Shown here: positions 1 to 64,000 of the stretch, one piece after another
Layout: each line of letters begins with the position of its first letter
How positions within the stretch are numbered: the stretch's first letter is position 1
From: Pseudomonadota bacterium
GTDB taxonomy: Bacteria; Pseudomonadota; Gammaproteobacteria; Steroidobacterales; JBCBZW01
Assembly: GCA_039193195.1 (NCBI GenBank)
Contig: JBCCWS010000010.1
Span: forward strand, 62,001-126,000
DNA: 64,000 nt
Direction: 5' to 3'
The notes under the pieces: model-generated
What the model was told of the DNA's origin: nothing
What the model saw: only the letters and a program-made list of their open reading frames with translations
Database searches by the model: none
Position numbers and translations under genes: made by a program

Positions 1-1551
1 CAGCCGGGCTAACTCATCGAGCACCTCTCCCGAGTGGGTGTACTCCACCTCGTAACCCATGGCGTGCATGAGTTCTACCGTCACCTCCCAATCCTGATAG
101 CCCGCTAGAGGTTCGGTCACCTTGCGGACGCGACTGATACGACGCTCGGCGTTAGTGAAGGTGCCGTCCTTCTCTAGGGAGGAGGAGCCGGGCAGGAAGA
201 CGTGAGCGTATTTGGAGGTTTCGTTCAGGAACAGGTCCTGCAGGATCACGCACTCCATGTTGCGCATGGCGGCGATGATGTGGTTCTGGTTCGGATCGGA
301 CTGCACCGGGTCCTCACCCATTATGTACATACCCTTGAAGTGGCCGGCGAGGGCCGAATCGAACATGTTGGGCAGGCGCAGGCCGGGCTCGCCGTCGAGC
401 TTCACGCCCCACTCCGCCTCAAAGCTCTCGCGCGTAGCGTCGTCGGTGACGAAGCGATAGCCACTGAACACGTGCGGCCAGCTGCCGAGGCAGCTGCCAC
501 CCTGCACGTTGCCCTGGCCGCGCAGGGGGTTCACGCCCACCCCGTCGCGTCCGAACATGCCGCAGGCCAAAGCAAGGTTGCCTAGGCACATCACGCCGGT
601 GGAGCCCTGGGAGTGTTCCGTGACGCCCAGGCCGTAGTAGATGGTGCTGCGCGGGCCGCCCGCGTAGATCCGAGCAGCGCGACGGATGTCTTCAGCATCG
701 ATGTTGGCGATCTGCGCCACCTTCTCAGGCGCGTACTCATCGCTCGCCACAAACTCGGCCCAGTGCTCGAACTCCTCCCACTCACAGCGCGAACGAATGA
801 ACTCGGGATCGTGGAGATTCTCTCGCACAATCACGTGAGCGATACTGTTCAAGACCGCCACGTTCGTGCCCGGCCGTAAGGGCAGATGCACGTCGGCGCG
901 ACAGTGGGGGCTGTCGACGGTCTCCGTGCGCCGCGGGTCGATCACGATCAGCTTGGCCCCCTGGCGGATACGACGCTTCATGGCCGAACCGAACACCGGA
1001 TGGCCTTCCGTGGGGTTGGCGCCTACGACCATGATCACATCGGCCTGCAGCACGGAGTCGAAGTGCTGACTGGCGGCACCCCACCCCACCGTGGCGGACA
1101 TGCCGAACTGCGTTGGCGAATGGCAGATTCGCGCACAGTTGTCGATATTGTTGTTGCCCATGACGGCACGCGCAAACTTCTGCATGAGGAAGATCTCCTC
1201 ATTCGTGCAGCGCGAACTGGAGACCGCACCCACAGACTTGCGGCCGTACTTTGCCTGGATGCGCTTGAGCTCCGAGGCAGCGTAGGTGAAGGCCTCCTCC
1301 CAGCTCACCTCTTGCCAGGGATCGTCGATGCTCTGGCGGATCATCGGCGAGATTATGCGGTCGGGGTGCTGCCAGTAGTCATAGGCGAAGCGGCCCTTGA
1401 CACAGCTATGGCCGTGATTGGCTTTGCCTTCCTTCCAGGGTGTCATGCGCACGATCTCGTGACCGATGGTCTCGGCCTTGAAACCGCAGCCTACGCCGCA
1501 GTAGGCGCAGGTAGTGACGACTTCTCGCTCCGGCTTGCGCGGATTAGGCAC
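1..1551 (-). CDS. fdsA: Formate dehydrogenase alpha subunit, molybdopterin domain (partial, 3' end outside window)
   Basis: The frame is open from a GTG at 1551 to the window edge (517 codons seen). It encodes the Mo-bis-MGD catalytic domain that oxidises formate to CO2. The N-terminus starts at the CAYCGVGC [4Fe-4S] motif, and further in is CARICHSPT, where the second cysteine takes the place of the Mo-ligating Cys/Sec of formate dehydrogenases, so this is a cysteine enzyme. MGD-binding stretches such as NPLRGQGNVQGG and MGEDPVQSDPNQ are visible. In FdsA homologues the Fe-S N-module is on the same chain; here it is a separate upstream gene overlapped by 8 bases. Electrons should pass through that subunit to FdsB and NAD+. 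Product identity is firm; the C-terminus is unseen. Confidence 0.93.
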   Translation of the reverse strand, partial: MPNPRKPEREVVTTCAYCGVGCGFKAETIGHEIVRMTPWKEGKANHGHSCVKGRFAYDYWQHPDRIISPMIRQSIDDPWQEVSWEEAFTYAASELKRIQAKYGRKSVGAVSSSRCTNEEIFLMQKFARAVMGNNNIDNCARICHSPTQFGMSATVGWGAASQHFDSVLQADVIMVVGANPTEGHPVFGSAMKRRIRQGAKLIVIDPRRTETVDSPHCRADVHLPLRPGTNVAVLNSIAHVIVRENLHDPEFIRSRCEWEEFEHWAEFVASDEYAPEKVAQIANIDAEDIRRAARIYAGGPRSTIYYGLGVTEHSQGSTGVMCLGNLALACGMFGRDGVGVNPLRGQGNVQGGSCLGSWPHVFSGYRFVTDDATRESFEAEWGVKLDGEPGLRLPNMFDSALAGHFKGMYIMGEDPVQSDPNQNHIIAAMRNMECVILQDLFLNETSKYAHVFLPGSSSLEKDGTFTNAERRISRVRKVTEPLAGYQDWEVTVELMHAMGYEVEYTHSGEVLDELARL

Positions 1552-2260
1552 GCTCGTATCCTCCGGGGAACAGACTCTTCTCGACCAGGGCATGGCTAGG
1601 ACAGGCCTGCACGCAGGCGCCGCAGCTCACACACTCGGATTCCATGAACGGTTGGTCCTGGCTCGCCGCCACCTTCGAATCGAAGCCGCGGCCCTGAATC
1701 GTCAGGGCGAAGGTGCCCTGCACCTCCTCGCATGCGCGCACGCAGCGGCTGCAGACAATGCACTTGGCAGGGTCGAACAAGAAGTAGGGGTTGGACTGGT
1801 CTACGGTGAGGTCAACGTGCGTTTGCCCCTCGCCGTATCTGTGTGACTCCACGCCAATCTGCTCGAGGGACCTGTGGAATTCGCTCCACCCGTCTGGGAT
1901 CTCCGCTTCCGGAAAGTCCGATAGATAGAGCTCCATCACGCCTTGGCGCAGCTCTGTCAGGCGCTCGGACTGCGTGCTGACCACCATGCCCTCTTCCACC
2001 AAGGTCGTACAGCTGGCCGGCGTGCCGCGACGCCCTTCGATCTGCACTAGGCATACGCGACAGCTACCGAAGGACTCGAGCATATCCGTCGCACACAGCT
2101 TCGGCACTTCGCGCTGGGCCTCGGTTGCCGCGAGCATCACGGAACTACCCTCGGGCACCGTCACCTCCACGCCGTCCACCGTGAGGGTGACGGGCTTTCC
2201 CTCGCGCGGCGGTGTGCCGTAGTCAACGCCCTCGCGAAGGTTTCTAACTTCATTCCACAT
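1544..2260 (-). CDS. Separate Fe-S (HoxU/NuoG-N-like) subunit of formate dehydrogenase
   Basis: 238 aa, equal to the N-terminal electron-transfer module of FdsA. A plant-type [2Fe-2S] domain (CATDMLESFGSCRVC, then a further Cys about a dozen residues on) is followed by two [4Fe-4S] motifs, CIVCSRCVRAC and CVSCGACVQAC. The His-Cys3 [4Fe-4S] site that family members carry after the LYLSDFP stretch is absent: this region has no cysteines. ATG at 2260 is preferred because GAGGAG lies about 7 bases upstream and it overlaps the fdsB stop by 11 bases; the frame also reaches upstream to 2290. The stop overlaps the fdsA GTG. It links the molybdenum subunit to FdsB. Confidence 0.85.
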   Translation of the reverse strand: MWNEVRNLREGVDYGTPPREGKPVTLTVDGVEVTVPEGSSVMLAATEAQREVPKLCATDMLESFGSCRVCLVQIEGRRGTPASCTTLVEEGMVVSTQSERLTELRQGVMELYLSDFPEAEIPDGWSEFHRSLEQIGVESHRYGEGQTHVDLTVDQSNPYFLFDPAKCIVCSRCVRACEEVQGTFALTIQGRGFDSKVAASQDQPFMESECVSCGACVQACPSHALVEKSLFPGGYERA

Positions 2261-3821
2261 GAGCAGGCTCCTCGCTCGGGGCAATGCCAAAGTCTTGCGG
2301 GAACTGGCGCAGGGCCGACAGCACCGGCAGGGGCGCCATCCCGCCCAGGGCGCACAGGCTCGCGTTCTCCATCACGTCGCAGAGCTTGAGCAGCTGGGCG
2401 TGGTTCGCATCGACGTCCTCGCTGCGCATGATTTTCTCGATCAGCTCGCGGCCGCGCGTCGACCCCACCCGACAGGGCGTGCACTTGCCGCAGCTCTCAA
2501 TGGCACAGAACTCCATGGCGAAGCGCGCCTGCTCAGCCATGTCCACGGTGTCGTCGAAGACCACCACGCCGCCGTGACCTAGGATGCCGAAGTGCTTCTG
2601 GAACTCCTCGTAGTCGAGGGGCAGATCGAAGTGGCTTTCGTCGAAGTAGGCACCGAGGGGGCCGCCCACCTGCACTGCCCGCGCTGGTCGACCGCTCGCC
2701 GTGCCGCCGCCGAAGTCATCGATGAGCTCGCGCAGCGTTACTCCGAAGGCCTTCTCTACCAGACCCGGCGTGCGCAGGTTGCCGGCGAGCTGGATCGGTA
2801 GCGTGCCGCGCGACCGGCCGACGCCGTAGTCCTCGTAGTACTTGGCGCCCCTATCGAGAATGATCGGTACGCTGGCAAGGGAGATGACGTTGTTGACGAC
2901 CGTGGGCATGCCGAACAAGCCCTTCAGTGCGGGCAGCGGCGGCTTCGGTCGAATCATGCCGCGCTTGCCCTCTAGGGAGTCGAGCATCGAGGTCTCCTCG
3001 CCGCAGATGTAGGCGCCGGCGCCGACCCGCACCTCCACGTCGAAGCTCGTGCTCGATCCTTGAATCTTCTCTCCCAGCCAACCGGCCTCGCGGGCAATCT
3101 CGATCGCCGCCCGTAGGGTGCGAATGGCGTGCGGGTACTCGGAGCGTAGGTAGACGTAGCCGTAGTCAGCGCCCACGGCCCGTGCGGCGATGGTCATGCC
3201 CTCGATGAGCGCGAGCGGGTCACCCTCCATGATCATGCGGTCGCTGTAGGTGCCCGAATCTCCCTCGTCAGCATTGCAGGCGATGTACTTGCGTTCGGCC
3301 TCGGCGCCGCGCACCGTGTTCCACTTGATTCCCGTGGGGAACGCGGCGCCACCGCGACCGCGCAGTCCCGAGCGCGTCACCTCATCGACAATCTCCTCGG
3401 GCGAGAGGGTCAAGGCGCGCTCGAGGCCCTTGTAGCCGTCATTGGCCACGTAGTCCTCAAGCGATAGGGGGTCCGTGATACCTACGCGCGCGTAGGTCAG
3501 GCGCTCCTGTTGCTTAAGCCAAGAAATCTCTTCGGTGAGACCGAGGGCAAGCCTATGGTCGCCACCGTCCAGGAAGCCCGCATCGAACAGGCCAGCTACA
3601 TCCGCGGCGCGAACCGGACCGTAGGCCTGGCGTCCTCGGGCGGTGGCTACCTCCACCATCGGCTCCAGCCAGAACATACCTCGGCTGCCGTTGCGCACCA
3701 CCCGCATCGACTGCCCGCGACGGTCCGCCTCTGCCGCGAGCGCCTTGGCGGTGGCGTCGGCGCCCAGGGCGAGGGCGCCCGCATCGCCGGGCACGTAGAC
3801 GGTGATGCTCGGCGTGCTCAC
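2250..3821 (-). CDS. fdsB: NAD-dependent formate dehydrogenase beta subunit (FMN/NAD/4Fe-4S)
   Basis: 523 aa from a GTG whose first bases overlap the fdsG stop (GTGA). The N-terminal ~130 residues form the thioredoxin-like part and the rest is the NuoF/HoxF fold. The glycine-rich NAD/FMN region GRGGAAFPTGIKW is present, as is the flavin-pocket stretch GAGAYICGEET followed by EGKRGMIRPKPP. The C-terminal [4Fe-4S] ligands are SCGKCTPC and a later Cys in SLCALGG. It transfers electrons from the Fe-S chain to NAD+. The frame is open further upstream, but the GTGA overlap and family alignment favour this start. Central gene of a tightly coupled operon. Confidence 0.94.
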   Translation of the reverse strand: MSTPSITVYVPGDAGALALGADATAKALAAEADRRGQSMRVVRNGSRGMFWLEPMVEVATARGRQAYGPVRAADVAGLFDAGFLDGGDHRLALGLTEEISWLKQQERLTYARVGITDPLSLEDYVANDGYKGLERALTLSPEEIVDEVTRSGLRGRGGAAFPTGIKWNTVRGAEAERKYIACNADEGDSGTYSDRMIMEGDPLALIEGMTIAARAVGADYGYVYLRSEYPHAIRTLRAAIEIAREAGWLGEKIQGSSTSFDVEVRVGAGAYICGEETSMLDSLEGKRGMIRPKPPLPALKGLFGMPTVVNNVISLASVPIILDRGAKYYEDYGVGRSRGTLPIQLAGNLRTPGLVEKAFGVTLRELIDDFGGGTASGRPARAVQVGGPLGAYFDESHFDLPLDYEEFQKHFGILGHGGVVVFDDTVDMAEQARFAMEFCAIESCGKCTPCRVGSTRGRELIEKIMRSEDVDANHAQLLKLCDVMENASLCALGGMAPLPVLSALRQFPQDFGIAPSEEPAHVE

Positions 3822-4375
3822 GAGTCCTCCCCCGTCGAGGCGTCGAACAAGCGGGCGAGGACGTCGCCAGGTGTCGCCCGGCCGATCAGCTCCTCGTCGA
3901 TCATCACTGCCGGAGAACAGGCACACATACCGAGGCAGTACACGGCGTCGAGGGTGACGGCTCCGTCACCCGTGGTTTCCCCCAGCTTACAATCCAGCTC
4001 AGCTTCGAGGTCCGCCGTCAGGCGCCGGCTACCCATGGCTTGGCAAGACTCAGCTTGGCAGATCTTTAGGGTACGTCCACCGCCAGGTTGCTGGCGGAAG
4101 TCGTGGTAGAAGGTGATCACGCCGTGCACCTCTGCGCGCGAGAGGTTAAGACCGCGTGCGAGCTGCGCCACGCTGTCGGCAGGCACGAACCCAAGCGCCT
4201 CCTGCACATCATGCAGGATCGGCAAGAGGTTGCCGGGCACGTCCTGCCAACGCTCGAGGATGGCGGCCACTTTGGCGTAGTCGTAGGTGGTGGGCACGCT
4301 CGCCGCCTGGCGTTGGCGTCGTCCCGCTCGGTCGTTTTTCACTGCCGCCCCCCCGGTAGCATTGTTGCATTGCAT
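3818..4375 (-). CDS. fdsG: Formate dehydrogenase gamma subunit, NuoE-like [2Fe-2S] protein
   Basis: 185 aa, first gene of the operon. It is a thioredoxin-like [2Fe-2S] protein with the four family cysteines in the usual spacing: CQAESC and, about 35 residues later, CLGMC. The upstream helical part (ILHDVQEALGFVP, VITFYHDF) is typical of NuoE/HoxE/FdsG. The first ~25 residues (MQCNNATGG...) are low complexity, so a shorter start is possible. It overlaps fdsB by 4 bases. In the complex it sits beside FdsB and probably acts as an electron side pocket. Confidence 0.92.
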   Translation of the reverse strand: MQCNNATGGAAVKNDRAGRRQRQAASVPTTYDYAKVAAILERWQDVPGNLLPILHDVQEALGFVPADSVAQLARGLNLSRAEVHGVITFYHDFRQQPGGGRTLKICQAESCQAMGSRRLTADLEAELDCKLGETTGDGAVTLDAVYCLGMCACSPAVMIDEELIGRATPGDVLARLFDASTGEDS

Positions 4376-4555
4376 CGCCGCAGCGGCCGCAGCCTCTCGG
4401 TGCGCTGGAGCACCTAGAGCCGCTAATGCCGATTAGGACTTTGCACTGGTGACGATAGGGGCTCCCTGCGCGTAGGGCTAAGTGAAAGATCAAACCACGC
4501 GATAGGCCGCTTCAATGGTGCGCTGCGCCGTGTGACCGGCGGCATGCGAGAGTGC

Positions 4556-4583
4556 TAAAAGCGCGTGCGCTGGCGCACGCTTT
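4556..4583 (-). terminator. Probable Rho-independent terminator of the LysR gene
   Basis: A perfect 8-bp stem, GCGTGCGC with GCGCACGC (4563-4580) and a 2-base loop, lies just past the LysR stop. On the minus strand it is followed by GCTTTTAGC, a short T-run. It should separate the regulator transcript from the fdsGB operon promoter to its left. Confidence 0.7.
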
Positions 4584-4595
4584 GAGACGATATCG

Positions 4596-5495
4596 CTACT
4601 CGTCGGCCGGGAAGGTGACCAGGGCTTGCGCAAGCTCCGCCAGCGCGGCAGCCACCGGTGCGAGCGGGTCGCGCGCAGCCACCAGCAGGCCGATGGCGGG
4701 CTCGACGACAGGATCCACCAAGTCCAAGGCCACCACCTGACCGTCCACGGGCAACATGCCAAGCAAGGAGCGCGGCACGATGCTGGCCCACTCGCCAGAA
4801 TTGATGAGAGGCACCAAGGCCGCGGCAGAGTCTGTCTCGATGGCCGGCTCTAGGGTGACTCCCGCGGCGGCCAGAGTCTCGTCGATTATCCGCCGATTCT
4901 GCATCTCGGCCGCCAGCAGACAGTAGCGAAGATCGGGCACATCGCGCCAAGGCAACTTGCCGGCCTCGGCGATCGCATGCTGCTTTCCGACGAGCAGCAC
5001 GTAGCGCTCCCTGAAGAGCGGGAATTCGCGAACGCTAGATGCTCCCGTGAGACCGAGGTAGTTGATGCCGGCATCCAGCGTGTGGGCCTCGATACCGCTC
5101 AGAATTTGCGACGACGAGGACGAACGCAGGATCAAGCGCACACGCGGATGCGCATCCGAGTAGGCGTTGAGCAGGATCGGCAACAGTGGGATTGCCGTGG
5201 GCACGGCGCCCATCCTCAGCTGCCCTTGCAGCTCCCCGCGCAAGCGCGCCGCCTCTTGCTTCAAGCCGTCGCACTCATCGACGATCCGCTGCGCCCACCC
5301 AAGCACCCGCTCACCCTCGGGCGTGAACCCTTCGAATCGTTGGCCGCGGAACACCAGCAAAACCCCCATCTCCTCTTCTAACTGCTTGATGCCAGAAGAC
5401 AGGGTGGGCTGAGTGACCGCGCAGGAAGCAGCTGCCCGCGCAAAGTGCTGGGCGCGCGCAAGCGCCACGAGGTATTGCAGATGACGAAGCAGCAC
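4596..5495 (-). CDS. LysR-family transcriptional regulator (probable fds regulator)
   Basis: 299 aa from GTG 5495. The N-terminal winged HTH reads LRHLQYLVALARAQHFARAA, then CAVTQPTLSSGIKQLEEE, and is followed by the LysR effector-binding domain (about residues 90-295). The frame is open back to 5564, but GTG 5495 has GGGAG 10 bases upstream and puts the HTH at the normal distance from the N-terminus. The gene lies upstream of fdsGB on the same strand, with a 220-bp gap and a terminator between. By analogy with FdsR-type regulators it may control the formate dehydrogenase operon in response to formate; this is inference from position. Confidence 0.9.
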   Translation of the reverse strand: MLLRHLQYLVALARAQHFARAAASCAVTQPTLSSGIKQLEEEMGVLLVFRGQRFEGFTPEGERVLGWAQRIVDECDGLKQEAARLRGELQGQLRMGAVPTAIPLLPILLNAYSDAHPRVRLILRSSSSSQILSGIEAHTLDAGINYLGLTGASSVREFPLFRERYVLLVGKQHAIAEAGKLPWRDVPDLRYCLLAAEMQNRRIIDETLAAAGVTLEPAIETDSAAALVPLINSGEWASIVPRSLLGMLPVDGQVVALDLVDPVVEPAIGLLVAARDPLAPVAAALAELAQALVTFPADE

Positions 5496-5790
5496 TAAGT
5501 GGCACTCCCGGGCAGGCACATCGAGCAACAACCGCAACCGCTGGGCACTAGCTGAGGGACTCACGGAGCTCGACCGTCAGAATACGCGAGCCATCGGCTG
5601 GGCATTCTTACATATGGACGCCCCTCAGCTGTCAACCGCTCACCCACCCTCCCACGGCTTATCCCGCACCGGGGCAATTTCCATATCGCGCAAAGCGATG
5701 CGCAGGCACATCCCCTCGTACTCCACCCGTGGACCACGCACTGGCACGCGCCGCGCGCCGCCTACGCACTCGAGCCTGACCCACGCGGGC

Positions 5791-6300
5791 CTACCTGTGC
5801 TCCGATTCACTCAGTTGGCGTATCGCCTCTTCGTCCAAGCTCCAGTTCTGCCATCGCTCATCTGCCTTGGCACCGCACCGGCCATAGAAGCGCTGAGCAC
5901 GCGTGTTGTCGGTCAGAACGGTCCAGGCGACCCTCGCGGCGCTTCGCGCCAGGGCGTAACGCGCGACCTGCGCCAGAAGTGCGGCGCCAACCCTTATGCC
6001 GCGTGCGTGCTCGGCGACGACCAGTTCCTTGAGCACGACCGTTGGGCGTAGATCGTACGTCCAGGGAATCAAGTAGGTCACCGCGAGCCCGTCCAACGGC
6101 GCGCCCGCCTCACGCTGGGCGACAAAGGCCTGAAAGCACGCAGTGGGCCCAAAGCCATGGGTGAGCAAATCGCGCTCAGTCACGGCCAGCTGTGCCAGGT
6201 AGCCCTCAATGCGAGCCAGCTCGCGCATGAGCAGCAGCGCCTCGCCCACATCTTCGCGCTCCATGGCGCGCACGAGCGGCAGCCCATCAGTAGTCTCCAT
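5791..6300 (-). CDS. GNAT-family N-acetyltransferase (spermidine/diamine acetyltransferase-like)
   Basis: 169 aa. GNAT fold, with the acetyl-CoA-binding region in LKELVVAEHARGIRVGAAL and the C-terminal strand VAWTVLTDNTRAQRFYGRCGA, whose layout resembles SSAT-type diamine acetyltransferases. The tail WQNWSLDEEAIRQL also fits that group. The start overlaps the preceding gene by 14 bases, so it is the third member of a three-gene leftward unit. The substrate cannot be read from sequence; a polyamine-like amine is a guess. Confidence 0.8.
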   Translation of the reverse strand: METTDGLPLVRAMEREDVGEALLLMRELARIEGYLAQLAVTERDLLTHGFGPTACFQAFVAQREAGAPLDGLAVTYLIPWTYDLRPTVVLKELVVAEHARGIRVGAALLAQVARYALARSAARVAWTVLTDNTRAQRFYGRCGAKADERWQNWSLDEEAIRQLSESEHR

Positions 6301-6754
6301 CGGCGAGCTGATCCTCCAGGTAACCGGTGGGATCAGGCTGCGTTGTCAGCATGTGCCGCACCCAGACCTCTCGCTCATGGTGAATCACCACGTGCTCCCA
6401 CACGCAGGCATGAAACGGCTGCCCTCGCTCGCTGCGAAACTGGCCGGATCCGAGCGGAGCGCTCGCAAGGTGGGCAAGCACGATGTCCTCCCCGTGCCAC
6501 CAGTGGAGCAGCAGCCACACGCGCTGGGCACCGATGTGAACGATCAGGTAGCCCAGCCCATGGTGCGGGTACGCATCGACTCTCAGGATCGTAGGGAGTT
6601 GATCACCCACGTAAGCAAGGGCACGCTCGTAGCATTCTGCTCCAGCGTCCTTGAGCGCAGCGGCCGACGTACCGATGCGGTAGCACTTGAGCCGCAGATC
6701 ACCGATGTAGCGGAGGCGATCGAAGCGAAAGGAACGCACGCGATAGGGGGTCAT
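6287..6754 (-). CDS. Conserved-looking hypothetical protein
   Basis: 155 aa, not recognised. Soluble, rich in aromatic residues and histidine (VWLLLHWWHGEDIVLAH, FHACVWEHVVIHHERE). No signal peptide or membrane segment. Codon use matches the neighbours, and it is tightly packed: 3 bases after the DinB-like gene and a 14-base overlap with the acetyltransferase gene. This supports a real co-translated gene. Function unknown. Confidence 0.7.
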   Translation of the reverse strand: MTPYRVRSFRFDRLRYIGDLRLKCYRIGTSAAALKDAGAECYERALAYVGDQLPTILRVDAYPHHGLGYLIVHIGAQRVWLLLHWWHGEDIVLAHLASAPLGSGQFRSERGQPFHACVWEHVVIHHEREVWVRHMLTTQPDPTGYLEDQLADGDY

Positions 6755-6757
6755 CGC

Positions 6758-7459
6758 CTAATATTCCTCTAGGGTGAGCAAAAGATCCGTGTCGCCGGGG
6801 TCGACGCCTAGCTGACTCAACAAGGCGGTGATCTGACCGCGGTGGTGGGTCTGATGGTTGAACAGGTGGGTCAGCACCCCATCCACGCGTTTACGCACGC
6901 GATCGCCGTCGCGCGTGGCGTACTCGAGAATCTGCGCGCCCTTCGCCTCACTGACTCCCTCGACGTAGGTGATTAGCACCGCATCCATCGCCGTACGCTC
7001 GTGGCGAAGCGCCTCCCGATCCGCGCAAAGCTGCTGATCGTGCGCCGTGGGCATTGCTCGGGACCGAAGCTGCTCCAGCGCGAACTCTCCGGGGAAACGA
7101 TCTGCCAGGCGCTTCAGCCACACCAGGTCCCACACCAATAGGTGGTTCATCGTGAGGTGGATCGACCGGAAAAATGCGCCCAAGTCTCGCCTGTAGTCCG
7201 CGTCCGTGAGCTCGTCGATGACGCCGAGAAGGCGTTCGTTCATCCAGCGGTTGTACGCTGCCCGACTGCGGAAAGGTGGCGGGCCGCCCTCAGGGTGCGC
7301 TAGCAGGTTGTCGAAGTGCAGGGTGGCCCGCTCGAAACGATCTCGACACCCCGGGTTGCAGAAGCCCACGGCCCGCTGGCGGTACAGAGTGATCGAATCC
7401 GCGCTCACGGGATCGCCCGACCAGGGGCAGTGCGTATTGATCGCGGTCACTTGTTGCAT
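6758..7459 (-). CDS. Metal-binding N-domain fused to DinB-like four-helix protein
   Basis: 233 aa. The first ~45 residues hold a small TRASH/YHS-like metal-binding segment (CPWSGDP and later GFCNPGC, a Cys-x2-type pair). The remainder is a DinB/DUF1706-like bundle with metal-ligand histidines in SIHLTMNHLLVWD and HLFNHQTHHRGQ, the usual H...HxxHR pattern. DinB-fold proteins include metal-dependent thiol transferases and hydrolases. It is the first gene of the leftward trio and divergent from the MocR regulator, which may control it. Confidence 0.78.
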   Translation of the reverse strand: MQQVTAINTHCPWSGDPVSADSITLYRQRAVGFCNPGCRDRFERATLHFDNLLAHPEGGPPPFRSRAAYNRWMNERLLGVIDELTDADYRRDLGAFFRSIHLTMNHLLVWDLVWLKRLADRFPGEFALEQLRSRAMPTAHDQQLCADREALRHERTAMDAVLITYVEGVSEAKGAQILEYATRDGDRVRKRVDGVLTHLFNHQTHHRGQITALLSQLGVDPGDTDLLLTLEEY

Positions 7460-7482
7460 CGGGTCACTCTACCGATTTGCAC

Positions 7483-7524
7483 TGGCCCAAACTTGGGCCA
7501 ATGCGGACTGGGCCAGTTGGGCCA
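7483..7524. promoter_or_regulatory. TTGGGCCA operator cluster in the MocR/DinB divergent promoter
   Basis: A perfect inverted pair TGGCCCAA (7483-7490) and TTGGGCCA (7493-7500) is followed by TGGGCCA at 7509-7515 and TTGGGCCA at 7517-7524. Three same-direction copies plus one inverted copy match the direct-plus-inverted arrangement known for MocR-type regulators. It lies between divergent starts at 7459 and 7602, so it probably serves both genes. Confidence 0.75.
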
Positions 7525-7601
7525 ATCGGCACACTCCGATCCTCACCGGCGGCGTTATAGTGATCAGCTTCGGCAATCGACGAGGGAGCACGCCACCCGC
7601 T

Positions 7602-9080
7602 ATGGGCGCCGACGAGACGCTGCTCGCGCAGCTCAACTGGCACGCACGACCACAGGACGTGACCCTCTCGAGGCATTTGGCGGAGCGGATACGCGAGCTA
7701 TTGATCGACGGCCACCTGCGGGGCGGCGATCGCTTGCCGTCGGCACGCGTGTTGGCCGGTGCCCTGGAGGTCGCCCGCGGCACGGTGGAGACCGCCTGGG
7801 ACATGTTGCGCGCCGAGGGCCTAATCGAGTCGCGCGTGGGCGACGGCACGCGTATCAGCCACACCGCCGAATTGCTGCGCCAGCCGGTCGCCCCGAGCGA
7901 CGCCTACGTCGGACCGGCCCTCAGCCACCGCGCGCCACCCCCCGCCATGGACCTCCCTCCTGCCGCCAACATCCTCGATCTGCGTCCCTGTCGGCCAGCC
8001 ACCACCTTGTTCCCGCGCTCGGATTGGCGCCGTTGCCTGACCCTCGCCGCCAACGCACCCCCGTCGCCAGACTACGGCTGCGGTCGTGGTGATCTCTCCC
8101 TGCGAGAACAGCTCTGCCACTACCTGCGCAGGCGGCGGGGGCTACGCTACACGCCGCAGCAGATCATCATCACCAATGGCGCGGTCCATGCGATGCACCT
8201 CGCCAGCCGCGTGCTGCTGGGACCGGGCACCACCGTCGCCGTGGAAAACCCAGGCTATCCATTAGCCAGGCAGGTGTTCTCCACCACCGGTGCGACGATT
8301 GAGGAAGTACCGGTAGACGACGAAGGCTTACAGGTCCACACCTTGGCGAACGGACCAATACCCACCGTGGTGTACGTGACCCCTTCGCATCAGTTTCCCA
8401 CCGGCGAGCGACTCTCCCTGCGCCGACGCCACGCGCTAGTCACCTGGTGCCGAGAACACGGCGCCTTGATCGTCGAGGACGATTACGACGGCGAGTTCCG
8501 CTATGACGTCCCGCCGCTCTCCCCCCTCGCCGCCTGGCCGGATGCACCGGTGCTCTACTGCGGCACCTTCTCAAAAACGATGTTTCCCGGATTGCGTATC
8601 GGCTTCGCCGCCGGCCACGAGGCGTTGATTGAGGCGATGGCCGATTGGCGTGCGATCAGCGAGTACAGCCCACCCACGCCAACCACCGCTGCGCTCGCCG
8701 AGTTCATCGCCAACGGCGCCTTCGAGCGGCACGTAGAGCGGATGCGCCAACACTACGCGAAGCTCGGCCGAGCCCTAGCCGACACGCTTGCGCAGACGGC
8801 CCCCGCTTGTTCAGTCACCGGTTTGGACGCCGGCCTACACGCCATCATCGAGCCCCCGCAGCCCCATGCGGCAGCGGATGTTTCCGCCGCGCTGCACGGG
8901 CAGGGCGTACTGCTCCCCACCCTGTGTCATTACGATGGCGCCCGCGCCTCAACCCGCGACGGCCTGGTGGCGGGCTTCAGCGCCCTCAGCACCGCACAGA
9001 TCACCTCCCTCGTGACCAGCCTCACGAAGGCGTTGGCGGATTGCCAGCGGCAGCAGCGCCATCGACCCAGGGCGAACTGA
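7602..9080 (+). CDS. MocR/PdxR-type GntR regulator with aminotransferase domain
   Basis: 492 aa. N-terminal GntR winged helix (about 15-85; [20 protein letters not shown], then [21 protein letters not shown]), then a linker and a fold-type I aminotransferase domain (about 120-480). PLP-binding residues are visible: the [16 protein letters not shown] motif holds the Schiff-base lysine and [12 protein letters not shown] the pyridine-N-binding Asp. ATG 7602 is chosen over upstream in-frame starts because it places the HTH normally and GAGGGA lies upstream. MocR proteins sense PLP or amine-PLP adducts. Divergent from the DinB-like gene. Confidence 0.9.
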
Positions 9081-9190
9081 CATACCCTAGACTGGTTCAC
9101 GTTGCTCCGCCCCAGCGCCTGTCAGAATCCTCGCTTAGTGCGCACTCCAGGCGCACCTCAAAATCGTTGATTTTTCAATCGAGAGCGAGC

Positions 9191-10360
9191 ATGGCGAAGA
9201 AATCGGTCACCTCCCTTCAGGCTTCCCCCCGCACGATGCGCATGGTGATGGAATCGGTCGTGATGGACGTGGAGACCTTCTCCAAGGTCAACCTGAGCAT
9301 CGCGAATCAAACTAAACTACTCTCGCTCAACGCCGCCATCGAGGCCGCCCGCGCCGGCGAGGTGGGTCGCGGCTTCAGCGTGGTCGCCGAAGAGGTGCAA
9401 AAGCTCGCCGGAAACGCCGCAACCGCCAACGAGCGCTTTCAAGAAGAGGTGATGGCCCGCATCAGCCTCGGTCAGAACATGTCCGAACGCTTGGTCGAAC
9501 AGATGGAAGGGGAGAAACTGCACGACCTGGCCCAGGTCTTGGTGCAACTGATCGTTCGCAACCTATTCGAGCGCACAGCCGATGTGCGCTGGTGGGCGAC
9601 GGATCCTTCGCTGTGGGAAGCCCTGGCGGACCCATCGGCCGAACGGATCGACTTTGCCGGCAAGCGCCTTGGAATGATCAACCGCTTCTACACGGTATAC
9701 GAGAACCTAGTGCTCACGGATACGGCAGGTCGCGTCGTCGCCGTGTCGAACGCCAACTACCGCAAGCTGGTCGGCGCAGACTTCTCCGGCGAGCGCTGGT
9801 TCCAGCGGGCCCGCGCCACCAGCAGTGGCGACGAATACGTTGTGGGCGACCCGAAAGCCGACCCACGCCACGACGGCCATCAGGTGCTGGCCTACGGCGC
9901 GAGCGTGCGTCGCGGCGGCGAACCTAATGGAGAGATGCTCGGCACCCTGGGTGTTTACTTCGACTGGCAAGAGCAGGGGCGAAGCGTCGTCGAGGACGAG
10001 CCCACTCTGAGCGATGGCGACAAGAAGCGCAGCACCGTGGCCCTCCTCGACGCCAAGCACCGCGTGATCGCGAGCACCGATCCGTCGATGCTCTGGCAAC
10101 ACTATCCGCTGCAGAACCAGGATGCGGTGCGCGGGAGCTACTACGACGACGATGGTCACATTATCGCCTACGCCAAGACCATCGGCTACGAGGAATACGA
10201 TGGCCTGGGGTGGTGGGGATTGGTCATCCAGGCGATCGAGGACGAATCGCAGATCCGCGAGAAGCTCGAGGCGGCCCAGCGCAAGAGCACTGCGCCCAAG
10301 AGCACCGAGAACGCCGAGAGCACGCGCAGCGATAAGGACGACCTGAGAGAGGCCTCCTAG
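9191..10360 (+). CDS. Soluble methyl-accepting-type sensor: signalling hairpin N-terminal, Cache-like domain C-terminal
   Basis: 389 aa with no signal peptide and no membrane segment. Residues about 30-80 hold the conserved receptor tip, [20 protein letters not shown] then [10 protein letters not shown], which binds CheA/CheW. After a short helical stretch, residues about 125-355 look like a Cache/PAS-type sensor ([46 protein letters not shown]). Classical receptors have the order sensor-membrane-signalling; here it is reversed and cytosolic, and the adaptation helices are very short. The C-terminus is charged and disordered. No chemotaxis genes are adjacent. Confidence 0.82.
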
Positions 10361-10373
10361 TAGCTTGCCCCCG

Positions 10374-11222
10374 CTAGAAGCGACGGGTCAGGGCCATCAA
10401 CACGAAGGCCTGTGTTTTGCTGTCGGTGAGTGACGAGTCGCCAGCATCGCCTAGCAGCCTGCCCACCTGCGCCACCGTGGTCCAGCGCCAGCGGTCGTTT
10501 ACGGGCAGGCTGAGAACCCCCTGCAGCCCAATGCGTTCGACGCCGGATCCTGCGTCGAAGGCGCCGAGGCCCGTGGCGGTGGCTTCCGCCTCAGATACGC
10601 CGTAGAGCGCCCCCAAGAACTGATCGTTGCCCCAGCGGATGTTCGGCCCGAGGCTCAGGAAGCCGCGCTGACCGACACGCGTACGCCAGCTCGCTCCTAG
10701 ATCGGCATAGAAGCCCTCGTGACCCGTGCCGAGAGCTTGCGCTACGGAGGCCTGGATGCCAAAGCGGCGGGTACCGTACTCCAGCTGCATGCGCGCTTCG
10801 ATCGCCGTGCCGAAGGTCTCCAAGCCTTCCAAGTCGTCGGGGTCGCGGTTGGCGAAGCCAGGCGCGATCGATGCCGAAGCGGCGAGGCGCCGTCCGCCGC
10901 TATCGACAACGCGAAGGAAGTAGCCACCGAGGCCCTGGGGCACGTTCGCAAACAGCAGGTTGCCCTTTCGATCGTTGTACCTGACATCGAAATAGGGAAC
11001 CGGCAGCAGCTGGTAATCATCGCTGCCCTGGAAGCGGGGATTGGCTATGATCGCGGCACCGAGGTCTGTCTGCCAGCCGGTCTGGACGGGCGGGCGACCC
11101 GGGGATGCCCCCGCCGGGCGGTCGGCCGGCGCTTGCGCCAGTGCGAGAGACGCACCGGTGAACAACGCCCACGAGAGCGTCGCCTTCACCAGGCGGGAGT
11201 GGCGGAGTGCAGCATGTGACAT
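10374..11222 (-). CDS. MipA/OmpV-family outer membrane protein
   Basis: 282 aa from ATG 11222 (a GTG four codons upstream is the alternative; AAGG lies 11 bases before the ATG). Signal peptide (LVKATLSWALFTGASLALAQ), then a beta-barrel of alternating strands ending in the aromatic C-terminus LMALTRRF typical of BAM substrates. The motifs GAAIIANPRFQGSDDYQLLPVPYFD and YGTRRFGIQ fit MipA/OmpV. Family members scaffold murein enzymes or act as stress-related porins; which applies here is unknown. Convergent with the sensor gene, 13 bases apart. Confidence 0.88.
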   Translation of the reverse strand: MSHAALRHSRLVKATLSWALFTGASLALAQAPADRPAGASPGRPPVQTGWQTDLGAAIIANPRFQGSDDYQLLPVPYFDVRYNDRKGNLLFANVPQGLGGYFLRVVDSGGRRLAASASIAPGFANRDPDDLEGLETFGTAIEARMQLEYGTRRFGIQASVAQALGTGHEGFYADLGASWRTRVGQRGFLSLGPNIRWGNDQFLGALYGVSEAEATATGLGAFDAGSGVERIGLQGVLSLPVNDRWRWTTVAQVGRLLGDAGDSSLTDSKTQAFVLMALTRRF

Positions 11223-11406
11223 CGGAAAAGGCACCTTTGCGGCAAGGAAAGCGCGTGAGGGAGTTCGCTCTCCCGCCCCACTGTGGATTCATGCGCTGGC
11301 TCGGTGCAGGGCACTTTGCAGACGAGCGGATTCGGCGGGTAGGGACACGGTCACTCGCCCTGCTAAACGCGGCGATTCGTACGATACGCACGCGGCGATC
11401 TGCTAG

Positions 11407-12165
11407 GCTGCGGAGCCCTTAGGCCCTACGCCCTCAACACCCCTTCGCTGCGCAAACTGCGCCAGCGAGCTCGCGGGCGATTTCTGCCACCAGTGCGGCC
11501 AGTCGGATCTGGCCCTTCAGCAGTCGTTTCTCGCACTAGCCCGTGACGTGCTCGACGGGTTGTTCGACTGGGACGGACGGCTGCTGCGCACCCTACGCGG
11601 GCTGTTCCTGAGACCTGGCCAGGTGGCCCGCGACTACGTCGACGGTCGACGTGCAAGCTACACACCACCGATGCGCCTGTACGTCGTAATCAGCGTGATC
11701 TTCTTCGCCACAATGGGCCTGGCCTCCATGCGCGTCATCGCCCTAAACACATCTCTGGACGAGGATGGCGATGTCACGACAGTCATGACGATGTGGCAAT
11801 CGGGCGAACCGCAGCGGGTGCCACGGATAAGCGATGCGCAGCGCGAGGAGTCTCTCGCTCGCCTACCCGCTCAAGCCCCCATTGCGCCCTTTAGGACCTT
11901 GGTGCGCGCGGCGCTCGAAGATCCACTGATGCTCGAACAAGCGGCCAATGCGTCGGCGAGTCAAGCGCAGATCCTGATGGTCGTGATCTTCACCCTGCTC
12001 TGCCTCGTGCTCCACCCACGACGCCGTCTCATCGAGCACATCGTTCACGCCCTATACTTCCATGCTTGCGCGCTGCCCGTCGCGGGGCTAATGCTGGTGA
12101 TCAGTGCGCGAGTGTCGATGAGCACCGGGTGGCTCATCGCCTGGGCCATGGCGCTTGGTAAATAA
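11407..12165 (+). pseudogene. DUF3667 membrane protein, decayed at both ends
   Basis: The readable frame begins with a zinc-ribbon, RCANCASELAGDFCHQCGQ, followed by DUF3667 sequence and hydrophobic stretches (LYVVISVIFFATMGL, ILMVVIFTLLCLVL, ACALPVAGLMLVISA). Between the in-frame stop at 11404 and the ribbon there is no ATG, GTG or TTG, so the start appears lost; the first usable one is the GTG at 11548, inside the domain. At the 3' end, the last codons and the TAA lie inside the terminal repeat of a small inverted-repeat element, so the C-terminus was probably cut by its insertion. Confidence 0.72.
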
Positions 12166-12298
12166 GGTGACGCGCAGCGAGTAGCACAGGCGCCATCGCG
12201 GCGTTGCATCGCTTGCCAATGGCGATGCCATTGGCTGCGCCACGCGCCTTGCTGACGCTGCCCCTACGCAGACTGAGCGTTACCTTATTTACCAAGCG
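12152..12298. mobile_element. 147-bp MITE-like palindromic element
   Basis: The ends form an inverted repeat, CGCTTGGTAAATAAGGT at 12152 matching its reverse complement ending at 12298; the match continues to about 25 bp with two mismatches. The centre holds GCCAATGGC/GCCATTGGC, so the whole unit can fold into one long imperfect hairpin. There is no coding capacity. GGC flanks both ends if the element is counted from GCTTGG, a possible 3-bp target duplication. It interrupts the DUF3667 gene. Confidence 0.75.
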
Positions 12299-12311
12299 GC
12301 CTCCTAGTGTC

Positions 12312-13631
12312 CTACGAGGAGTTTCCCGAATCGGGCTTGGCTTCCTCGATCATGTTGCGAAGGTAGTTCTGGAAAATCAGGAATGCCTGGTCGGCAGACA
12401 GCTGCTCGTCCATGAGCTGTTGCATGGCCTCGCGCTCAATCTCCTCGAGGGCCGCCAGACGCGCGTGGCGCGGCAGCTTTCCGCACTCGCGCACGCGCCA
12501 GTAGAAGGCATCGATACGCTCCTTGCGCCGACTCGCACTCCAGCGCAACAACAACGATCCCACGGACCACGCGCCCACCACCAGGGTAAGTGTCAGGCTA
12601 ATCGCCTCGGCGTTACGGACGAACCAAGAAGGCTCTTCCCGCAGGAAGAACGCCGTAGCCCCCGCGTGGTAGGGCAAGGAGACGCGCTCAGGGGCATAGC
12701 GCGCTAGGGGCAAGCGAAAGCCTACCGCGTCGCTCAGCTCTGCACGCGCCTCGGCTATCTCTTGCAAAATGCTGCGCACCGCATCGGCTTGCACGTCGCG
12801 GTGCGCGAGGATCATTGCGTCCACGGCGACGGTGGCCACCGATGCCTCAGGAGACGAACCGTACAGGTGAACGGGGATCTCAACAGGCTGGTACGCCGCA
12901 TCCAACAAGGAAAGGGCTGCCCCTGCCACGGGCACGAGGCGCACCTCGCCGCTGGCCAGAATCTCTCGCACCACCGCCGCTCCTGGCGGGGCGAGCACTA
13001 CCGCCGCTGTCACCTCGCCGCTAGCGAAGCGCTGGGCAAGTTCCGCCAGCGGTGCCTCCACCACCCGAGCGGGATCGATGGGCACACCGACGTGTGCCAG
13101 CACGCGCTGCGCCGTGTATCGCGTGCCGCTTCCAGACGCACCCAGCCACAGGGACGTCGCCGAGGCAAGGCCGTCGACCGTAGGTGGCGCTTGCGAGGAC
13201 GGAGGCAGCGCTTGAAGCACATGAACCCACTCGGCGTAAACGGCCGCTAACAGGCGCACAGTCGGCGGCATTGGCCCGTCGCCCTGGCCTAGGGCGAATT
13301 GCACCTCGCCATCATTGAGCAACGCCAGGTTCATCGCGCTGCCGTCCGTGGCCCGGACCGCCAGGCGATCGTTGCTTTCTACGGAGGCTAGGTGGCGCGA
13401 AAGCTGCTCAGCAAGGAGCTGGTAGGTGCCCCCCTCTTGGCCGCCGGCGATCACCCAATCGCGCTGCACGGAGAACAGCCCCAACTGCCAAGCTAGAGCC
13501 GCGCCGAACACGAGGAGCACCGCGAAGGCGCCGAACAAGGGGAGCGCCAGGGCGTAGCGCTGTTGCGGGGTTGGGTCGGGCTGATCGCTCACGCTGGGGT
13601 CTGTCGGCAGTGCAAGGGCGCTGCGAATCAC
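12312..13631 (-). CDS. TAXI-family solute-binding protein, membrane-anchored with cytoplasmic tail
   Basis: 439 aa. An N-terminal membrane segment (YALALPLFGAFAVLLVFGAALAW, ~residues 27-50) precedes a TAXI-type binding domain: IAGGQEGGTYQLLAEQLSRHL, then ATDGSAMNLALLNDGEVQFALGQGD. A second membrane helix (AISLTLTLVVGAWSVGSLLL) and a ~75-residue charged helical tail follow. Ordinary TAXI proteins are free periplasmic partners of TRAP transporters; this double-anchored form has no TRAP permease nearby. It lies 66 bp behind a TonB receptor on the same strand and may be co-transcribed. Start is GTG 13631; GTG 13592 is possible. Confidence 0.82.
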   Translation of the reverse strand: MIRSALALPTDPSVSDQPDPTPQQRYALALPLFGAFAVLLVFGAALAWQLGLFSVQRDWVIAGGQEGGTYQLLAEQLSRHLASVESNDRLAVRATDGSAMNLALLNDGEVQFALGQGDGPMPPTVRLLAAVYAEWVHVLQALPPSSQAPPTVDGLASATSLWLGASGSGTRYTAQRVLAHVGVPIDPARVVEAPLAELAQRFASGEVTAAVVLAPPGAAVVREILASGEVRLVPVAGAALSLLDAAYQPVEIPVHLYGSSPEASVATVAVDAMILAHRDVQADAVRSILQEIAEARAELSDAVGFRLPLARYAPERVSLPYHAGATAFFLREEPSWFVRNAEAISLTLTLVVGAWSVGSLLLRWSASRRKERIDAFYWRVRECGKLPRHARLAALEEIEREAMQQLMDEQLSADQAFLIFQNYLRNMIEEAKPDSGNSS

Positions 13632-13697
13632 GCAGTGCCCACACCCTATGCCAAGCGTTGCCCCTTGTCATCACCCCCGATGCGGCCGGCGCGCTGT

Positions 13698-16034
13698 TCA
13701 GCGACCCCCGAAGCTGTAGGACGCGGACAGTCCCCACAGGCGCGGCTCGGCGTAACGCGGGCCGAAGGACGCGTTGAACAGCTCCGGGTTGTCGTTGAGC
13801 GACGCACCGTAGAGGCTGAACCAGAAGTCTTGGCCGTAGATCACGATGTTCTCGTTGGTGATGTTGGTGGCCCATAGCTCCACGCCCCAGCCCTTGGCCG
13901 ATTGATAGCCAATGTTCGCGTTCAAGCGGCCGTCCACGTCGGCGCGGAACTGGGGAATGCTGTTGTCGATGAACTCCAGCGAGTACTCGTCTCGATGCAG
14001 CAAGTCGGCGTGCACGTAGAACGCGCCTCGGGGGGTCTCGCGCCGGTAGTCCAGGGCGATCGTGTAGGACAGGGGGATCGTGCCCTGGGGCGGGGTGCCC
14101 TCGGGAATCTCTGCCTCCGGCAGGATGTCTTTCGAGGTCCCGTCCTGCGCGCTGAAGCCGACCGTGGCAGTCAGCTCGTCGGTCATCGCCCAGATTAGGT
14201 CAGCCTCCACGCCCTGCACGTTGGCCTCACCGGCGTTGGTCGTGGTGGCGACACCACCAGCACCGACCGCGTTGACGAAGAACTGAAGGTTCTCGTAGGT
14301 GGCATCGAACAGGGCGACGTTCAGCTGAACGCGGTTGCCGAACAGGCGAGTCTTAGCGCCTATCTCGTAGCTCAGCACATCCTCCGGTGCCACGGCGAGA
14401 TCGATCAGGGCCGGGTCACTCTGGGCCATGTCGAAGGCTCCACTACGAAAGCCGGTAGCTGCCGACGCGTAGAACAGCAGGTCGTCGGTCGGCGTAACGT
14501 CCAGTACGGCGCGCCAGGTCACCGCGTCCCAGGTGTCCTCAGCATCGGTCACGACGCGGCCCGGTGTAGGGTTCCAAAACCAATCGAACTCTCCCATGGT
14601 CTCGCCATTGAGTTCCTTATTGTCCCGGGTGTAGCGCGCACCAGCCGTCAAATGCACCTTATCCGACAGTTGGTAGCCCCCCTCCGCGTAGAAGGAGTAA
14701 CTCGTGGTCACAACGTTCTCACGAATGGAGAAAGGGTTCTCATCGAAGAGCTCTGGGAAGTCCGTGATGCAGCTGGGGGTGACGATGAAGGACTCGAAGT
14801 CCTCTAGGGTCTGGTCCGGACAGCCGAAGATGGCAGAGAAGGCGCCACCGGCGACCGACTCGTCCCAGCGGGTGATCACATCGAGAAAGCGCGTCTCGTC
14901 CGCTCGCAGGAGAAAGGTGCCCGCTTGCCAGTTGAAGCGCCCGCCGGAATTGGATAGCACCCGAAACTCCTGCGTGAGCACCTCGTTGTCGCGCCCATCG
15001 GCAATCGCGAAGATGGGCGTCGGAACACCTCCAAGGGAGATCGGCTCCTGCTCAGCATCGAAGCTTCGGAAGGAGGTGATCGACTGGAAGGTGACCGAGT
15101 CGAAGTCCTTGGTGACGTGCAGGCTGCCAACCCACTGCTCGCTGACGTAGCGACCGTCGCTGAACTGCTGCACCGTGCGCGGGTCGTCATCGATCAGGAA
15201 GTTCTGATCGGCCAGCACATCAAGATCGACGAAGGCCTCGGCGGAGACCGCGTCGCGGGCAATTCCCGTCTCGTCCGCGCGACTGCGCGAGAGTGCGAAC
15301 TCGAACTCTAGGTCGTCGGCGGGGGTCCAGAGCAGCTTCGCGCGCACCGCAGAGCGGTTGATGTTGTCCACATCGTTGCCCGTGACCGAGTTGAATGAGG
15401 TGCCATCGCGCTGGCGCGACTGGAAAGCTATCGAGCCCGCGAGCTCGTCCGCGATGGGGAAGGAGATGTACGCACCCAGCTGGTTGAGGCCGTAGTTGCC
15501 GAGCTGAGCCTGCACGCGACCCTCCAAGGAGTCACCAGGGTCTTGGGTGACCACGTTGATCAAACCACCGGTGGTATTGCGGCCAAACAGGGTGCCCTGA
15601 GGCCCACGCAGCACCTCGATGCGCTCCACATCGAACAGCTCTATGGCGAAATCTGCGGGGCCGCCGTAGTAGACATCGTCGATGAATAGGCCAACGGCTT
15701 GCTCCGCGCCGGCGGAGACGAGGGAGGAGGAGCCACCGCGTAGGGCTGGGTTGATCCGGGTCTTGGAGAACGTATTGACGCTGAAGTTGGGGATCTGCAA
15801 GGAGAGATCTTCGAAGTCGTCGATCTGCAGTCGTTCCACCGCTTCGGCGGAGAAGGCCGTGACGGCCACGGGTACATCTTGAACCGACTCCTCGCGTCGT
15901 TCGGCGGTGACGGTGACCTCCTCAATCTCCGCATTCGCCCCCGGTGCCACCAGAAGTACTCCCCCGGCCGCCACCACTGCTGTACTCAGGCTGGCGCCCG
16001 CCCCCGCGCTGCGCGTAAAGGTCCGTCTTGCCAT
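13698..16034 (-). CDS. TonB-dependent outer membrane receptor
   Basis: 778 aa. Signal peptide ending near LLVAPGANAEI, TonB-box-like EEVTVTAERR, plug domain (about 45-160; NPALRGGSSS, VERIEVLRGPQGTLFGRNTTGG) and a 22-strand-type barrel ending in LSASYSFGGR. It imports a scarce substrate through the outer membrane using TonB energy. ATG 16034 is preferred over an upstream start ten codons earlier because GGTGGGAAAGCG directly precedes it. A CCATAT-type operator lies 73 bp upstream, matching one before the FAH operon, so its ligand is probably the substrate of that pathway. Confidence 0.93.
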   Translation of the reverse strand: MARRTFTRSAGAGASLSTAVVAAGGVLLVAPGANAEIEEVTVTAERREESVQDVPVAVTAFSAEAVERLQIDDFEDLSLQIPNFSVNTFSKTRINPALRGGSSSLVSAGAEQAVGLFIDDVYYGGPADFAIELFDVERIEVLRGPQGTLFGRNTTGGLINVVTQDPGDSLEGRVQAQLGNYGLNQLGAYISFPIADELAGSIAFQSRQRDGTSFNSVTGNDVDNINRSAVRAKLLWTPADDLEFEFALSRSRADETGIARDAVSAEAFVDLDVLADQNFLIDDDPRTVQQFSDGRYVSEQWVGSLHVTKDFDSVTFQSITSFRSFDAEQEPISLGGVPTPIFAIADGRDNEVLTQEFRVLSNSGGRFNWQAGTFLLRADETRFLDVITRWDESVAGGAFSAIFGCPDQTLEDFESFIVTPSCITDFPELFDENPFSIRENVVTTSYSFYAEGGYQLSDKVHLTAGARYTRDNKELNGETMGEFDWFWNPTPGRVVTDAEDTWDAVTWRAVLDVTPTDDLLFYASAATGFRSGAFDMAQSDPALIDLAVAPEDVLSYEIGAKTRLFGNRVQLNVALFDATYENLQFFVNAVGAGGVATTTNAGEANVQGVEADLIWAMTDELTATVGFSAQDGTSKDILPEAEIPEGTPPQGTIPLSYTIALDYRRETPRGAFYVHADLLHRDEYSLEFIDNSIPQFRADVDGRLNANIGYQSAKGWGVELWATNITNENIVIYGQDFWFSLYGASLNDNPELFNASFGPRYAEPRLWGLSASYSFGGR

Positions 16035-16106
16035 CGCTTTCCCACCCCTGGAGTTCGCGAGCATCGACCATCAAAGCGGTCGCGGCTCTACTGCATTGAA
16101 CCATTT

Positions 16107-16120
16107 CCATATCAATATTG
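16107..16120. promoter_or_regulatory. Candidate GntR operator upstream of the TonB receptor
   Basis: CCATATCAATATTG, an imperfect copy of the perfect palindrome CCATATTGATATGG at 17160. It lies 73 bp before the receptor start, in an AT-rich patch of an otherwise GC-rich gap of about 300 bp (16035-16331) that holds no gene. The sequence match and similar spacing suggest shared control by the neighbouring GntR protein. Confidence 0.6.
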
Positions 16121-16331
16121 TTTTGATCTGGAATTGGTGCAGCCTAATGACGAGAAAGGCGAGCTGTCAACAATCGTTTGCGCTGCATCGCGATAAGCAA
16201 CCCCGCTGGCTTGCGCGCAAACTAGCAAGGCAAGTAGGCGCGGACCCACGCCGACGCCGCGACGCGCGATGAGGACACGGGTTGTGATCGTGAGGAGGTG
16301 AGACGTCGCGGGCGCGAGCGCCCCGAGGCAC

Positions 16332-17042
16332 CTACAGGGCTGGGTGCAGCATATTGCTGCTCACGGCGAGCAGGTGCTCGCGCAGGGCTCGGCGCAGGGC
16401 CTGCGCATCACGTTGCGATAGCGCGGTCACGATGGCGAGATGATGCTGGTTGTAGATCTCGCGCCTGTCGTCGGTCAGCGATCGGCGCTTGATCTCATGC
16501 CACTCGGGCTGCTGGCGAACGTCATTGATGACCTCGTAGATACGCCCCAAGACGCTGTTGCGCGCGGCGCGGATGATCACCGCGTGCAGCTCCGCATCCC
16601 AATGCTCGTATTCCTCAAGGCTGCCTGATTGCAGGGTTTTCTCGTAGCATTCGCGCGCTCGGGCGATCTCCGACTGGGTCGCACGGGCCACCACGAGCTC
16701 GGCCACGGAGGGCTCCAGGACGACTCGAATCTCGTTGACCTCTGCGGGGCTGACGTCGGCCAGGTCCACGCGCGGCCCCAGCGCCGCCGATAACGTCTCG
16801 GACGCGGCGCGCACGAACGTGCCGCGCCCAACGTAGCGCTCGATGACCCCAGAGGACTCCAGCTGAGCTAAGGCTTTGCGAACCGTGTTGCGCGCTGCAG
16901 AGAACTGCTCAATGAGCGCCTTCTCGGTGGGAATCCTGCTGCCGGGTAACCACTCGCCTTCGTCGATGCGCGCACGTACGAACGCTACGATCTCTTCCGC
17001 TTTGCGTTGCGACGTTTCGCGCACATTGAGTTTCGCCACCAC
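16332..17042 (-). CDS. GntR/FCD-family transcriptional regulator
   Basis: 236 aa from GTG 17042, which has GAGGAGG 11 bases upstream (the frame extends to 17072). N-terminal winged helix (GSRIPTEKALIEQFSAARNT, then VRKALAQLESSGVIERYVGRGTFV) and C-terminal all-helical FCD ligand domain with metal-type histidines (ELHAVIIRAA, YNQHHLAIVTAL, LREHLLAV). FCD regulators usually sense the carboxylic-acid substrate of the adjacent pathway. It lies between the TonB receptor and the FAH operon, with palindromes on both sides; autoregulation and control of both arms is the natural inference. Confidence 0.92.
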   Translation of the reverse strand: MVAKLNVRETSQRKAEEIVAFVRARIDEGEWLPGSRIPTEKALIEQFSAARNTVRKALAQLESSGVIERYVGRGTFVRAASETLSAALGPRVDLADVSPAEVNEIRVVLEPSVAELVVARATQSEIARARECYEKTLQSGSLEEYEHWDAELHAVIIRAARNSVLGRIYEVINDVRQQPEWHEIKRRSLTDDRREIYNQHHLAIVTALSQRDAQALRRALREHLLAVSSNMLHPAL

Positions 17043-17116
17043 GCTTCGCCAACCTCCTCGGCGACCGAACACTGCTGCCGGATGGGGACCGTACCAGATT
17101 GCCTAACACGCGGCAC

Positions 17117-17140
17117 TGCTATTGGTTGCAATCAATAGCA
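17117..17140. promoter_or_regulatory. 24-bp palindrome in gntR/FAH divergent region
   Basis: Arms TGCTATTG (17117-17124) and CAATAGCA (17133-17140) around GTTGCAAT; only one base pair of the dyad is mismatched. It lies 75 bp before the gntR start, so it is a candidate autoregulatory operator distinct from the CCATAT sites. Confidence 0.6.
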
Positions 17141-17159
17141 GATCATTTTAGGCTCGAAG

Positions 17160-17173
17160 CCATATTGATATGG
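17160..17173. promoter_or_regulatory. CCATATTGATATGG operator before the FAH operon
   Basis: Perfect 6+6 inverted repeat with a 2-base centre, 73 bp before the FAH start. A near copy lies at the same distance before the TonB receptor. Probable binding site of the adjacent GntR/FCD protein. Confidence 0.65.
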
Positions 17174-17246
17174 ATATTGTGCGCCATGCGATGCAGCACG
17201 CGCAAATCACCGCCACGAAAGTAGCGGGCCCTAAGGAGGCAAGGAC

Positions 17247-18128
17247 GTGCGACTGGCGAGGGTTGAATTCGATGGCGGTACCTGGATCGCGGATGCAGAT
17301 CCTGAGTCGCAAACGCTCACCTTGCTCCTGCAAGTGACAGTACCGAACGGTCCCGATCCGGCGGTAGCGCTGATCGCTGGCGAGCTCGATGCCAACGCGC
17401 TTCGCGAGGTGGGGGCTCAGGTCCCCTTCTCTCAGGCACGCTTCATGCCCCCTATCCTGCGGCCGAGCAAGAACGTCATCTGCGTCGGTAAGAACTACCG
17501 AGCGCATGCGGAGGAGTTCACACGCAGCGGCTACGACTCCTCCGCCGCCCCCGGCGGCGACAGCGTGCCGAGCTCCGTGATCATCTTCAGCAAGGCTGCG
17601 TGCAGCCTCACCGGCGCACACGACGATGTGCCCGTGCCTTGGCAGATCACCTCGGAGGTGGACTACGAAGCGGAACTCGGCGTGGTGATCGGCAAAGCCG
17701 GCCGCCACATCGCTCCGGCGGATGCCTACGCGCACGTGTGGGGCTACACGGTGATCAACGACGTCACGGCCCGGGACCTTCAGGCCAAACACCGCCAATG
17801 GCTGCTCGGCAAGTCGATCGACGGCTTCTGCCCGATCGGACCGTGGATCGTCTCCGCTGATCAAGTCGCGCCGGAGAACCTGCAGGTGAGCTGTTGGGTA
17901 AACGGAGAGCGCCGCCAACACGCCAGCACGGAGCACCTGATTTTCGACATCCCCTCGATCATCGCCACCGTGTCCGCCAGCATGACGCTGGAGCCGGGCG
18001 ATATCATCGCCACGGGCACGCCCGCTGGCGTCGGCATCGGCTTCGAGCCCCCACGTTTTCTCAGCACGGGAGATGTGGTGAAGGTGTCCATCAGCGACAT
18101 CGGCACCTTGGAGAACCGCATCGTCTAG
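17247..18128 (+). CDS. Fumarylacetoacetate hydrolase-family protein
   Basis: 293 aa, GTG start directly preceded by AAGGAGG. The C-terminal FAH fold is clear: NVICVGKNYRAHAEE, the metal-binding acidic residues in SEVDYEAELGVVIGKAGRHI, GYTVINDVTARDLQ, and GDIIATGTPAGVG. Family members hydrolyse or decarboxylate 2-oxo acids and acylpyruvates, or hydrate dienoates, in ring-fission pathways. First gene of a rightward catabolic operon with an alpha/beta hydrolase, an amidohydrolase and an AhpD-like protein. The exact substrate is not deducible. Confidence 0.92.
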   Translation: MRLARVEFDGGTWIADADPESQTLTLLLQVTVPNGPDPAVALIAGELDANALREVGAQVPFSQARFMPPILRPSKNVICVGKNYRAHAEEFTRSGYDSSAAPGGDSVPSSVIIFSKAACSLTGAHDDVPVPWQITSEVDYEAELGVVIGKAGRHIAPADAYAHVWGYTVINDVTARDLQAKHRQWLLGKSIDGFCPIGPWIVSADQVAPENLQVSCWVNGERRQHASTEHLIFDIPSIIATVSASMTLEPGDIIATGTPAGVGIGFEPPRFLSTGDVVKVSISDIGTLENRIV

Positions 18129-18193
18129 CGGCTCCACACGCAAGCTAACTTTTTCGTTCACTAAACTCGTAACACTCACCTGGAGGATTCAAC

Positions 18194-18970
18194 GTGGGTC
18201 ATCTGCTGCAGATCAACGGTCGCGCCGTAGCCGTCGACGACTTCGGAGAAGGTACACCCGTGCTCTGTGTCCACGGTCTCGGCGGGTCGTCGAACTTCTG
18301 GCGCGCGGTGGTCAACGGCCTCGGCGACGGCTACCGGCTAATCGTGCCCGACTTGCCGAGCGCGGCCCGCTCGGCCAACGATCCCTCACTCTCGATCGAG
18401 AGCTTGGCGGGAGACATGCTGGCCGTTCTGGACGCTCTCGGCGTAGACAAGGCTCGGGTGATGGGTCATTCGATGGGCACCATCGTCTGCCAGCACCTCA
18501 CGGTAATGGCGCCCGAGCGTGTCCAGGATCTGGTTCTCCTCGGTCCGCTGGCACAGCCACCGGAACCGGCGCGCGGTGCCCTCATGGACCGCGCCGGCCT
18601 CGCCCGGCGCGAGGGAATGACCGGTATCGCGGACACGATCGCCGATGTCGCCCTCTCCACCGCGACCAAAAGCACGCTGCCGGACATTCAAGGCTTCGTG
18701 CGCGAGATGGTCATCCGGCAGGATCCGCAGGGCTACGCTCAGAGCTGTGAAGCGCTCTCCCGCGCGCAGGCGGCCGATGCCAGCGCGATTACCTGTCCCT
18801 GCCTGCTCATCACCGGCGATGAGGATAAGGTGGCGCCACCTGCCAACGTCGAAGCCCTCGGCAGCGCGTTGCCCAGCGCGCGCGTGCTGGTACTCGACGG
18901 CTGTGGCCACTGGACATTGAATGAGAAGCCCACGGAGGTCATAGCGGCTATCCAGGCCTTCTACGGCTAA
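18194..18970 (+). CDS. Alpha/beta hydrolase (ring-fission/lactone-type)
   Basis: 258 aa, GTG start, GGAGG 11 bases upstream. The catalytic triad is visible: nucleophile Ser in GHSMG, Asp in ITGDEDKVAPP and His in CGHWTLNEKP; the oxyanion motif is HGLGGSSNFW. It resembles the 3-oxoadipate enol-lactonase and meta-cleavage hydrolase group. It lies 65 bp after the FAH gene in the same operon, which supports a role in hydrolysing a lactone, ester or C-C bond in the same pathway. Confidence 0.9.
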   Translation: MGHLLQINGRAVAVDDFGEGTPVLCVHGLGGSSNFWRAVVNGLGDGYRLIVPDLPSAARSANDPSLSIESLAGDMLAVLDALGVDKARVMGHSMGTIVCQHLTVMAPERVQDLVLLGPLAQPPEPARGALMDRAGLARREGMTGIADTIADVALSTATKSTLPDIQGFVREMVIRQDPQGYAQSCEALSRAQAADASAITCPCLLITGDEDKVAPPANVEALGSALPSARVLVLDGCGHWTLNEKPTEVIAAIQAFYG

Positions 18971-18986
18971 CCCATGCAAGGAGCTT

Positions 18987-19008
18987 CGGGGAGGTGCCCA
19001 CCTCCCCG
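18987..19008 (+). other. Intercistronic hairpin
   Basis: Perfect 10-bp stem CGGGGAGGTG/CACCTCCCCG with a 2-base loop in the 90-bp gap between the alpha/beta hydrolase and amidohydrolase genes. There is no T-run, so it more likely stabilises or partly terminates the operon mRNA than ends it. Confidence 0.5.
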
Positions 19009-19060
19009 AGCACATGGCCTGGCGCACCCACGCGCGCCTTACCTGGGGGGGTAAACGACA

Positions 19061-20311
19061 ATGCAAGCACCGAGCACCTTGTTCACGGATGTGAACATCA
19101 TCGACGGCAGCGGCAGCGATCCGGTACGCGGCAACGTGCTGGTGAGCGGCAATCGCATCACGAAAATCGGCGACGGCGCCCTGCCCGCGGCGGATCATAC
19201 GATCGACGGTCACGGACGCACGCTCATGCCGGGCCTGTGTGATGCGCACCTGCACCTGACTTGGAACGACCAGCCCACGCTCGAGTACATCACCATGATG
19301 CCGCCAGAGGAGCATCTGATTCACTCGATCAACGTGGCCAAGAAAACCCTGATGGCGGGCTTCACCTCCGGCGTTGGCGCCGCGGCCGCGCGGCCGCGCG
19401 TCGACTGCGTCCTGCGCAACGCCATCAACGACGGTCACATCGTCGGTCCGCGCTACCTCGCGAACGGGCAGGAGATCACCGTGGCCGGGGGTCTTGGCGA
19501 TACCTCACCGCCACACGTAGACCTGCAGGAACTGTCCTTCGGCTGGCGCGTCTGCGGCCCCGAAGATATGCGTAAGGTGGTGCGCATGTACATCAAGTAC
19601 GGCGTGGATTTGATCAAGCTCAATCTATCCGGCGAGGAGATCACACCTGTCCCCGCGCAGTGCTCGCCAATGAGCGATGAAGAGGTGGCGATGGCCATGG
19701 CCTCGATCGAACCCTACGGCTTGCGCGCCTGCGCCCACGCCCGTTCCGCCCACTCGGTCAAGCAGTGCCTCAAGTACGGTGTAAAGATCATCTACCACGC
19801 CTCCTATGCAGATGAGCAATGCATGGATGAGCTCGAGAAGCGCAAGGACGAGTTCTTCGTCGGCCCCGGCCTCGCCTGGCTGGTGCGCACCTCAGCTCAT
19901 GCCGGTGAGTTCGGCATCTCGCCGGAAAGCGAGCTGGCCCGGGTGTACGCGCGAGAGTTGGAGTACGCGATCGAGGGTATGCGTGAGATGCATCGTCGCG
20001 GCATTCGCGTGTTGCCCGGCGGCGACTACGGCTTCGCCTGGACCCCCCACGGCACCAATGCCAAGGATCTACAGTACTTCGTGGAACTCGTAGGCATGAC
20101 ACCGATGGAGGCGATCGTCTCCGCGACCAAGCTCGGCGGAGAGATCATGGGAAATCCGAATGAGCTCGGTCTCATACGCGAGGGATACCTGGCCGATCTG
20201 TTGCTGGTAGACGGCGATCCCCTCGACGACATCTCCGTGCTGCAGGATCACGAGCGTCTCCAGGTCATTATGAAAGATGGTGTGCTTGCCAAGGACACGT
20301 CTACGGCTTGA
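19061..20311 (+). CDS. Amidohydrolase (imidazolonepropionase/prolidase-like, probable dinuclear metal)
   Basis: 416 aa, no signal peptide. The full amidohydrolase ligand set is readable: DAHLHL at the first strand, the carbamylated-Lys candidate in LIKLNLSG, His in ACAHARS, His in IIYHASY and the catalytic Asp in LPGGDYGFAW. The C-terminus (GYLADLLLVDGDPLDDISVL) is the usual return to the small beta-domain. Related enzymes hydrolyse cyclic amides, N-acyl amino acids or dipeptides. Third gene of the operon; it suggests the imported substrate carries an amide or ring C-N bond. Confidence 0.9.
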   Translation: MQAPSTLFTDVNIIDGSGSDPVRGNVLVSGNRITKIGDGALPAADHTIDGHGRTLMPGLCDAHLHLTWNDQPTLEYITMMPPEEHLIHSINVAKKTLMAGFTSGVGAAAARPRVDCVLRNAINDGHIVGPRYLANGQEITVAGGLGDTSPPHVDLQELSFGWRVCGPEDMRKVVRMYIKYGVDLIKLNLSGEEITPVPAQCSPMSDEEVAMAMASIEPYGLRACAHARSAHSVKQCLKYGVKIIYHASYADEQCMDELEKRKDEFFVGPGLAWLVRTSAHAGEFGISPESELARVYARELEYAIEGMREMHRRGIRVLPGGDYGFAWTPHGTNAKDLQYFVELVGMTPMEAIVSATKLGGEIMGNPNELGLIREGYLADLLLVDGDPLDDISVLQDHERLQVIMKDGVLAKDTSTA

Positions 20312-20502
20312 GTCCGCTGCGCGGGCAGGTTCCCCAGGCGTCGAGTTGATCGCGGCGCCCCCCTCGCCTGCCTCGCCAACCGCGGCCTCGAGACGGGGAG
20401 GTCCACTCGCTAGCTTGGCGATTGGACCTCTCCAACTACTCCCGACCCCTACCCAGTCATGGGGCACTCTAATACTCATTAGCTGACGTCGGAGCCAAGC
20501 GA

Positions 20503-21045
20503 ATGGCCTTTATCCCTTCCATCTCTAGCGCACAGGAGAGCGAGTGGGCGGTCATGAGCCGCTACATGGATCAAACCAAGCCCCTCTTCGCGCTTACTCA
20601 GATCGTCATGCGCAGCGGCGACTGCAGCTTGAGCAGCGGCCAGCGCGAGCTGTTGGCTGCCTTCACCTCCAGCTTGAACCGATGCACCTACTGCTTCGGC
20701 GTGCACGAATCCACGGCACAGTCCTTCGGCGTGGAAGCCGATCTGCTCAGCGCCTTGCAGCGGGACATCGACACGGCGCCGATCGAAGACCGCCTCAAAC
20801 CCCTCTTGCGCTACACGGAGAAGCTTACGCGGGCGCCGTCCACCGTCGTCCAGAGCGACGTGGACGCGATCATTGCCGCTGGGTGGGACGACAACGACTT
20901 TCACTACGTGGTAATGATCTGCGCACTGTTCAACTTCTTCAACCGCCTAATCGAGGGCTACGGAGTGGAGAACGTTCTCGACTACCGCGTCCAACATGGC
21001 CGTACTCTGCACGCCAACGGTTACAGGCTTCCAACCGACGGTTAA
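20503..21045 (+). CDS. AhpD-like carboxymuconolactone decarboxylase-family protein
   Basis: 180 aa. CMD domain with the AhpD-type redox motif CTYCFGVHE (Cys-x2-Cys plus His), as in peroxidase-related proteins. GGAG lies just upstream of the ATG. It is the last gene of the rightward catabolic group, 191 bp after the amidohydrolase, and is followed by a strong hairpin. It may detoxify peroxides made during catabolism or act as a redox protein; a decarboxylase role is unlikely given the CxxC motif. Confidence 0.87.
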   Translation: MAFIPSISSAQESEWAVMSRYMDQTKPLFALTQIVMRSGDCSLSSGQRELLAAFTSSLNRCTYCFGVHESTAQSFGVEADLLSALQRDIDTAPIEDRLKPLLRYTEKLTRAPSTVVQSDVDAIIAAGWDDNDFHYVVMICALFNFFNRLIEGYGVENVLDYRVQHGRTLHANGYRLPTDG

Positions 21046-21051
21046 AGGAAA

Positions 21052-21078
21052 GGCCCACCCCGCATTACGGGGTGGGCC
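21052..21078. terminator. Strong hairpin terminator between convergent genes
   Basis: Perfect 11-bp stem GGCCCACCCCG/CGGGGTGGGCC with loop CATTA. On the plus strand it follows the AhpD-like gene. On the minus strand it follows the CHRD gene and leads into TTTCCTTT, so it is probably bidirectional and works best leftward. Confidence 0.82.
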
Positions 21079-21119
21079 TCTCGCGGATACGCTTGCGCAC
21101 CCGCCACTCATCGCGTTGC

Positions 21120-22280
21120 TTAACGCAGTCTCAGCTGACCGCGGATCTCACCTGCGGGGTTCGCGTCGGTGTGAATGTTGACGTAGACGTTGCCAGCAGC
21201 CATCTCACCAATCAGGGTCTCGAGGTCTGCACCCGCGAGCGCGTCCACCAGATCCGCTTGCGTGATCGTGGCGTTTACCGTGTCGCCGTTAATGCCGGCG
21301 CCGAGATCGGCGACCACCGGACCGTTCACACCGGCCTGGGCCAAGTGCAGGTGAGCCATGGTGATGGGTCCGGTAAGGTTCTGCGTGCCGACCACGACGC
21401 GCAGGGTCTCACCGCCGAGAGCGATAGCACGGGAGCGACCGGTACCTTCGGAATCGATAGCCTCGGCAGTGACTTCCTGATCCGTCGACAGCAGGGTCAC
21501 GAAGGTCTGGTCTGCGGCGAGATCGAGGTAGCGGAAGGACACCCGGAAGATCGCGTCGTCTGCGTCGTTGAAATCACCGTTGCCGAACACCGGGTGGTTC
21601 AGCACACCGTTGGGGAACGACAGGGCGCCAGGAGCGGCGAAGCCGGGGGCCGGGGTGGTGACCGGCAAGTTCTCCGTCACGCCCACGTCCGGCGCTGCCT
21701 GGGCCAGGAATGCCACGTTGGAGGCAATCTCGTCGTTCACCTCCGTGCCGGCATCGTTGGTCTCGCCACCGTCGACGATGAAGTTCGTACCGACGAATTC
21801 ACCGCTATCGTCGAACAGCTGGTGCGCGAGGGGATTGCCGTTGGCAATGAAGAAGTCGTTGCTCGGAATGATCATCGAGGCATAGCTGAAGTAGCGATCC
21901 TGGAAGGGGTTCACGCGCATCACGGTCGCTGCACGATCGCCGGGAGCGAGGGGGCCGCCGGGGCCTGCGAGGGCACCTACTTGCGGGGCGTTAGGCAACA
22001 GCGTTTCGAAGGTCGCGGTGATCGAGCTGTTGTCACCGTCCTCGGCAAGGCGCTCGACTTCATCACCGCCCAGGGGCACGTTTGCCGGCTGACCTCCGTC
22101 GTAGCTATCGAAGCTACCGTCGTGGATGCCAAGCCAAGGCGGGGTCAGGAACACGCCGCGTGAAGGTTGGGCGTTTTCGACCGTGACCACCACCGCGGGG
22201 ACAGATTCGGCCAGCACGGGGGCGGCGGTGGAAGAGAACATGGCGCCGATGACGGCAGCGAGGGTGAGGGTGCGGGACAT
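21120..22280 (-). CDS. Secreted spondin_N plus CHRD domain protein
   Basis: 386 aa. Signal peptide (MSRTLTLAAVIGAMFSS...PVLAES). Residues ~25-215 resemble the spondin N-terminal domain (VVVTVENAQPSRGVFLTPPW, RVNPFQDRYFSYASMIIPSNDFFIANGNP). Residues ~250-386 form a CHRD domain with its hallmarks HLHLAQAGVNGPVVADL and VYVNIHTDANPAGEIRGQL. Such proteins are exported envelope or surface proteins of unknown role. Good RBS GAAGGAG. A TTGAACC-N16-CGAC element upstream is shared with two other promoters of this cluster, suggesting ECF control. Confidence 0.88.
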   Translation of the reverse strand: MSRTLTLAAVIGAMFSSTAAPVLAESVPAVVVTVENAQPSRGVFLTPPWLGIHDGSFDSYDGGQPANVPLGGDEVERLAEDGDNSSITATFETLLPNAPQVGALAGPGGPLAPGDRAATVMRVNPFQDRYFSYASMIIPSNDFFIANGNPLAHQLFDDSGEFVGTNFIVDGGETNDAGTEVNDEIASNVAFLAQAAPDVGVTENLPVTTPAPGFAAPGALSFPNGVLNHPVFGNGDFNDADDAIFRVSFRYLDLAADQTFVTLLSTDQEVTAEAIDSEGTGRSRAIALGGETLRVVVGTQNLTGPITMAHLHLAQAGVNGPVVADLGAGINGDTVNATITQADLVDALAGADLETLIGEMAAGNVYVNIHTDANPAGEIRGQLRLR

Positions 22281-22384
22281 GATGTGACTCCTTCAATTTG
22301 GTGTTGGAGATCAACAAGCAAAAGCTAACTTTTTCGCTCGGTGATCGTTGACTCGTGCACTTAATGCGTCGCACGTGTCCCTAG

Positions 22385-22412
22385 GTCGAAGGAGCTTGAG
22401 GAACGGTTCAAA
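22385..22412 (-). promoter_or_regulatory. ECF-type promoter candidate upstream of the CHRD gene
   Basis: On the minus strand, TTTGAACC at -35 and CGACC at -10, with the GAAC and CGAC starts 21 bases apart. The same TTGAACC-N16-CGAC layout occurs before the subtilase and anti-sigma genes. It is preceded by an AT-rich stretch, as at the anti-sigma site. Confidence 0.6.
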
Positions 22413-22430
22413 GAAATTTTGAAGATTTGA

Positions 22431-23618
22431 TCAGCGGCTCGCCAAGCACTGGGCAGACAGGGTGGGCAAGCCGAATCCAAAGGTTTCATCGCGGCCCGGG
22501 GAGCCCAAGTCCCGGGCCTCGCCCGCGAGCGACTGGCGTACGCGCTTAGCACTAACCGTCTCTTGCAGGCGCGGGTCGCTAGCGATAATGGCGACCACGA
22601 AGGGGCTCGCGAAGGAGGTTCCCGTGACGTAGCGCCCTCCGCCGTCGGCTTGCACGTAGATATCGACCCCCGGTGCCGAGAAGTCCACATGGGCACCCAT
22701 CACTGCACCGTCGTAGATGCGCAGGGCTGCATCCACGGCAGTCACGGCGATCACATCCGCAAAGGCAGCGGGATAGCGCGGCGGCGAGTCCGGCCCCTCG
22801 TTGCCGACGGCAGCCACCAACAGTAGGCCCGTATCGGCGGCACGCTGGACGGCCCGATCGAGGGCGCGGTTGTAAGGACCCGCAAGCGAGATGTTCACCA
22901 ATTCCACACGGGACTGGGCCAGCCAATCGAGCGCTCGTATCAACGTACTCGCGCTCGGTCCAGCGTTTGGGCGTCGCTCATCGAACACCACCGCGGCATG
23001 CAGCGTGGCCTCGCGCAAGCGCCCGTCGCCGACGAGCGTCTGGGCGACCGCGGTGCCGTGGGATCGCGCGTGTGCAGTGACCTCGCCGACGAAGGACTCG
23101 GTCACGATGCGCTCGCTCGCAAGCGACGGGGTTGCGAGGTCCACAGCGCTGTCGATCATGCCGAGGCGACGCAAGCTGGCACAGCCCTGAGCCGGCCACC
23201 GAATCATCGCATGAGCGAACCCTTGGGGCTGAGCCATGCGGGGGCCCGTCGCCTGCGTGCTCAAGCGATAGCGATGATCGCGATCAGCCGTCGCGTGGGG
23301 TTCGAGTCGCTCGAGCTCTGCTGCGGCCTGCGTCACGTCGAGGCCCGTTGGCACGGCGAAGGTGAGCAGCACCACGCCGAGCCCTGGCAGGCGCTCACGG
23401 CGCAGCAGCCGATAGCCCTCGCGACGCGCCTTGCGTTCGAGCAGCAGCGCGAGGTCGACATTGTTAATCAGTGCGATCACCGACACACCGTCCTCCGCCA
23501 CTTCGGCGCTCACGGTGGAGGAGTCCGCCGAGAGTGGCGGGGGTTTGAGGTGGAAGCTCTCGCACGCACTGACCAGCGTGAGCGCGACGCAAAGCGTCAA
23601 CCTGGGTATCGCGCGCAT
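22431..23618 (-). CDS. Subtilisin-like (S8) serine protease lipoprotein
   Basis: 395 aa. Lipoprotein signal peptide with lipobox LVSAC (Cys19). The catalytic triad fits a compact S8 domain from about residue 150: Asp in LGMIDSAVDLAT, His in HARSHGTAVAQ and Ser in GTSFASPFV; the oxyanion Asn is in AVGNEGPD. The usual glycine after the catalytic Asp (DSG) is Ala here. The region before the domain (~40-120) may be a built-in pro-domain. It lies between the CHRD and barrel genes, with its own ECF-type element, suggesting envelope quality control or surface-protein processing. Confidence 0.9.
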   Translation of the reverse strand: MRAIPRLTLCVALTLVSACESFHLKPPPLSADSSTVSAEVAEDGVSVIALINNVDLALLLERKARREGYRLLRRERLPGLGVVLLTFAVPTGLDVTQAAAELERLEPHATADRDHRYRLSTQATGPRMAQPQGFAHAMIRWPAQGCASLRRLGMIDSAVDLATPSLASERIVTESFVGEVTAHARSHGTAVAQTLVGDGRLREATLHAAVVFDERRPNAGPSASTLIRALDWLAQSRVELVNISLAGPYNRALDRAVQRAADTGLLLVAAVGNEGPDSPPRYPAAFADVIAVTAVDAALRIYDGAVMGAHVDFSAPGVDIYVQADGGGRYVTGTSFASPFVVAIIASDPRLQETVSAKRVRQSLAGEARDLGSPGRDETFGFGLPTLSAQCLASR

Positions 23619-23657
23619 GAGTGGCTCTCCGTCCGACCTTCAGGCATCAGGCATTCA

Positions 23658-23684
23658 GTCGTCGCGAGCGACCGAGCGGTTCAA
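23658..23684 (-). promoter_or_regulatory. ECF-type promoter candidate upstream of the subtilase gene
   Basis: On the minus strand, TTGAACC followed after 16 bases by CGACTG, with GAAC to CGAC starts 21 bases apart as at the other two sites. It lies in the 75-bp gap between the barrel gene stop and the subtilase start. Confidence 0.55.
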
Positions 23685-23693
23685 CGGCTCACC

Positions 23694-24977
23694 TCAGAAG
23701 ATGCGACTGAGGGAGAAGAAGATCCGATCCACATCGCCGGCGAAAGTGTCCGCGCGATAAGCGGCAAGGCCCGCCGCCACGCTGGTCCGCCCCCGGCGCG
23801 CGGTCAACCCAAGATCGATCTCCGTGCCGTAGCGTCGTCCCCCGCGATCGGCCCAGAAGCCGTGTTGGCGGGCGAACACCTGCACCTCATCCACGATGGC
23901 AACCGCAGGCTGAAAACGCCATTGCAGTGCCAGGGAGAGATCGCGCACGCCGTCGCCAGGCGTGTTGAAGAACACATCAGCATTGCCCTGAAACTTGCGC
24001 AGTGTGGCAAGCGGTGTCTGAAAGCCCATGCCCTGCTCGCTGCCGCCGAGAACCTCTGCGCGTACGGCGGCCGAGAAGCGCGCGCGTTCATAAGTGACAG
24101 CGAGCAGCCCATACTCAGCGCGATAGCGCCTTGGATTGCGCGCGAAGTCACGCTGGGTGGCGTAGGACAACTCCCAGCGCACGCCGTGGCCTTCGATGTG
24201 GCGCCGTCCGCTCACGCGGATGCCGGTAGTCCGCGATGACGCCTTGTCGCTGCGCGCATCCTCCGGTCCCGTGCGCAAATCCAGCGCGTAGTGGAACAAG
24301 GAGATTCGCCCGGCCGGGCTCGGCAGGTTGAGGTTCAGCGCCAGGCTGTCGCCAAGGAAGCTCCCAAACGGGGAGTCGTCGCCGAGCACGCGTTGGGTGC
24401 GCCGCACATAAGCCGCATCCAACAGCACCGTGCCGCCCAAATCCGCGCCGAGACGTACGGCGTCGAAGGTGCGATCGTTCTGGCGAAAGGCCGACACCCC
24501 TAGGAAGCGCTCGTCGTCGAGCACGATCCGTTGGCGACCGATGGTGAGCAACTTGCCAGGGACGAGCTCCGCCTGCAGTTGCAGGCGGTTGAGCTCACGG
24601 CCGTCGGGATCGAGGATGACGGGGCGCTCGAGGCGGTTCGACCAATTCTCCCGACCATCGTTGAAGCGGGCGATGAGATCCTCGTTCCCTTCGACTTCCC
24701 CTAAGAAGGTCAGGCGCTTGCCTAGGGGCGCTTCGATGGCGCCGCGATAGCGTACGGTGAGTGCCGCCGCGTCCTTAGGGTTCAGCGTGTCGCTTGCGGT
24801 CTCGTAGCGCACCCGCCCATTGCCAAGCAGACGCGGACCGCCGCTGGTGTCGGCCTGCGCGACCGCATTGCGCGCCGGCGCGGCAACCGCGGTGACGCTC
24901 ACCAAGGCGAGCAGCATCGCCGACAATTCCGTGCGCAATCGTGGCAAGGCGTGGTTCCTCGGGTAGGGCCCGACCAC
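23694..24977 (-). CDS. Alginate-export-like outer membrane beta-barrel protein
   Basis: 427 aa as drawn, though ATG 24917 may be the true start, since the first 20 residues look atypical and a signal-like stretch (MLLALVSVTAVAAPA) follows. The body resembles alginate-export porins (RVRYE, GRQRIVLDDERFLGVSAFRQ, DRTFDAVRL) and ends in the barrel signature IFFSLSRIF. It would form an outer-membrane pore, possibly for an anionic polymer or small solutes. Downstream on the same strand are the subtilase and CHRD genes; upstream, divergent, is the anti-sigma gene. Confidence 0.83.
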   Translation of the reverse strand: MVGPYPRNHALPRLRTELSAMLLALVSVTAVAAPARNAVAQADTSGGPRLLGNGRVRYETASDTLNPKDAAALTVRYRGAIEAPLGKRLTFLGEVEGNEDLIARFNDGRENWSNRLERPVILDPDGRELNRLQLQAELVPGKLLTIGRQRIVLDDERFLGVSAFRQNDRTFDAVRLGADLGGTVLLDAAYVRRTQRVLGDDSPFGSFLGDSLALNLNLPSPAGRISLFHYALDLRTGPEDARSDKASSRTTGIRVSGRRHIEGHGVRWELSYATQRDFARNPRRYRAEYGLLAVTYERARFSAAVRAEVLGGSEQGMGFQTPLATLRKFQGNADVFFNTPGDGVRDLSLALQWRFQPAVAIVDEVQVFARQHGFWADRGGRRYGTEIDLGLTARRGRTSVAAGLAAYRADTFAGDVDRIFFSLSRIF

Positions 24978-25045
24978 TGCGAACCCAGGGTCTCAGAGCC
25001 GTATAGGATGCCGAGCAGGCGGCGCGAGGGGAACCCACAAAAAAT

Positions 25046-25073
25046 TTTGAACCCCCTTCGTTTTTGTCACGAC
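25046..25073 (+). promoter_or_regulatory. ECF-type promoter candidate upstream of the anti-sigma gene
   Basis: TTTTGAACC (GAAC at 25049) and CGAC at 25070, with start-to-start spacing 21, identical to the elements before the subtilase and CHRD genes. It lies 107 bp before the TTG start of the anti-sigma gene, in an AT-rich patch. Confidence 0.6.
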
Positions 25074-25179
25074 GAACTCCTAGAACCTCAATTTGCGCAC
25101 CGCTCGAAAGCCGGCGCTGCACACGTATCTACGCTACGATGCCCGCTCGCTGCGGTATCGACCCGACCGGAGAAAGCGC

Positions 25180-25788
25180 TTGAACGAAACGACCTCTGAG
25201 CAAGACACGTTGATCGCGCTGATCCCCGAGTTCGTCAACGAACAGCTCGGCAAGGAAGATCGCCAACGGGTGCAGCAGGCGGCGGCTCGCGACCCACATG
25301 TCGCCGCACAGATCGAGGTATTTCGCCGCATCCGTCACGCGGTGCGCGAGAGCGGCGACGCGGACACGGCTGATGAACTCGGATGGCGCCGCTTGCAACG
25401 GGCCCTGCCGCCACGCGAGGCGCTCCCCACCGAGACGACGGAGCAGCGTCCGTCGTCGCCCCTTTGGCGTGCGGCCGCGGCAGTGCTCGCCGCCGTGGTG
25501 CTCGGCCAAGCCATCATGCTGTCGAACGCCACCGGCGAGCGCTACGTCACCGCCGGCGAAACGACCGCGGTCGAGAGCGCCAGCTTCACTCTACAGCTGG
25601 CGTTTCAGGCGGACGTGTCGGAACAAGCCCTACGCGCACTGCTGCTCGACGCACAGGGTCAGATCGTGGCCGGCCCTTCCGCCTTGGGCCTCTACGAGGT
25701 GCAGTTTGCCGACGGGGCAGCGCGGGACGCTGCCCTCGTGCTCTTTCGCGATCGGGCCGATCTGGTCGCAAGCGCCACCGTACCGTAG
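25180..25788 (+). CDS. Putative membrane anti-sigma factor
   Basis: 202 aa from TTG 25180 with GGAG upstream; the frame is open further 5' but without conserved-looking sequence. Cytoplasmic N-terminal helical domain (LIALIPEFVNEQLGKEDRQR, then VFRRIRHAVRESG) of the anti-sigma type but lacking zinc-finger cysteines. One membrane helix (WRAAAAVLAAVVLGQAIML, ~105-125) and a ~75-residue periplasmic domain follow. It is convergent with the ECF sigma gene, 7 bp between stops. The assignment rests on architecture and neighbourhood. Confidence 0.75.
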   Translation: MNETTSEQDTLIALIPEFVNEQLGKEDRQRVQQAAARDPHVAAQIEVFRRIRHAVRESGDADTADELGWRRLQRALPPREALPTETTEQRPSSPLWRAAAAVLAAVVLGQAIMLSNATGERYVTAGETTAVESASFTLQLAFQADVSEQALRALLLDAQGQIVAGPSALGLYEVQFADGAARDAALVLFRDRADLVASATVP

Positions 25789-25795
25789 CCCTACC

Positions 25796-26362
25796 TTAGG
25801 CGCCGCTGCGCTTCAGGTTCACGCAGCGTAGGATCAGGCGCTTCGCGTGCAGGATGCGCGTCTTGACCGTCCCCACGGGGCATCCTTCGACCTGCGCGAT
25901 GTCCCGATAGGCCATGTCCTCAAAGAACGCCAGATGCACCGCCCGACGGTGCGCCTCGCCAAGCGCCTGGACGCAGGCGCGCAGCACCTGCGCATCCTGC
26001 ATCGCCTCGAGGTCTCGCTGCAGGTCTTGCGATTCATCCGCGTCGTCGAAGTGCTCAGGTTCCGTCGGCACCATACGTGAGGTTGAGCGGACCCGGTCGA
26101 TCGCCTTGTTGCGTGCGATGCCAAAGATCCACGACTTGGCCGAAGAGCGCCCCTCGAAGCGGGTCGCCTGGGTCCAAACAGCCAGCATCGCCTCGTGAAT
26201 CACATCGCCCGCCTCGTGCTCATCTGACAGCCAAGTCCTCACGAAGTAGCGCAACGGCCCTGCGTAGCGATCGTAGATCGCCTTCATTGCCGCTTCGTCT
26301 CCCGCGGCGATGCGAGCCAGCAGCGCGACATCTTCCTGCGGATTGTTTGGGGATTGGTTCAC
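25796..26362 (-). CDS. ECF-family RNA polymerase sigma factor
   Basis: 188 aa from GTG 26362; the frame runs to 26521, but the upstream residues are arginine-rich and unlike sigma factors. Region 2 (about 12-85) holds IYDRYAGPLRYFVRTWLSDE and the -10-binding stretch SSAKSWIFGIARNKAIDRVR. Region 4 (about 130-185) holds the HTH AYRDIAQVEGCPVGTVKTRI. It probably recognises the TTGAACC-N16-CGAC elements before the anti-sigma, subtilase and CHRD genes. No such element precedes its own gene. The convergent layout with the anti-sigma gene is unusual. Confidence 0.92.
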   Translation of the reverse strand: MNQSPNNPQEDVALLARIAAGDEAAMKAIYDRYAGPLRYFVRTWLSDEHEAGDVIHEAMLAVWTQATRFEGRSSAKSWIFGIARNKAIDRVRSTSRMVPTEPEHFDDADESQDLQRDLEAMQDAQVLRACVQALGEAHRRAVHLAFFEDMAYRDIAQVEGCPVGTVKTRILHAKRLILRCVNLKRSGA

Positions 26363-26774
26363 GGCAATCGGGCCGGGTCTATCGGCGTGGTCAGCACGTG
26401 AAGATCGTACCGAGGCCTCGGTCGCAAGGCGAGCCGGTCTGCCGAGCGCCCGCCGCCGCCGCTGTTGTGGGTGTACGCGCAAAGCGTATCCACCCCCACG
26501 AGCTGCCAGTAGTGCCCCCACCGAGTCGTTACCGGCGATACGGGCCGCCGCGCTAGGTGGCTGTACCTCTGGCCAAGGCGGTCAATCGACTAAAGAGGCA
26601 TGAAACTGCTTGCGTTTCACTGCATTCGAGCGCAAGCTCCCGCCGCGACCTCGGTGTCTCGCCTGCCTTTCTCATCTCGCCCCGTCCTGGGGCGCTACAG
26701 TCAAGTCACGCAAAGCAATCAGGTTGTTCGGTCAGAGCGCACGATTCCGCGCTTGCTAGTCTGGAGGCCTTTAG
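26363..26774. other. 412-bp gene-free region with the cold-shock gene leader
   Basis: No convincing coding sequence on either strand. The right half is AT-richer than its surroundings and probably holds the promoter and long 5' leader of the cold-shock gene; GGAGG at 26763 is its ribosome binding site. I see no clear hairpin or operator. Confidence 0.5.
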
Positions 26775-26978
26775 ATGGCTATCGGAACGGTTAAGTTTTT
26801 CAATCATAACAAGGGTTTTGGGTTCATTGCGCCGGAAGACGGCGATAGCGATGTGTTCGTGCATATCAGCGCTGTGCAGAATGCCGGCATGGATACGCTC
26901 GCAGAGGGTCAGCGCGTCTCCTTCGACATTGTGACCGAGCGTGGCCGACCTGCCGCCGGTAACTTGCAAGCCGCCTAA
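26775..26978 (+). CDS. Cold-shock domain protein (CspA family)
   Basis: 67 aa, a single OB-fold cold-shock domain. RNP1 (KGFGFI) and RNP2 (DVFVHIS) motifs are both intact, and the N-terminus [10 protein letters not shown] is typical. It binds single-stranded RNA/DNA and melts mRNA structure. Length is normal for the family. Preceded by GGAGG and a long leader, the usual place for post-transcriptional cold induction; convergent with the lipase-like gene. Confidence 0.95.
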
Positions 26979-27002
26979 GGCCCTGCCGGGTTGGAGCTGC
27001 GC

Positions 27003-28178
27003 TCAGCAGCTCCCGCCCAGCCATTCCCTCACCTTCGCACCCACTCGAGGGTGACTCAGTAGGTCAAAGTGCCCTAGTCCGTAAGCGATCCACTGGCGAT
27101 TGTCGGGTATCGCAAGATCACGAAGGGGATCCCGGTGGCGCCCGAGCGCGCTGTCGACGGGCACGAGGCCATCGCCCCGTAGCCGCGCCCGGCTGGCGTC
27201 GGTTGTCGTGGTGGCGGCAATCGCGTAGCTGTCGATGCCCTGTGGAAGGGCCACGTGTCCATCATCGCGACAGACTCTGCCACGGCGCAGGTCGTGGATG
27301 CCTGCGCTTCGGGCCTGCGTTATCCGGGCGAAAGGTCGGGAATAGGCGCTGATCCCAAGGGCTCGGTCGACAAAGCTCCCCGCAAGCTCCAGCGGCGAGC
27401 CGTGATGAGGCGTCCCCAAGAAGATCATCTGGCTCACTTTCTTGGTCCAGCGCATGTTGGCCGCTAGCGCCTGGTGTACTGCACTTCGCGCCACCAAGCC
27501 GCCCATGCTATAGCCGACGATCGCTAGCTCCCGAATACTCGTTGGCCACTGGGCCATGAGTGCGTCGAGCAGGGCTGCTAGCTGTGCGCCGTTGTTCGCA
27601 ACGGCGAGGCCGCTGTTGTAGCGCAGGTAGAGGGGCAGGAAGGCGTCGTCTTGGGCGATGGCAACGCCAAGGTCGTATCCCTTGCGGTTCCATCCCGAGT
27701 CGCTCATGCACAATCCATGAATGAGCAATACGACGCGGCCGGTATCGCACTCATGCATCCACCGATGCGCATCGAGGTTGCGCTGCGGATGCTGGAGGAC
27801 TACGTCACCGGTTGGCCCACGTAATCCAATCGGGATCGCTAGGGGGCTCGCGGTCTGTGCCAGGTAATCGCCGAAGATGCCGTTGAGGACGACCTGATAG
27901 GTCGCGGGCGTCGTAGCTGGGGTGGTGGCGGCTGAGGCGGCGGCGCCAAGGCTCGAATCAGCGACCTCGCCGACCAAGCGGATCATGCTACGCACATTGC
28001 GGTATACGAAGGCGGTCGGGCCACGAGTGCGCTGCGCACCCTTGCGCCCGACGGGGGGCGCCAACCCCTGGATGGTACCGTGCACGCGCTCTACCACGTC
28101 GGTGATACCGCTTGTGCCATCGACGAGCAGACGGGCGATGCCGCGGAGTCTCGAGGGAAATGAGCGGGCAGGGAGCAT
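27003..28178 (-). CDS. Alpha/beta hydrolase, PGAP1/lipase-like
   Basis: 391 aa, apparently cytoplasmic. The first ~100 residues are a helical, low-conservation region with an Ala/Thr-rich linker (SAATTPATTPATYQ). The catalytic domain has oxyanion HGLCMSDSGW, nucleophile Ser in VGYSMGGLVARS, FLGTPHHGSPLE, and the terminal His in GLGHFDLLSHP. This layout matches PGAP1-like and triacylglycerol-lipase-type esterases. Gene context (cold-shock gene, pyrD) gives no pathway clue; a storage-lipid or polyester role is possible but unproven. Confidence 0.85.
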   Translation of the reverse strand: MLPARSFPSRLRGIARLLVDGTSGITDVVERVHGTIQGLAPPVGRKGAQRTRGPTAFVYRNVRSMIRLVGEVADSSLGAAASAATTPATTPATYQVVLNGIFGDYLAQTASPLAIPIGLRGPTGDVVLQHPQRNLDAHRWMHECDTGRVVLLIHGLCMSDSGWNRKGYDLGVAIAQDDAFLPLYLRYNSGLAVANNGAQLAALLDALMAQWPTSIRELAIVGYSMGGLVARSAVHQALAANMRWTKKVSQMIFLGTPHHGSPLELAGSFVDRALGISAYSRPFARITQARSAGIHDLRRGRVCRDDGHVALPQGIDSYAIAATTTTDASRARLRGDGLVPVDSALGRHRDPLRDLAIPDNRQWIAYGLGHFDLLSHPRVGAKVREWLGGSC

Positions 28179-28736
28179 ACGTTTCTTCCGCTGGCTGCAA
28201 GGTCACGGGAAATCGCTTCTCGCGCTTTGGTGCCACCAGCGCGTGGCGTGCAAGCGTGTTGTAGAGGCGCGGCTGGCACCTCGGGATCGTACTTGGCTAA
28301 GGCGCGTGGGTCATGCCCCAAGCCAAATTGCAGACCCTGCGTTGACTCAGCTGCGCTCCCTACTCTTCTGCGTTCGAAGCGCTTTGGCTGGCGTCTCCTA
28401 GCGCAAGCCGCGTCAGGCTGGCCCCTCCAGGGAGACAGTCCTAGAGCCAAGCCGCGCCCACCTCAGCTCGCGATCGACCGTGCTGGAAGACAAGCCGGTC
28501 ACCTCACTCACCTCCTGAAAGCTGATGACTGCCGGTTCGCAACTGCGCGTCGAGTTCACTGGCATCGGCCAGCTTGCGCTGCCCATTGAAGATCGCGCCT
28601 CGTCCGTCAGTCGCCGAAAACAGTCCTACCATACGGGAGTGCTGAGTCCGCCCGTACAGTGTACGGCGAGAGGGCAAGTTTTAGACTTGGTGTAATGTGC
28701 AGTCGGGATTTTGGGGAGACCAACACGCGTGCGCGC
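28179..28736. other. 558-bp gap holding a sigma-factor-like remnant and an inverted repeat
   Basis: No intact gene. A fragment resembling an ECF sigma C-terminus lies at 28413-28565 (minus). A short dyad CCGTAC-AGT-GTACGG lies at 28652-28666. The segment looks like decayed coding sequence. Confidence 0.5.
28413..28565 (-). pseudogene. Remnant of sigma-factor-like HTH (region 4)
   Basis: A 50-codon minus-strand reading gives VISFQEVSEVTGLSSSTVDR followed by ELRWARLG, the layout of a sigma-70 region 4 helix-turn-helix of the ECF type that ends in an R-x-W-A-R-like helix. No region 2 is found upstream on the same strand. A small real ORF is possible, but the isolated HTH and the gene-poor setting favour a remnant. 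Confidence 0.4.
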
Positions 28737-29777
28737 CTAGCGCGGATCGAGACCTTCGAGCATCTGCCCAATCAAGGCCGGCCCCTGGTAGACGTAGCCC
28801 GTATACAGTTGCACCAGATCCGCTCCGGCCTTCAGTTTGATCTCCGCTGTCTGCGCGCTGTCGACACCGCCGACTCCGATCAACGCAACGCCCGGACCGA
28901 GGCGCGACCGCACCGCTCGCAGCATGGCCGTCGAGGCCTCGAACAGCGGCCTTCCCGAGAGGCCGCCCGTCTCCTGCCGCTCGGTCCCTGTTGCGCGCAA
29001 GCTGGTAGGCCTTGCATTGGTGGTGTTGGAGACGATGACACCCTCCACGCCGCTGGCTTCGATCACCGCGAGACTGTCCTCCAAGCCTTGCGCATCGAGG
29101 TCCGGCGCGATCTTGACGAACACGGGGCACGCCTCTCCTGAACCGAGTACCTGACCACGCGACTCGAGACACTCGCCCAGCAAGCGCGTCAACGCTTCCT
29201 TGCCTTGCAAATCGCGTAGGCCAGGGGTGTTGGGTGAGGAGATGTTGATCGTGAGGTAGTCGCCCAGGCGGGCGAAGCGGCGCACGCCTAGGACGTAGTC
29301 ATCAATGCGATCGTCAGCATCCTTGTTAGCTCCGATGTTAACTCCAATCACACCGGGGCGTGCGCCCTTCGCCGGCAGTCGCTCGAGGCGCAGGGCCAGG
29401 GCATCGTGCCCCTCATTATTGAAGCCGAGGCGATTGATAAGCGCACCGTCGGCCACCAACCGGAAAACGCGCGGGCGCGGGTTGCCCGCTTGCGGGCGAG
29501 GCGTACTCGTGCCCACCTCGGCAAAGCCAAAGCCCTGGCCAAGCACCTCCATAGGAACGCGACCGTCCTTGTCGAATCCGGCGGCGACGCCAATCGGGTT
29601 GGCGAAGCGCAGGCCGGCAACGGTGCGTGCGAGGGCGGGGCGCGAACGCAAGGCCGCCGTGCTGGGCCGTAGCAAGCCACTTTCCAGAGCTTTGAGGGAA
29701 AGCTCGTGGGCTTGCTCAGGAGAGAGCTGAAACACGGCCAAACGCATGAGTGGCCAAGGCAGCCACGCGACGCTCAT
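28737..29777 (-). CDS. pyrD: Dihydroorotate dehydrogenase (quinone), class 2
   Basis: 346 aa. The N-terminal membrane-association helix (residues 1-40, PLMRLAVFQLSPEQAHELSL) marks the quinone-dependent class 2 enzyme. FMN-barrel motifs follow: NPIGVAAGFDKDG, NRLGFNNEG, the catalytic-Ser segment ISSPNTPGLRDLQ, VKIAPDL and GVGGVDSAQ. It makes orotate in pyrimidine synthesis at the inner membrane. The ATG overlaps the DUF952 stop (ATGA), showing co-translation; a start five codons upstream is less likely. Confidence 0.96.
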   Translation of the reverse strand: MSVAWLPWPLMRLAVFQLSPEQAHELSLKALESGLLRPSTAALRSRPALARTVAGLRFANPIGVAAGFDKDGRVPMEVLGQGFGFAEVGTSTPRPQAGNPRPRVFRLVADGALINRLGFNNEGHDALALRLERLPAKGARPGVIGVNIGANKDADDRIDDYVLGVRRFARLGDYLTINISSPNTPGLRDLQGKEALTRLLGECLESRGQVLGSGEACPVFVKIAPDLDAQGLEDSLAVIEASGVEGVIVSNTTNARPTSLRATGTERQETGGLSGRPLFEASTAMLRAVRSRLGPGVALIGVGGVDSAQTAEIKLKAGADLVQLYTGYVYQGPALIGQMLEGLDPR

Positions 29778-30142
29778 GCGGTGAGCCCCCACGCCTTGGC
29801 GTTAGGCAGCGTGCCGTCCGCCCCGATCGGCTCAACGCCGACCACCGCTTCCATCGATAGGGTCGCGTACAAGTGGGGGAAGCGCTCACCACCGCGAGAC
29901 ACTTCCCATAGGAGCGCATCCCCGCACCGGCTCGTATCAACCGCGATCAATAGCAAGTCGCTTCGGTCTGCGAAGTACCTCTCGAGCGTGCCCGATACCT
30001 GAGTTGCGGCCGAAAAGTGGATAAAGCCATCTCGGCGGTCGATAGGCGCCCCCGCGTAGACGCCGGCCCGTTTCGCCTCACGCCACGCCTGGGCATGTTC
30101 GATCTTGAAGATCAGCTTCGGAAGCCGGTCGTTCCCTGTCAT
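29774..30142 (-). CDS. DUF952 family protein
   Basis: 122 aa, small soluble protein with DUF952 hallmarks: IFKIEHAQAWREAKRAGVYA, DGFIHFSAATQV and FPHLYATLSMEAVVGVEP. Function unknown; the fold resembles glutathione-S-transferase-associated or ADP-ribosyl-binding-like small domains in some fusions, which says little here. Co-translated with pyrD by an ATGA overlap. Confidence 0.88.
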   Translation of the reverse strand: MTGNDRLPKLIFKIEHAQAWREAKRAGVYAGAPIDRRDGFIHFSAATQVSGTLERYFADRSDLLLIAVDTSRCGDALLWEVSRGGERFPHLYATLSMEAVVGVEPIGADGTLPNAKAWGLTA

Positions 30143-30214
30143 CGTCGCTCCGTTACCCTGACAAGCCGCTCCTGTGAGGAGCCCTAACGAGCGCGTAGCT
30201 TACGCGAAACGGGC

Positions 30215-30661
30215 TCAGTCGCTCCCACAGCATGAAGCCTTCGTGGCGCGCGGCAGCGGCGCTTCTACGCGCGGCGTCGCGTCCTCGCCGTAGGTGCGAC
30301 GAGCGCCGTGCGTGTGGAAGGTCTCCCACACGACGCCGTCCGGGTCGTTCACCCAATGCTTGTTCGAGTTGGCGTAGCAGCAGTTGGCGTCGCGCTCCTC
30401 CAAGGTGCTGATCTGTGCCTTGGCCAAGCGTTTGGCGATCTCCTCCAGTTCAGCGTCGCTCTGGGCCTCAATCCCCACGTGATCCACCCCTCTCGAGCCG
30501 TCACCGTGGGTGGAGACCGCCACGTTGATGCGGGGATCGTCCACCATCCACTTCAAGTAATCGTGCTCGATGACGCCCCGCTCTTGGCCTTGTAGGGCGC
30601 TGTAGAAAGCCCGTGCTCTCGCTAGGTTCTCCGTCCGCAGGTGTACGTGGAAGCGTTTCAT
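30215..30661 (-). CDS. arsI: ArsI/CadI-family extradiol-type metalloenzyme (C-As lyase candidate)
   Basis: 148 aa from ATG 30661 (the frame extends to 30736 without conserved-looking sequence). VOC fold with metal ligands expected in FHVHLRTENL, VDHVGIEAQS and a C-terminal Glu (VVWETFH). The vicinal cysteine pair in DANCCYANSNKHWV matches the As(III)-binding pair of ArsI, which demethylates trivalent methylarsenicals. A second CC pair lies near the C-terminus (ASCCGSD). It is 22 bp behind an ArsR-type regulator on the same strand, which supports an arsenic role; CadI-like cadmium induction is the alternative. Confidence 0.85.
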   Translation of the reverse strand: MKRFHVHLRTENLARARAFYSALQGQERGVIEHDYLKWMVDDPRINVAVSTHGDGSRGVDHVGIEAQSDAELEEIAKRLAKAQISTLEERDANCCYANSNKHWVNDPDGVVWETFHTHGARRTYGEDATPRVEAPLPRATKASCCGSD

Positions 30662-30683
30662 CCGTGCTCTGCGAAAGAAGGCG

Positions 30684-31010
30684 TTAATCGGTGGTTGAGC
30701 AACAGGGCTCACCGCGCGGCTCGAATGCGCCGGCACAGCAATCCTCCATCAGGAACGCCCCGATCGCGCGGATCGTGCAGTAGTCAGCGCGACAACGACG
30801 TTCGCGCCCTGCCCGTTCCTGCCTCACAAGTCCTGCCTGCACCAGCTTGCCAAGGTGATGTGTCAGGGTGGTGGCAGGCGTGCCAGTCGCCTCTCGCAGC
30901 TGACTGACGTTCATGCCGTGGGTACCCGCCCTGACCAGCAGGCGCAGCAGGGCCACGCGGCTGGCGCTGCCCAGGGCAGCGAAGGCGTTTGCGGCGCTCA
31001 GGTCATTCAT
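30684..31010 (-). CDS. arsR: ArsR-family metalloregulator
   Basis: 108 aa from ATG 31010 (GTG 31028, abutting the palindrome, is the alternative). Winged HTH with ALGSASRVALLRLLVRAG, then QLREATGTPATTLTHHLGKL. Cysteines cluster at the C-terminal part (RRCRADYC, MEDCC, EPCC) rather than in the classic ELCVCDL helix, so the As(III) site is of a non-E. coli layout. It precedes arsI and follows a 34-bp palindrome that should be its operator. Confidence 0.9.
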   Translation of the reverse strand: MNDLSAANAFAALGSASRVALLRLLVRAGTHGMNVSQLREATGTPATTLTHHLGKLVQAGLVRQERAGRERRCRADYCTIRAIGAFLMEDCCAGAFEPRGEPCCSTTD

Positions 31011-31028
31011 GTCGGTAGGTTCGATCAC

Positions 31029-31062
31029 TAAATAACTATATATCTAGATATATAGTTATTTA
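31029..31062. promoter_or_regulatory. 34-bp perfect palindrome, probable ArsR operator/promoter
   Basis: Every base pairs across the centre at 31045/31046; the arms read TAAATAACTATATATCT and its complement. It is far more AT-rich than the surrounding DNA and ends one base before the possible GTG start of arsR. It should overlap the arsRI promoter. Confidence 0.85.
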
Positions 31063-31063
31063 A

Positions 31064-31300
31064 GACCCGCCGCGAAACGGCCAGGCTCCCAGCGCTCAGC
31101 TAGCGATCGGCTATCGATTCGGCGACTAGAACGGAATGGAGGTCGGCTACCACGACTTCGGCGACTTCGAGCAGGAGACACCCATCGACGGCACGCCAGC
31201 TGACGTTTCGCTCAGCGCCGACATCTCGCACTACGCCCTTGAGGATGCCGACAGCACCGTGTTCTCCCTCGGCATCGAGTACCGCTTCGGTCGGCGCTGA
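31064..31300 (+). pseudogene. Remnant of an outer-membrane beta-barrel protein (3' end)
   Basis: The plus-strand frame reads LAIGYRFGD, an in-frame TAG at 31127, then MEVGYHDFGDFEQ, LSADISHYALEDADSTVF and the barrel terminus SLGIEYRFGRR. This is the last strands of an OmpA/OprF-like 8-stranded barrel. No start or earlier strands exist; the arsR promoter lies immediately to the left. It is a truncated and nonsense-mutated gene. Confidence 0.65.
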
Positions 31301-31322
31301 CTGCTGCGGTGACACCCCCAGC

Positions 31323-31352
31323 GGGTACCAACCCTCGGTTGGGTTGGTACCC
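31323..31352. terminator. Hairpin after the barrel remnant
   Basis: Perfect 12-bp stem GGGTACCAACCC/GGGTTGGTACCC with a 6-base loop, in the gap before the methyltransferase stop. No T-run on either strand, so termination is plausible but not assured. Confidence 0.55.
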
Positions 31353-31379
31353 CGTCGCGCTAAACACCCCCTGCCGAGA

Positions 31380-32297
31380 CTAAGCCTCTGGCTTGCGGAA
31401 CACGACTGTCATACGGTCTGACTCGCCGATCGCCTCCAGGGAAGCGCGCAGTTCCGGATCCTCTTGGCTAGTGCTCAAGCTAGGCGGCAGGCGCCATACG
31501 ATATCGTCCGGCGTCGGCTGGTCCGCGCGATTGCGGTTGATACCGGACTCGGTCATCAACTCGAACCCTGCGGAGATGAATGCCCGCTTCACGTCAGCTT
31601 CCTTGAGGTAACCGGCGGCGCCCGTAGCCCACTCATCGGGGGCGTCGTTCGGCGCACGGTGCTGAACCACGCCCACGAGGCCGCCGGGCTTAAGCACGCG
31701 CAATGATTCTTCGATCGCTCGCGTCATGTAGTCGCCATCGCCTTCGAAGCGCGCTAGGTTGTGCAGAGCCCGGACGAAGAGCACGCGATCCACCGTGCCC
31801 GTGAGGTGGTCGGGCATGGTGCCGAGCGTGTAGGCCTCCACCGAGGCGGCGCCGTCGATACTCCAGCCCGCCACCTGGTCGGGCCATTGGGTGGGGAACT
31901 GCATGCGCTCGGCAATTGCCTCCTCGTCGAAGAATCCGAACAGGGGCCACAGACTATCCTCGTAGGTCGCCCCGACCAGGGTGCCGTCGCTGCCGAGGTA
32001 GGGGAGCAGGATCTTGCTGTACCAGCCGCCGCCAGGCAGCGCTTCCACGACCGTTTGGCCAGGCTCGATACGAAACAGGCGCAAGGTCTCCTCCGGATGG
32101 CGCCACGCGTAGCGTGCCTGCATGTCCTCGGACTGAGCGGCCAGTACTTGCGACAGTCGATCCACCGGTTCGTCGTTCGGCGTGGCGGAGGCTTCGGCCG
32201 CAGGGGAGGCTAACGGCTCGGTCATATCCTCACCGGTGTCGGCGCAGCCGACGAGGGTCAGCGGTAGCAAGGCAATCCACCAAGTCCAGTCCTTCAT
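31380..32297 (-). CDS. Lipoprotein-type SAM-dependent methyltransferase-like protein
   Basis: 305 aa. Lipobox LVGC (Cys18), then an acidic, Ala-rich linker. The main domain is a Rossmann-like methyltransferase fold: EALPGGGWYSKILLPYLGSDG at motif I, RVLFVRALHNL, and a LRVLKPGGLVGVVQH motif. Exported homologues exist but have no known periplasmic SAM source, so catalysis is uncertain. The first half of motif I is LPGGGWYS rather than the usual GxGxG. Divergent from the BNR-repeat gene. Confidence 0.8.
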   Translation of the reverse strand: MKDWTWWIALLPLTLVGCADTGEDMTEPLASPAAEASATPNDEPVDRLSQVLAAQSEDMQARYAWRHPEETLRLFRIEPGQTVVEALPGGGWYSKILLPYLGSDGTLVGATYEDSLWPLFGFFDEEAIAERMQFPTQWPDQVAGWSIDGAASVEAYTLGTMPDHLTGTVDRVLFVRALHNLARFEGDGDYMTRAIEESLRVLKPGGLVGVVQHRAPNDAPDEWATGAAGYLKEADVKRAFISAGFELMTESGINRNRADQPTPDDIVWRLPPSLSTSQEDPELRASLEAIGESDRMTVVFRKPEA

Positions 32298-32470
32298 GTG
32301 TCTCTCGCTTCATCGGTTGCGTCGTGCAGGGCCGCACGCGGGCTCCTAAGCGTACACGCTGACGAGGCTGGTACAAGCGAGCACGTGGCGCGCGTGTTGG
32401 CCTGCGCAGTTGCGTCAGCCCCCGTGGCCTGGTCAGACTGCCCGTCCGCGAACAATGGAGGCAGCTTGAG

Positions 32471-35400
32471 ATGACGATGGCGACCGTCAGCAGGGTAACA
32501 ACCCTTTGTGCATGCAGTATCTTTGTGACCTTAGCGACCGCAGCCGCCGCCACTGCCGACGGCGACGACACACCCAGCGACCAGCTGATCGACGGACTCG
32601 CCCTGCGCGCCATCGGTCCGTCCGTATCCGGCGGACGCATCGCCGATATCGCGGTGCACCCCACTCGCCGCAGCACCTGGTACGTAGCCGCCGGTTCCGG
32701 CGGCGTCTGGAAGACGATTAACGCCGGAATCACCTGGTCTGCCCTGTTCGATGCGCAACCGACATACTCGATCGGTGAGATCACCCTCGACCCCCAACGA
32801 CCGGACACGGTGTGGGTGGGCACGGGCGAGAACGTTAGCGGCCGTCACGTGGCCTGGGGTGACGGCGTGTACCGCAGCCTCGACGGTGGCCACTCCTGGC
32901 AGGCGATGGGGCTCGCGCACAGCGAACACATCGGGCGCATCCTGGTGCATCCGCAGGACTCCAGGGTGATCCTGGTGGCGGCGGAGGGGCCGCTCTGGGC
33001 GGACGGCGGGGAGCGTGGCGTCTACCGCAGCGCCGACGCTGGCGAGACCTGGACACGCGTTCTGCACGTGGACGAACGCACCGGCGCCACGGACCTGGAG
33101 TTCCATCCCACCGATCCCTCGGTCGTATACGCCGCGACCTACGATCGCCGCCGTACGGTCTGGTCCCTGCTCGCTGGCGGCACGGGCTCCGGCCTGTGGA
33201 AGTCAATGGACGGCGGCGTGAACTGGCGGCGGCTGAGCGCAGGCCTGCCGCCCGCCGATGTCCCTCTCGGCAAGATCGGCATCGCCGTGACCCCAGCCGC
33301 GCCTGATCGGGTGTACGCCACGATCGAAGCCGACGCTGACCATCTCGGACTCTACGCCAGCGACGACGCCGGCGAACGCTGGCAGCGCCGGGCCGAGTAC
33401 ATCTCCGGTGGCACGGGGCCCCACTACTATCAGGAGTTGGAGGCCTCGCCCGCGGATGCGAATCACCTCTACCAGATGGACGTGTTCCTGCACGTGAGCC
33501 GCGACGGCGGACGCACGTTTTCGGAGCTGGGCACGGGCCGAGAAAAGCACAGCGACAACCACGCCCTGTGGATTGACCCAGGCGACCCGACGCACCTGAT
33601 CGCCGGAACGGATGGGGGCCTCTACGAGAGCTTCGACGACGGCACCAAATGGCGCCATTTCCCTAACCTGCCTATCAGCCAATTCTACAAGGTGGCCTTG
33701 AGCAATCGTAAGCCCTTCTACGATGTACTCGCCGGCGCCCAGGACCTCGGCACCCTCCACGGCCCTTCGCGAACTCTGCACACGGAGGGCATCCGCAACC
33801 AAGACTGGTACGTGTCCTACGGCGCCGACGGCTACGGCGTCGCTTTCGACCCCACGGATCCAAACGTCTTCTACCAGATGAGCCAGAACGGCAACCTTGT
33901 ACGCCACCACCGTCCGAGCGAGGAGGACGTCTACATCCGGCCCCAACCCGCGCCCGGCGATCCCCCGGAGCGGTGGAATTGGGACTCACCGCTGCTGGTG
34001 AGCACCCGTTCCGCCGCGCGCCTGTACTTTGGCTCCCAACGCTTGTGGCGCAGTGACGACCGCGGCGACAGCTGGACGCCGATCAGCGGTGACCTCACGA
34101 CCAACGCCAACCGCCTCGAGCTCCCCGTTGGCGGACGGGTACGCAGCGCCGATGCCCTGTGGGACCTGCGCGCCATGTCGCGCTACGCCACCTTGACTGC
34201 CATCAGTGAGTCGCCCTTCCAGGACACTCGCCTGTGGACAGGCAGCGACGACGGCCTGGTACACACGAGCGACGACGGCGGCCAACGCTGGCGTCAGGTA
34301 ACGCCGCCTCCCCTACCGGCGCAGGTGTTCGTCAACGACGTAGAGGCATCCCAGCATGACGTGGACGGCGCCTTCATCGCGGCCGACAATCACAAAAGCG
34401 GTGATTTCCGCGCGTACCTCTACGCCACCGATGATGCTGGGCAGAGCTGGCGAGATATCTCAGGAGATCTGCCCGAGGGCGTGATCGTCTGGGCAATCCA
34501 ACAAGACCACGTGGAGCCCAACCTGCTGTTCCTGGGCGCAGAGAACGGACTCTACGTAACCCTCGACGGCGGTAAGCACTGGCGCCGCTTCACTGCTGGC
34601 GTACCAACTGCCTCCTTCCGCGACCTCAAACTCCAGCGTCGCAACGACGACGTGGTGGGCGCCACCTTCGGCCGCGGCCTGTACGTGCTCGATGACTACC
34701 GCCCCCTGCGCCGAGTCGCCGCCGACCTGCGCCAGGGCGGCGATGGGATACCAGGAGAGGGTTCGGGCGCCCTGTTCCCCGTGCGCGATGCCTGGTGGTT
34801 CCTGCCGGCCCAGCCGGGTCAGGCGATCGGCCTACCGACCCAGGGCAGCAGCGCCTGGCGAACGCCCAACCCCCCCCACGGCGCCGTGTTCAACGTGTTC
34901 CTCGCCGAGGTTCCCCTGCCGGCCAAGAAGGCTAGGCGTGAGCGGGAGCAAGCGTTGGCTAGGAACGACGCGGACATTCCCTTCCCGGGCTTCGACGCCT
35001 TACGCGATGAGTCGCTGGCCGGCGAGACGCGCTACGTCATCGCGATCAGTTCGCAGGACGGGACCCCTCTTCGCCGCCTGTCCGTGCCTGCCAAGGAGGG
35101 CTTGCATCGAATCGCTTGGAACATGCGCACGGCACCGGGGGAAGCTATCGACCTCTCCCCGCCCGGCTTCTCGCCGCCGTGGTTTAGGGACCCAGAAGGT
35201 GCGCTAGTGGGGCCCGGCAGCTACCGAGCACAGCTCATCGAGATCGGCGCAGCGGGTGTTCGCGCCTTGGGTGAGGCTCAGCCCTTCGCCCTACGCAAGC
35301 TCGACAACCTACCTGAGGATGCAGACCCCGCCGCCACCGTTGCCTTTCGCCTCGAGTTGCTCGACCTAAGCCGACGGTTGGATGCGGCCAGCGGCGCACT

Positions 35401-35794
35401 GAAGGAGATCGGCGACCGCCTCCCCTACCTGCGCGCCGCGCTGGCGCGTGCGGCGAGCGCCGACGTCGCGCTGTACCGGGCGATAGACGACGTTCACCGC
35501 ACCGTGGCCGGCATCCAGGAAACGCTACGCGGCAACCCGGCTCGCGCCAAGCTCAATGAGGCAGATCGCCCCGGCGTCGCCTCGAGGCTCTACGCCGCCG
35601 GGGGTGCCCTCGCCACGCGCATGGCCCCCACGGCCACCCAGCGCCAGAGCATGAGCCTCGCCCGTATCGGCCTGGAAGACGTAGAGGCGCGGATCGCACG
35701 CGTGCGGTCCGGTCCCCTCGCCGCCGTTGAAGAGGCCCTGCGCGAGGCAGGCGCGCCGTGGACACCAGGACAGAGGGTTGGACCTGAGGGCTAA
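32471..35794 (+). CDS. Giant secreted BNR/sortilin-type beta-propeller protein
   Basis: 1107 aa with signal peptide (MATVSRVTTLCACSIFVTLA...). Repeated BNR/Asp-box motifs (GGVWKTINAGITW, DGVYRSLDGGHSW, RGVYRSADAGETW, GLWKSMDGGVNW, RLWRSDDRGDSW, GLVHTSDDGGQRW) build two propellers over ~residues 40-760, as in VPS10/sortilin-like proteins. A beta-rich and helical C-terminal region (~770-1107) follows. Annotated relatives are called glycosyl hydrolases, but no catalytic residues are apparent and BNR repeats alone do not show sialidase activity. GGAGG lies 8 bases before the ATG. Confidence 0.87.
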   Translation: MTMATVSRVTTLCACSIFVTLATAAAATADGDDTPSDQLIDGLALRAIGPSVSGGRIADIAVHPTRRSTWYVAAGSGGVWKTINAGITWSALFDAQPTYSIGEITLDPQRPDTVWVGTGENVSGRHVAWGDGVYRSLDGGHSWQAMGLAHSEHIGRILVHPQDSRVILVAAEGPLWADGGERGVYRSADAGETWTRVLHVDERTGATDLEFHPTDPSVVYAATYDRRRTVWSLLAGGTGSGLWKSMDGGVNWRRLSAGLPPADVPLGKIGIAVTPAAPDRVYATIEADADHLGLYASDDAGERWQRRAEYISGGTGPHYYQELEASPADANHLYQMDVFLHVSRDGGRTFSELGTGREKHSDNHALWIDPGDPTHLIAGTDGGLYESFDDGTKWRHFPNLPISQFYKVALSNRKPFYDVLAGAQDLGTLHGPSRTLHTEGIRNQDWYVSYGADGYGVAFDPTDPNVFYQMSQNGNLVRHHRPSEEDVYIRPQPAPGDPPERWNWDSPLLVSTRSAARLYFGSQRLWRSDDRGDSWTPISGDLTTNANRLELPVGGRVRSADALWDLRAMSRYATLTAISESPFQDTRLWTGSDDGLVHTSDDGGQRWRQVTPPPLPAQVFVNDVEASQHDVDGAFIAADNHKSGDFRAYLYATDDAGQSWRDISGDLPEGVIVWAIQQDHVEPNLLFLGAENGLYVTLDGGKHWRRFTAGVPTASFRDLKLQRRNDDVVGATFGRGLYVLDDYRPLRRVAADLRQGGDGIPGEGSGALFPVRDAWWFLPAQPGQAIGLPTQGSSAWRTPNPPHGAVFNVFLAEVPLPAKKARREREQALARNDADIPFPGFDALRDESLAGETRYVIAISSQDGTPLRRLSVPAKEGLHRIAWNMRTAPGEAIDLSPPGFSPPWFRDPEGALVGPGSYRAQLIEIGAAGVRALGEAQPFALRKLDNLPEDADPAATVAFRLELLDLSRRLDAASGALKEIGDRLPYLRAALARAASADVALYRAIDDVHRTVAGIQETLRGNPARAKLNEADRPGVASRLYAAGGALATRMAPTATQRQSMSLARIGLEDVEARIARVRSGPLAAVEEALREAGAPWTPGQRVGPEG

Positions 35795-35850
35795 GTCGAT
35801 CGACGACAGGCCTCGCCCTTGGCGAACGCCCTCCGTCACGTCGCTACACG

Positions 35851-36945
35851 ATGATCAAGTTTAGACCGCGCAACTTCCTACACAACCAGGAGACCACCTG
35901 GTTGGTGCTCGACCTGCTCATGCTTGGCCTACTCGTCATCAACCTCGCTTGGTTGATCCTCGACTGGCTTTATGCGAGCACGTGGTTCCCGTCGCTGATC
36001 TCTCGCCTATTGCCTGTGATCGGCGACTACTACGCCGAACACATCGATCCCATCTTCTGGCTGATCGACCTCGGCTTCGTCGCCGTGTTCCTCGGCGAGT
36101 TTGCGCTGCGCTGGGCGATCGCCGTGCGGCGCAAGATCTACGACCGCTGGTACCACTACCCGTTCCTGCACTGGTACGAAGTGCTCGGCTGCCTGCCGCT
36201 GGCGGGGTTTCGCGCGCTGCGCTTTCTGCGCATCCTCTCCATGATCTACCGCTTGCAAAAGCTCGGGGTCATCGATCTGACCGATACGGCCCCAGCGCGC
36301 CTGGTGGGGCGCTACTACGCGATCCTGGTGGAGGAGGTGGCAGACCGGGTGGTAGTGAATGTGCTCGACGGCGTGCAGGCGGAACTGCGTGCCGATCAGC
36401 CCGTGATACGCCGCATCGTCAACGACGTCGTGCTAAGGCGACGGGGAGAGCTAGTTGAGGCCCTCGGCAGACGGCTAGAGCTCCTCGTGAACGAGGCCTA
36501 CGGCGACCACCGAGCAGACGTGAGTCTCTACGTCGACAACTTGATCACCAAGGCTGTCGAAGAGAGTCAGGACGTCAAGCGACTCCAGCTAATCCCAGTA
36601 TTCGGCGCCTACGGCACCCGTCTCCTCGAGCGCACGGTCGCCCAGATCGTGTTCGCCGTAATCGACGGGGCTGCTGCAGACCTGCAGTCCGAGCGCAACC
36701 GTGCCTTCGTCGAGGACCTACTCTCATCGACCCTCGATCAGCTGCTTCAGCACGACGAGCAGTTCGATGAGGTCACCAACCAGATGCTCATCGACGCGAT
36801 CGATCTAGTCAAATCCCAAGTGCTAGTTCAACGCTGGCGCCAGGCGGCGGAGCGCGCCAACCCGCCGCCTGCGTCGCCCCCACCGAGAGCCCCGAACCCC
36901 ACTGCGCTCCCGCGCCAAGACTCCTCGAAGGAAGTGCGATCATGA
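35851..36945 (+). CDS. Voltage-sensor-like membrane protein without a pore domain
   Basis: 364 aa. S1 is LVLDLLMLGLLVINLAWLIL. S2 is IFWLIDLGFVAVFLGEFALR with its acidic residue in the position typical of voltage sensors. A weak S3 precedes an S4-like helix, FRALRFLRILSMIYRLQK, with arginines at every third position. No S5-pore-S6 follows: residues ~170-330 are a charged, predicted helical cytoplasmic domain and the end is Pro-rich. It resembles ion_trans-domain orphans; proton conduction or voltage-controlled signalling is speculative. It overlaps arsC by 4 bases (ATGA). Confidence 0.72.
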   Translation: MIKFRPRNFLHNQETTWLVLDLLMLGLLVINLAWLILDWLYASTWFPSLISRLLPVIGDYYAEHIDPIFWLIDLGFVAVFLGEFALRWAIAVRRKIYDRWYHYPFLHWYEVLGCLPLAGFRALRFLRILSMIYRLQKLGVIDLTDTAPARLVGRYYAILVEEVADRVVVNVLDGVQAELRADQPVIRRIVNDVVLRRRGELVEALGRRLELLVNEAYGDHRADVSLYVDNLITKAVEESQDVKRLQLIPVFGAYGTRLLERTVAQIVFAVIDGAAADLQSERNRAFVEDLLSSTLDQLLQHDEQFDEVTNQMLIDAIDLVKSQVLVQRWRQAAERANPPPASPPPRAPNPTALPRQDSSKEVRS

Positions 36946-37289
36946 CCTACGTGCTCATCCACAACCCCGCCTGCAGCACCAGTCGCAAGGGCCTCGCCTT
37001 GCTAGAGGAACATGGCGTCACGCCCACGCTGCGCAAGTACATGAACGTCTCCGAGCGGCTCAGCGAGGCAGAGCTGCGCGATATCGCGCGGCGGATGGGC
37101 GGGGTGAGTCCGCGCGAGTTCATGCGTGTGAAGGACGGCCCGAGCTTCGGCGTTGACGAAAACACGAGCGATGAGGCCCTGTTCGCCGCCATGGTAGAGC
37201 ACCCGAAGCTGATCCAACGCCCGATCGGCATCCACGGCGAGCGCGCAGCACTCGGGCGCCCGATCGCACAGCTGTTAGAGATCCTCTAG
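36942..37289 (+). CDS. arsC: Glutaredoxin-type arsenate reductase (ArsC family)
   Basis: 115 aa. Thioredoxin-fold ArsC with the active-site motif HNPACSTSR (catalytic Cys12) and the conserved RPIGIHG segment holding an oxyanion arginine. It reduces arsenate to arsenite using glutathione and glutaredoxin. Length is normal for the ArsC/YffB group; the full catalytic set favours ArsC. Co-translated with the membrane protein before it; no arsenite pump is nearby. Confidence 0.9.
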   Translation: MTYVLIHNPACSTSRKGLALLEEHGVTPTLRKYMNVSERLSEAELRDIARRMGGVSPREFMRVKDGPSFGVDENTSDEALFAAMVEHPKLIQRPIGIHGERAALGRPIAQLLEIL

Positions 37290-37308
37290 GGGCGCGGCGG
37301 CACCGATT

Positions 37309-38046
37309 GTGGGCGATAGGCAAGCCCTGACCGTGCTCTACCGGGATGACCACCTGGTGGCCATCGACAAGCCGCCGGGGCTGCTCGTGCACCGCTCCAA
37401 CCTAGATCGTCAAGAGACCCGCTTCGCCCTGCAGCTGCTGCGCGACCAGCTAGCGAGGCGGGTATTCCCAATCCACCGCCTGGACAAGCCCACCTCCGGC
37501 GTCCTGCTCTTCGCCCTGAGCCCCGCCGCGGCACGGGCGGTGACCAGGCAATTCGAAGACCGCACGGTGGTCAAAGACTATCTGGCGGTCGTGCGCGGCC
37601 AATGCCCGGCGCAGGGCACGGTCGATCAGCCCCTGGTCGAGGAACCCGGCACGAGCGCCAGCACTGCGCCACGCGCGGCCCAAACGGCCTACCGGTGCTT
37701 GCACCACGGAGAGATTGACGCCCGGGTCGACCGCTACCCCACCAGCCGCTACTCCCTCGTGGCCCTGCGCCCGCTGACGGGACGGCGCCACCAGTTGCGG
37801 CGCCACATGAAACACATCGGTCACCCCCTCATCGGCGACACGACCTACGGCAAAGGCAGCCACAACCGCTTCTTTCGCCAGGAATTCGCCTGCGATCGCC
37901 TGCTGCTAGCATGCGTGGGCCTGCGCCTGCTTCACCCCCAAACGGGCCGCCCGCTTCAGATCCAAGCCAAGCCCGGCGCAGACTTCGAACGCGTGATCCA
38001 CGCCTTCGCTTGGCCCCTCCGTTTTGCCCCATGGATGGCCGTATAG
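37309..38046 (+). CDS. truC: tRNA pseudouridine synthase C-like protein
   Basis: 245 aa, GTG start. RluA-family catalytic motif HRLDKPTSG with the nucleophilic Asp, plus LYRDDHLVAIDKPPGLLVH at the N-terminus and TGRRHQLRRHMKHIGHPLIGD in the core. Size and lack of an S4 domain fit TruC, which makes pseudouridine 65 in tRNA-Ile/Asp. It follows arsC by 19 bp and is probably in the same transcript. Confidence 0.92.
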   Translation: MGDRQALTVLYRDDHLVAIDKPPGLLVHRSNLDRQETRFALQLLRDQLARRVFPIHRLDKPTSGVLLFALSPAAARAVTRQFEDRTVVKDYLAVVRGQCPAQGTVDQPLVEEPGTSASTAPRAAQTAYRCLHHGEIDARVDRYPTSRYSLVALRPLTGRRHQLRRHMKHIGHPLIGDTTYGKGSHNRFFRQEFACDRLLLACVGLRLLHPQTGRPLQIQAKPGADFERVIHAFAWPLRFAPWMAV

Positions 38047-38093
38047 GGGATTTCCGAAGCGGCAAAATTTGATTGGACGATATGTTGTCCGCG

Positions 38094-38131
38094 TATACTC
38101 AGGACCAGAAGTGGGGTCGGTGAGCGACCCC
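38094..38131 (+). promoter_or_regulatory. lacI promoter -10 and leader hairpin
   Basis: TATACT at 38094-38099 is a good -10, with AT-rich TTGATTGGAC upstream for the -35. The leader then holds a 7-bp stem GGGGTCG/CGACCCC (38113-38131) with loop GTGAG, just before the AGGAGGAG ribosome binding site. The hairpin may affect translation of the regulator. Confidence 0.5.
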
Positions 38132-38162
38132 GAGCGAGACGCCAGGAGGAGCCCGGCGCCAG

Positions 38163-39245
38163 ATGCAGAAAGTGAATGTGCACCATGTCGCCGCGCGGGC
38201 GGGTGTATCCATCAAGACCGTGTCGCGCGTGATCAACGACGAACCGAACGTGCGCCCGTCTACCCGCGAGGCCGTGTTGGCGGCAATCGAGGAGCTCGGC
38301 TATCGCCCGGACACCTCAGCTCGGCGTCTGGCCGGCAAGCGCTCCTTCCGCATCGCGCTGCTATACGAGGACCCGGGGCCGTACGCGAGCCCGAGCGCCA
38401 GCTACGTCACGGACCTTCAGGGCGGCGTGCTCGCCCGCACGCAGGCCGAGGGCTACGAGCTGCTCGTCTACCCCTTCGAGGCCACCGCCGAAAATGCGCC
38501 GAGCATCGTTGCGCGCCTGGTGAAGGAGACGCGCTTGGACGGCTGCATCATCGCGCCGCCCTTCGCCGAGATGACCGCCCTCAACGACATGCTGCAGGCC
38601 CAACACATGCCCTGCGTGCGCATCTCCCCCGGCGTTCGCACCCGCGCAGATGAATCCGTGCGCACGAACGACCGCGAACTCTGCGCGGAGATGACGCGAT
38701 ACGTCGCCTCTCTTGGCCACGAACGTATCGGCTTCATCATCGGCCACCCGGACCATCGCGCCGTCCAGAGCCGCTACGTGGGCTATAAGGAAGGTCTCGA
38801 AAGCTGCGGCCTTACCTTTCAACGGCACCTCGTGCAGCAGGGATTGAACAGCTTCGAGTCCGGGCAAGTCGCTGCCCGTAAGTTGCTTAGCGGCACCCAC
38901 CAACGCCCAACGGCAATCTTGGCCAGCAACGACGATATGGCCGCCGGCGTGCTCTATGTCGCCCATGAGATGGGCCTCAGCGTGCCGCACGGGCTGTCCG
39001 TTACGGGTTTCGACGACGCGCCGCTGGCGCGCCACCTCTGGCCGTCGCTCACCACCGTGCGCCAGCCGATCTTCGAACTTGCGAGCGCCGCAGCCGACCT
39101 GTTGCTGGCGCGCCTGAAGGGCCATGACACGCGTCGCCTGCCGCGCACGGTACTCGGGGAACTGAAGATTCGCGATTCTACCGGGGCGGTGGCCGAAGAC
39201 GACAACGCCACCGCCCGCCGACGCAACCGCCTGGCGAACGCCTAG
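38163..39245 (+). CDS. LacI-family transcriptional regulator
   Basis: 360 aa. N-terminal LacI HTH (VNVHHVAARAGVSIKTVSRV, then INDEPNVRPSTREAV), the hinge helix SARRLAGKRS, then a periplasmic-binding-protein-like core with ILASNDDMAAGVL and VTGFDDAPLARHLWP. RBS AGGAGGAG. It probably binds TGACAGCGCTGTCA between the GH16 and GH149 promoters and responds to a beta-glucan sugar. Its TAG stop lies in the terminal inverted repeat of a MITE-like element, but the length is normal, so function is probably kept. Confidence 0.93.
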   Translation: MQKVNVHHVAARAGVSIKTVSRVINDEPNVRPSTREAVLAAIEELGYRPDTSARRLAGKRSFRIALLYEDPGPYASPSASYVTDLQGGVLARTQAEGYELLVYPFEATAENAPSIVARLVKETRLDGCIIAPPFAEMTALNDMLQAQHMPCVRISPGVRTRADESVRTNDRELCAEMTRYVASLGHERIGFIIGHPDHRAVQSRYVGYKEGLESCGLTFQRHLVQQGLNSFESGQVAARKLLSGTHQRPTAILASNDDMAAGVLYVAHEMGLSVPHGLSVTGFDDAPLARHLWPSLTTVRQPIFELASAAADLLLARLKGHDTRRLPRTVLGELKIRDSTGAVAEDDNATARRRNRLANA

Positions 39246-39407
39246 TGTACTGTCCCGCAAATTCGTTGAAGAATTCGCGGATACTTTTTGCCCCTAGGCA
39301 CGTTGCTCCTTTTCCCGTGGGGCCTGCCACGCTCGTCCTCGCGCCGCGCCTAGGAACAGAAAGCACCGTGCGACTTCTTCAACGAACTTGCGGGACCGGA
39401 CACTAGG
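39241..39407. mobile_element. Second MITE-like element, 167 bp, with 32-34-bp terminal inverted repeats
   Basis: The left end CCTAGTGTACTGTCCCGCAA and the right end (reverse complement CCTAGTGTCCGGTCCCGCAA) continue into the shared sequence TTCGTTGAAGAA; about 34 bp with three mismatches. CTAG occurs at both outer edges and may be the target duplication. No coding capacity. It lies exactly at the lacI stop and separates lacI from the FG-GAP gene. It differs in sequence from the element at 12152. Confidence 0.8.
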
Positions 39408-39421
39408 AGGGCAGTGGCTAT

Positions 39422-40684
39422 CTACTGGCCCAAGTAGAAGGTGTCGGTACCCGTGCGATTGCAGAAGTAAAGGTCGTCGATACCGTCGCCATTGGCATCG
39501 AACACCTCGACGTCGAACAAGCTGCCGATGGGCTGCACGTCGAACAGCGCAAGACCGTCGTCGGTGAAGTTGCCGTTGCCGTCGTTGAGCCAAAACGCCA
39601 CGGTGCCGCCGAGGCTAAGGCGATTGGCCGGTGCCACCACGTCCATGTCACCATCGCTGTCCAGGTCGACGAACTGGATGGTGAAGCTGCTCGCCCCTAA
39701 AGAGACGCCCGCCAGCGCGGTTGCACTGACGTCTGTGAAGTTCCCGTTTCCATCATTGAGCAGCAGCTGATTGGATTGGTCGAAGTTGTTGACAAATGTG
39801 ATGTTGCCTAGGACCAGATCTAGATCCCCGTCGTTGTCCACGTCAGCCGCATCCACCTCGCGCGTCTCTCGCGCATCCCCACTCGGCAGCCGGTCATTCG
39901 CCTCAGTGAAGGTGCCGTCTGCGTTATTGATGTAGAGAAAGTTAACGTTCTCGTTTGCTACGAAGAGGTCCAGGTCCCCGTCACCATCCGCGTCGAAGAA
40001 CAACAGATCCTGGGTGGTGCCCACGTCGCCGAACGATAGGTTGGCCGTGTCGTCCACGAAGGTGGTGCCGGGCTGTTGCAGCAAGGTGATGTTGTCGCCT
40101 CGGTTGCCGAGGATGATATCCAGCAGCCCGTCACCGTTGAGATCGAGCACCTCCACGGCATTGGCGATGCTGTCCAGGGGAATAGCCCCAGCCACTTCCG
40201 TGAAACGGCCCGTACCGTCGTTCAGGTAGAAGGCGTGCTCGGCGTCGTCCTCGTGCACGGAGATCATGTCCGGATCGCCATCGTTGTCGAAGTCGGCAAG
40301 GCGCAGGTCCTCGTTGTCGCCGCTGCCGCCCAGAATCACGCCGGGGATCTGCTCGAACACACCGTTGCCGTCGTTGCGTAGCAGGAGATTTATTGCAAAC
40401 TCCTGCGCGAGGACGAGATCCAGATCCCCATCGCCGTCCACATCCGCAGCGCCGGCATCCATGCACATCCCGGACAGAGAGGGAATATTGGTCGCGGTCG
40501 CGTCTGCAAAGCGGACCGTGACGCCACCTCCTGCGCCGCCACCCCCTGCGCCGCCGCCGCCTCCGCCGCCGCCTCCACCGCCGCCTCCACCACCGCCACC
40601 GCCTCCACCGCCACCGCCACAGGCCGTGAGCACGAGTGCGGCGGCAACGGTCAACAGGGCGGCAGACGTAGAGCGAGCATCCAT
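39422..40684 (-). CDS. FG-GAP/VCBS-repeat lipoprotein with poly-glycine spacer
   Basis: 420 aa from ATG 40684 (GAGGAA upstream; an earlier in-frame start is less likely). Lipobox LTAC, then more than 20 consecutive glycines followed by AGGGGAGGG, an unusually long flexible spacer. The body has about seven FG-GAP/VCBS repeats with calcium-loop sequences (DVDGDGDLDLVL, DFDNDGDPDMIS, DLNGDGLLDIIL, DADGDGDLDLFV, DVDNDGDLDLVL), giving an integrin-like propeller. Surface-exposed, probably binding polymer or another protein. Located next to the glucan genes. Confidence 0.87.
   Translation of the reverse strand: MDARSTSAALLTVAAALVLTACGGGGGGGGGGGGGGGGGGGGGGGAGGGGAGGGVTVRFADATATNIPSLSGMCMDAGAADVDGDGDLDLVLAQEFAINLLLRNDGNGVFEQIPGVILGGSGDNEDLRLADFDNDGDPDMISVHEDDAEHAFYLNDGTGRFTEVAGAIPLDSIANAVEVLDLNGDGLLDIILGNRGDNITLLQQPGTTFVDDTANLSFGDVGTTQDLLFFDADGDGDLDLFVANENVNFLYINNADGTFTEANDRLPSGDARETREVDAADVDNDGDLDLVLGNITFVNNFDQSNQLLLNDGNGNFTDVSATALAGVSLGASSFTIQFVDLDSDGDMDVVAPANRLSLGGTVAFWLNDGNGNFTDDGLALFDVQPIGSLFDVEVFDANGDGIDDLYFCNRTGTDTFYLGQ
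40549..40618 (-). repeat. GGN triplet repeat coding for the poly-glycine spacer
   Basis: About 22-23 GGC/GGT/GGA codons in a row directly after the lipobox cysteine. The units are mixed codons, so slippage would change length by whole glycines rather than shift frame. Confidence 0.8.
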
Positions 40685-40745
40685 CACGAGTTCCTCATCG
40701 CGGCGGCGAACAACTGTGTTGCAAAGCCTAGACACCTGCGTGCTC

Positions 40746-40759
40746 AAACACCAGTGTTT
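40746..40759. promoter_or_regulatory. AAACAC-N2-GTGTTT dyad upstream of the FG-GAP lipoprotein
   Basis: A 6+6 inverted repeat with centre CA, 62 bp before the lipoprotein start and inside the gap divergent to the SHOCT gene. Candidate operator; the binding protein is unknown. Confidence 0.4.
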
Positions 40760-40842
40760 CATGAAAAATACAACATTCCTGAGCGCGGACCGTCAGCTGA
40801 AGCCGTGGCGGGCGCGCGAAGAAGCGGTTTATCCTACGGAGC

Positions 40843-41328
40843 ATGAAAGGAACATCCCGCCGCGCCGCGGCCTTGAACACACTCCTCGCGAGCCTCACCG
40901 TCTGCACCGTGGTACTCGCCAGCGCCGGTGCCGCCGCACAGGGCGTCGACACGGCCGCTGAGCGGGCGCGTATCGCCAACGAACGTATCCAGCGCGACAT
41001 GCGGCGCCGACAATCGGACCAGGAATCGGGCGAGGATGGCAGCGGCGGGGCCACCAGCGCGATCCCTGGCGGGCCGAGCAGCGGGGTGCCCTACGCGGCT
41101 ACGCGACCGGCGCCACGGCAAGCACCCGCACCTATCGCTGCGTACGCGCCAAGCGCGCCTGCTGCTTCGGCGCTGACTAGTACGAGCGATAGCGCGACGA
41201 CGGAGGAAGGTGAGTACACCCGCACCCTGTCCCAGCTGCGCGTGCTAGGTGAGTTACGAGATGCGGGTTACCTAACGGATGATGAGTTCTCCCGCATCAA
41301 GACGCGCATCATCTCCAGCGTCTTCTAG
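40843..41328 (+). CDS. Exported SHOCT-domain protein
   Basis: 161 aa. Signal peptide (LLASLTVCTVVLASAGAAAQG), a charged helix (AAERARIANERIQRDMRRRQ), a Pro/Ala-rich low-complexity middle, and a C-terminal SHOCT motif (LRVLGELRDAGYLTDDEFSRIKTRI). SHOCT segments are short oligomerisation modules. Function unknown. Divergent from the FG-GAP lipoprotein and convergent with the GH16 gene (21 bp). Confidence 0.8.
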   Translation: MKGTSRRAAALNTLLASLTVCTVVLASAGAAAQGVDTAAERARIANERIQRDMRRRQSDQESGEDGSGGATSAIPGGPSSGVPYAATRPAPRQAPAPIAAYAPSAPAASALTSTSDSATTEEGEYTRTLSQLRVLGELRDAGYLTDDEFSRIKTRIISSVF

Positions 41329-41349
41329 GGCCGGCCTTGCGAAGCACCT

Positions 41350-42660
41350 TCAGCGCGGCGTAGCTTCGCCCGCCGGCTCGTATACTCGCACGTAGTCGAC
41401 GACGAGCTGCTGCGGGAATACCGTCTCGTCGATCGGCCCACCGGCCCTACCCCACGCCCCGCCTACGGCGAGGTTCAAGATCAGGTGGAAGGGTTGATCG
41501 TAGGGCCAAGAGCGCCAACCATCGTGCTCGTTGACGTAGGAGAAGTAGTGGGTGTCATCGACGTAAGCATCGATGCGCTCGGGTGTCCACTCCAGGGCGT
41601 AGATGCGAAAGCGATCGTCCACCTGATCGAGCATAATGCGGCCCTTGCGCTGCTCCCACTTGGCCCAATAGTAGGCCTCGTTGTGGACCGTGCCGTGTAC
41701 ATGCCCCATCTGGTAGCCCACGTGCTCCATAATGTCGATCTCTCCGGAGTTCGGCCACGCATCACACGCATCGTTGCCCTGCCACTCGCCGGCGCTGCAC
41801 CGAGTTGCGTAGCGAAAGGGGTCACTAGGCAGCATCCATATGGCCGGCCAAGTGCCCTGCCCTTGCGGCAGCTTTGCGCGGACTTCAATGCGACCGTACA
41901 GCACATCACCCTTGTCTTTCGAGTGGATGCGCGCAGAGGTGTACTGGCCGTTTCCGTAACTCTCGCGGTGCGCCTCGATGATCAGCTGACCGTTCGCCAC
42001 GCGCAGATTGCGCGCTCGGGCCGTGTACACCTGATCTTCATCGTTGACCTTGCGCGCCGGCCACAGATCGGCGGTCCAGCGGGTGTGGTCGACGTGGCCG
42101 CCGTCGAACTCATCGCGCCAGGCGAGCTTCCATCCAGTAGGCCCCGCGGCCTGGCGAACGGACAGAGCGCTCAACACAGGCTCGCCCTGGCGGGCCACGA
42201 AGTGCGCATCGAGGCGCTCATCGCTAACCGACACTCCCGGCACCGTCACTGTGAGAGCTGACTGAGCCTTGCCATCGCGCCAACCCATCACGTTAATGCC
42301 CTCGATCACCCGCACCTGCTCGAGGTAGGCATCGAAGGTTCTTCTCCCCGCCGGTGCAGCCAACGGTTCGGCGAAGTAGAAGGTCACATCGTAGGTGCCC
42401 GATGCCAGGGGGTGGGACACGCGGACATCACCCACTCGATAGCCCGCGTAGAGCGCCGGATCCTGGCTGCCTTTGACCCGCTCGAGGGTCGCTGGCGTGC
42501 CGCCAGTTACATCGCTCTCGGAGACGAAGCGGGTGCCATCCAGCGCCTCGTAGGCGGCCCCGTTGACGTTTACTGCCCACACTGCAGGTGGCGGCGCAGC
42601 ATCGAGCGCGGTGGCAAGTAAACAGACTACCGCAGCGCTGACGACGATTGCTTTCCTCAC
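41350..42660 (-). CDS. Secreted GH16 beta-1,3-glucanase with N-terminal malectin-like domain
   Basis: 436 aa from GTG 42660 (GGGAG upstream; the frame runs further but loses sense). Signal peptide (IVVSAAVVCLLATALDAA), a malectin/CBM-like domain (~25-160; VWAVNVNGAAYEALDG, GTYDVTFYFAEP), then GH16. The catalytic signature GEIDIMEHVG is intact, with nucleophile Glu307, Asp309 and acid/base Glu312. This is the laminarinase-type motif with the extra Met between Ile and Glu. It would cut laminarin-like beta-glucan outside the cytoplasm. Divergent from the GH149-GH17 operon with a LacI-type operator between. Confidence 0.92.
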   Translation of the reverse strand: MRKAIVVSAAVVCLLATALDAAPPPAVWAVNVNGAAYEALDGTRFVSESDVTGGTPATLERVKGSQDPALYAGYRVGDVRVSHPLASGTYDVTFYFAEPLAAPAGRRTFDAYLEQVRVIEGINVMGWRDGKAQSALTVTVPGVSVSDERLDAHFVARQGEPVLSALSVRQAAGPTGWKLAWRDEFDGGHVDHTRWTADLWPARKVNDEDQVYTARARNLRVANGQLIIEAHRESYGNGQYTSARIHSKDKGDVLYGRIEVRAKLPQGQGTWPAIWMLPSDPFRYATRCSAGEWQGNDACDAWPNSGEIDIMEHVGYQMGHVHGTVHNEAYYWAKWEQRKGRIMLDQVDDRFRIYALEWTPERIDAYVDDTHYFSYVNEHDGWRSWPYDQPFHLILNLAVGGAWGRAGGPIDETVFPQQLVVDYVRVYEPAGEATPR

Positions 42661-42698
42661 GGTGACCGCTCCCTGCCTCGCAGATCCAGGATTCTGAA

Positions 42699-42712
42699 TG
42701 ACAGCGCTGTCA
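42699..42712. promoter_or_regulatory. LacI-type operator TGACAGCGCTGTCA
   Basis: Perfect 14-bp palindrome with a central CG, the classic LacI-family operator form. It lies in the divergent region, 39 bp before the GH16 start and 93 bp before the phosphorylase start. The only LacI protein in the window is encoded 3.5 kb away. Confidence 0.75.
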
Positions 42713-42804
42713 GACACAATTAAACTGTAGTCAGATTTTCGGTATCCGGCGCAGCGCGCGCCCGGGGCACCGGCCCAGAAGACAACGACAAGAGTACGTT
42801 GCTT

Positions 42805-45800
42805 ATGTCCGTCGAACACCACTACCCGCAGGCCGCGAGCGGCCGCCCTGTGCCCGCAGGGGCCTTCGTCGAGATCACCGGCGAACGCTACTACGCGATC
42901 ACCGACGTCGACCATATGGCACCCTTCTTCGTCAGCGTCATCTCCAGCACAGACCACTGGCTCTTCGTCTCATCGACGGGCGGTCTCACGGCGGGACGGG
43001 TGTCGCCCGACACGGCCCTGTTCCCCTACGTAACCGTTGACCGAATCCACGAAAGTCTGCCGCACACGGGACCGAAGACGATCATCCGAGTGCACCGCAG
43101 CGGCCAAACGCCTCAGCGCTGGGAACCCTTCAACCGAGAGCACGACGGACGCTACTCCACCAGTCGACAGCTGGCGAAGAGTTTAGTTGGGCACAAGCTG
43201 CGCTTCGAAGAAGTCAACCACGACCTCCAACTCGCCTTCCGCTATACCTGGGAGACGAGCGCCGAGTACGGTTTCGTGCGTCGCTGTGAGCTACTCAACC
43301 TAGGCGAGAGCACGGCCGAACTCGAGCTTCTCGACGGTCTCGCCAACCTGCTTCCCGCCGGGACGCCGAGGTTCACCCAGACCAACTCCAGCAATCTCGT
43401 CGATGCGTACAAGTGGACCGAACTGGATTCATCTTCAGGCCTGGCCCTGTTTACCCTGTACTCGGGAATCACCGACCGCGCCGCGCCGTGCGAGTCGCTC
43501 AAGGCCAACGTCGCCTACTGCCTCGGCGTCGACGCCCCCACGCGCCTAGTCTCCTCCAAGCAACTCGAGGCGTTTCGTCACGGCGAACCGCTACGTGAGG
43601 AAGACCGTGAGCGTGGAATCCGCGGCGCCTACTTCGTGCATCAACGCCTGAGCCTCGAGCCAGGGGCAAGTAACCCATGGTGCCTGATCACCGACCTAGA
43701 GCTGTCCCAAGGCGATGTGGTCAACCTAAGCCATGCTTTGCGCGCCCCCGGGGCACTCGCCGAGGCTGTAGATCAGAGCGTGGCTGTGGGCGGCGATGCG
43801 CTGGCTCGAATCATCGCCTCCTGCGACGGCTATCAGGGGACCGCAGAGGAGAACGTCGCCGCTCACCACTACGCAAACGTGATGTGGAATGTGCTGCGCG
43901 GCGGCTACTTCCCCTCCCAGTACGAGGTGCCCGCGGGTGACTTCGCGGCCACCGTGCGCGCCTTCAACCGCCCGGTCTACGAGCGCCATGAATCCCTCCT
44001 ACTCGCCCTCCCTGCGAACCTCAAGGTGTGGGAGCTGCGCGAACGCGTGGCGGCCGCTGGCGATCGCCAATTGGAGCGCCTTGCGCAGGAGTACCTACCG
44101 ATCGCCTTTGGCCGGCGCCACGGCGACCCCAGCCGACCGTGGAATCAGTTTTCCATCCGCACCCAAGACGCCGAGGGCCAGCCGGTCTACTGGTACGAGG
44201 GCAACTGGCGCGACGTCTTCCAGAACTGGGAAGCGCTCGCCTTCAGCATCCCCGAGTACGTCGAGCACATGGTCGCCAAGTTCGTCAACGCCTCGACCAT
44301 GGACGGCTACAACCCGTACCGGATCACCAAGGAGGGGATCGACTGGGAGGTCGAAGAGCCCGACGACCCCTGGAGCTACATCGGCTATTGGGGCGATCAT
44401 CAGATCATCTACCTGCAAAAACTCCTGGAGCTCTCGCGCCAGTTCCATCCTCAGCGCCTGCAGGCGCTTCTGCACGCGCCTCTGTTCGCCTACGCCAACG
44501 TGCCCTATCGCATTCGGCCGTTCCGCGCCCTGCTCGAGGACCCGAAGACCACGGTCGACTACGCCGATGAGCAAGCCCTGGCGATCGAGCAGCGCCTTGA
44601 AGACATGGGCGGCGATGCAAAGCTGATCCTCACTCGTGAGGGCGAGGTCCTACAGGTTACCCTGCTTGAGAAACTGCTCGTGCCGCTGCTGGCCAAGCTG
44701 GGCAACCTGGTGGTGGACGGCGGCATCTGGATGAACACGCAGCGTCCGGAGTGGAACGACGCCAACAATGCCCTGGTCGGCCAGGGACTGTCGATGGTCA
44801 CCCTGTACTACCTTCGCCGCTACGTGAGGTTTCTCCACGTTCTGCTCAGCACCGAGCAGGCGCCAGCAACGCTCAGCGCGCCCCTTGCGGATTGGCTGCG
44901 AGGGACCGCAGCGGCCCTGCACGCGTTCCGCGGCAGGCTGAGCGCGGGCACGGTCGCTAACGATCACGATCGCTACGCGCTGCTCGTTCAACTTGGTGAG
45001 GCAGCGAGCACCTACCGCGCGAAGGTCTACGCCGAGGGCGCAGGCGATGGTACGCCGCAGGCGCTGCCCATGAGCAAGATCACAGATCTTCTCGAGGACA
45101 CCCGAGTGGTAGTGGACCACAGCATTCAAAGCAACCGCCGCGATGACGGCCTCTACCACGCCTACAACCTGTTGGGGGTGGGCGAGGAGCGACTCGAGCT
45201 CGGTCACCTGTATCCGATGCTCGAGGGTCAGGTGGCGGCCCTCAGCGCGGGTAGCTTGGCACCAAAGGAGGCCGTCGCCGTACTGGACGGCCTATTTGCG
45301 AGCTCCATTTACCGCGTGGACCAACACAGCTTCATGCTGTACCCGGATCGCAAGCTAGCGAGCTTTCTGGACAAGAACCGCCTGACGCAAACGCAGGTAC
45401 AGGCCAACCCGCTGCTCTCGCGCCTGCTCGCCGAAGGCAACGACGATGTCCTCTACCGCGACGCCGACGGCGCCTACCGCTTCAACGCGAATTTCACCAA
45501 TGCCGATGATCTGCAGGCAGCGCTCAACGACCTGCCTGAGCCCTTCCAGGGCATCGTGGCCACGGCGCGAGACGGCGTTCTCACCTTGTTCGAGCAGGTG
45601 TTCGACCACCAGGCCTTCACCGGCAGGTCGGGCACCATGTTTGGCTTCGAAGGCCTCGGGTGCATCTATTGGCATATGGTGTCCAAGCTGCTACTCGCCG
45701 TGCAAGAGACGTTCTTCGCCGCTCTCGAGGCGGGAACCGATGAGCTCACCTGCCATCGCCTTGGCGAACACTACTACCAAGTGCGTGCAGGCATCGGCTT

Positions 45801-46284
45801 CAACAAGTCCCCCGCAGAGTTCGGCGCATTCCCCATGGATGCCTACTCGCACACGCCAGGCCACGCCGGCGCACGCCAACCGGGAATGACTGGGCAAGTC
45901 AAAGAAGAGGTGCTAACGCGCTTTGGCGAACTCGGCGTTCGGGTGCGCGACGGGCGCGTCAGCTTCCGCCCACAGCTGCTGCGTGGCCAGGAGTTTCTCG
46001 CCGCCCCTGCCGCCCTTCGCTACCTGGCCCTCGACGGCACGTGGCACGAGCTCGCGCTGTCGCCGCACAGCCTGGGCTTCACATGGTGTCAGGTGCCCGT
46101 GCGCTACACGCTAGTCGAGGTAGAGGATGCTGCAGGCATCACCGTGCACTACACGGACGGCACGGATCACTCGCAAGCCGAACTCACCCTGACCAGCGCG
46201 GATAGCGAATCTCTGTTCCGCCGCGAGGGTCATGTACGCGAAGTCATCGTACGCCTCAGCACCGCACTTTTGTTCAAACCCTAA
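42805..46284 (+). CDS. GH149-type beta-1,3-glucan phosphorylase
   Basis: 1159 aa from ATG 42805 (TTG two codons upstream is the alternative), no signal peptide. The length and layout match GH149/GH161 disaccharide/oligoglucan phosphorylases related to GH94: an N-terminal beta-sandwich (~1-300), then an (alpha/alpha)6 barrel with YWYEGNWRDVFQNWEA (candidate general acid Asp470), MDGYNPYRITKEGIDWE and DPWSYIGYWGDHQIIYL, and a C-terminal beta-domain. It would release glucose-1-phosphate from beta-1,3-gluco-oligosaccharides in the cytoplasm. The neighbouring GH17 and GH16 genes support the substrate; GH149 over GH161 is a judgement from memory of the families. Confidence 0.83.
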   Translation: MSVEHHYPQAASGRPVPAGAFVEITGERYYAITDVDHMAPFFVSVISSTDHWLFVSSTGGLTAGRVSPDTALFPYVTVDRIHESLPHTGPKTIIRVHRSGQTPQRWEPFNREHDGRYSTSRQLAKSLVGHKLRFEEVNHDLQLAFRYTWETSAEYGFVRRCELLNLGESTAELELLDGLANLLPAGTPRFTQTNSSNLVDAYKWTELDSSSGLALFTLYSGITDRAAPCESLKANVAYCLGVDAPTRLVSSKQLEAFRHGEPLREEDRERGIRGAYFVHQRLSLEPGASNPWCLITDLELSQGDVVNLSHALRAPGALAEAVDQSVAVGGDALARIIASCDGYQGTAEENVAAHHYANVMWNVLRGGYFPSQYEVPAGDFAATVRAFNRPVYERHESLLLALPANLKVWELRERVAAAGDRQLERLAQEYLPIAFGRRHGDPSRPWNQFSIRTQDAEGQPVYWYEGNWRDVFQNWEALAFSIPEYVEHMVAKFVNASTMDGYNPYRITKEGIDWEVEEPDDPWSYIGYWGDHQIIYLQKLLELSRQFHPQRLQALLHAPLFAYANVPYRIRPFRALLEDPKTTVDYADEQALAIEQRLEDMGGDAKLILTREGEVLQVTLLEKLLVPLLAKLGNLVVDGGIWMNTQRPEWNDANNALVGQGLSMVTLYYLRRYVRFLHVLLSTEQAPATLSAPLADWLRGTAAALHAFRGRLSAGTVANDHDRYALLVQLGEAASTYRAKVYAEGAGDGTPQALPMSKITDLLEDTRVVVDHSIQSNRRDDGLYHAYNLLGVGEERLELGHLYPMLEGQVAALSAGSLAPKEAVAVLDGLFASSIYRVDQHSFMLYPDRKLASFLDKNRLTQTQVQANPLLSRLLAEGNDDVLYRDADGAYRFNANFTNADDLQAALNDLPEPFQGIVATARDGVLTLFEQVFDHQAFTGRSGTMFGFEGLGCIYWHMVSKLLLAVQETFFAALEAGTDELTCHRLGEHYYQVRAGIGFNKSPAEFGAFPMDAYSHTPGHAGARQPGMTGQVKEEVLTRFGELGVRVRDGRVSFRPQLLRGQEFLAAPAALRYLALDGTWHELALSPHSLGFTWCQVPVRYTLVEVEDAAGITVHYTDGTDHSQAELTLTSADSESLFRREGHVREVIVRLSTALLFKP

Positions 46285-46302
46285 CTACAGGAGGCAAGGC
46301 TC

Positions 46303-47199
46303 ATGTCGATGTCGCCCTACCAACGCAAGCTCTCCCTCGCCGGGGTCGATATCCGCAACCGCAGCGTAGAAGACCTACGCCTCTTAGTGCGCGAGCTTCT
46401 CGAACGTGGCCTCCACGGCATCTCCTTCAGCCCCTACATCGAGGGCCAAGACCCCAAGGTGGTCAAGGTGAGCGAGGGCCAGATCCGCGAACGCCTCGCT
46501 GTGATCCAACCCTTCGTGCGCTGGATCCGCACCTTCTCGTGCAGCGACGGCAACGAGCTGATCCCGGCCATCGCAAAGGGTGAAGGGCTCAGTACCATGG
46601 TCGGCGTCTGGCTCGGCAACGATCACGAAAAGAACGAGCAGGAACTGGCCACGGGCATCGAGCTGGCCAAGGCGGGCCTAGTCGACGTGCTGGGCGTAGG
46701 CAACGAAGTGCTTCTGCGCGGTGACCTCACCGAAGATCACTTGCTCGAGTACCTCCATCGCGCACAGGCCGCCGTGCCTAGTGAGGTGCCGGTGGGCTAC
46801 GTCGACGCGTACTTCGAATTCGAAGTGCACCCGCGCATCACCGAAGCCTGCGACGTGATCCTCGCCAACTGCTACCCGTTCTGGGAGAGCTGCCCGGCCG
46901 AGTTCGCCTGCCTATACATGAAGGACATGTACCGCCGTGCACAGCGCGTCGCGCCGGGCAAGCGGGTAATCGTGAGCGAGACCGGCTGGCCAAACATCGG
47001 CACGCCCGTGGGCGGCGCCGTGCCGTCCTTCGAACACGCCATTAAGTACTTCCTCGACACCTACCAATGGGCTGAGGAAGACGCCGTGGAGGTGTTCTGG
47101 TTCTCTTCCTTCGACGAGACCTGGAAGGTCGCGGCCGAGGGCGATGTGGGCGCCTACTGGGGCCTGTGGGATCAACACGGGACGCCGAAGTATGTCTGA
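46303..47199 (+). CDS. Cytoplasmic GH17 beta-1,3-glucan-active enzyme, copy 1
   Basis: 298 aa, no signal peptide, AGGAGG before the ATG, 18 bp after the phosphorylase gene. GH17 TIM barrel with acid/base Glu135 in VGNEVLLRG and nucleophile Glu226 in VSETGWPNIG, plus FWFSSFDETWKV near the end. It could be an exo- or endo-beta-1,3-glucanase or a glucanosyltransferase feeding the phosphorylase. Its last 8 bases overlap the next GH17 gene, so the two are co-translated. Confidence 0.9.
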   Translation: MSMSPYQRKLSLAGVDIRNRSVEDLRLLVRELLERGLHGISFSPYIEGQDPKVVKVSEGQIRERLAVIQPFVRWIRTFSCSDGNELIPAIAKGEGLSTMVGVWLGNDHEKNEQELATGIELAKAGLVDVLGVGNEVLLRGDLTEDHLLEYLHRAQAAVPSEVPVGYVDAYFEFEVHPRITEACDVILANCYPFWESCPAEFACLYMKDMYRRAQRVAPGKRVIVSETGWPNIGTPVGGAVPSFEHAIKYFLDTYQWAEEDAVEVFWFSSFDETWKVAAEGDVGAYWGLWDQHGTPKYV

Positions 47200-48148
47200 C
47201 ATCCTCGCCCATCCGTTCATCGCCCGTTCCCTACCGACCTACGGGCGCGCCATCTGCTACTCCGGCTATCGCGAAGGCCAGCATCCAGGACACGGCTTGT
47301 ACCCATCGTACGATGAGATCCGTGAGGACTTACACATCCTAGCGCCCCACTGGCAGTACCTGCGCCTGTACGACTGCAGCCGCCACGCGCAGACTGTGCT
47401 CGAGGTGATCGAACAGGAAGATCTGCCCTTGCGAGTCATGCTAGGCGTCGACCTAGCGGCCGAGGTAAGCAATCCCAACTGTCCCTGGGGCGCCGACTTC
47501 AGCGAAGAGACCCTGCGGGAAAATCGCGCCTCCAACGAGTCCCGCGTTATCCGCGCCATCGCCCTAGCCAGCGCACACCCGCACGCGGTGATGGCTATGT
47601 CGATAGGCAACGAGGCGAGCGTCGATTGGACCGATCATCTCGTGCCCGTCGAGCGCCTGGTGTACTACGCGCGGCAGATGCGCGCAGGCATTCCACAGCC
47701 GGTGACCTTCTGCGAGAACTACGTGCCCTGGACACAGAAGCTACAACCGCTGGCCGAGACCCTCGACGTTATCGCGATCCACACCTACCCGGTATGGGAG
47801 TACCGCTCCCTGGACCAGGCGCTCGCATACACGCAGGAAAACTACCGCTCCGTGGCCGAGCACTATCCAGATAAGTCGGTGATCATCACCGAGGCGGGCT
47901 GGACCACGGCGGCCAATGGTCGGGGCATCGAGCCCCACAACGCGTCCGAGGAACTGCAGGCAGGCTACTACGAGCAGTTGCTCAACTGGACCGATCGCGA
48001 GCAAATCCTCACCTTCATCTTCGAGGCCTTTGACGAGCCCTGGAAGGGCTCGGCGGATCCGCTCGAACCAGAGAAGCACTGGGGCTTGTACAGGGTGGAC
48101 CGGACGCCGAAGCTGGCGATGCTCGCCCACCCGGCGACGGCCGGCTGA
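47192..48148 (+). CDS. Cytoplasmic GH17 beta-1,3-glucan-active enzyme, copy 2
   Basis: 318 aa from ATG 47192, inside the end of the first GH17 gene. GH17 signatures: RAICYSGYREGQHPG at the first strand, acid/base Glu in MSIGNEASVDW and nucleophile Glu in VIITEAGWTT, then TFIFEAFDEPWKG. The copies are clearly diverged rather than a recent duplication, so they probably differ in specificity (for instance linkage or chain length). No signal peptide. Third gene of the phosphorylase operon. Confidence 0.9.
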   Translation: MSDILAHPFIARSLPTYGRAICYSGYREGQHPGHGLYPSYDEIREDLHILAPHWQYLRLYDCSRHAQTVLEVIEQEDLPLRVMLGVDLAAEVSNPNCPWGADFSEETLRENRASNESRVIRAIALASAHPHAVMAMSIGNEASVDWTDHLVPVERLVYYARQMRAGIPQPVTFCENYVPWTQKLQPLAETLDVIAIHTYPVWEYRSLDQALAYTQENYRSVAEHYPDKSVIITEAGWTTAANGRGIEPHNASEELQAGYYEQLLNWTDREQILTFIFEAFDEPWKGSADPLEPEKHWGLYRVDRTPKLAMLAHPATAG

Positions 48149-48232
48149 GACCACCCACCCGCTGCCTCGGACCGGCGCGACCCAAGGGCAGCCCCGCGCA
48201 TCGTGCCTTTAGGCACGCGCTTGGGGGATCAG

Positions 48233-49705
48233 ATGGTGGATAAGTCGGTCGATCCAAACGGGCAGCGATTGCCCATAAAGCTGGACAGCACCAGCAACGG
48301 CGAGTTCGAACCGGTGCCCCTCGCCCCGATTCACCGCTACGCCTGCGACCACGCCCTGGCCCGCGCTACCGAACATGCCCGACGCCAGGGTCGCTCCCGC
48401 AGGGACTTCCTCGTCAGCGCCTGCGGTGCCGCCAGTACCCTCCTGGCCATGAACGAGGCCTTTGGCGCCATCGGCCGCCGAGGGGGTTACTACGAGCTCC
48501 CTGGCACAGCGGCCCTCGACGACGATACTGCCGTCGCGGCAGTCACCGGGGATGAGTTCATCTTCGACGTGCAGGGGCACTTCGTGAACCCCACAGGTGC
48601 ATGGCTTCGCGCACTGCCGGACGAGGCCAGCCCCTTGCGCTTCGCCCAGACGGACAATTGCGCCGCCGCCGCCATGGGAGGCCCGCGCGACCACTTGCAG
48701 TGCCTCGGCCCTGACGCCTTTATTCGTCATCTCTTCCTGGACTCGGACACAGACCTCGCCGTGCTGTCCTTTGTGCCCTCCACACGCGATGGCGAACCGC
48801 TCACGATAGAAGAGGCGGCAGCCACGCAGGAGATCGTCGCCAAATTGGGCGGCACGAGACGTCTCTACCTGCACGGCCGCGTCAACCCAAACCAGGCCGG
48901 TGACCTGGAGGACATGGAGCGCCTATCGCAGCAATTCGGTATCGCCGCGTGGAAGACCTATACGCAATGGGGACCTTCCGGCACGGGCTTCTTTCTCGAC
49001 GACGATGTCGGCCTCGCTATGATCGAGCAAGCTCGCCGCTTGGGCGTAAGGAACATCGCCGTGCATAAGGGCTTGCCCTTCGGCGCGCGCTCTTACGAGC
49101 ACTCCACCTGTATCGATGTCGGCCGGGTGGCGAAGCAGTACCCGGATGTCAATTTCCTCATCTACCACTCAGGCTTCACGACCAGCCGTCCCGAAGGGCC
49201 GTACGACCCGAAGCGTACGGACGGCATCGACCAGCTCATCAGCTCCGTACGCGCGGCTGGCCTGCGCAAGCGGCACAACGTGTTTGCCGAGCTAGGCTCT
49301 ACCTGGCGCTTCCTCATGCGCGACCCGGATCAGGCGGCCCACGCGCTGGGCAAACTCCTGCTACACCTCGGCGAGGACAACATCCTCTGGGGTACGGACT
49401 CCATCTGGTATGGCTCACCACAGGATCAGATCCAAGCGATGCGCACCTTTCAGATTAGCGAGCCGCTACGCGAGCGCTTCGCCTACCCCCAGATGACCCC
49501 AGCCATCCGCGCAAAGATCTTTGGCTTGAACGCCTTACGTATCTATCAGGTTCCACTGGACGTGCGCGCGGCACACCTGGGGAATGATCAGGTGGCCGCA
49601 TGGCGCGAGGGCTACCGCAACCGGCCAGATCCGCACTTCGAGACCTACGGCCCCAAGACCCGCCGCGAGTTCCTCAACCTGCAGCGCTGGAGCGCAGGCC
49701 CGTGA
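48233..49705 (+). CDS. Tat-exported TIM-barrel amidohydrolase
   Basis: 490 aa from ATG 48233 (GGGGGA upstream). A long leader (~55 residues) precedes the twin-arginine motif RSRRDFLVSACGAASTLLAM, so it is exported folded. The domain is amidohydrolase-2 type: FDVQGHFVNP replaces the usual DxHxH, His in VHKGLPFG, His in LIYHSGFT and the Asp in ILWGTDSIWYG. The first metal motif keeps only one His, so the site may be mononuclear. It lies 84 bp after the GH17 operon; a link to glucan use is not evident. Confidence 0.82.
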   Translation: MVDKSVDPNGQRLPIKLDSTSNGEFEPVPLAPIHRYACDHALARATEHARRQGRSRRDFLVSACGAASTLLAMNEAFGAIGRRGGYYELPGTAALDDDTAVAAVTGDEFIFDVQGHFVNPTGAWLRALPDEASPLRFAQTDNCAAAAMGGPRDHLQCLGPDAFIRHLFLDSDTDLAVLSFVPSTRDGEPLTIEEAAATQEIVAKLGGTRRLYLHGRVNPNQAGDLEDMERLSQQFGIAAWKTYTQWGPSGTGFFLDDDVGLAMIEQARRLGVRNIAVHKGLPFGARSYEHSTCIDVGRVAKQYPDVNFLIYHSGFTTSRPEGPYDPKRTDGIDQLISSVRAAGLRKRHNVFAELGSTWRFLMRDPDQAAHALGKLLLHLGEDNILWGTDSIWYGSPQDQIQAMRTFQISEPLRERFAYPQMTPAIRAKIFGLNALRIYQVPLDVRAAHLGNDQVAAWREGYRNRPDPHFETYGPKTRREFLNLQRWSAGP

Positions 49706-49727
49706 GGCCTTGTGAAGCCAAGGGGAG

Positions 49728-50294
49728 TCACGACCAGGCGGCGTCCGCGAAGGCTGCTGCCTGACGGCGAACATCATCCGGCCAGGCGGCCGCGTGGGCC
49801 GAGAAGGCCTCACGATCGCCCCCGTACAGGGCCCGCAGGGACTCCTCAAAGCCCGGGTAGTCCCCGGCAAGCGCGTTCAGGAAGCGGAAGGTAGCATCGC
49901 GCGCCGCATCGCGAAGCGCTGCCGGTCGCTTGGCCGCTTCATCTACTAACCTGCGCAAGTTCGCGGAAGCCCCACCGGGCTGCGAGTTGAGCCAATCCCA
50001 TTGGCGTGGCAACAGGGTGATCTCACGCCCAACGACCCCGAGCCTTGGGCGCCCCCGAGATCTTTGGGAAGCTCCTTGCACCCGGTGTGGGTGGTGCTCT
50101 GCAATCCACTGCGAAATGGACTCGTCCGTGCCCTCGAGTAATACGTCGACAAGGCGCCCATCTCCCAGATCGAAGATCTGCGATGGAACTTCCGAGCCCA
50201 GGTCGCGCACCCTGAGCGCTACCTCGAACAGTCGCCCCCGTGCGACCTCGTGGCCCGCACGAAAGGCGCAGTAGTGACGGGTATCGGATGTCAT
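49728..50294 (-). CDS. DUF2239 family protein
   Basis: 188 aa, soluble. DUF2239 features: FEVALRVRDL, RPRLGVVGREITLLPRQWDWL and the helical C-terminal half (LRRLVDEAAKR, FRFLNALAGDYPGFEESLRALY). Function unknown. Convergent with the Tat amidohydrolase (22 bp apart) and divergent from the membrane protein that follows. Confidence 0.85.
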   Translation of the reverse strand: MTSDTRHYCAFRAGHEVARGRLFEVALRVRDLGSEVPSQIFDLGDGRLVDVLLEGTDESISQWIAEHHPHRVQGASQRSRGRPRLGVVGREITLLPRQWDWLNSQPGGASANLRRLVDEAAKRPAALRDAARDATFRFLNALAGDYPGFEESLRALYGGDREAFSAHAAAWPDDVRRQAAAFADAAWS

Positions 50295-50420
50295 AGCTCG
50301 CCGCCAGTTGGGTAAGGGCGTCGAATATTACCCGGATTAAAATAATCTGCAACGACCAAGCGATTGATCCCGATGAGCGGGCACGGGCGCTCGGGCACCT
50401 CCCATGGCAGGCTAGGCCCC

Positions 50421-51140
50421 ATGGCGCTCTTCTCTAGGCTCCTCACCTTTGACGAGGCGACGCTCTATCGCACCGTGCGCAACGGCCTCCTACGGCTCTA
50501 CGTTCACGGCGCGCCCACGGCCTGGCCACGCTTGCTTCGCAACATAGCACTGGTGAGCGCAGGCACCCTACTCCCCTGCTTGACCATCTTCTTGTTGCGG
50601 CGACCATCCGCCCTGCAAGGAGCAATGTGGACTCAGGTGGCGTTGCATGGATTCCCGGTCGTTTTTCTGGTCAACCTAGCGATGGCGCGAGTCTACACCA
50701 GACACCTAGACGGACTCCTCTCAAGCAGCGCCCCACATAACCTATTTTTTCTGCTAGGTGACGCGGCTGCTCGCCTGGCGCTCACGATACTGCTCACCTC
50801 CCTCTCCTTCCTCCTGTGGACAGCCCTGACGGGCGCTTTCGCGGGCAGCCCCGCGTCAGCGCTCAAGGCCGTCGGCGGTTCCTTTCGCTTCGGCATCCGC
50901 TTCGAGAGCCTGACCGGTGTGTACTTGTACGCCGTCGGCCTCGGCGCCTTCCCCGTGTTCGCCCTGGGATTCCTTCCCACCCTCGCTACGCAGCGGTGGT
51001 GTCAGGCCCTGATCGCACCGGCCGCCTACCTGTTGCCCATGTTTCACCGACCGGCGATAGCTTGCGCGCTGGCTTTCGGCGTGGTCAGTACGATCGTCTT
51101 GGCCATTACCTACACGGGGTTGGGGCTCCTGCCGAGCTAG
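50421..51140 (+). CDS. Integral membrane protein, unknown
   Basis: 239 aa from ATG 50421. Four or five membrane segments are readable (IALVSAGTLLPCLTIFLL, VALHGFPVVFLVNLAMA, LALTILLTSLSFLLWTAL, VYLYAVGLGAFPVFALGFL, IACALAFGVVSTIVLAITY). Layout resembles Yip1-type small membrane proteins, but no decisive motif is seen. The next gene is the copper-binding protein 76 bp downstream. Confidence 0.65.
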   Translation: MALFSRLLTFDEATLYRTVRNGLLRLYVHGAPTAWPRLLRNIALVSAGTLLPCLTIFLLRRPSALQGAMWTQVALHGFPVVFLVNLAMARVYTRHLDGLLSSSAPHNLFFLLGDAAARLALTILLTSLSFLLWTALTGAFAGSPASALKAVGGSFRFGIRFESLTGVYLYAVGLGAFPVFALGFLPTLATQRWCQALIAPAAYLLPMFHRPAIACALAFGVVSTIVLAITYTGLGLLPS

Positions 51141-51216
51141 AGGCGCCGCTTCTGGGATCTCGCGGTCGATTTCCAGTACGCTTTTGCTTTGAGCTCTGCA
51201 ACGAGGAGAACACACC

Positions 51217-51696
51217 GTGGCTAAGGATGATCGATCCGAAGGAGCACGCGCTTGGGCGCGCCGTGACGTATTGAGCGGGGCCACGGCAGCCCTTGCCGGC
51301 TTGGCCTTCGCCAAGGCCAGCCGTGCAGCCCATCACGAGCAGTCCGGCCATCACGCGATGCACGCGGTGGACAACAAGCTCCGCGACAGCGCCCTCCAGT
51401 GCGTCACCACTGGCGATGACTGCATCGCCCACTGCCTGAGCGAGTTTCAGTCAGACGACACCACCCTCGCCGACTGCGCCGTGCGCGTGCAGGAGTTGGT
51501 AATCGCCTGCCGGGCCCTAGCCCAACTCGCAGCCCATCGATCGCCCCACTTGGCCGCCTTCGCCGAGGCGACCTCGGGCGTGTGCAAGGCCTGCGAAGAG
51601 GAGTGTCGCAAGCACGCGAAGCACCACGAGGTGTGTCGAGCCTGCGCCAAGGCCTGCGAACACTGCATCGAAGAGTGTGAGCGGATCGCCGCCTAG
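51217..51696 (+). CDS. Tat-exported four-helix Cys-rich copper-storage protein (Csp1-like)
   Basis: 159 aa, GTG start after AGGAG. Tat leader WARRDVLSGATAALAGLAFA, a His-rich link (HHEQSGHHAMH), then a four-helix bundle lined with about 13 cysteines in CxxxC or CxxC spacing (DDCIAHC, CKACEEEC, CRACAKACEHC). This is the Csp fold that stores many Cu(I) ions; the Tat signal marks the exported Csp1 type found with methane oxidisers and other bacteria. No copper exporter or regulator is adjacent. Confidence 0.9.
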   Translation: MAKDDRSEGARAWARRDVLSGATAALAGLAFAKASRAAHHEQSGHHAMHAVDNKLRDSALQCVTTGDDCIAHCLSEFQSDDTTLADCAVRVQELVIACRALAQLAAHRSPHLAAFAEATSGVCKACEEECRKHAKHHEVCRACAKACEHCIEECERIAA

Positions 51697-51698
51697 AA

Positions 51699-52079
51699 TC
51701 AGGTCATGGAGTGCAAGGCGCAGATCTTGTGGCCATCGGGGTCACGCAGGTAGGCCAGGTACATCTTCATGCCCGATCCCTCGCGCACGCCAGGCGGGTC
51801 CTCGCAGGTGACACCGCCATTGGCTAGGCCCGCAGCATGGAAGGCGTCCGCGTCCTCGGGACTGGCGGCGCGAAAGCCGATGGTCCCGCCGTTGTTACAG
51901 GTGGCGGGCTTGCCATCGATTGGGGCGGTGAGGCAAAACACCCCGTACTTACTGTTGTAAAAGCAGCGGCCCTTCTCGTCCATCACGCCGCTCGGCACGC
52001 CGAGCGCGCCGAGCACGGCATCGTAAAAGCGTCGAGCCGCGTCCATGTCGTTGGTACCGATCATCACGTGGGTAAACAT
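51699..52079 (-). CDS. VOC-superfamily (glyoxalase-like) protein
   Basis: 126 aa, two beta-alpha-beta-beta-beta modules. N-terminal FTHVMIGTNDMDAARRFYDA and C-terminal YLAYLRDPDGHKICALH give the usual His/Glu-type metal site, with DGHKI in place of the common DPDGN. Substrate unknown; possibly thiol-related detoxification. Tail-to-tail with the Csp gene. Confidence 0.88.
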   Translation of the reverse strand: MFTHVMIGTNDMDAARRFYDAVLGALGVPSGVMDEKGRCFYNSKYGVFCLTAPIDGKPATCNNGGTIGFRAASPEDADAFHAAGLANGGVTCEDPPGVREGSGMKMYLAYLRDPDGHKICALHSMT

Positions 52080-52576
52080 CTAGCGGCTCCTATGTCGCAG
52101 TGGCGTCGCGCGTGCTGGTCACGCTACTGGGGATGCTGCCACGATCTGCGCACGCGCGATACTCACACGCAGTCACCCGACTCACGGCCAGTTCGCGAAA
52201 CGTCGAGTCTCCATAGCGCTCGCACCGCTCTCGAGCGTCCCACTTCTCACCGAGCGCACATCGGCCAGCACTTACCTAGCTTTTTTACTAGTAGCCGTAA
52301 GACTGCTTGCCCATCGAGCAGCCGAAGCACCCAACGGTTGGCGACCACACGCACAGAGGCTCAGTACCCTGACCGGCAAGGGGTCGGCAAACTGCCCGCG
52401 CCACGGCCACTCGTCGTTTGCCGCATCGAGCCACACCACCGAGATGCGACATTGTCTCATAAGGGACGCTTCTTTACCGTAATGAGGAACGCGGCAATCG
52501 GCCTGCGCTTGCTGATTCCACCATTCTGGAGGAAGCCAACGTGGCCACGCCGTCCTCTCCAATCCTCATCAAGCCG
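52080..52576. other. 497-bp gap without a recognisable gene
   Basis: Nothing recognisable. Small frames exist (for example 52272-52562, minus, rich in Trp/Arg) but show no conserved pattern or ribosome binding site. A T-run at 52281 lies near CTAG repeats. It probably holds the VOC gene promoter and the subtilase 3' region. Confidence 0.4.
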
Positions 52577-54490
52577 CTAGTCCGGCCGGTGCCGGAGGCC
52601 GTTGCTCTGCAGGTTGAGCAGCGGGTCTGCATTCTTCACGTGGTCAGACCAGAGGTAGCCGTCGCTCCACAGGTAAGCATCGGACCACAGGTATGCGTCG
52701 CTCCAGAGGTAGGCATCACTCCACAGATAGCCGTCGCTCCACAGGTACGCGTCGGACCAGAGGTAACCATCGCTCCACAGGTAACCGTCGGACCAGAGGT
52801 AGCCATCGCTCCACAGGTAGCCCGCCCCGAAGGCAGGGTTGCCCCAGAGCTTGGCCGTGTCCTCGACCAGGTAGATGTCGCCATCCTGCGTGCGCTGGAG
52901 CTTCGGCGACAGGGCCTCACCGGCTACGTAGCCCCGCTCTGCGAGGGCTGCTTGCACATCGAGCACACCCGCCCCGGCGACGAGCGTGCCGTCGTCCATT
53001 TTGCGTGCCGAACGCATCAGTCGGGCCTTGATGGTCGCAGGCGAGAGGTTGGGATCGTCGGAGAGCATCAGCACGACGGCCCCGGATACCATGGCGGCAG
53101 CCATACTAGTGCCCGACATCTCCACGTAGTCCGCCGTGTCGTAGCCGCTGGCCGTACTGGAGTAGTAGTAGTTGGTCGGGCGTTCACGCACCCAGTTGGG
53201 CAGATCGCGATCCAGGATCGAACCGGGGGCGACCGTCGAGGGGATCCGGTTGCCAGGCGCCACCAGATCGGGCTTCACGTAGTGGTCGATCATGGTAGGT
53301 CCGCGCGACGAGTAGGTGGAGACGAAGTCATCGTCCGTGCGCGCCGTGCCCGCGTAGGTGAGCGAGCCGACGGTGATGATCTTCGGCGCGTTGCCCGGGC
53401 TGGTGATGGTCATGGCACCGTCGCGGCCATAGTTGCCGGCTGAAGCCACCACGACCAAGCCCGCATCCCACATGGCCTCGACAGCCTGCACGAGGGGATC
53501 CTCCGCCGCCGACTCCTCGATCCCCTTGCCGAGAGACATGTTAACGACGCGAATGTTCTTGGCGGTCGCGTTGGCGATGACCCAGTCGATACCGGCGAGC
53601 ACTTGGGAGATGCGGCCACGCCCCCGGTCGTCGAGCACACGCACGGAGTGGATTCCCGCCCGTGGGGCCATGCCCTGGAAGAAGCCCGCCGAGTCAAGGC
53701 CGTCGCCCGAGATGATACCGGCGACGTGCGTGCCGTGGCCGTAGTCGTCGACGCTCCGCCCACCGGTGAAGTCCACCACCGAATGCACGTAGCCAAGGAG
53801 ATCGTAAGCGGCTTCGGTCACGCCGGAATCGAGTACGGCGACCTGCACGTTCATGGCAATCATGTCGGACGCCGGGGCGTTCGCTGTCTGCAGCCCCACC
53901 GGGCGCTCGATCGCAGTCATGGCGCGATGCCCGCCCCAACTACCCCCGCTACTCCAGTCACCGCCGCCGGACCAGCCCCAGCCACCGCCGCGGCGCGAAG
54001 CCCTACGCCAGCGGCGCGACGCCGCTTCGACCGTGCCGTCGAGGGTCATGTAGTCCATGCCTTCGGTAGCGGCAAGGCGATCCAGTTCCCCAGCCGGCAC
54101 CGTCAAGGCCACGTAGGGTAAGGAATCGAAGGCGCGTGACGCACTGATGTTGATGCCAGCTTTCCCTGCGGCTCTCAACAGCTCCCCGCCCCGCTGCGCG
54201 TTCAAAACGAGCTCGACCGGCTGCGCCCCGCCGGCCTCCGCCAGGGCAACCACGGAGGCGCTCATGCGCGCGCGCCCCGCCTCCACGCCCGCGCGCGGTG
54301 TGTCGACAGTCGTCTCCCTGTAGGCGGCTTCGTCGAGTGCTGGCGCAGGCGTGTCTAGCGCCGTGGCAAGGGGCGCAGACGGCACTGAAACGTCGATGCT
54401 CCCCATGGGTGCATCGCGATCGGCAAGGGACCACACGTAAGAGGCGGCGATGGCGCTTGCGAGGACGATCAGGGGTGTTTTGATGCTCAT
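52577..54490 (-). CDS. Subtilisin-like (S8) protease with C-terminal YLWSD repeats
   Basis: 637 aa from ATG 54490. Signal or membrane segment (TPLIVLASAIAASYVWSLA), an inhibitor-I9-like pro-region (~60-150), then a Gly/Trp/Ser-rich link. S8 domain (~200-500) with intact triad: Asp in VAVLDSGVTE, His in DYGHGTHVAGI, Ser in MSGTSMAAAMVSG, oxyanion Asn in SAGNYGRDG. After the domain, ten copies of YLWSD(G/A) occupy 52643-52819, then a 21-residue tail. The repeat may attach the enzyme to a surface or polymer. It follows the glycosidase cluster on the same strand. Confidence 0.9.
   Translation of the reverse strand: MSIKTPLIVLASAIAASYVWSLADRDAPMGSIDVSVPSAPLATALDTPAPALDEAAYRETTVDTPRAGVEAGRARMSASVVALAEAGGAQPVELVLNAQRGGELLRAAGKAGINISASRAFDSLPYVALTVPAGELDRLAATEGMDYMTLDGTVEAASRRWRRASRRGGGWGWSGGGDWSSGGSWGGHRAMTAIERPVGLQTANAPASDMIAMNVQVAVLDSGVTEAAYDLLGYVHSVVDFTGGRSVDDYGHGTHVAGIISGDGLDSAGFFQGMAPRAGIHSVRVLDDRGRGRISQVLAGIDWVIANATAKNIRVVNMSLGKGIEESAAEDPLVQAVEAMWDAGLVVVASAGNYGRDGAMTITSPGNAPKIITVGSLTYAGTARTDDDFVSTYSSRGPTMIDHYVKPDLVAPGNRIPSTVAPGSILDRDLPNWVRERPTNYYYSSTASGYDTADYVEMSGTSMAAAMVSGAVVLMLSDDPNLSPATIKARLMRSARKMDDGTLVAGAGVLDVQAALAERGYVAGEALSPKLQRTQDGDIYLVEDTAKLWGNPAFGAGYLWSDGYLWSDGYLWSDGYLWSDAYLWSDGYLWSDAYLWSDAYLWSDAYLWSDGYLWSDHVKNADPLLNLQSNGLRHRPD
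52643..52819 (-). repeat. Ten tandem 18-bp units coding YLWSD(G/A)
   Basis: The units are in frame, nearly identical in protein, and alternate between two or three nucleotide variants. This suggests recent expansion by slippage or unequal exchange under selection on the protein. Confidence 0.92.
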
Positions 54491-54628
54491 GGCGTAGGCG
54501 CTCCGAACGCAGAAATATCGATGGGGATATTTCAGCCGATGGAGCGGCTGCAAGCCGCCTAAGCAAGTGAGATGGGGCGAGCGAAAGTGTGAGACACGTC
54601 GAATAAGCGCCGGTAAGGAGCGCGATAC

Positions 54629-56449
54629 TCAGCGCACGAAGCGAATGCTGTCCAGATAGATGGTGACGGGCGAAGTGCGGCCTACGAGTGTGACGACGAA
54701 GCCTGTCTTCAAGCTGCTGAGGTCCTTGCCCTTCAACCTAATCTCGTAGCGCTTCCATGCATCTGTCAGCACGATGTCACCGGATTTGGAGATGCTTGAG
54801 TCCGGATGTTTGTTATCCGATTCGAGTAAGCCGACACCGAAGCTCACCTTTTCCCCGCCATAGGCGCCTCGCGCCCAGAACTCCAACCTGTTAGCCCCGG
54901 TGAGGTCGATGCCCCCTTCCTGATCGCCCCAGTTGTTCGGGGGATGTTGCCAGGCGATGCCCGCCCAGCCGAACTTGCCCTCGTAGCGAATACGGATAGC
55001 TGCCTTGCCTTCGCGTGGGCTACTGGCGTCGTCGCCATCGAGCGCCAGATGCTCGACGCCGCCCATCCACCCCGAGGGCACCCAAGCCATTTGCTCTAAG
55101 CTGTCCTCGTAAACGGGGAAGGGCAGCGGTGTGCGGCGCTCGCCCTTCACCAGGAGGGGCACGTTTGCCGTGCCCGCCTTTCCGTTGCCATCGTAGACAT
55201 AAGCGAACAGTCGGTAGGGTCCCGGTGCCTCGGGCATGCGCACCTGCGCACCCGTTACGCCGGCTTCGAGGATGGCGTCCTCGATCGGCAGGGGCGTCGC
55301 GCGGTAGTCGCCGCCGGTGGCATAGTCACCGGTCTCGGCCATTAGCACCCAGCGTGCGCGCAAGTCACCGCCTTCCGGATCGCGCATCCGTGCGGCGACA
55401 TCGATGACCGCACCGGGATCGACCGCCGTCGCCCCCGACACGGACAACCCATCGATGGCAGGTGCCCGATCGCCCGGCGCCTCACCAGACCATAGGGCGG
55501 TCATCGTATCCACGGCAGCGGTGCCGGCGCCATCTGGCAAGAACATACCGAACCAGGTGTCCGTGCCCTCCATCTTGTGGCCCCAGAGGAACGCGTAGGA
55601 CCCCAGTGATACGCCCGGTGTGCCGAGTATCACCTGCTGGTAGGTGCCGCGATAGAAGGCGGCTTTTTCCTCGCTAGTCTGCTCGTAGGGCGCCCCCCAA
55701 GCGGTCGCGCCCGTCTCCCACGGCCCCAGGGGACCGAACTCCGTAAGCACGAAGGGTTTGCTGGCCCTCTTCTCCTGCAGACGCTCCGGCACGACCCGGG
55801 CGCCGCCATAGGCGTTTATGCCGTGTATGTCGATGGCCGGCGAGCGTTCGTGGATGTACTCGATCCGCTCGCCGTGAACGAAAGTCGTGACCGTCATCGT
55901 GGGGTGGTTGGGGTCCAAGGACTTCACCATTGCGGCGGCCTCATTGATGGCTTTCCACACAGCAGGGTCCGTCGCCTCATCAAAGCCCTCGGCCTCGTTA
56001 CCCACGCCCCAGAGCAGCAAGGCCGGATGATCGCGATAGCGAAGCACCATCTCCCGCACGCGTTCGAGCTGCTTCTCGAGCTGGCTCGCGTTGCTGTAGT
56101 CGAAGCCATGCCGTGCATGACCGAGCCAGATGCCCACCGTGACCGTCAGCCCCAAGGCGTGGGCCTGATCGAGCACCTCGTCGACCTCACCGCCCCAGGT
56201 GCGTACGGAATTGGCACCGGCGGCGGCCAAGGCGTCGAGGGAGGCGTCTCCACCGGCGCCGCGAATGAAGTAAGGCTCGCCCCCGCGGTAGAGCTGCCAG
56301 CCCTCTGCGGTCTCTCGCAGCTCGACAGGCACGGGGCCCTTCGCCGGCTCCGTGCCGGCGCTGCCAGCCACGGCGAATACCGCGCTTGCGACAGCGGCAA
56401 CCGTTGCGGCCAAGCGACGCGGTCCGTTAGCAGCATTCGGGTGCCGCAC
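54629..56449 (-). CDS. Exported clan GH-A glycosidase (GH2/GH5-like) with C-terminal carbohydrate-binding domain
   Basis: 606 aa from GTG 56449, just beyond the lipoprotein stop (GTG 56461 also possible). Signal peptide around RRLAATVAAVASAVFAVAG. TIM barrel (~40-320) with acid/base Glu152 in WGVGNEAEG and nucleophile Glu237 in VLTEFGPLG, the GNE/TEF pair of clan GH-A; the opening resembles GH2 catalytic domains. Residues ~345-440 look Ig-like and ~450-606 like a CBM/CIA30 beta-sandwich (GGIDLTGANRLEFWARG). Substrate unknown; the neighbours suggest a beta-glucan. In one operon with the genes to its right. Confidence 0.85.
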   Translation of the reverse strand: MRHPNAANGPRRLAATVAAVASAVFAVAGSAGTEPAKGPVPVELRETAEGWQLYRGGEPYFIRGAGGDASLDALAAAGANSVRTWGGEVDEVLDQAHALGLTVTVGIWLGHARHGFDYSNASQLEKQLERVREMVLRYRDHPALLLWGVGNEAEGFDEATDPAVWKAINEAAAMVKSLDPNHPTMTVTTFVHGERIEYIHERSPAIDIHGINAYGGARVVPERLQEKRASKPFVLTEFGPLGPWETGATAWGAPYEQTSEEKAAFYRGTYQQVILGTPGVSLGSYAFLWGHKMEGTDTWFGMFLPDGAGTAAVDTMTALWSGEAPGDRAPAIDGLSVSGATAVDPGAVIDVAARMRDPEGGDLRARWVLMAETGDYATGGDYRATPLPIEDAILEAGVTGAQVRMPEAPGPYRLFAYVYDGNGKAGTANVPLLVKGERRTPLPFPVYEDSLEQMAWVPSGWMGGVEHLALDGDDASSPREGKAAIRIRYEGKFGWAGIAWQHPPNNWGDQEGGIDLTGANRLEFWARGAYGGEKVSFGVGLLESDNKHPDSSISKSGDIVLTDAWKRYEIRLKGKDLSSLKTGFVVTLVGRTSPVTIYLDSIRFVR

Positions 56450-56453
56450 GGGC

Positions 56454-57185
56454 CTAACCACCGATGACGCTGACCACCCCATCATCGAAATTGGGTGGGT
56501 TCGCCGGTTGGTAAGTGAAGCCCCATTCGAGCAGCTGAGAGATCACCAGCAGCGGGTCGCCCGGGATCAGGCGATCGAAGCCGGTGGCATCCGTGCGATA
56601 CAAGGCATCCGCGGCCAGCTCGTTGGTGCCGACGGGGAATGGCACCGGCTCACCGTCCGGGCTGAGGCCTGGGCAGCAAGTGAATACGGTGACTTGGCCA
56701 AAGAAGTTATCGAGCACAGAGCGGTAGGCCTTGAGCGCTTGCTCTTGAATCAAGGAATCGCCGTTGATGTCCCACAGCTCATGCAAGGCAAGCGCCGTAA
56801 AGTACTGGTTCTCGCCGGACTGGCGATTGGCCAAGGCCGTCGCCCAGAAATAAAAGCGGGATTTCGCGCCCTCAGGGCCCAAGGGGATCGCGTTGAACAG
56901 CTCGAACTTGTTCGCCGCATCCGGGTTGTTGGCGTCGAACTCGACGATCGGCGTGCCGATAAAGGGGTTCTCCGGGTCGTCCAGCACGCATCGCTCAGAG
57001 CCGATACCTACGTTGATGCAGGCGAGGTTCAACAGCGTATCGCTCGGCAGCACGATGGCGTTTATCACCATGCCGCCGTCCGTGCCGTCGTTGCAGGCCG
57101 TAAGGCCGAGACCGCCCACCACAGCGAGGGAGGCAATCGTCATCCATCGCGCAAAGCTGCTGGCCTTAAGCGTCTTGTTGTTCAT
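56454..57185 (-). CDS. Lipoprotein of unknown function
   Basis: 243 aa from ATG 57185 (GTG two codons upstream also possible). Lipobox LTACND. Helical repeats in the middle (SRFYFWATALANRQSGENQYFTALALHEL) recall TPR or all-alpha sugar-binding lipoproteins. Four cysteines outside the lipobox (ACINVG, RCVLDD, TCCPG) may pair. It sits 33 bp behind the barrel-fusion gene and 4 bp before the glycosidase start, so it is an operon member and possibly their partner at the outer membrane. Confidence 0.7.
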   Translation of the reverse strand: MNNKTLKASSFARWMTIASLAVVGGLGLTACNDGTDGGMVINAIVLPSDTLLNLACINVGIGSERCVLDDPENPFIGTPIVEFDANNPDAANKFELFNAIPLGPEGAKSRFYFWATALANRQSGENQYFTALALHELWDINGDSLIQEQALKAYRSVLDNFFGQVTVFTCCPGLSPDGEPVPFPVGTNELAADALYRTDATGFDRLIPGDPLLVISQLLEWGFTYQPANPPNFDDGVVSVIGG

Positions 57186-57218
57186 TCTCACAATCCTCGT
57201 GCTCTGCCTACGAGCCGA

Positions 57219-60200
57219 TCAGAAGCGATAGGTGAAGTAGAAAGTGGTCAGGAAGGCGTAGTCGTTCTCGCCGTCCAGGAACTCCTCCGGCAGGGAGTTC
57301 TCATCGGTAGTGCGGAAGATCGTGCGCACGCCGATACGCGTCGCGCGGATCTCATCGATGAGGTTACCAAAGGACATTCCGGTACCCAGCAAGAACGAGT
57401 AGTCGAATTCCACCTGCTCGGGATAGGTGAAGTTGAACTGGCGGAAGAAGTCTTCCGGCCCCCACGAGTCCTTCTTAAAGTAGCCGCGTACCAGATGGCG
57501 CCGGTTTATCACAGCCTTCCAGTATGCCTCGTAGAAATCACGGGTTCCTCCGGTTGGATCACCGGTAGACTGATCGAAGCCGCGGACCAGGGTCAGGATG
57601 TAATTCTGATTCGGGCTCGGGTTCCAGACCATGCGACTGGTGACACTCCACACATCCTCGGCGGGAAGCCCCTGACCGAAGGAGGCGTTGCTGCCGCCGT
57701 TGCCCAGATCCAAGAAGAACAGGTTGGCGTCCGTCGCCGTCGGGTACTCGGTGTAGTTGGCGCCGATGTTGAACGCAAACTTCGCATCCTCGCGCCACTC
57801 GTTGTCCCAGTCGTAGAACGGTGTGGCGCCGGTCGGATCCCAGGTGAAGAAGATCTCACCGGAGCGGGCCTCACGGTTGCCCAGCACGGCGAAGGCATCG
57901 TTGTCACGATCTCGCGGCAGGAGTCCCGGGTTCAGGATGCCGTCCGGCGTGATGACCGGATCGATGAACGGGTTCGCGTCCACCAGATTGTCGCGGTAGA
58001 GGAAGCGCGGGTAGATCATCAGGTTGCCGAAGCGAATGATCGTGCCCGCCTCGTACTCGCGGCGGTTACCCAGACCCGTGAGCGGCAGGCGGGTGGGGTC
58101 CAGCACGCCGAAGGTCGGCACGGGCCGGCCACCTTCCGACACCAGGCCCGCGTGGTGGGCGGAGAGATAGGTCTCGGCGCCAAACAGGCGGAAGCTAGTC
58201 TTCAGCTTGAAACCCAAGGTGTCTTCGAACTCGATTTGGTCCGTGACGATGTTGCCATCCTCATCGACCCGGTCGAACTGCTCATCGATACGCTCAGGCG
58301 CGGACAGCAGACCGCCCGCTTCCACCTTGATACCGCCGGGCAGTTGAGTGGAGGCGAAGATCGAGGTCGCTCGCGTCTGACGCTGCGTGGCCTGGGTGGC
58401 GTTAGCGCCCGTACCTAGGCGCGAGAAGTCCTCCGAGTGGATGATCGCCCAATCGATACCTCGGGTGGCGAACTCGTACTTGATCACCGCCTTCGGGTTG
58501 GCGCCCCAGAAGATCTCCGGGCCAGCCACGATCTTCAGGCCCTCGAGGGGGCCTTTGCCCGTGAACTCGATGCCCTCCGGCGCCTTGCCGTTGAACACAT
58601 CGATGCCGGGAATATCAGTCGCTTCCTGGATTAGACCAAAGAAGTCCCCTTCGTAGGCCCAGTGGAAACGCGGCGTGTGGTAGAAGGCTTCGAGATCGAA
58701 GTTCCTGCCCGTGTACTTGGCGTTGAAGTCGTAAATCTCCACGCGCTCACGATCTGACAAGACTACCTGTCGCTCCGTGAACTGATCGAGGGTCTGGTCG
58801 CGAATGACCAGGCCCGGATTCTCGTTCAGAGTAGGCACGCGAATCGTCAGCGGCAGGCCCCGTTGGCCGTACTCGAACTCCAGGGGCTGCTTATCCGCCA
58901 CGTCACCGAGCACGTTGAGGGAGAACTGACCCTCGACCTGCTCGCTCGGATTGAAGGCAAAGTCGACATTCAGCTGCTGGCCCGTGAGGAACTCCACCCC
59001 GTTTTCGCCGAGCTCGGTGATGTCCTGCTCCAGGGCACGCACGGCGAACTCACCGCGAATGTCACCCCCGGTGAACTTCAGCAGCCGCCGCTCCTCGTTC
59101 GCGCGCGACTTCAGGGCGCGCACCTCACCCTTCAGTTCGAGCACGTCGAGATCGACGTTGGCCACGCGCGAATTGATCTCGCCGACGTTCGCCGTGTAGG
59201 GGTCGATCTGGAAGATCTCAGCCAGCACGTCGTAGGCCATACGCGGGCGCGCCGTGTAGACGCCCTCGGAGTTCGGCAGGCCCAAGGCCATGATGCCGAA
59301 CCACTCCTCGTTCATATTGTTGAGGCCTTCGGCCCAGTCGAAGGGGTAGGCTTGATTGGACCAAGAGGCGTTGGTGTCGTGAATCTCCAGGTTCTCGATC
59401 TGCAGATACTTCCACCACTCATCGCGCCATTCGAAGACGAAGGCGCCGATGGAGTTGCCCTCCTCGCCCTTACCGTAGGCCTTGCGATACATCTCCGCCC
59501 ATTGATCCCGCAGTATCAGGGCCTGAGACAGCTGATCCTCTTCGAGACGACGAGCGTTGAAGGCGTCGCTACCAAACTCGAAGAACACCACCGGCAGGTC
59601 GAGCTTCGCTTCCACCTCGCTCCACAGGTTGGTGAAGCTCTTGCCGCGATAGACGTTGGAGCCGAGAAGGTCGAGGTCGGGGCACAGCTCTTGAATCAGG
59701 TCGATGTACTGAATGTCACCGTTGACGATCGTAAACGGGTGATTGGGGTCTATCGACTTACCCGCCTTCACCACCTCGTTCCACAGGGAGTACAGGAAGC
59801 GGGCTTTCGCCGTCTGTTGTTCTCCTGCGGGGAGGTTCTCGATCTCGAAACTGGACCATGACAAGCCGTAGTTGCTCTCGTTACCGAAAGCGAACATGAG
59901 CACGCCCGGCGTGTCCTTGTACTGCTGAACCCAGTTCTGCATGTCGCGCTTGAGCGTTTCGCGCGTGAGCGGATCAGAGTAGTCGGTGAAGGGAATCCAC
60001 TTGCCGCCGACGTTATAACCGTAGCGCCCCATCAGGGGGTTTACCACGGACATGATACCGTGCTCGCGGTAGATGTAGGTGATCCACTTCGGCGGGATCA
60101 TGGAGAAGGTGCGGATCGTGTTGATCCCCGCCCCCCTCATCAGGCCCATCTCGTAGTCGAGCACCTTGCGGATGGAGTCGTCTGGCTGGCCCCACAGGTT

Positions 60201-60419
60201 GTAGGTGTAGTTCTGGCCGCGCGGTGAGTAGCCCCAAACCACACCCTTGATGTAGTAGTCCGAGCCGTTGACCTTCAGCTTCCAGCCGTTCGCGTCCTTG
60301 TAGGTCTCGACCCGGTCAACCTGGGCGTTTGCCACGTGCACCGGTGCGCCGAGCGCCAGGAGCAGCGGCAACACCCATAGGGCGGTCCTCATGCGCCGCA
60401 GCAGGCGGATCGCGGTCAT
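57219..60419 (-). CDS. Glycosidase TIM barrel fused to an outer-membrane beta-barrel
   Basis: 1066 aa from ATG 60419 (AGGGAA 6 bases upstream; the longer frame is less likely). Signal peptide (WVLPLLLALGAPVHVANAQ). Residues ~35-420 are a GH2/clan GH-A type TIM barrel with GNE (Glu181 in FAFGNESNYG) and a nucleophile candidate Glu281 in VFFEFGSDAF. A helical link (~425-490; VGEINSRVANVDLDVLELKG) follows. From ~500 to the end the sequence is amphipathic strands with aromatic girdles, ending in TTFYFTYRF, a BAM-type terminal strand. It would hold a glycosidase permanently at the outer membrane, next to its own channel. Neither part is truncated. Confidence 0.82.
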   Translation of the reverse strand: MTAIRLLRRMRTALWVLPLLLALGAPVHVANAQVDRVETYKDANGWKLKVNGSDYYIKGVVWGYSPRGQNYTYNLWGQPDDSIRKVLDYEMGLMRGAGINTIRTFSMIPPKWITYIYREHGIMSVVNPLMGRYGYNVGGKWIPFTDYSDPLTRETLKRDMQNWVQQYKDTPGVLMFAFGNESNYGLSWSSFEIENLPAGEQQTAKARFLYSLWNEVVKAGKSIDPNHPFTIVNGDIQYIDLIQELCPDLDLLGSNVYRGKSFTNLWSEVEAKLDLPVVFFEFGSDAFNARRLEEDQLSQALILRDQWAEMYRKAYGKGEEGNSIGAFVFEWRDEWWKYLQIENLEIHDTNASWSNQAYPFDWAEGLNNMNEEWFGIMALGLPNSEGVYTARPRMAYDVLAEIFQIDPYTANVGEINSRVANVDLDVLELKGEVRALKSRANEERRLLKFTGGDIRGEFAVRALEQDITELGENGVEFLTGQQLNVDFAFNPSEQVEGQFSLNVLGDVADKQPLEFEYGQRGLPLTIRVPTLNENPGLVIRDQTLDQFTERQVVLSDRERVEIYDFNAKYTGRNFDLEAFYHTPRFHWAYEGDFFGLIQEATDIPGIDVFNGKAPEGIEFTGKGPLEGLKIVAGPEIFWGANPKAVIKYEFATRGIDWAIIHSEDFSRLGTGANATQATQRQTRATSIFASTQLPGGIKVEAGGLLSAPERIDEQFDRVDEDGNIVTDQIEFEDTLGFKLKTSFRLFGAETYLSAHHAGLVSEGGRPVPTFGVLDPTRLPLTGLGNRREYEAGTIIRFGNLMIYPRFLYRDNLVDANPFIDPVITPDGILNPGLLPRDRDNDAFAVLGNREARSGEIFFTWDPTGATPFYDWDNEWREDAKFAFNIGANYTEYPTATDANLFFLDLGNGGSNASFGQGLPAEDVWSVTSRMVWNPSPNQNYILTLVRGFDQSTGDPTGGTRDFYEAYWKAVINRRHLVRGYFKKDSWGPEDFFRQFNFTYPEQVEFDYSFLLGTGMSFGNLIDEIRATRIGVRTIFRTTDENSLPEEFLDGENDYAFLTTFYFTYRF

Positions 60420-60502
60420 AGTGAATTCCCTGTGTTTCGTATCGTTCATATCGCCTGGTTCCCCTCCCAGTGCGCTCGGCCGGGCTTTCTTGTGCGCCCA
60501 GC

Positions 60503-63500
60503 TCATGGCACCAGCTTCACGCTGACGTTGTCGATCAGCACATCCGCCAGGCAGCCCTGATCCCCACTGCAAATCGCCACGAGCTGCAGCGTGATACCGC
60601 GGGCCGGATCATCCCCTACCGTTGCCGTGTAGCTGAAGTTGGTCCAGTCAGCAGGCGCTGTCTGAATGTCGTCGATGGTCTGGGGAAACACCCCGTCCCC
60701 AGACTGCTCGGTGAAGAACTCGACCACGAACTTGGGGCCAGCCCCAGCGAAGGTCGCCTTCATGTCGAGGGAGATGCTCACCGTGTCGCCGGCCATCACC
60801 GTGCCGACGGCGAGGAACTCCTGCTTGATCACCGGGTTCTGCCCAGGGCCTGCGATGAGATTGCCCGAGAAACTCCCCTCGCTCGCGTCCATATCCTCGA
60901 TACGCAGCTGACCACCGTTGTCGAAGAGCGTCCAGCCGTCGAGGGTGCCTGTCTCGAAGTTCCCGTTGAGCGTCAGCTCGTCGGGGTCTGCGTTGTCGTC
61001 AGTCGCTTCGCCCACGTCGATATCGTCGAAGTAGTACATCTGCTCGCCAACGTCAGCGCCGAGCGCACCGAAGTTGAAGAAGATGGAGATCTTCGAGTAG
61101 GTGGCAGCTGGATCGAACTGAGCCGTTCCCGGTACCTGGTTAGCAAAGTCAAATACCAGCGTTTCCCAATCATTGGCCACGGTGGTGGACGCCTCAGCCT
61201 CGACAGAGACGTTGCCATCTTCCGCATTCTCGATCTTCATTCGCACCGGAATACCCGCTGCCGGCGCGAAGACCCGCACCGTCATGGTGGTCCTGAGCAC
61301 ATTGAGCGGCAGGCGGGGCACCGAGTTGCCCTCCAGGACGCCTACCGTAGTGCCCGCGGCCTCGAGCGCCGTGTCCGTGCGCACCGACAGGGCGACCATG
61401 TTCATGCCGCCGGCCGGATCGTTGGTGATCACCGAGGCACTGCCGTTGAAGTCGGCTAGCGTGTAGTTCACCTCAGGATCATCGAAGGTGATCGCGGCGA
61501 AGACCTCTGCCGGCGGCGGCACATCGTCCGCACCACAGCCTGCGGAGGTCGGCGCGATGTCATCGAACTGGAAGGTCCAGCTGTCAGGATCGCCCGCCGC
61601 GTCGCCCGCGACGCCGTTGTCAAAGATCAGGGTGAGCCCGGTGATGTTGCCACCCACATCGGCGAAGTCGAAGCACAGCTCCTCCCACGTGCCGCTGCCG
61701 CTGTAGAGCGCGGTCCGCTCCATATTGAGCGGCTCTAGCTTCAGGGTCACCTCGACCTCGCGCTGGGCGCGCACTTTCATCAGGTACGAGTCTCCGCTAG
61801 CGAAGGAGAACGCGTCCCCGAGCAGGTATGTGCTGCCTGCGAAGGTCGCCCCGGCGAATTTCTGCATCTCGCCGACGAAGTCACTGGGGTTGATACCGCT
61901 CGCGTCCGGGTTGGAAATGACTGTGGCGACGCCACCCTCGAAGTCTGCGAAGTTCGCCTCGCCACTCTCGAAGTCGACGGGCTCGACCATCGGCAACGGC
62001 TCCGGATCGGGCGGCGGCTCGCCACACTCGTCGACCCGGGTAATCTCGTCGTAGAAGAAGGTCCAGCTGTTCGCATCGCCTCCCGCGTTGCCCGGCACAC
62101 CGTTGTCGAAGATGAAAGTGATCGCGTTCGGCCGAGGGCCTGCCGTGTCACCGGTGAAGTCGAAGCACAGTTCCTGCCAGGCGCTGCCGCCGGGGTGTAG
62201 GACCTCTCGCTCGCGATTGAGCGTCTCGAACTTGAACAGCACGGGCACCGGGCGCGCCGACCATACCTTCATGGTGAAGATCTCACCGTCCGAGAAGTCC
62301 ACAGAGCCGGCGCTCAGGGTGCTACCACCGAAGGGTTCGCCAGCAAACTTGCGCATCTGCGCCACCTGCGGCGTGGTGTTCAAGCCCGATGCATCCGGAT
62401 TACCCACAACTTCCGATACACCGCCACCGAAGCCTGCATCCGGACCAAAGTCGTAGCTATCGGGCGCATCTTCGAAGGTAATCGGGAACTGCGCTAGCGG
62501 GCAGGACTCGATCTGCTCGATCTCGTCGTAGTAAAAAGTCCAGTTTTCCGCGTCGCCGTCGGCGTCACCCAGCACGCCATTGTCGAAGATGAAAGTGATA
62601 GCGTTGCTGCGCGGACCGATCGTGGTGCCGCCAAAGTCAAAACACAGCTCCTCCCAGGTGCCGCCGCCAGGGTGGTTGACCGTGCGTTCCTGGTTGAGCG
62701 TCTCGAACTTGAACAGCACCGGGACCGGGCGCGCAGACCAAACCTTCATCCTGAAGGACTCGCCCGCGTCGAAGTCGACCGAGGCGCCTAGAGAAAGGGT
62801 GCTGCCTGCAAAGGTCTCACCGCCAAACTTCTGCATCCGCACCGTCTGCGCGGTTGTGTTCAGCCCGCTCTGATCAGGGTTCGGCACCACCAGGGATACG
62901 CCGCCGGCGAAGCCCGCCTCAGGACCGAAGTCGTAGCTGTCCGGTGCGGCCTCGAAGTCGATGGGGAACTCTGCCGGGGGACCGCAATTGTCGACCTGTT
63001 CGATGTCGTCGAAGAAGAACGTCCAGTCATCCGGGCTGCCCATGGCATCGCCTACGGTGCCAAGGTCGAAGATGAAGGTAATCGCGTTGGACGGAGCACC
63101 GCCGAGGGCTGTATTGGTGAAGTCGAAGCAGAGCTCCTCCCACATCCCGCTGCCACTGTGGTTGAGTGCGCGCTCCTGGTCCAAGCCTTCGAACTTGAAC
63201 AGCACCGGAACCGAGCGCGATGCCCAGACCTTCATCCGGAATGCTTCCCCACGGGTGAAGTCCACGTCCTCACCCAGGCTGAGCGTGCTGCCGGCGAAGT
63301 CCTCGCCTTCGAACTTCTGCATTTGCGCTACCTGGGCACTGCCGTTCAATCCGCCGGCCACGGGGTTGGGAATCACCGTGGATACACCGCCTTCGAAGCC
63401 GGCTTCCGGCCCGAAGTCGTAGGTGTCCGCCGCGGCCTCGAAGTCCACCGGGAACAGGCCCGGCTCACCCATCTGCGTCGCGATGGCGATATCGTCCGCG

Positions 63501-64000
63501 AACCAGGTTTGCAGGCCAGCGTCCGTACCCTCGATACCGAAGTTGAAGAACAGCACGACCTTGTCGTACGTGGCGTTCGAATCGAAGGCCGCGGTATTCG
63601 CCACGGGGTTCAGGAAGTCGAAGGTCAGCGTCTCCCACCCATCGGCGAGAGTCGTGGTCGCCTCCGTCTCCACCGAGACCATCTCATTGGTCGAATCCTC
63701 GATCTTCAGACGAATCTGCGCACCCGCCTGCGGACCGTTCACGCGAACGGTCATCTGCGGTGCCACCGGATCGAGGTCGATCACGCCAACGGACTCGTTG
63801 TCACCCGTGAAGATCACGGTGCCAGCGAACGACTGAGCCATGTTGCTACGGTTCACGCGCAGCACCATGCTCGAGGCGTCTACCGGGTCCACTACGAGCG
63901 CAGAATCCTCCGCGCCCTCGAAGCCGCGCAGGGCGTAGGCCAGATCGGGATTATCGAAGGTGATGGTCTCAAAGACCCCTCGATCAGCGACGTCATCCTC
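60503..64000 (-). CDS. Giant exported beta-sandwich-repeat (carbohydrate-binding-like) protein, 5' end outside window
   Basis: The frame is open to the window edge (1165 residues seen). Six or seven tandem domains of ~150-170 residues: two of one type (ITFDNPDLAYALRGFEG, ITFDDPEVNYTLADFNG), four close copies of another (FEAAPDSYDFGPEAGFAGG, MKVWSARPVPVLFKFE, GTWEELCFDF, WTFFYDEIEQ), and a C-terminal CBM4/9-like domain (LNGNFETGTLDGWTLFDNGG). Each ends in an acidic DDI/DEI strand typical of CBM jelly rolls. It probably binds glycan for the glycosidases downstream. An N-terminal catalytic domain may lie outside the window. Confidence 0.85.
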   Translation of the reverse strand, partial: EDDVADRGVFETITFDNPDLAYALRGFEGAEDSALVVDPVDASSMVLRVNRSNMAQSFAGTVIFTGDNESVGVIDLDPVAPQMTVRVNGPQAGAQIRLKIEDSTNEMVSVETEATTTLADGWETLTFDFLNPVANTAAFDSNATYDKVVLFFNFGIEGTDAGLQTWFADDIAIATQMGEPGLFPVDFEAAADTYDFGPEAGFEGGVSTVIPNPVAGGLNGSAQVAQMQKFEGEDFAGSTLSLGEDVDFTRGEAFRMKVWASRSVPVLFKFEGLDQERALNHSGSGMWEELCFDFTNTALGGAPSNAITFIFDLGTVGDAMGSPDDWTFFFDDIEQVDNCGPPAEFPIDFEAAPDSYDFGPEAGFAGGVSLVVPNPDQSGLNTTAQTVRMQKFGGETFAGSTLSLGASVDFDAGESFRMKVWSARPVPVLFKFETLNQERTVNHPGGGTWEELCFDFGGTTIGPRSNAITFIFDNGVLGDADGDAENWTFYYDEIEQIESCPLAQFPITFEDAPDSYDFGPDAGFGGGVSEVVGNPDASGLNTTPQVAQMRKFAGEPFGGSTLSAGSVDFSDGEIFTMKVWSARPVPVLFKFETLNREREVLHPGGSAWQELCFDFTGDTAGPRPNAITFIFDNGVPGNAGGDANSWTFFYDEITRVDECGEPPPDPEPLPMVEPVDFESGEANFADFEGGVATVISNPDASGINPSDFVGEMQKFAGATFAGSTYLLGDAFSFASGDSYLMKVRAQREVEVTLKLEPLNMERTALYSGSGTWEELCFDFADVGGNITGLTLIFDNGVAGDAAGDPDSWTFQFDDIAPTSAGCGADDVPPPAEVFAAITFDDPEVNYTLADFNGSASVITNDPAGGMNMVALSVRTDTALEAAGTTVGVLEGNSVPRLPLNVLRTTMTVRVFAPAAGIPVRMKIENAEDGNVSVEAEASTTVANDWETLVFDFANQVPGTAQFDPAATYSKISIFFNFGALGADVGEQMYYFDDIDVGEATDDNADPDELTLNGNFETGTLDGWTLFDNGGQLRIEDMDASEGSFSGNLIAGPGQNPVIKQEFLAVGTVMAGDTVSISLDMKATFAGAGPKFVVEFFTEQSGDGVFPQTIDDIQTAPADWTNFSYTATVGDDPARGITLQLVAICSGDQGCLADVLIDNVSVKLVP

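Follow-up and report, generated by a model that had tools for sequence, protein, structure and literature searches.

Introduction

What is the role of a protein in which a glycosidase and an outer-membrane beta-barrel form one polypeptide chain? A gene for such a protein lies in the window analyzed here, by which we mean a whole stretch of 64,000 nucleotides of gammaproteobacterial DNA. The initial annotation had placed the enzyme at the mouth of its own channel, where products could pass directly or polymers could be trimmed during export. Among Bacteroidota, SusC/SusD counts as the hallmark of laminarin uptake. If the uptake function that we favor below is true, the enzyme-channel fusion would be a second, overlooked uptake route in laminarin loci and the recognition of these loci would change; some genes labelled plain glycosidases would really be transporters. 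The fusion also offers a case in which the coupling of outer-membrane import to hydrolysis can be tested.

Architecture of the fusion protein

The fusion frame runs on the minus strand from an ATG at 60419 to a TGA at 57221-57219 and comprises 1066 codons without internal stops; the plus strand of 57219-60419 is broken by stops. The gene and its parts are as follows.

57219..60419, minus strand: fusion gene (P0001), 1066 aa plus stop; GH158-like enzyme and outer-membrane beta-barrel
60324..60419, minus strand: signal peptide, residues 1-32, read from the sequence
59214..60323, minus strand: GH158-like TIM-barrel domain, residues 33-402 (Foldseek, VIA-align, phmmer)
59877..59879, minus strand: codon of Glu181, predicted acid/base (GNE), invariant in 73/73 sequences; aligns with the GNE of BuGH158
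59577..59579, minus strand: codon of Glu281, predicted nucleophile (FEFG), invariant in 73/73 sequences; aligns with the GH158 EWG/EFG motif
59082..59213, minus strand: helical linker, residues 403-446 (AlphaFold2 model)
57222..59081, minus strand: outer-membrane beta-barrel predicted for the C-terminal residues 447-1066, with about 28 strands
58578..58679, minus strand: 34-residue loop, presumed outer side, residues 581-614; 48% identity between the two main groups

The signal peptide covers approximately residues 1-32, with a cleavage site read after HVANA. No lipobox was seen in the fusion, and a crude pattern flagged none of the N-termini of its relatives, some of these stretches missing the true signal peptide. 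AlphaFold2 modelled the whole chain with a mean pLDDT of 85.4 and a pTM of 0.73. In this model residues 1-370 of the mature protein alternate between strands and helices, helices occupy 380-410, and some 28-30 strand segments follow between 415 and 1033. The barrel alone reached a pLDDT of 86.9 and a pTM of 0.81, and because the whole-chain pTM is lower than this, the orientation of the GH domain relative to the barrel is uncertain. The final strand terminates in ...YFTYRF. A helical link and a C-terminal barrel with an aromatic end, both already read from the letters, are thus recovered in the structure prediction that the initial annotation had proposed as a check, and the predicted models lend no support to the objection that the C-terminal half might not close into a barrel. 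Searches of Pfam and NCBIfam returned no model covering the layout, in line with the earlier statement that no characterized family is known to have it. Matches of the ThiC-associated and cyclophilin kinds were at chance level and were discarded.

Distribution of the fusion

The same two-part frame was found in 72 of 80 fetched loci of relatives, from many phyla, and another genome from the genus of the source organism encodes the fusion at 97% identity. An assembly error that joined two genes, the second objection raised at the outset, is thereby ruled out, and the phyletic count shows that the fusion is not confined to the source organism. A locus counts as full-length here if a single frame covers over 900 query residues. 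Five of the 80 loci are partial in the gene calls: L025, L036 and L053 are cut by contig ends, and L039 and L047 are true GH-only versions. L041, L059 and L083 were counted in neither list despite long matches, probably since the ORF filter preferred longer frames on the opposite strand. The family is also present in Corallococcus (L040-L043).

The two halves of the fusion co-evolve, with a correlation of r = 0.91 between their pairwise distances across 73 sequences. Among the genomes searched with the barrel, this domain occurs only inside the fusion: each of 16 genomes picked for holding the fusion gave exactly one match, in a frame of at least 1017 aa, and 295 sampled Bacteroidia genomes gave 13 matches in frames of 1041-1093 aa. 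Two Woeseiaceae MAGs encode a secreted GH-only version that is under purifying selection (dN/dS 0.12).

The enzyme domain

The top Foldseek matches of the GH domain are GH158 enzymes, 9p26 (E 5.8e-15) and BuGH158 (6pal, E 1.4e-13), and VIA-align superimposes it on 9p26 with a Z of 27.8 and an rmsd of 5.3 Å over 304 residues. By fold score GH158 ties with GH157 and with GH2 enzymes (glucuronidases), and the sequence similarity to GH158 is weak (phmmer to 9oro, E 5.4e-7; hmmsearch, E 3.9e-7). With the Pfam model GH2_C (cut-off 21 bits) the window protein stays below the threshold at 12.4 bits; four of six scanned relatives score 21.0 to 26.8 bits and two have no match. Other GH2 domains were not matched by Pfam in the fusion or in these six relatives. 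The GNE motif occupies residues 179-181 and FEFG residues 280-283; N180, E181 and E281 do not vary in the alignment, and they coincide with the GNE and the nucleophile glutamate of BuGH158 and GH158(Pro). The catalytic pairs proposed earlier from the sequence are thus borne out, and the domain is a GH158-like member of clan GH-A with intact catalytic residues.

The beta-barrel and its predicted orientation

The matches listed by VIA-align for the whole chain were all GH-type enzymes, so the barrel was folded separately. Its best Foldseek match is AlgE (E 4.6e-9). In VIA-align the scores for OccK2 (Z 16.4, rmsd 3.6 Å, 249 residues), AlgE (Z 15.7, 6.1 Å, 295 residues) and the usher FimD (Z 14.2, 4.8 Å, 358 residues) lie close together and are generic for large barrels. 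A search of the PDB with the barrel profile gave no sequence match at E values up to 5. DSSP assigns 30 strand segments, and taking two short ones as a hairpin within a loop gives 28 strands; counting the hairpin gives 30 with the same parity, and omitting the short segment 493-498 (barrel model numbering) would break it.

All eight tight turns of the barrel (2-3 residues) lie on the side of the N-terminus. In outer-membrane barrels the tight-turn side is the periplasmic side, and hence the GH domain is most likely located at the periplasmic exit. Against this reading, three of the loops assigned to this side are long (15-20 residues), and one of them, 861-880, is well conserved (61%). The earlier reading of an enzyme at the mouth of its own channel is supported insofar as glycosidase and barrel form one polypeptide, with the correction that the enzyme probably lies at the inner, periplasmic end. 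Several outer loops are conserved between phyla, and loop 581-614 is a candidate for a constriction or sugar-binding loop. In the helical linker, conservation from one main group to the other is low (15%). The less hydrophobic face, presumed to line the pore, is more conserved in 18 of 30 strand segments and not in the other 12, so that conservation of the pore face is a tendency at most.

The order of parts in the models, with a soluble domain at the N-terminus, a helix of some 20 residues immediately ahead of strand 1 and a barrel at the C-terminus, resembles that of type V secretion. The linker might accordingly run inside the barrel and display the GH domain outside, where it would cut glucan at the surface of the cell, the barrel serving mainly as an anchor. 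The classical autotransporter domain is 12-stranded, and the barrel described here is more than twice that size. Neither the autotransporter domain PF03797 nor the SusC/TonB-dependent families PF07715, PF13715 and PF00593 were matched by Pfam in the window protein and six relatives. Conserved outer loops next to a variable linker helix fit poorly to a mere anchor, and the barrel-less GH-only version remains under selection. We therefore regard autotransporter-like display as unlikely.

Gene neighborhood

The following genes in the window bear on the function of the fusion.

56454..57191, minus strand: lipoprotein-like partner, 245 aa, 28 bp downstream of the fusion; no Pfam family
54629..56485, minus strand: a second secreted enzyme, also of clan GH-A and bearing a C-terminal domain; GH2_C match at E 1.5e-8
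60503..64000, minus strand: C-terminal portion of a giant, lipoprotein-like protein that bears carbohydrate-binding-like modules (CBM_4_9)
42799..46284, plus strand: GH149 beta-1,3-oligoglucan phosphorylase (phmmer to 6hq6, E 0)
46303..47199, plus strand: GH17-like enzyme without obvious signal peptide (PF00332, E 8.8e-10)
47144..48148, plus strand: GH17-like enzyme (PF00332, E 2.7e-6; at 27.7 bits just under the Pfam cut-off of 28.2)
41350..42957, minus strand: GH16 enzyme with malectin domain
38163..39245, plus strand: LacI-type sugar regulator
13698-16064: TonB receptor

The cluster of the 245-aa partner supplies the next gene on the same strand in 29 of the 34 fusions of its group. The second GH-A enzyme is related to the GH domain of the fusion (E 2.3e-9). 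The giant lipoprotein-like protein extends past the window to about 2775 aa in all, with CBM_35_2 in its upstream part; its counterpart in L084 has LLAGC close to the start.

Neighbors were counted in flanks of up to 8 kb and, for the window, in the whole 64 kb. Scans outside the recurrent clusters covered ORFs with a minimum length of 350 aa in Bacteroidota-type loci and 400 aa in the others, with 41 of 45 listed per set; four ORFs per set were omitted by hand, as were the window and the myxobacterial loci from the second set, and many neighbors were named through clustering with a scanned representative. The gene set around the fusions is catabolic: GH16, GH17, GH149, GH30, GH3, an MFS_2 sugar transporter and sugar regulators. 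Loci of laminarin type are recognized by GH16, GH17, GH30 or GH3, and GH149 together with a transporter and a regulator, and these are co-located here. Of 30 Bacteroidota-type loci, 28 have GH16 and 20 have GH149; among the 34 gamma-type loci, GH16 is present in 20 and GH149 in 14. The absence of GH149 within the flanks (10/30, 20/34 and 9/9 loci) results partly from contig ends. One locus (L058) encodes an MFS_2-GH17 protein near the fusion.

This neighborhood has to be set against an export function, in which the barrel would secrete a glucan made by the cell and the enzyme would trim it, comparable to synthase-dependent exopolysaccharide systems with a hydrolase and a porin. The top Foldseek match, AlgE, is an alginate exporter, yet uptake porins of the OprD kind score equally or better in VIA-align. 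A polysaccharide synthase was found neither among the scanned cluster representatives nor among the families listed (up to 25 per list, so that singletons may have escaped), and the fusion co-occurs with a beta-1,3-glucan phosphorylase. The catabolic setting speaks against the earlier suggestion of polymer trimming during export, and we judge an exporter to be very improbable.

Co-occurrence with GH149 and the place of SusC/SusD

GH149 is encoded in 13 of 13 fusion-bearing Bacteroidia genomes compared to 8 of 282 others (p 1e-17), and in 4 of 4 fusion-bearing Gammaproteobacteria genomes compared to 1 of 365 others (p 7e-9). The samples include both query-source genomes (G000, G378); G184, G360 and a second site in G264, where the match was weak and GH-only, were left out of the fusion count.

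A binding protein adjoins the fusion in 12 of the 13 Bacteroidia loci. In the fusion-negative locus L105, a SusC-like receptor and SusD stand next to GH16 and a binding protein of this kind, and no open frame clustering with this SusC/SusD is found in 12 of the 13 fusion-positive Bacteroidia stretches (19-20 kb). Among the families listed (up to 25) for the 41 other neighbors in Bacteroidota-type loci, SusD matched two and the TonB-receptor barrel the first. L122 appears to hold both SusC/D and the fusion; its frame clustering with the L105 SusC is cut by the stretch end and has no Pfam match itself, and its SusD was assigned as a relative by clustering, the Pfam scan of unassigned fusion-positive frames covering L111 and L120. 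In many Bacteroidia loci, the fusion seems to stand where the SusC/SusD pair would otherwise be. Seven of eight fusion-negative GH149 loci lack the fusion as well as any relative of the L105 SusC/D within 20 kb, and a local outer-membrane component is therefore not obligatory. Seven Woeseiaceae laminarin loci in print include a SusC gene, according to an excerpt of PMC12175321, and this counts against the uptake role proposed below.

The barrel might also be a plugged, non-conducting anchor of a membrane-bound beta-glucanase, and uptake might rely on other porins or on TonB receptors encoded in other parts of the genome. The TonB receptor in the window, the apparent SusC/D in L122, the seven GH149 loci just mentioned and pore-face conservation in just 18 of 30 segments would all agree with this. 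Against it stand several outer loops conserved across phyla and the position of the fusion beside the binding protein, where it occupies the SusC/D place in those 12 loci. Such an anchor seems to us quite unlikely, even more so than surface display.

Proposed function

We favor, with moderate confidence, a role in uptake. The fusion, with activity, transport and topology as we infer them, would be an outer-membrane channel for beta-1,3-glucan of the laminarin type that carries its own endo-beta-1,3-glucanase, fixed on the periplasmic side. This location is supported by the tight turns on the N-terminal side and by the secreted GH-only version kept in the Woeseiaceae MAGs. At the cell surface, GH16 and lipoproteins that bear carbohydrate-binding modules might catch and shorten the glucan, and its chains might then pass the selective pore, several outer loops of which are conserved. 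The GH domain, held by the linker in the periplasm, would cleave the emerging chains to short oligosaccharides. MFS_2, fused to GH17 in L058, could move these into the cytoplasm for phosphorolysis by GH149. The fusion would probably let bacteria take in and cut beta-1,3-glucans, such as algal laminarin, in one step. More speculative, and in our view rather doubtful, is the wider idea of a TonB-independent channel of about 28 strands in which the tethered periplasmic endo-glucanase makes uptake one-way by hydrolysis instead of TonB energy, and which has supplanted SusC/SusD at many of the loci for laminarin use and become established in a wide range of phyla.

Comparison with known systems

In the open PMC literature we found no description of the barrel of the fusion and nothing on GH158 together with a porin. 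The barrel is larger than 18-stranded porins, and its fold matches to OprD/Occ, AlgE and usher pores are generic. GluM of Corallococcus is related to Oar, a TonB-receptor-like protein. Like the fusion it is a glucanase described, in the available part of PMC10971235, as an outer-membrane beta-barrel protein; GluM differs in that it is reported to act on beta-1,6-glucan in fungal predation. In the excerpted text of PMC11340318, the barrel of an export pathway and its hydrolases are distinct polypeptides.

Other annotations seem to list members of the fusion family simply as glycosidases. Muricauda laminarin PULs share the gene set (LuxR regulator, GH2, GH16, GH149 or GH3, GH17, GH30, MFS, GH17; PMC13188888, in part), and since relatives of the fusion have weak GH2_C matches, the Muricauda 'GH2 beta-glycosidase' is probably the same protein. 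In the partial text of that paper it is described only as an enzyme, and 'outer membrane' and 'porin' do not occur. As a possible counterpart of the fusion, the 'GH0' of expressed laminarin PULs is attractive by position and is disfavored since those PULs normally have susCD, according to extracts of PMC10108472; the same extracts name CAZyme gene groups without susCD 'CAZyme clusters' and not PULs.

GH158 enzymes (BuGH158, GH158(Pro)) share with the fusion the TIM barrel, the GNE and E(F/W)G motifs and the setting in beta-1,3-glucan loci. However, sequence similarity is weak, and the fusion has a C-terminal beta-barrel where BuGH158 has an Ig-like domain (PMC7157763, in part). The SusC/SusD laminarin PULs (1,3GUL of Bacteroides; Formosa) overlap with the fusion loci in their partners (GH16, GH17, GH30, GH149 or GH3, MFS) and in the binding protein beside the outer-membrane component, whereas Pfam detected no TonB plug domain in the fusion. 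The MFS-GH17 fusion FbGH17B of Formosa likewise combines a transporter with a beta-1,3-glucan hydrolase in laminarin loci, as far as an excerpt of PMC6246565 goes; FbGH17B is an inner-membrane transporter, in contrast to the outer-membrane barrel and different enzyme family of the fusion described here.

Domain layout and predicted structure

The fusion gene runs on the minus strand from an ATG at 60419 to a TGA ending at 57219, and the single unbroken frame of 1066 codons claimed by the initial annotation was borne out, with zero interruptions (57219-60419). The product is divided as follows:

residues about 1-32: signal peptide, type I
residues 33-402: clan GH-A domain
residues 403-446: helical linker
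residues 447-1066: C-terminal barrel

The window protein had no match above cut-off in Pfam or NCBIfam. Its best PDB sequence match was GH158(Pro) (E 5.4e-7), and a family profile (73 members) matched GH-A type enzymes, with GH158(Pro) and BuGH158 best. The GNE and nucleophile motifs of the family aligned with those of both enzymes, and N180, E181 and E281 are unchanged in 73/73 aligned sequences. An AlphaFold2 model of the whole chain, built from a 73-row alignment (mean pLDDT 85.4, pTM 0.73), retrieved GH158 at the top in Foldseek (9p26 5.8e-15; 6pal 1.4e-13) and barrels lower in the list (AlgE 4.3e-9; LptD 7.0e-9). In VIA-align it matched GH157 (Z 28.2, rmsd 3.1 Å, 312 residues) and GH158 (Z 27.8, 5.3 Å, 304 residues), with GH2 glucuronidases tied. 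The barrel profile gave no matches among PDB sequences. Modelled by itself (pLDDT 86.9, pTM 0.81), the barrel resembles OccK2 (Z 16.4, 3.6 Å, 249 residues), AlgE (Z 15.7, 6.1 Å, 295 residues) and, across almost its full length, ushers (FimD: Z 14.2, 4.8 Å, 358 residues).

Spread of the family

A genome scan matched at least 589 stretches, a relative being encoded in 587 of the matches listed. The best 80 of these at least 587 loci were retained, and 72 of them, plus the window, gave full-length frames. By record titles, these best 80 loci cover Gammaproteobacteria, Mariprofundus, Geobacteraceae, Cloacimonadota, Delongbacteria, Myxococcota, Eisenbacteria, Calditrichia, Ignavibacteria, Balneolales and Bacteroidota. 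The source records are mostly MAGs, with isolates of Geomonas, Thiomicrorhabdus, Pyxidicoccus, Myxococcus and Flavobacterium. Across the two main alignment groups the GH domains are 48% identical, the barrels 31% and the linkers 15%. Pairwise distances measured in one half track those in the other (r = 0.91 overall; 0.81 and 0.69 inside each group), and the halves have therefore been passed on together. Six myxobacterial members (L037, L040, L042, L043, L045, L048) carry a proline-rich stretch ahead of the GH domain, which was seen in none of the other N-termini compared.

The fusion is sparse: 13 of 295 Bacteroidia genomes carry it, as do 4 of 369 gammaproteobacterial genomes, in one of which (G264) it is seen only from residue 432 onward, at the end of a contig. 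GH149 is present in 13/13 fusion genomes of Bacteroidia versus 8/282 fusion-free ones (Fisher p 1.3e-17), and in 4/4 versus 1/365 in Gammaproteobacteria (p 6.6e-9), p-values that overstate the strength because the genomes are related and two query genomes are counted.

Orientation of the enzyme

Short turns of outer-membrane barrels point to the periplasm. In a 28-strand reading, all eight tight turns (2-3 residues) lie on the N-terminal side of the barrel and 10 of the 13 loops of at least 10 residues lie opposite; three long loops on the presumed periplasmic side are exceptions. The enzyme domain should therefore be located in the periplasm, as judged from this predicted topology; display of the GH domain outside the cell is a less likely alternative. 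Two Woeseiaceae MAGs encode a version that stops at the linker just ahead of strand 1 and keeps the signal peptide:

L039, 7992-9335: barrel-less version (447 aa)
L047, up to 4602: barrel-less version

The barrel profile, which finds exactly one site per genome in 16/16 genomes known to carry the fusion, found none elsewhere in either MAG (0/2; MAGs may be incomplete). Barrel loss in both is probably one shared event, and the two versions are under purifying selection (dN/dS 0.12). An enzyme that is still useful once the barrel is lost is consistent with a periplasmic site.

Three outer loops are well conserved across groups (581-614, 48%; 636-642, 71%; 987-997, 58%); others are variable. Such conservation is unusual at the surface and points to a selective pore entrance. 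The presumed pore face is more conserved than the lipid face in 18/30 strand segments.

Gene neighbourhood and proposed function

Besides GH149, GH16 and GH3, the window and the stretch upstream of it (L084) encode a second GH-A enzyme, a protein joining GH16 to malectin, two GH17-like proteins, MFS_2, a LacI regulator and a giant lipoprotein-like protein that bears carbohydrate-binding modules. Close to the fusion lie:

52577-54553, minus strand: secreted subtilase (S8) with ten YLWSD repeats at the C-terminus
56454-57191, minus strand: lipoprotein-like protein that matches no Pfam family, encoded by the gene immediately after the fusion
60503-64000, minus strand, continuing in L084 1-4830: lipoprotein-like protein (~2775 aa) containing several carbohydrate-binding-like modules that resemble one another

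Counted in flanks of 8 kb, shorter near contig ends (for the window, over its full length), GH16 occurs at 28/30 Bacteroidota-type, 20/34 gamma-type and 5/9 myxobacterial-type loci, and GH149 at 20/30, 14/34 and 0/9. The next gene downstream belongs to a single cluster of binding-type lipoproteins at 30/30 Bacteroidota-type loci, and to lipoprotein clusters (205-446 aa) without Pfam family at 29/34 gamma-type loci; the latter lipoprotein is a possible cap or plug. Several of its representatives contain an LDDPxNPF-like motif.

At 12/13 Bacteroidia loci with the fusion, the binding protein and then GH16 come after it, and GH149, GH17, GH30 and MFS-GH17 usually complete the series (names assigned by clustering). 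L105, one of eight fusion-negative GH149 loci, has a comparable gene set in which SusD and a SusC-like receptor with a TonB plug domain adjoin the binding protein. By clustering, relatives of this pair occur in only one fusion-positive locus, L122, where pair and fusion appear to coexist. The seven further fusion-negative loci contain neither the fusion nor an L105-type SusC/SusD within 20 kb, and the large frames scanned in five of them included no TonB receptor. Among 41 further neighbours at Bacteroidota-type loci, two matched SusD, and L051 has a TonB barrel. From the gene order and the near-absence of L105-type SusC/SusD beside it, the fusion seems to perform the outer-membrane job in many Bacteroidia GH149 loci; other GH149 loci lack a local outer-membrane component altogether.

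We propose that glucan would be bound at the surface and cleaved by GH16, that chains would enter via the selective pore, and that the tethered enzyme would cut them at the periplasmic exit. MFS_2 would carry the products across the inner membrane into the cytoplasm, where GH149 may phosphorolyse them. Cutting the chains as they leave the pore would trap the products and, speculatively, could render import one-way. The initial annotation had also considered that polymers are trimmed on the way out through the barrel; the gene content at the locus speaks against such export, which is unlikely.

Comparison with known systems

In the open PMC literature we found no paper that describes a GH-A enzyme fused to an outer-membrane barrel. 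The available portions of papers on related loci name enzymes without a barrel: a 'GH2 beta-glycosidase' in Muricauda PULs (PMC13188888), GH158, GH149 and GH17 in Woeseiaceae laminarin loci, with a single SusC gene in seven (PMC12175321), and an unclassified GH0 adjoining GH149 in expressed laminarin PULs (PMC10108472), where, separately, one variant 1 PUL lacks susCD. Judged by position, these genes may belong to the fusion family. According to a survey, fusion of outer-membrane pore proteins to other domains is rare (PMC4827864). The MFS-GH17 fusion of Formosa (PMC6246565) is an inner-membrane parallel to this outer-membrane fusion.
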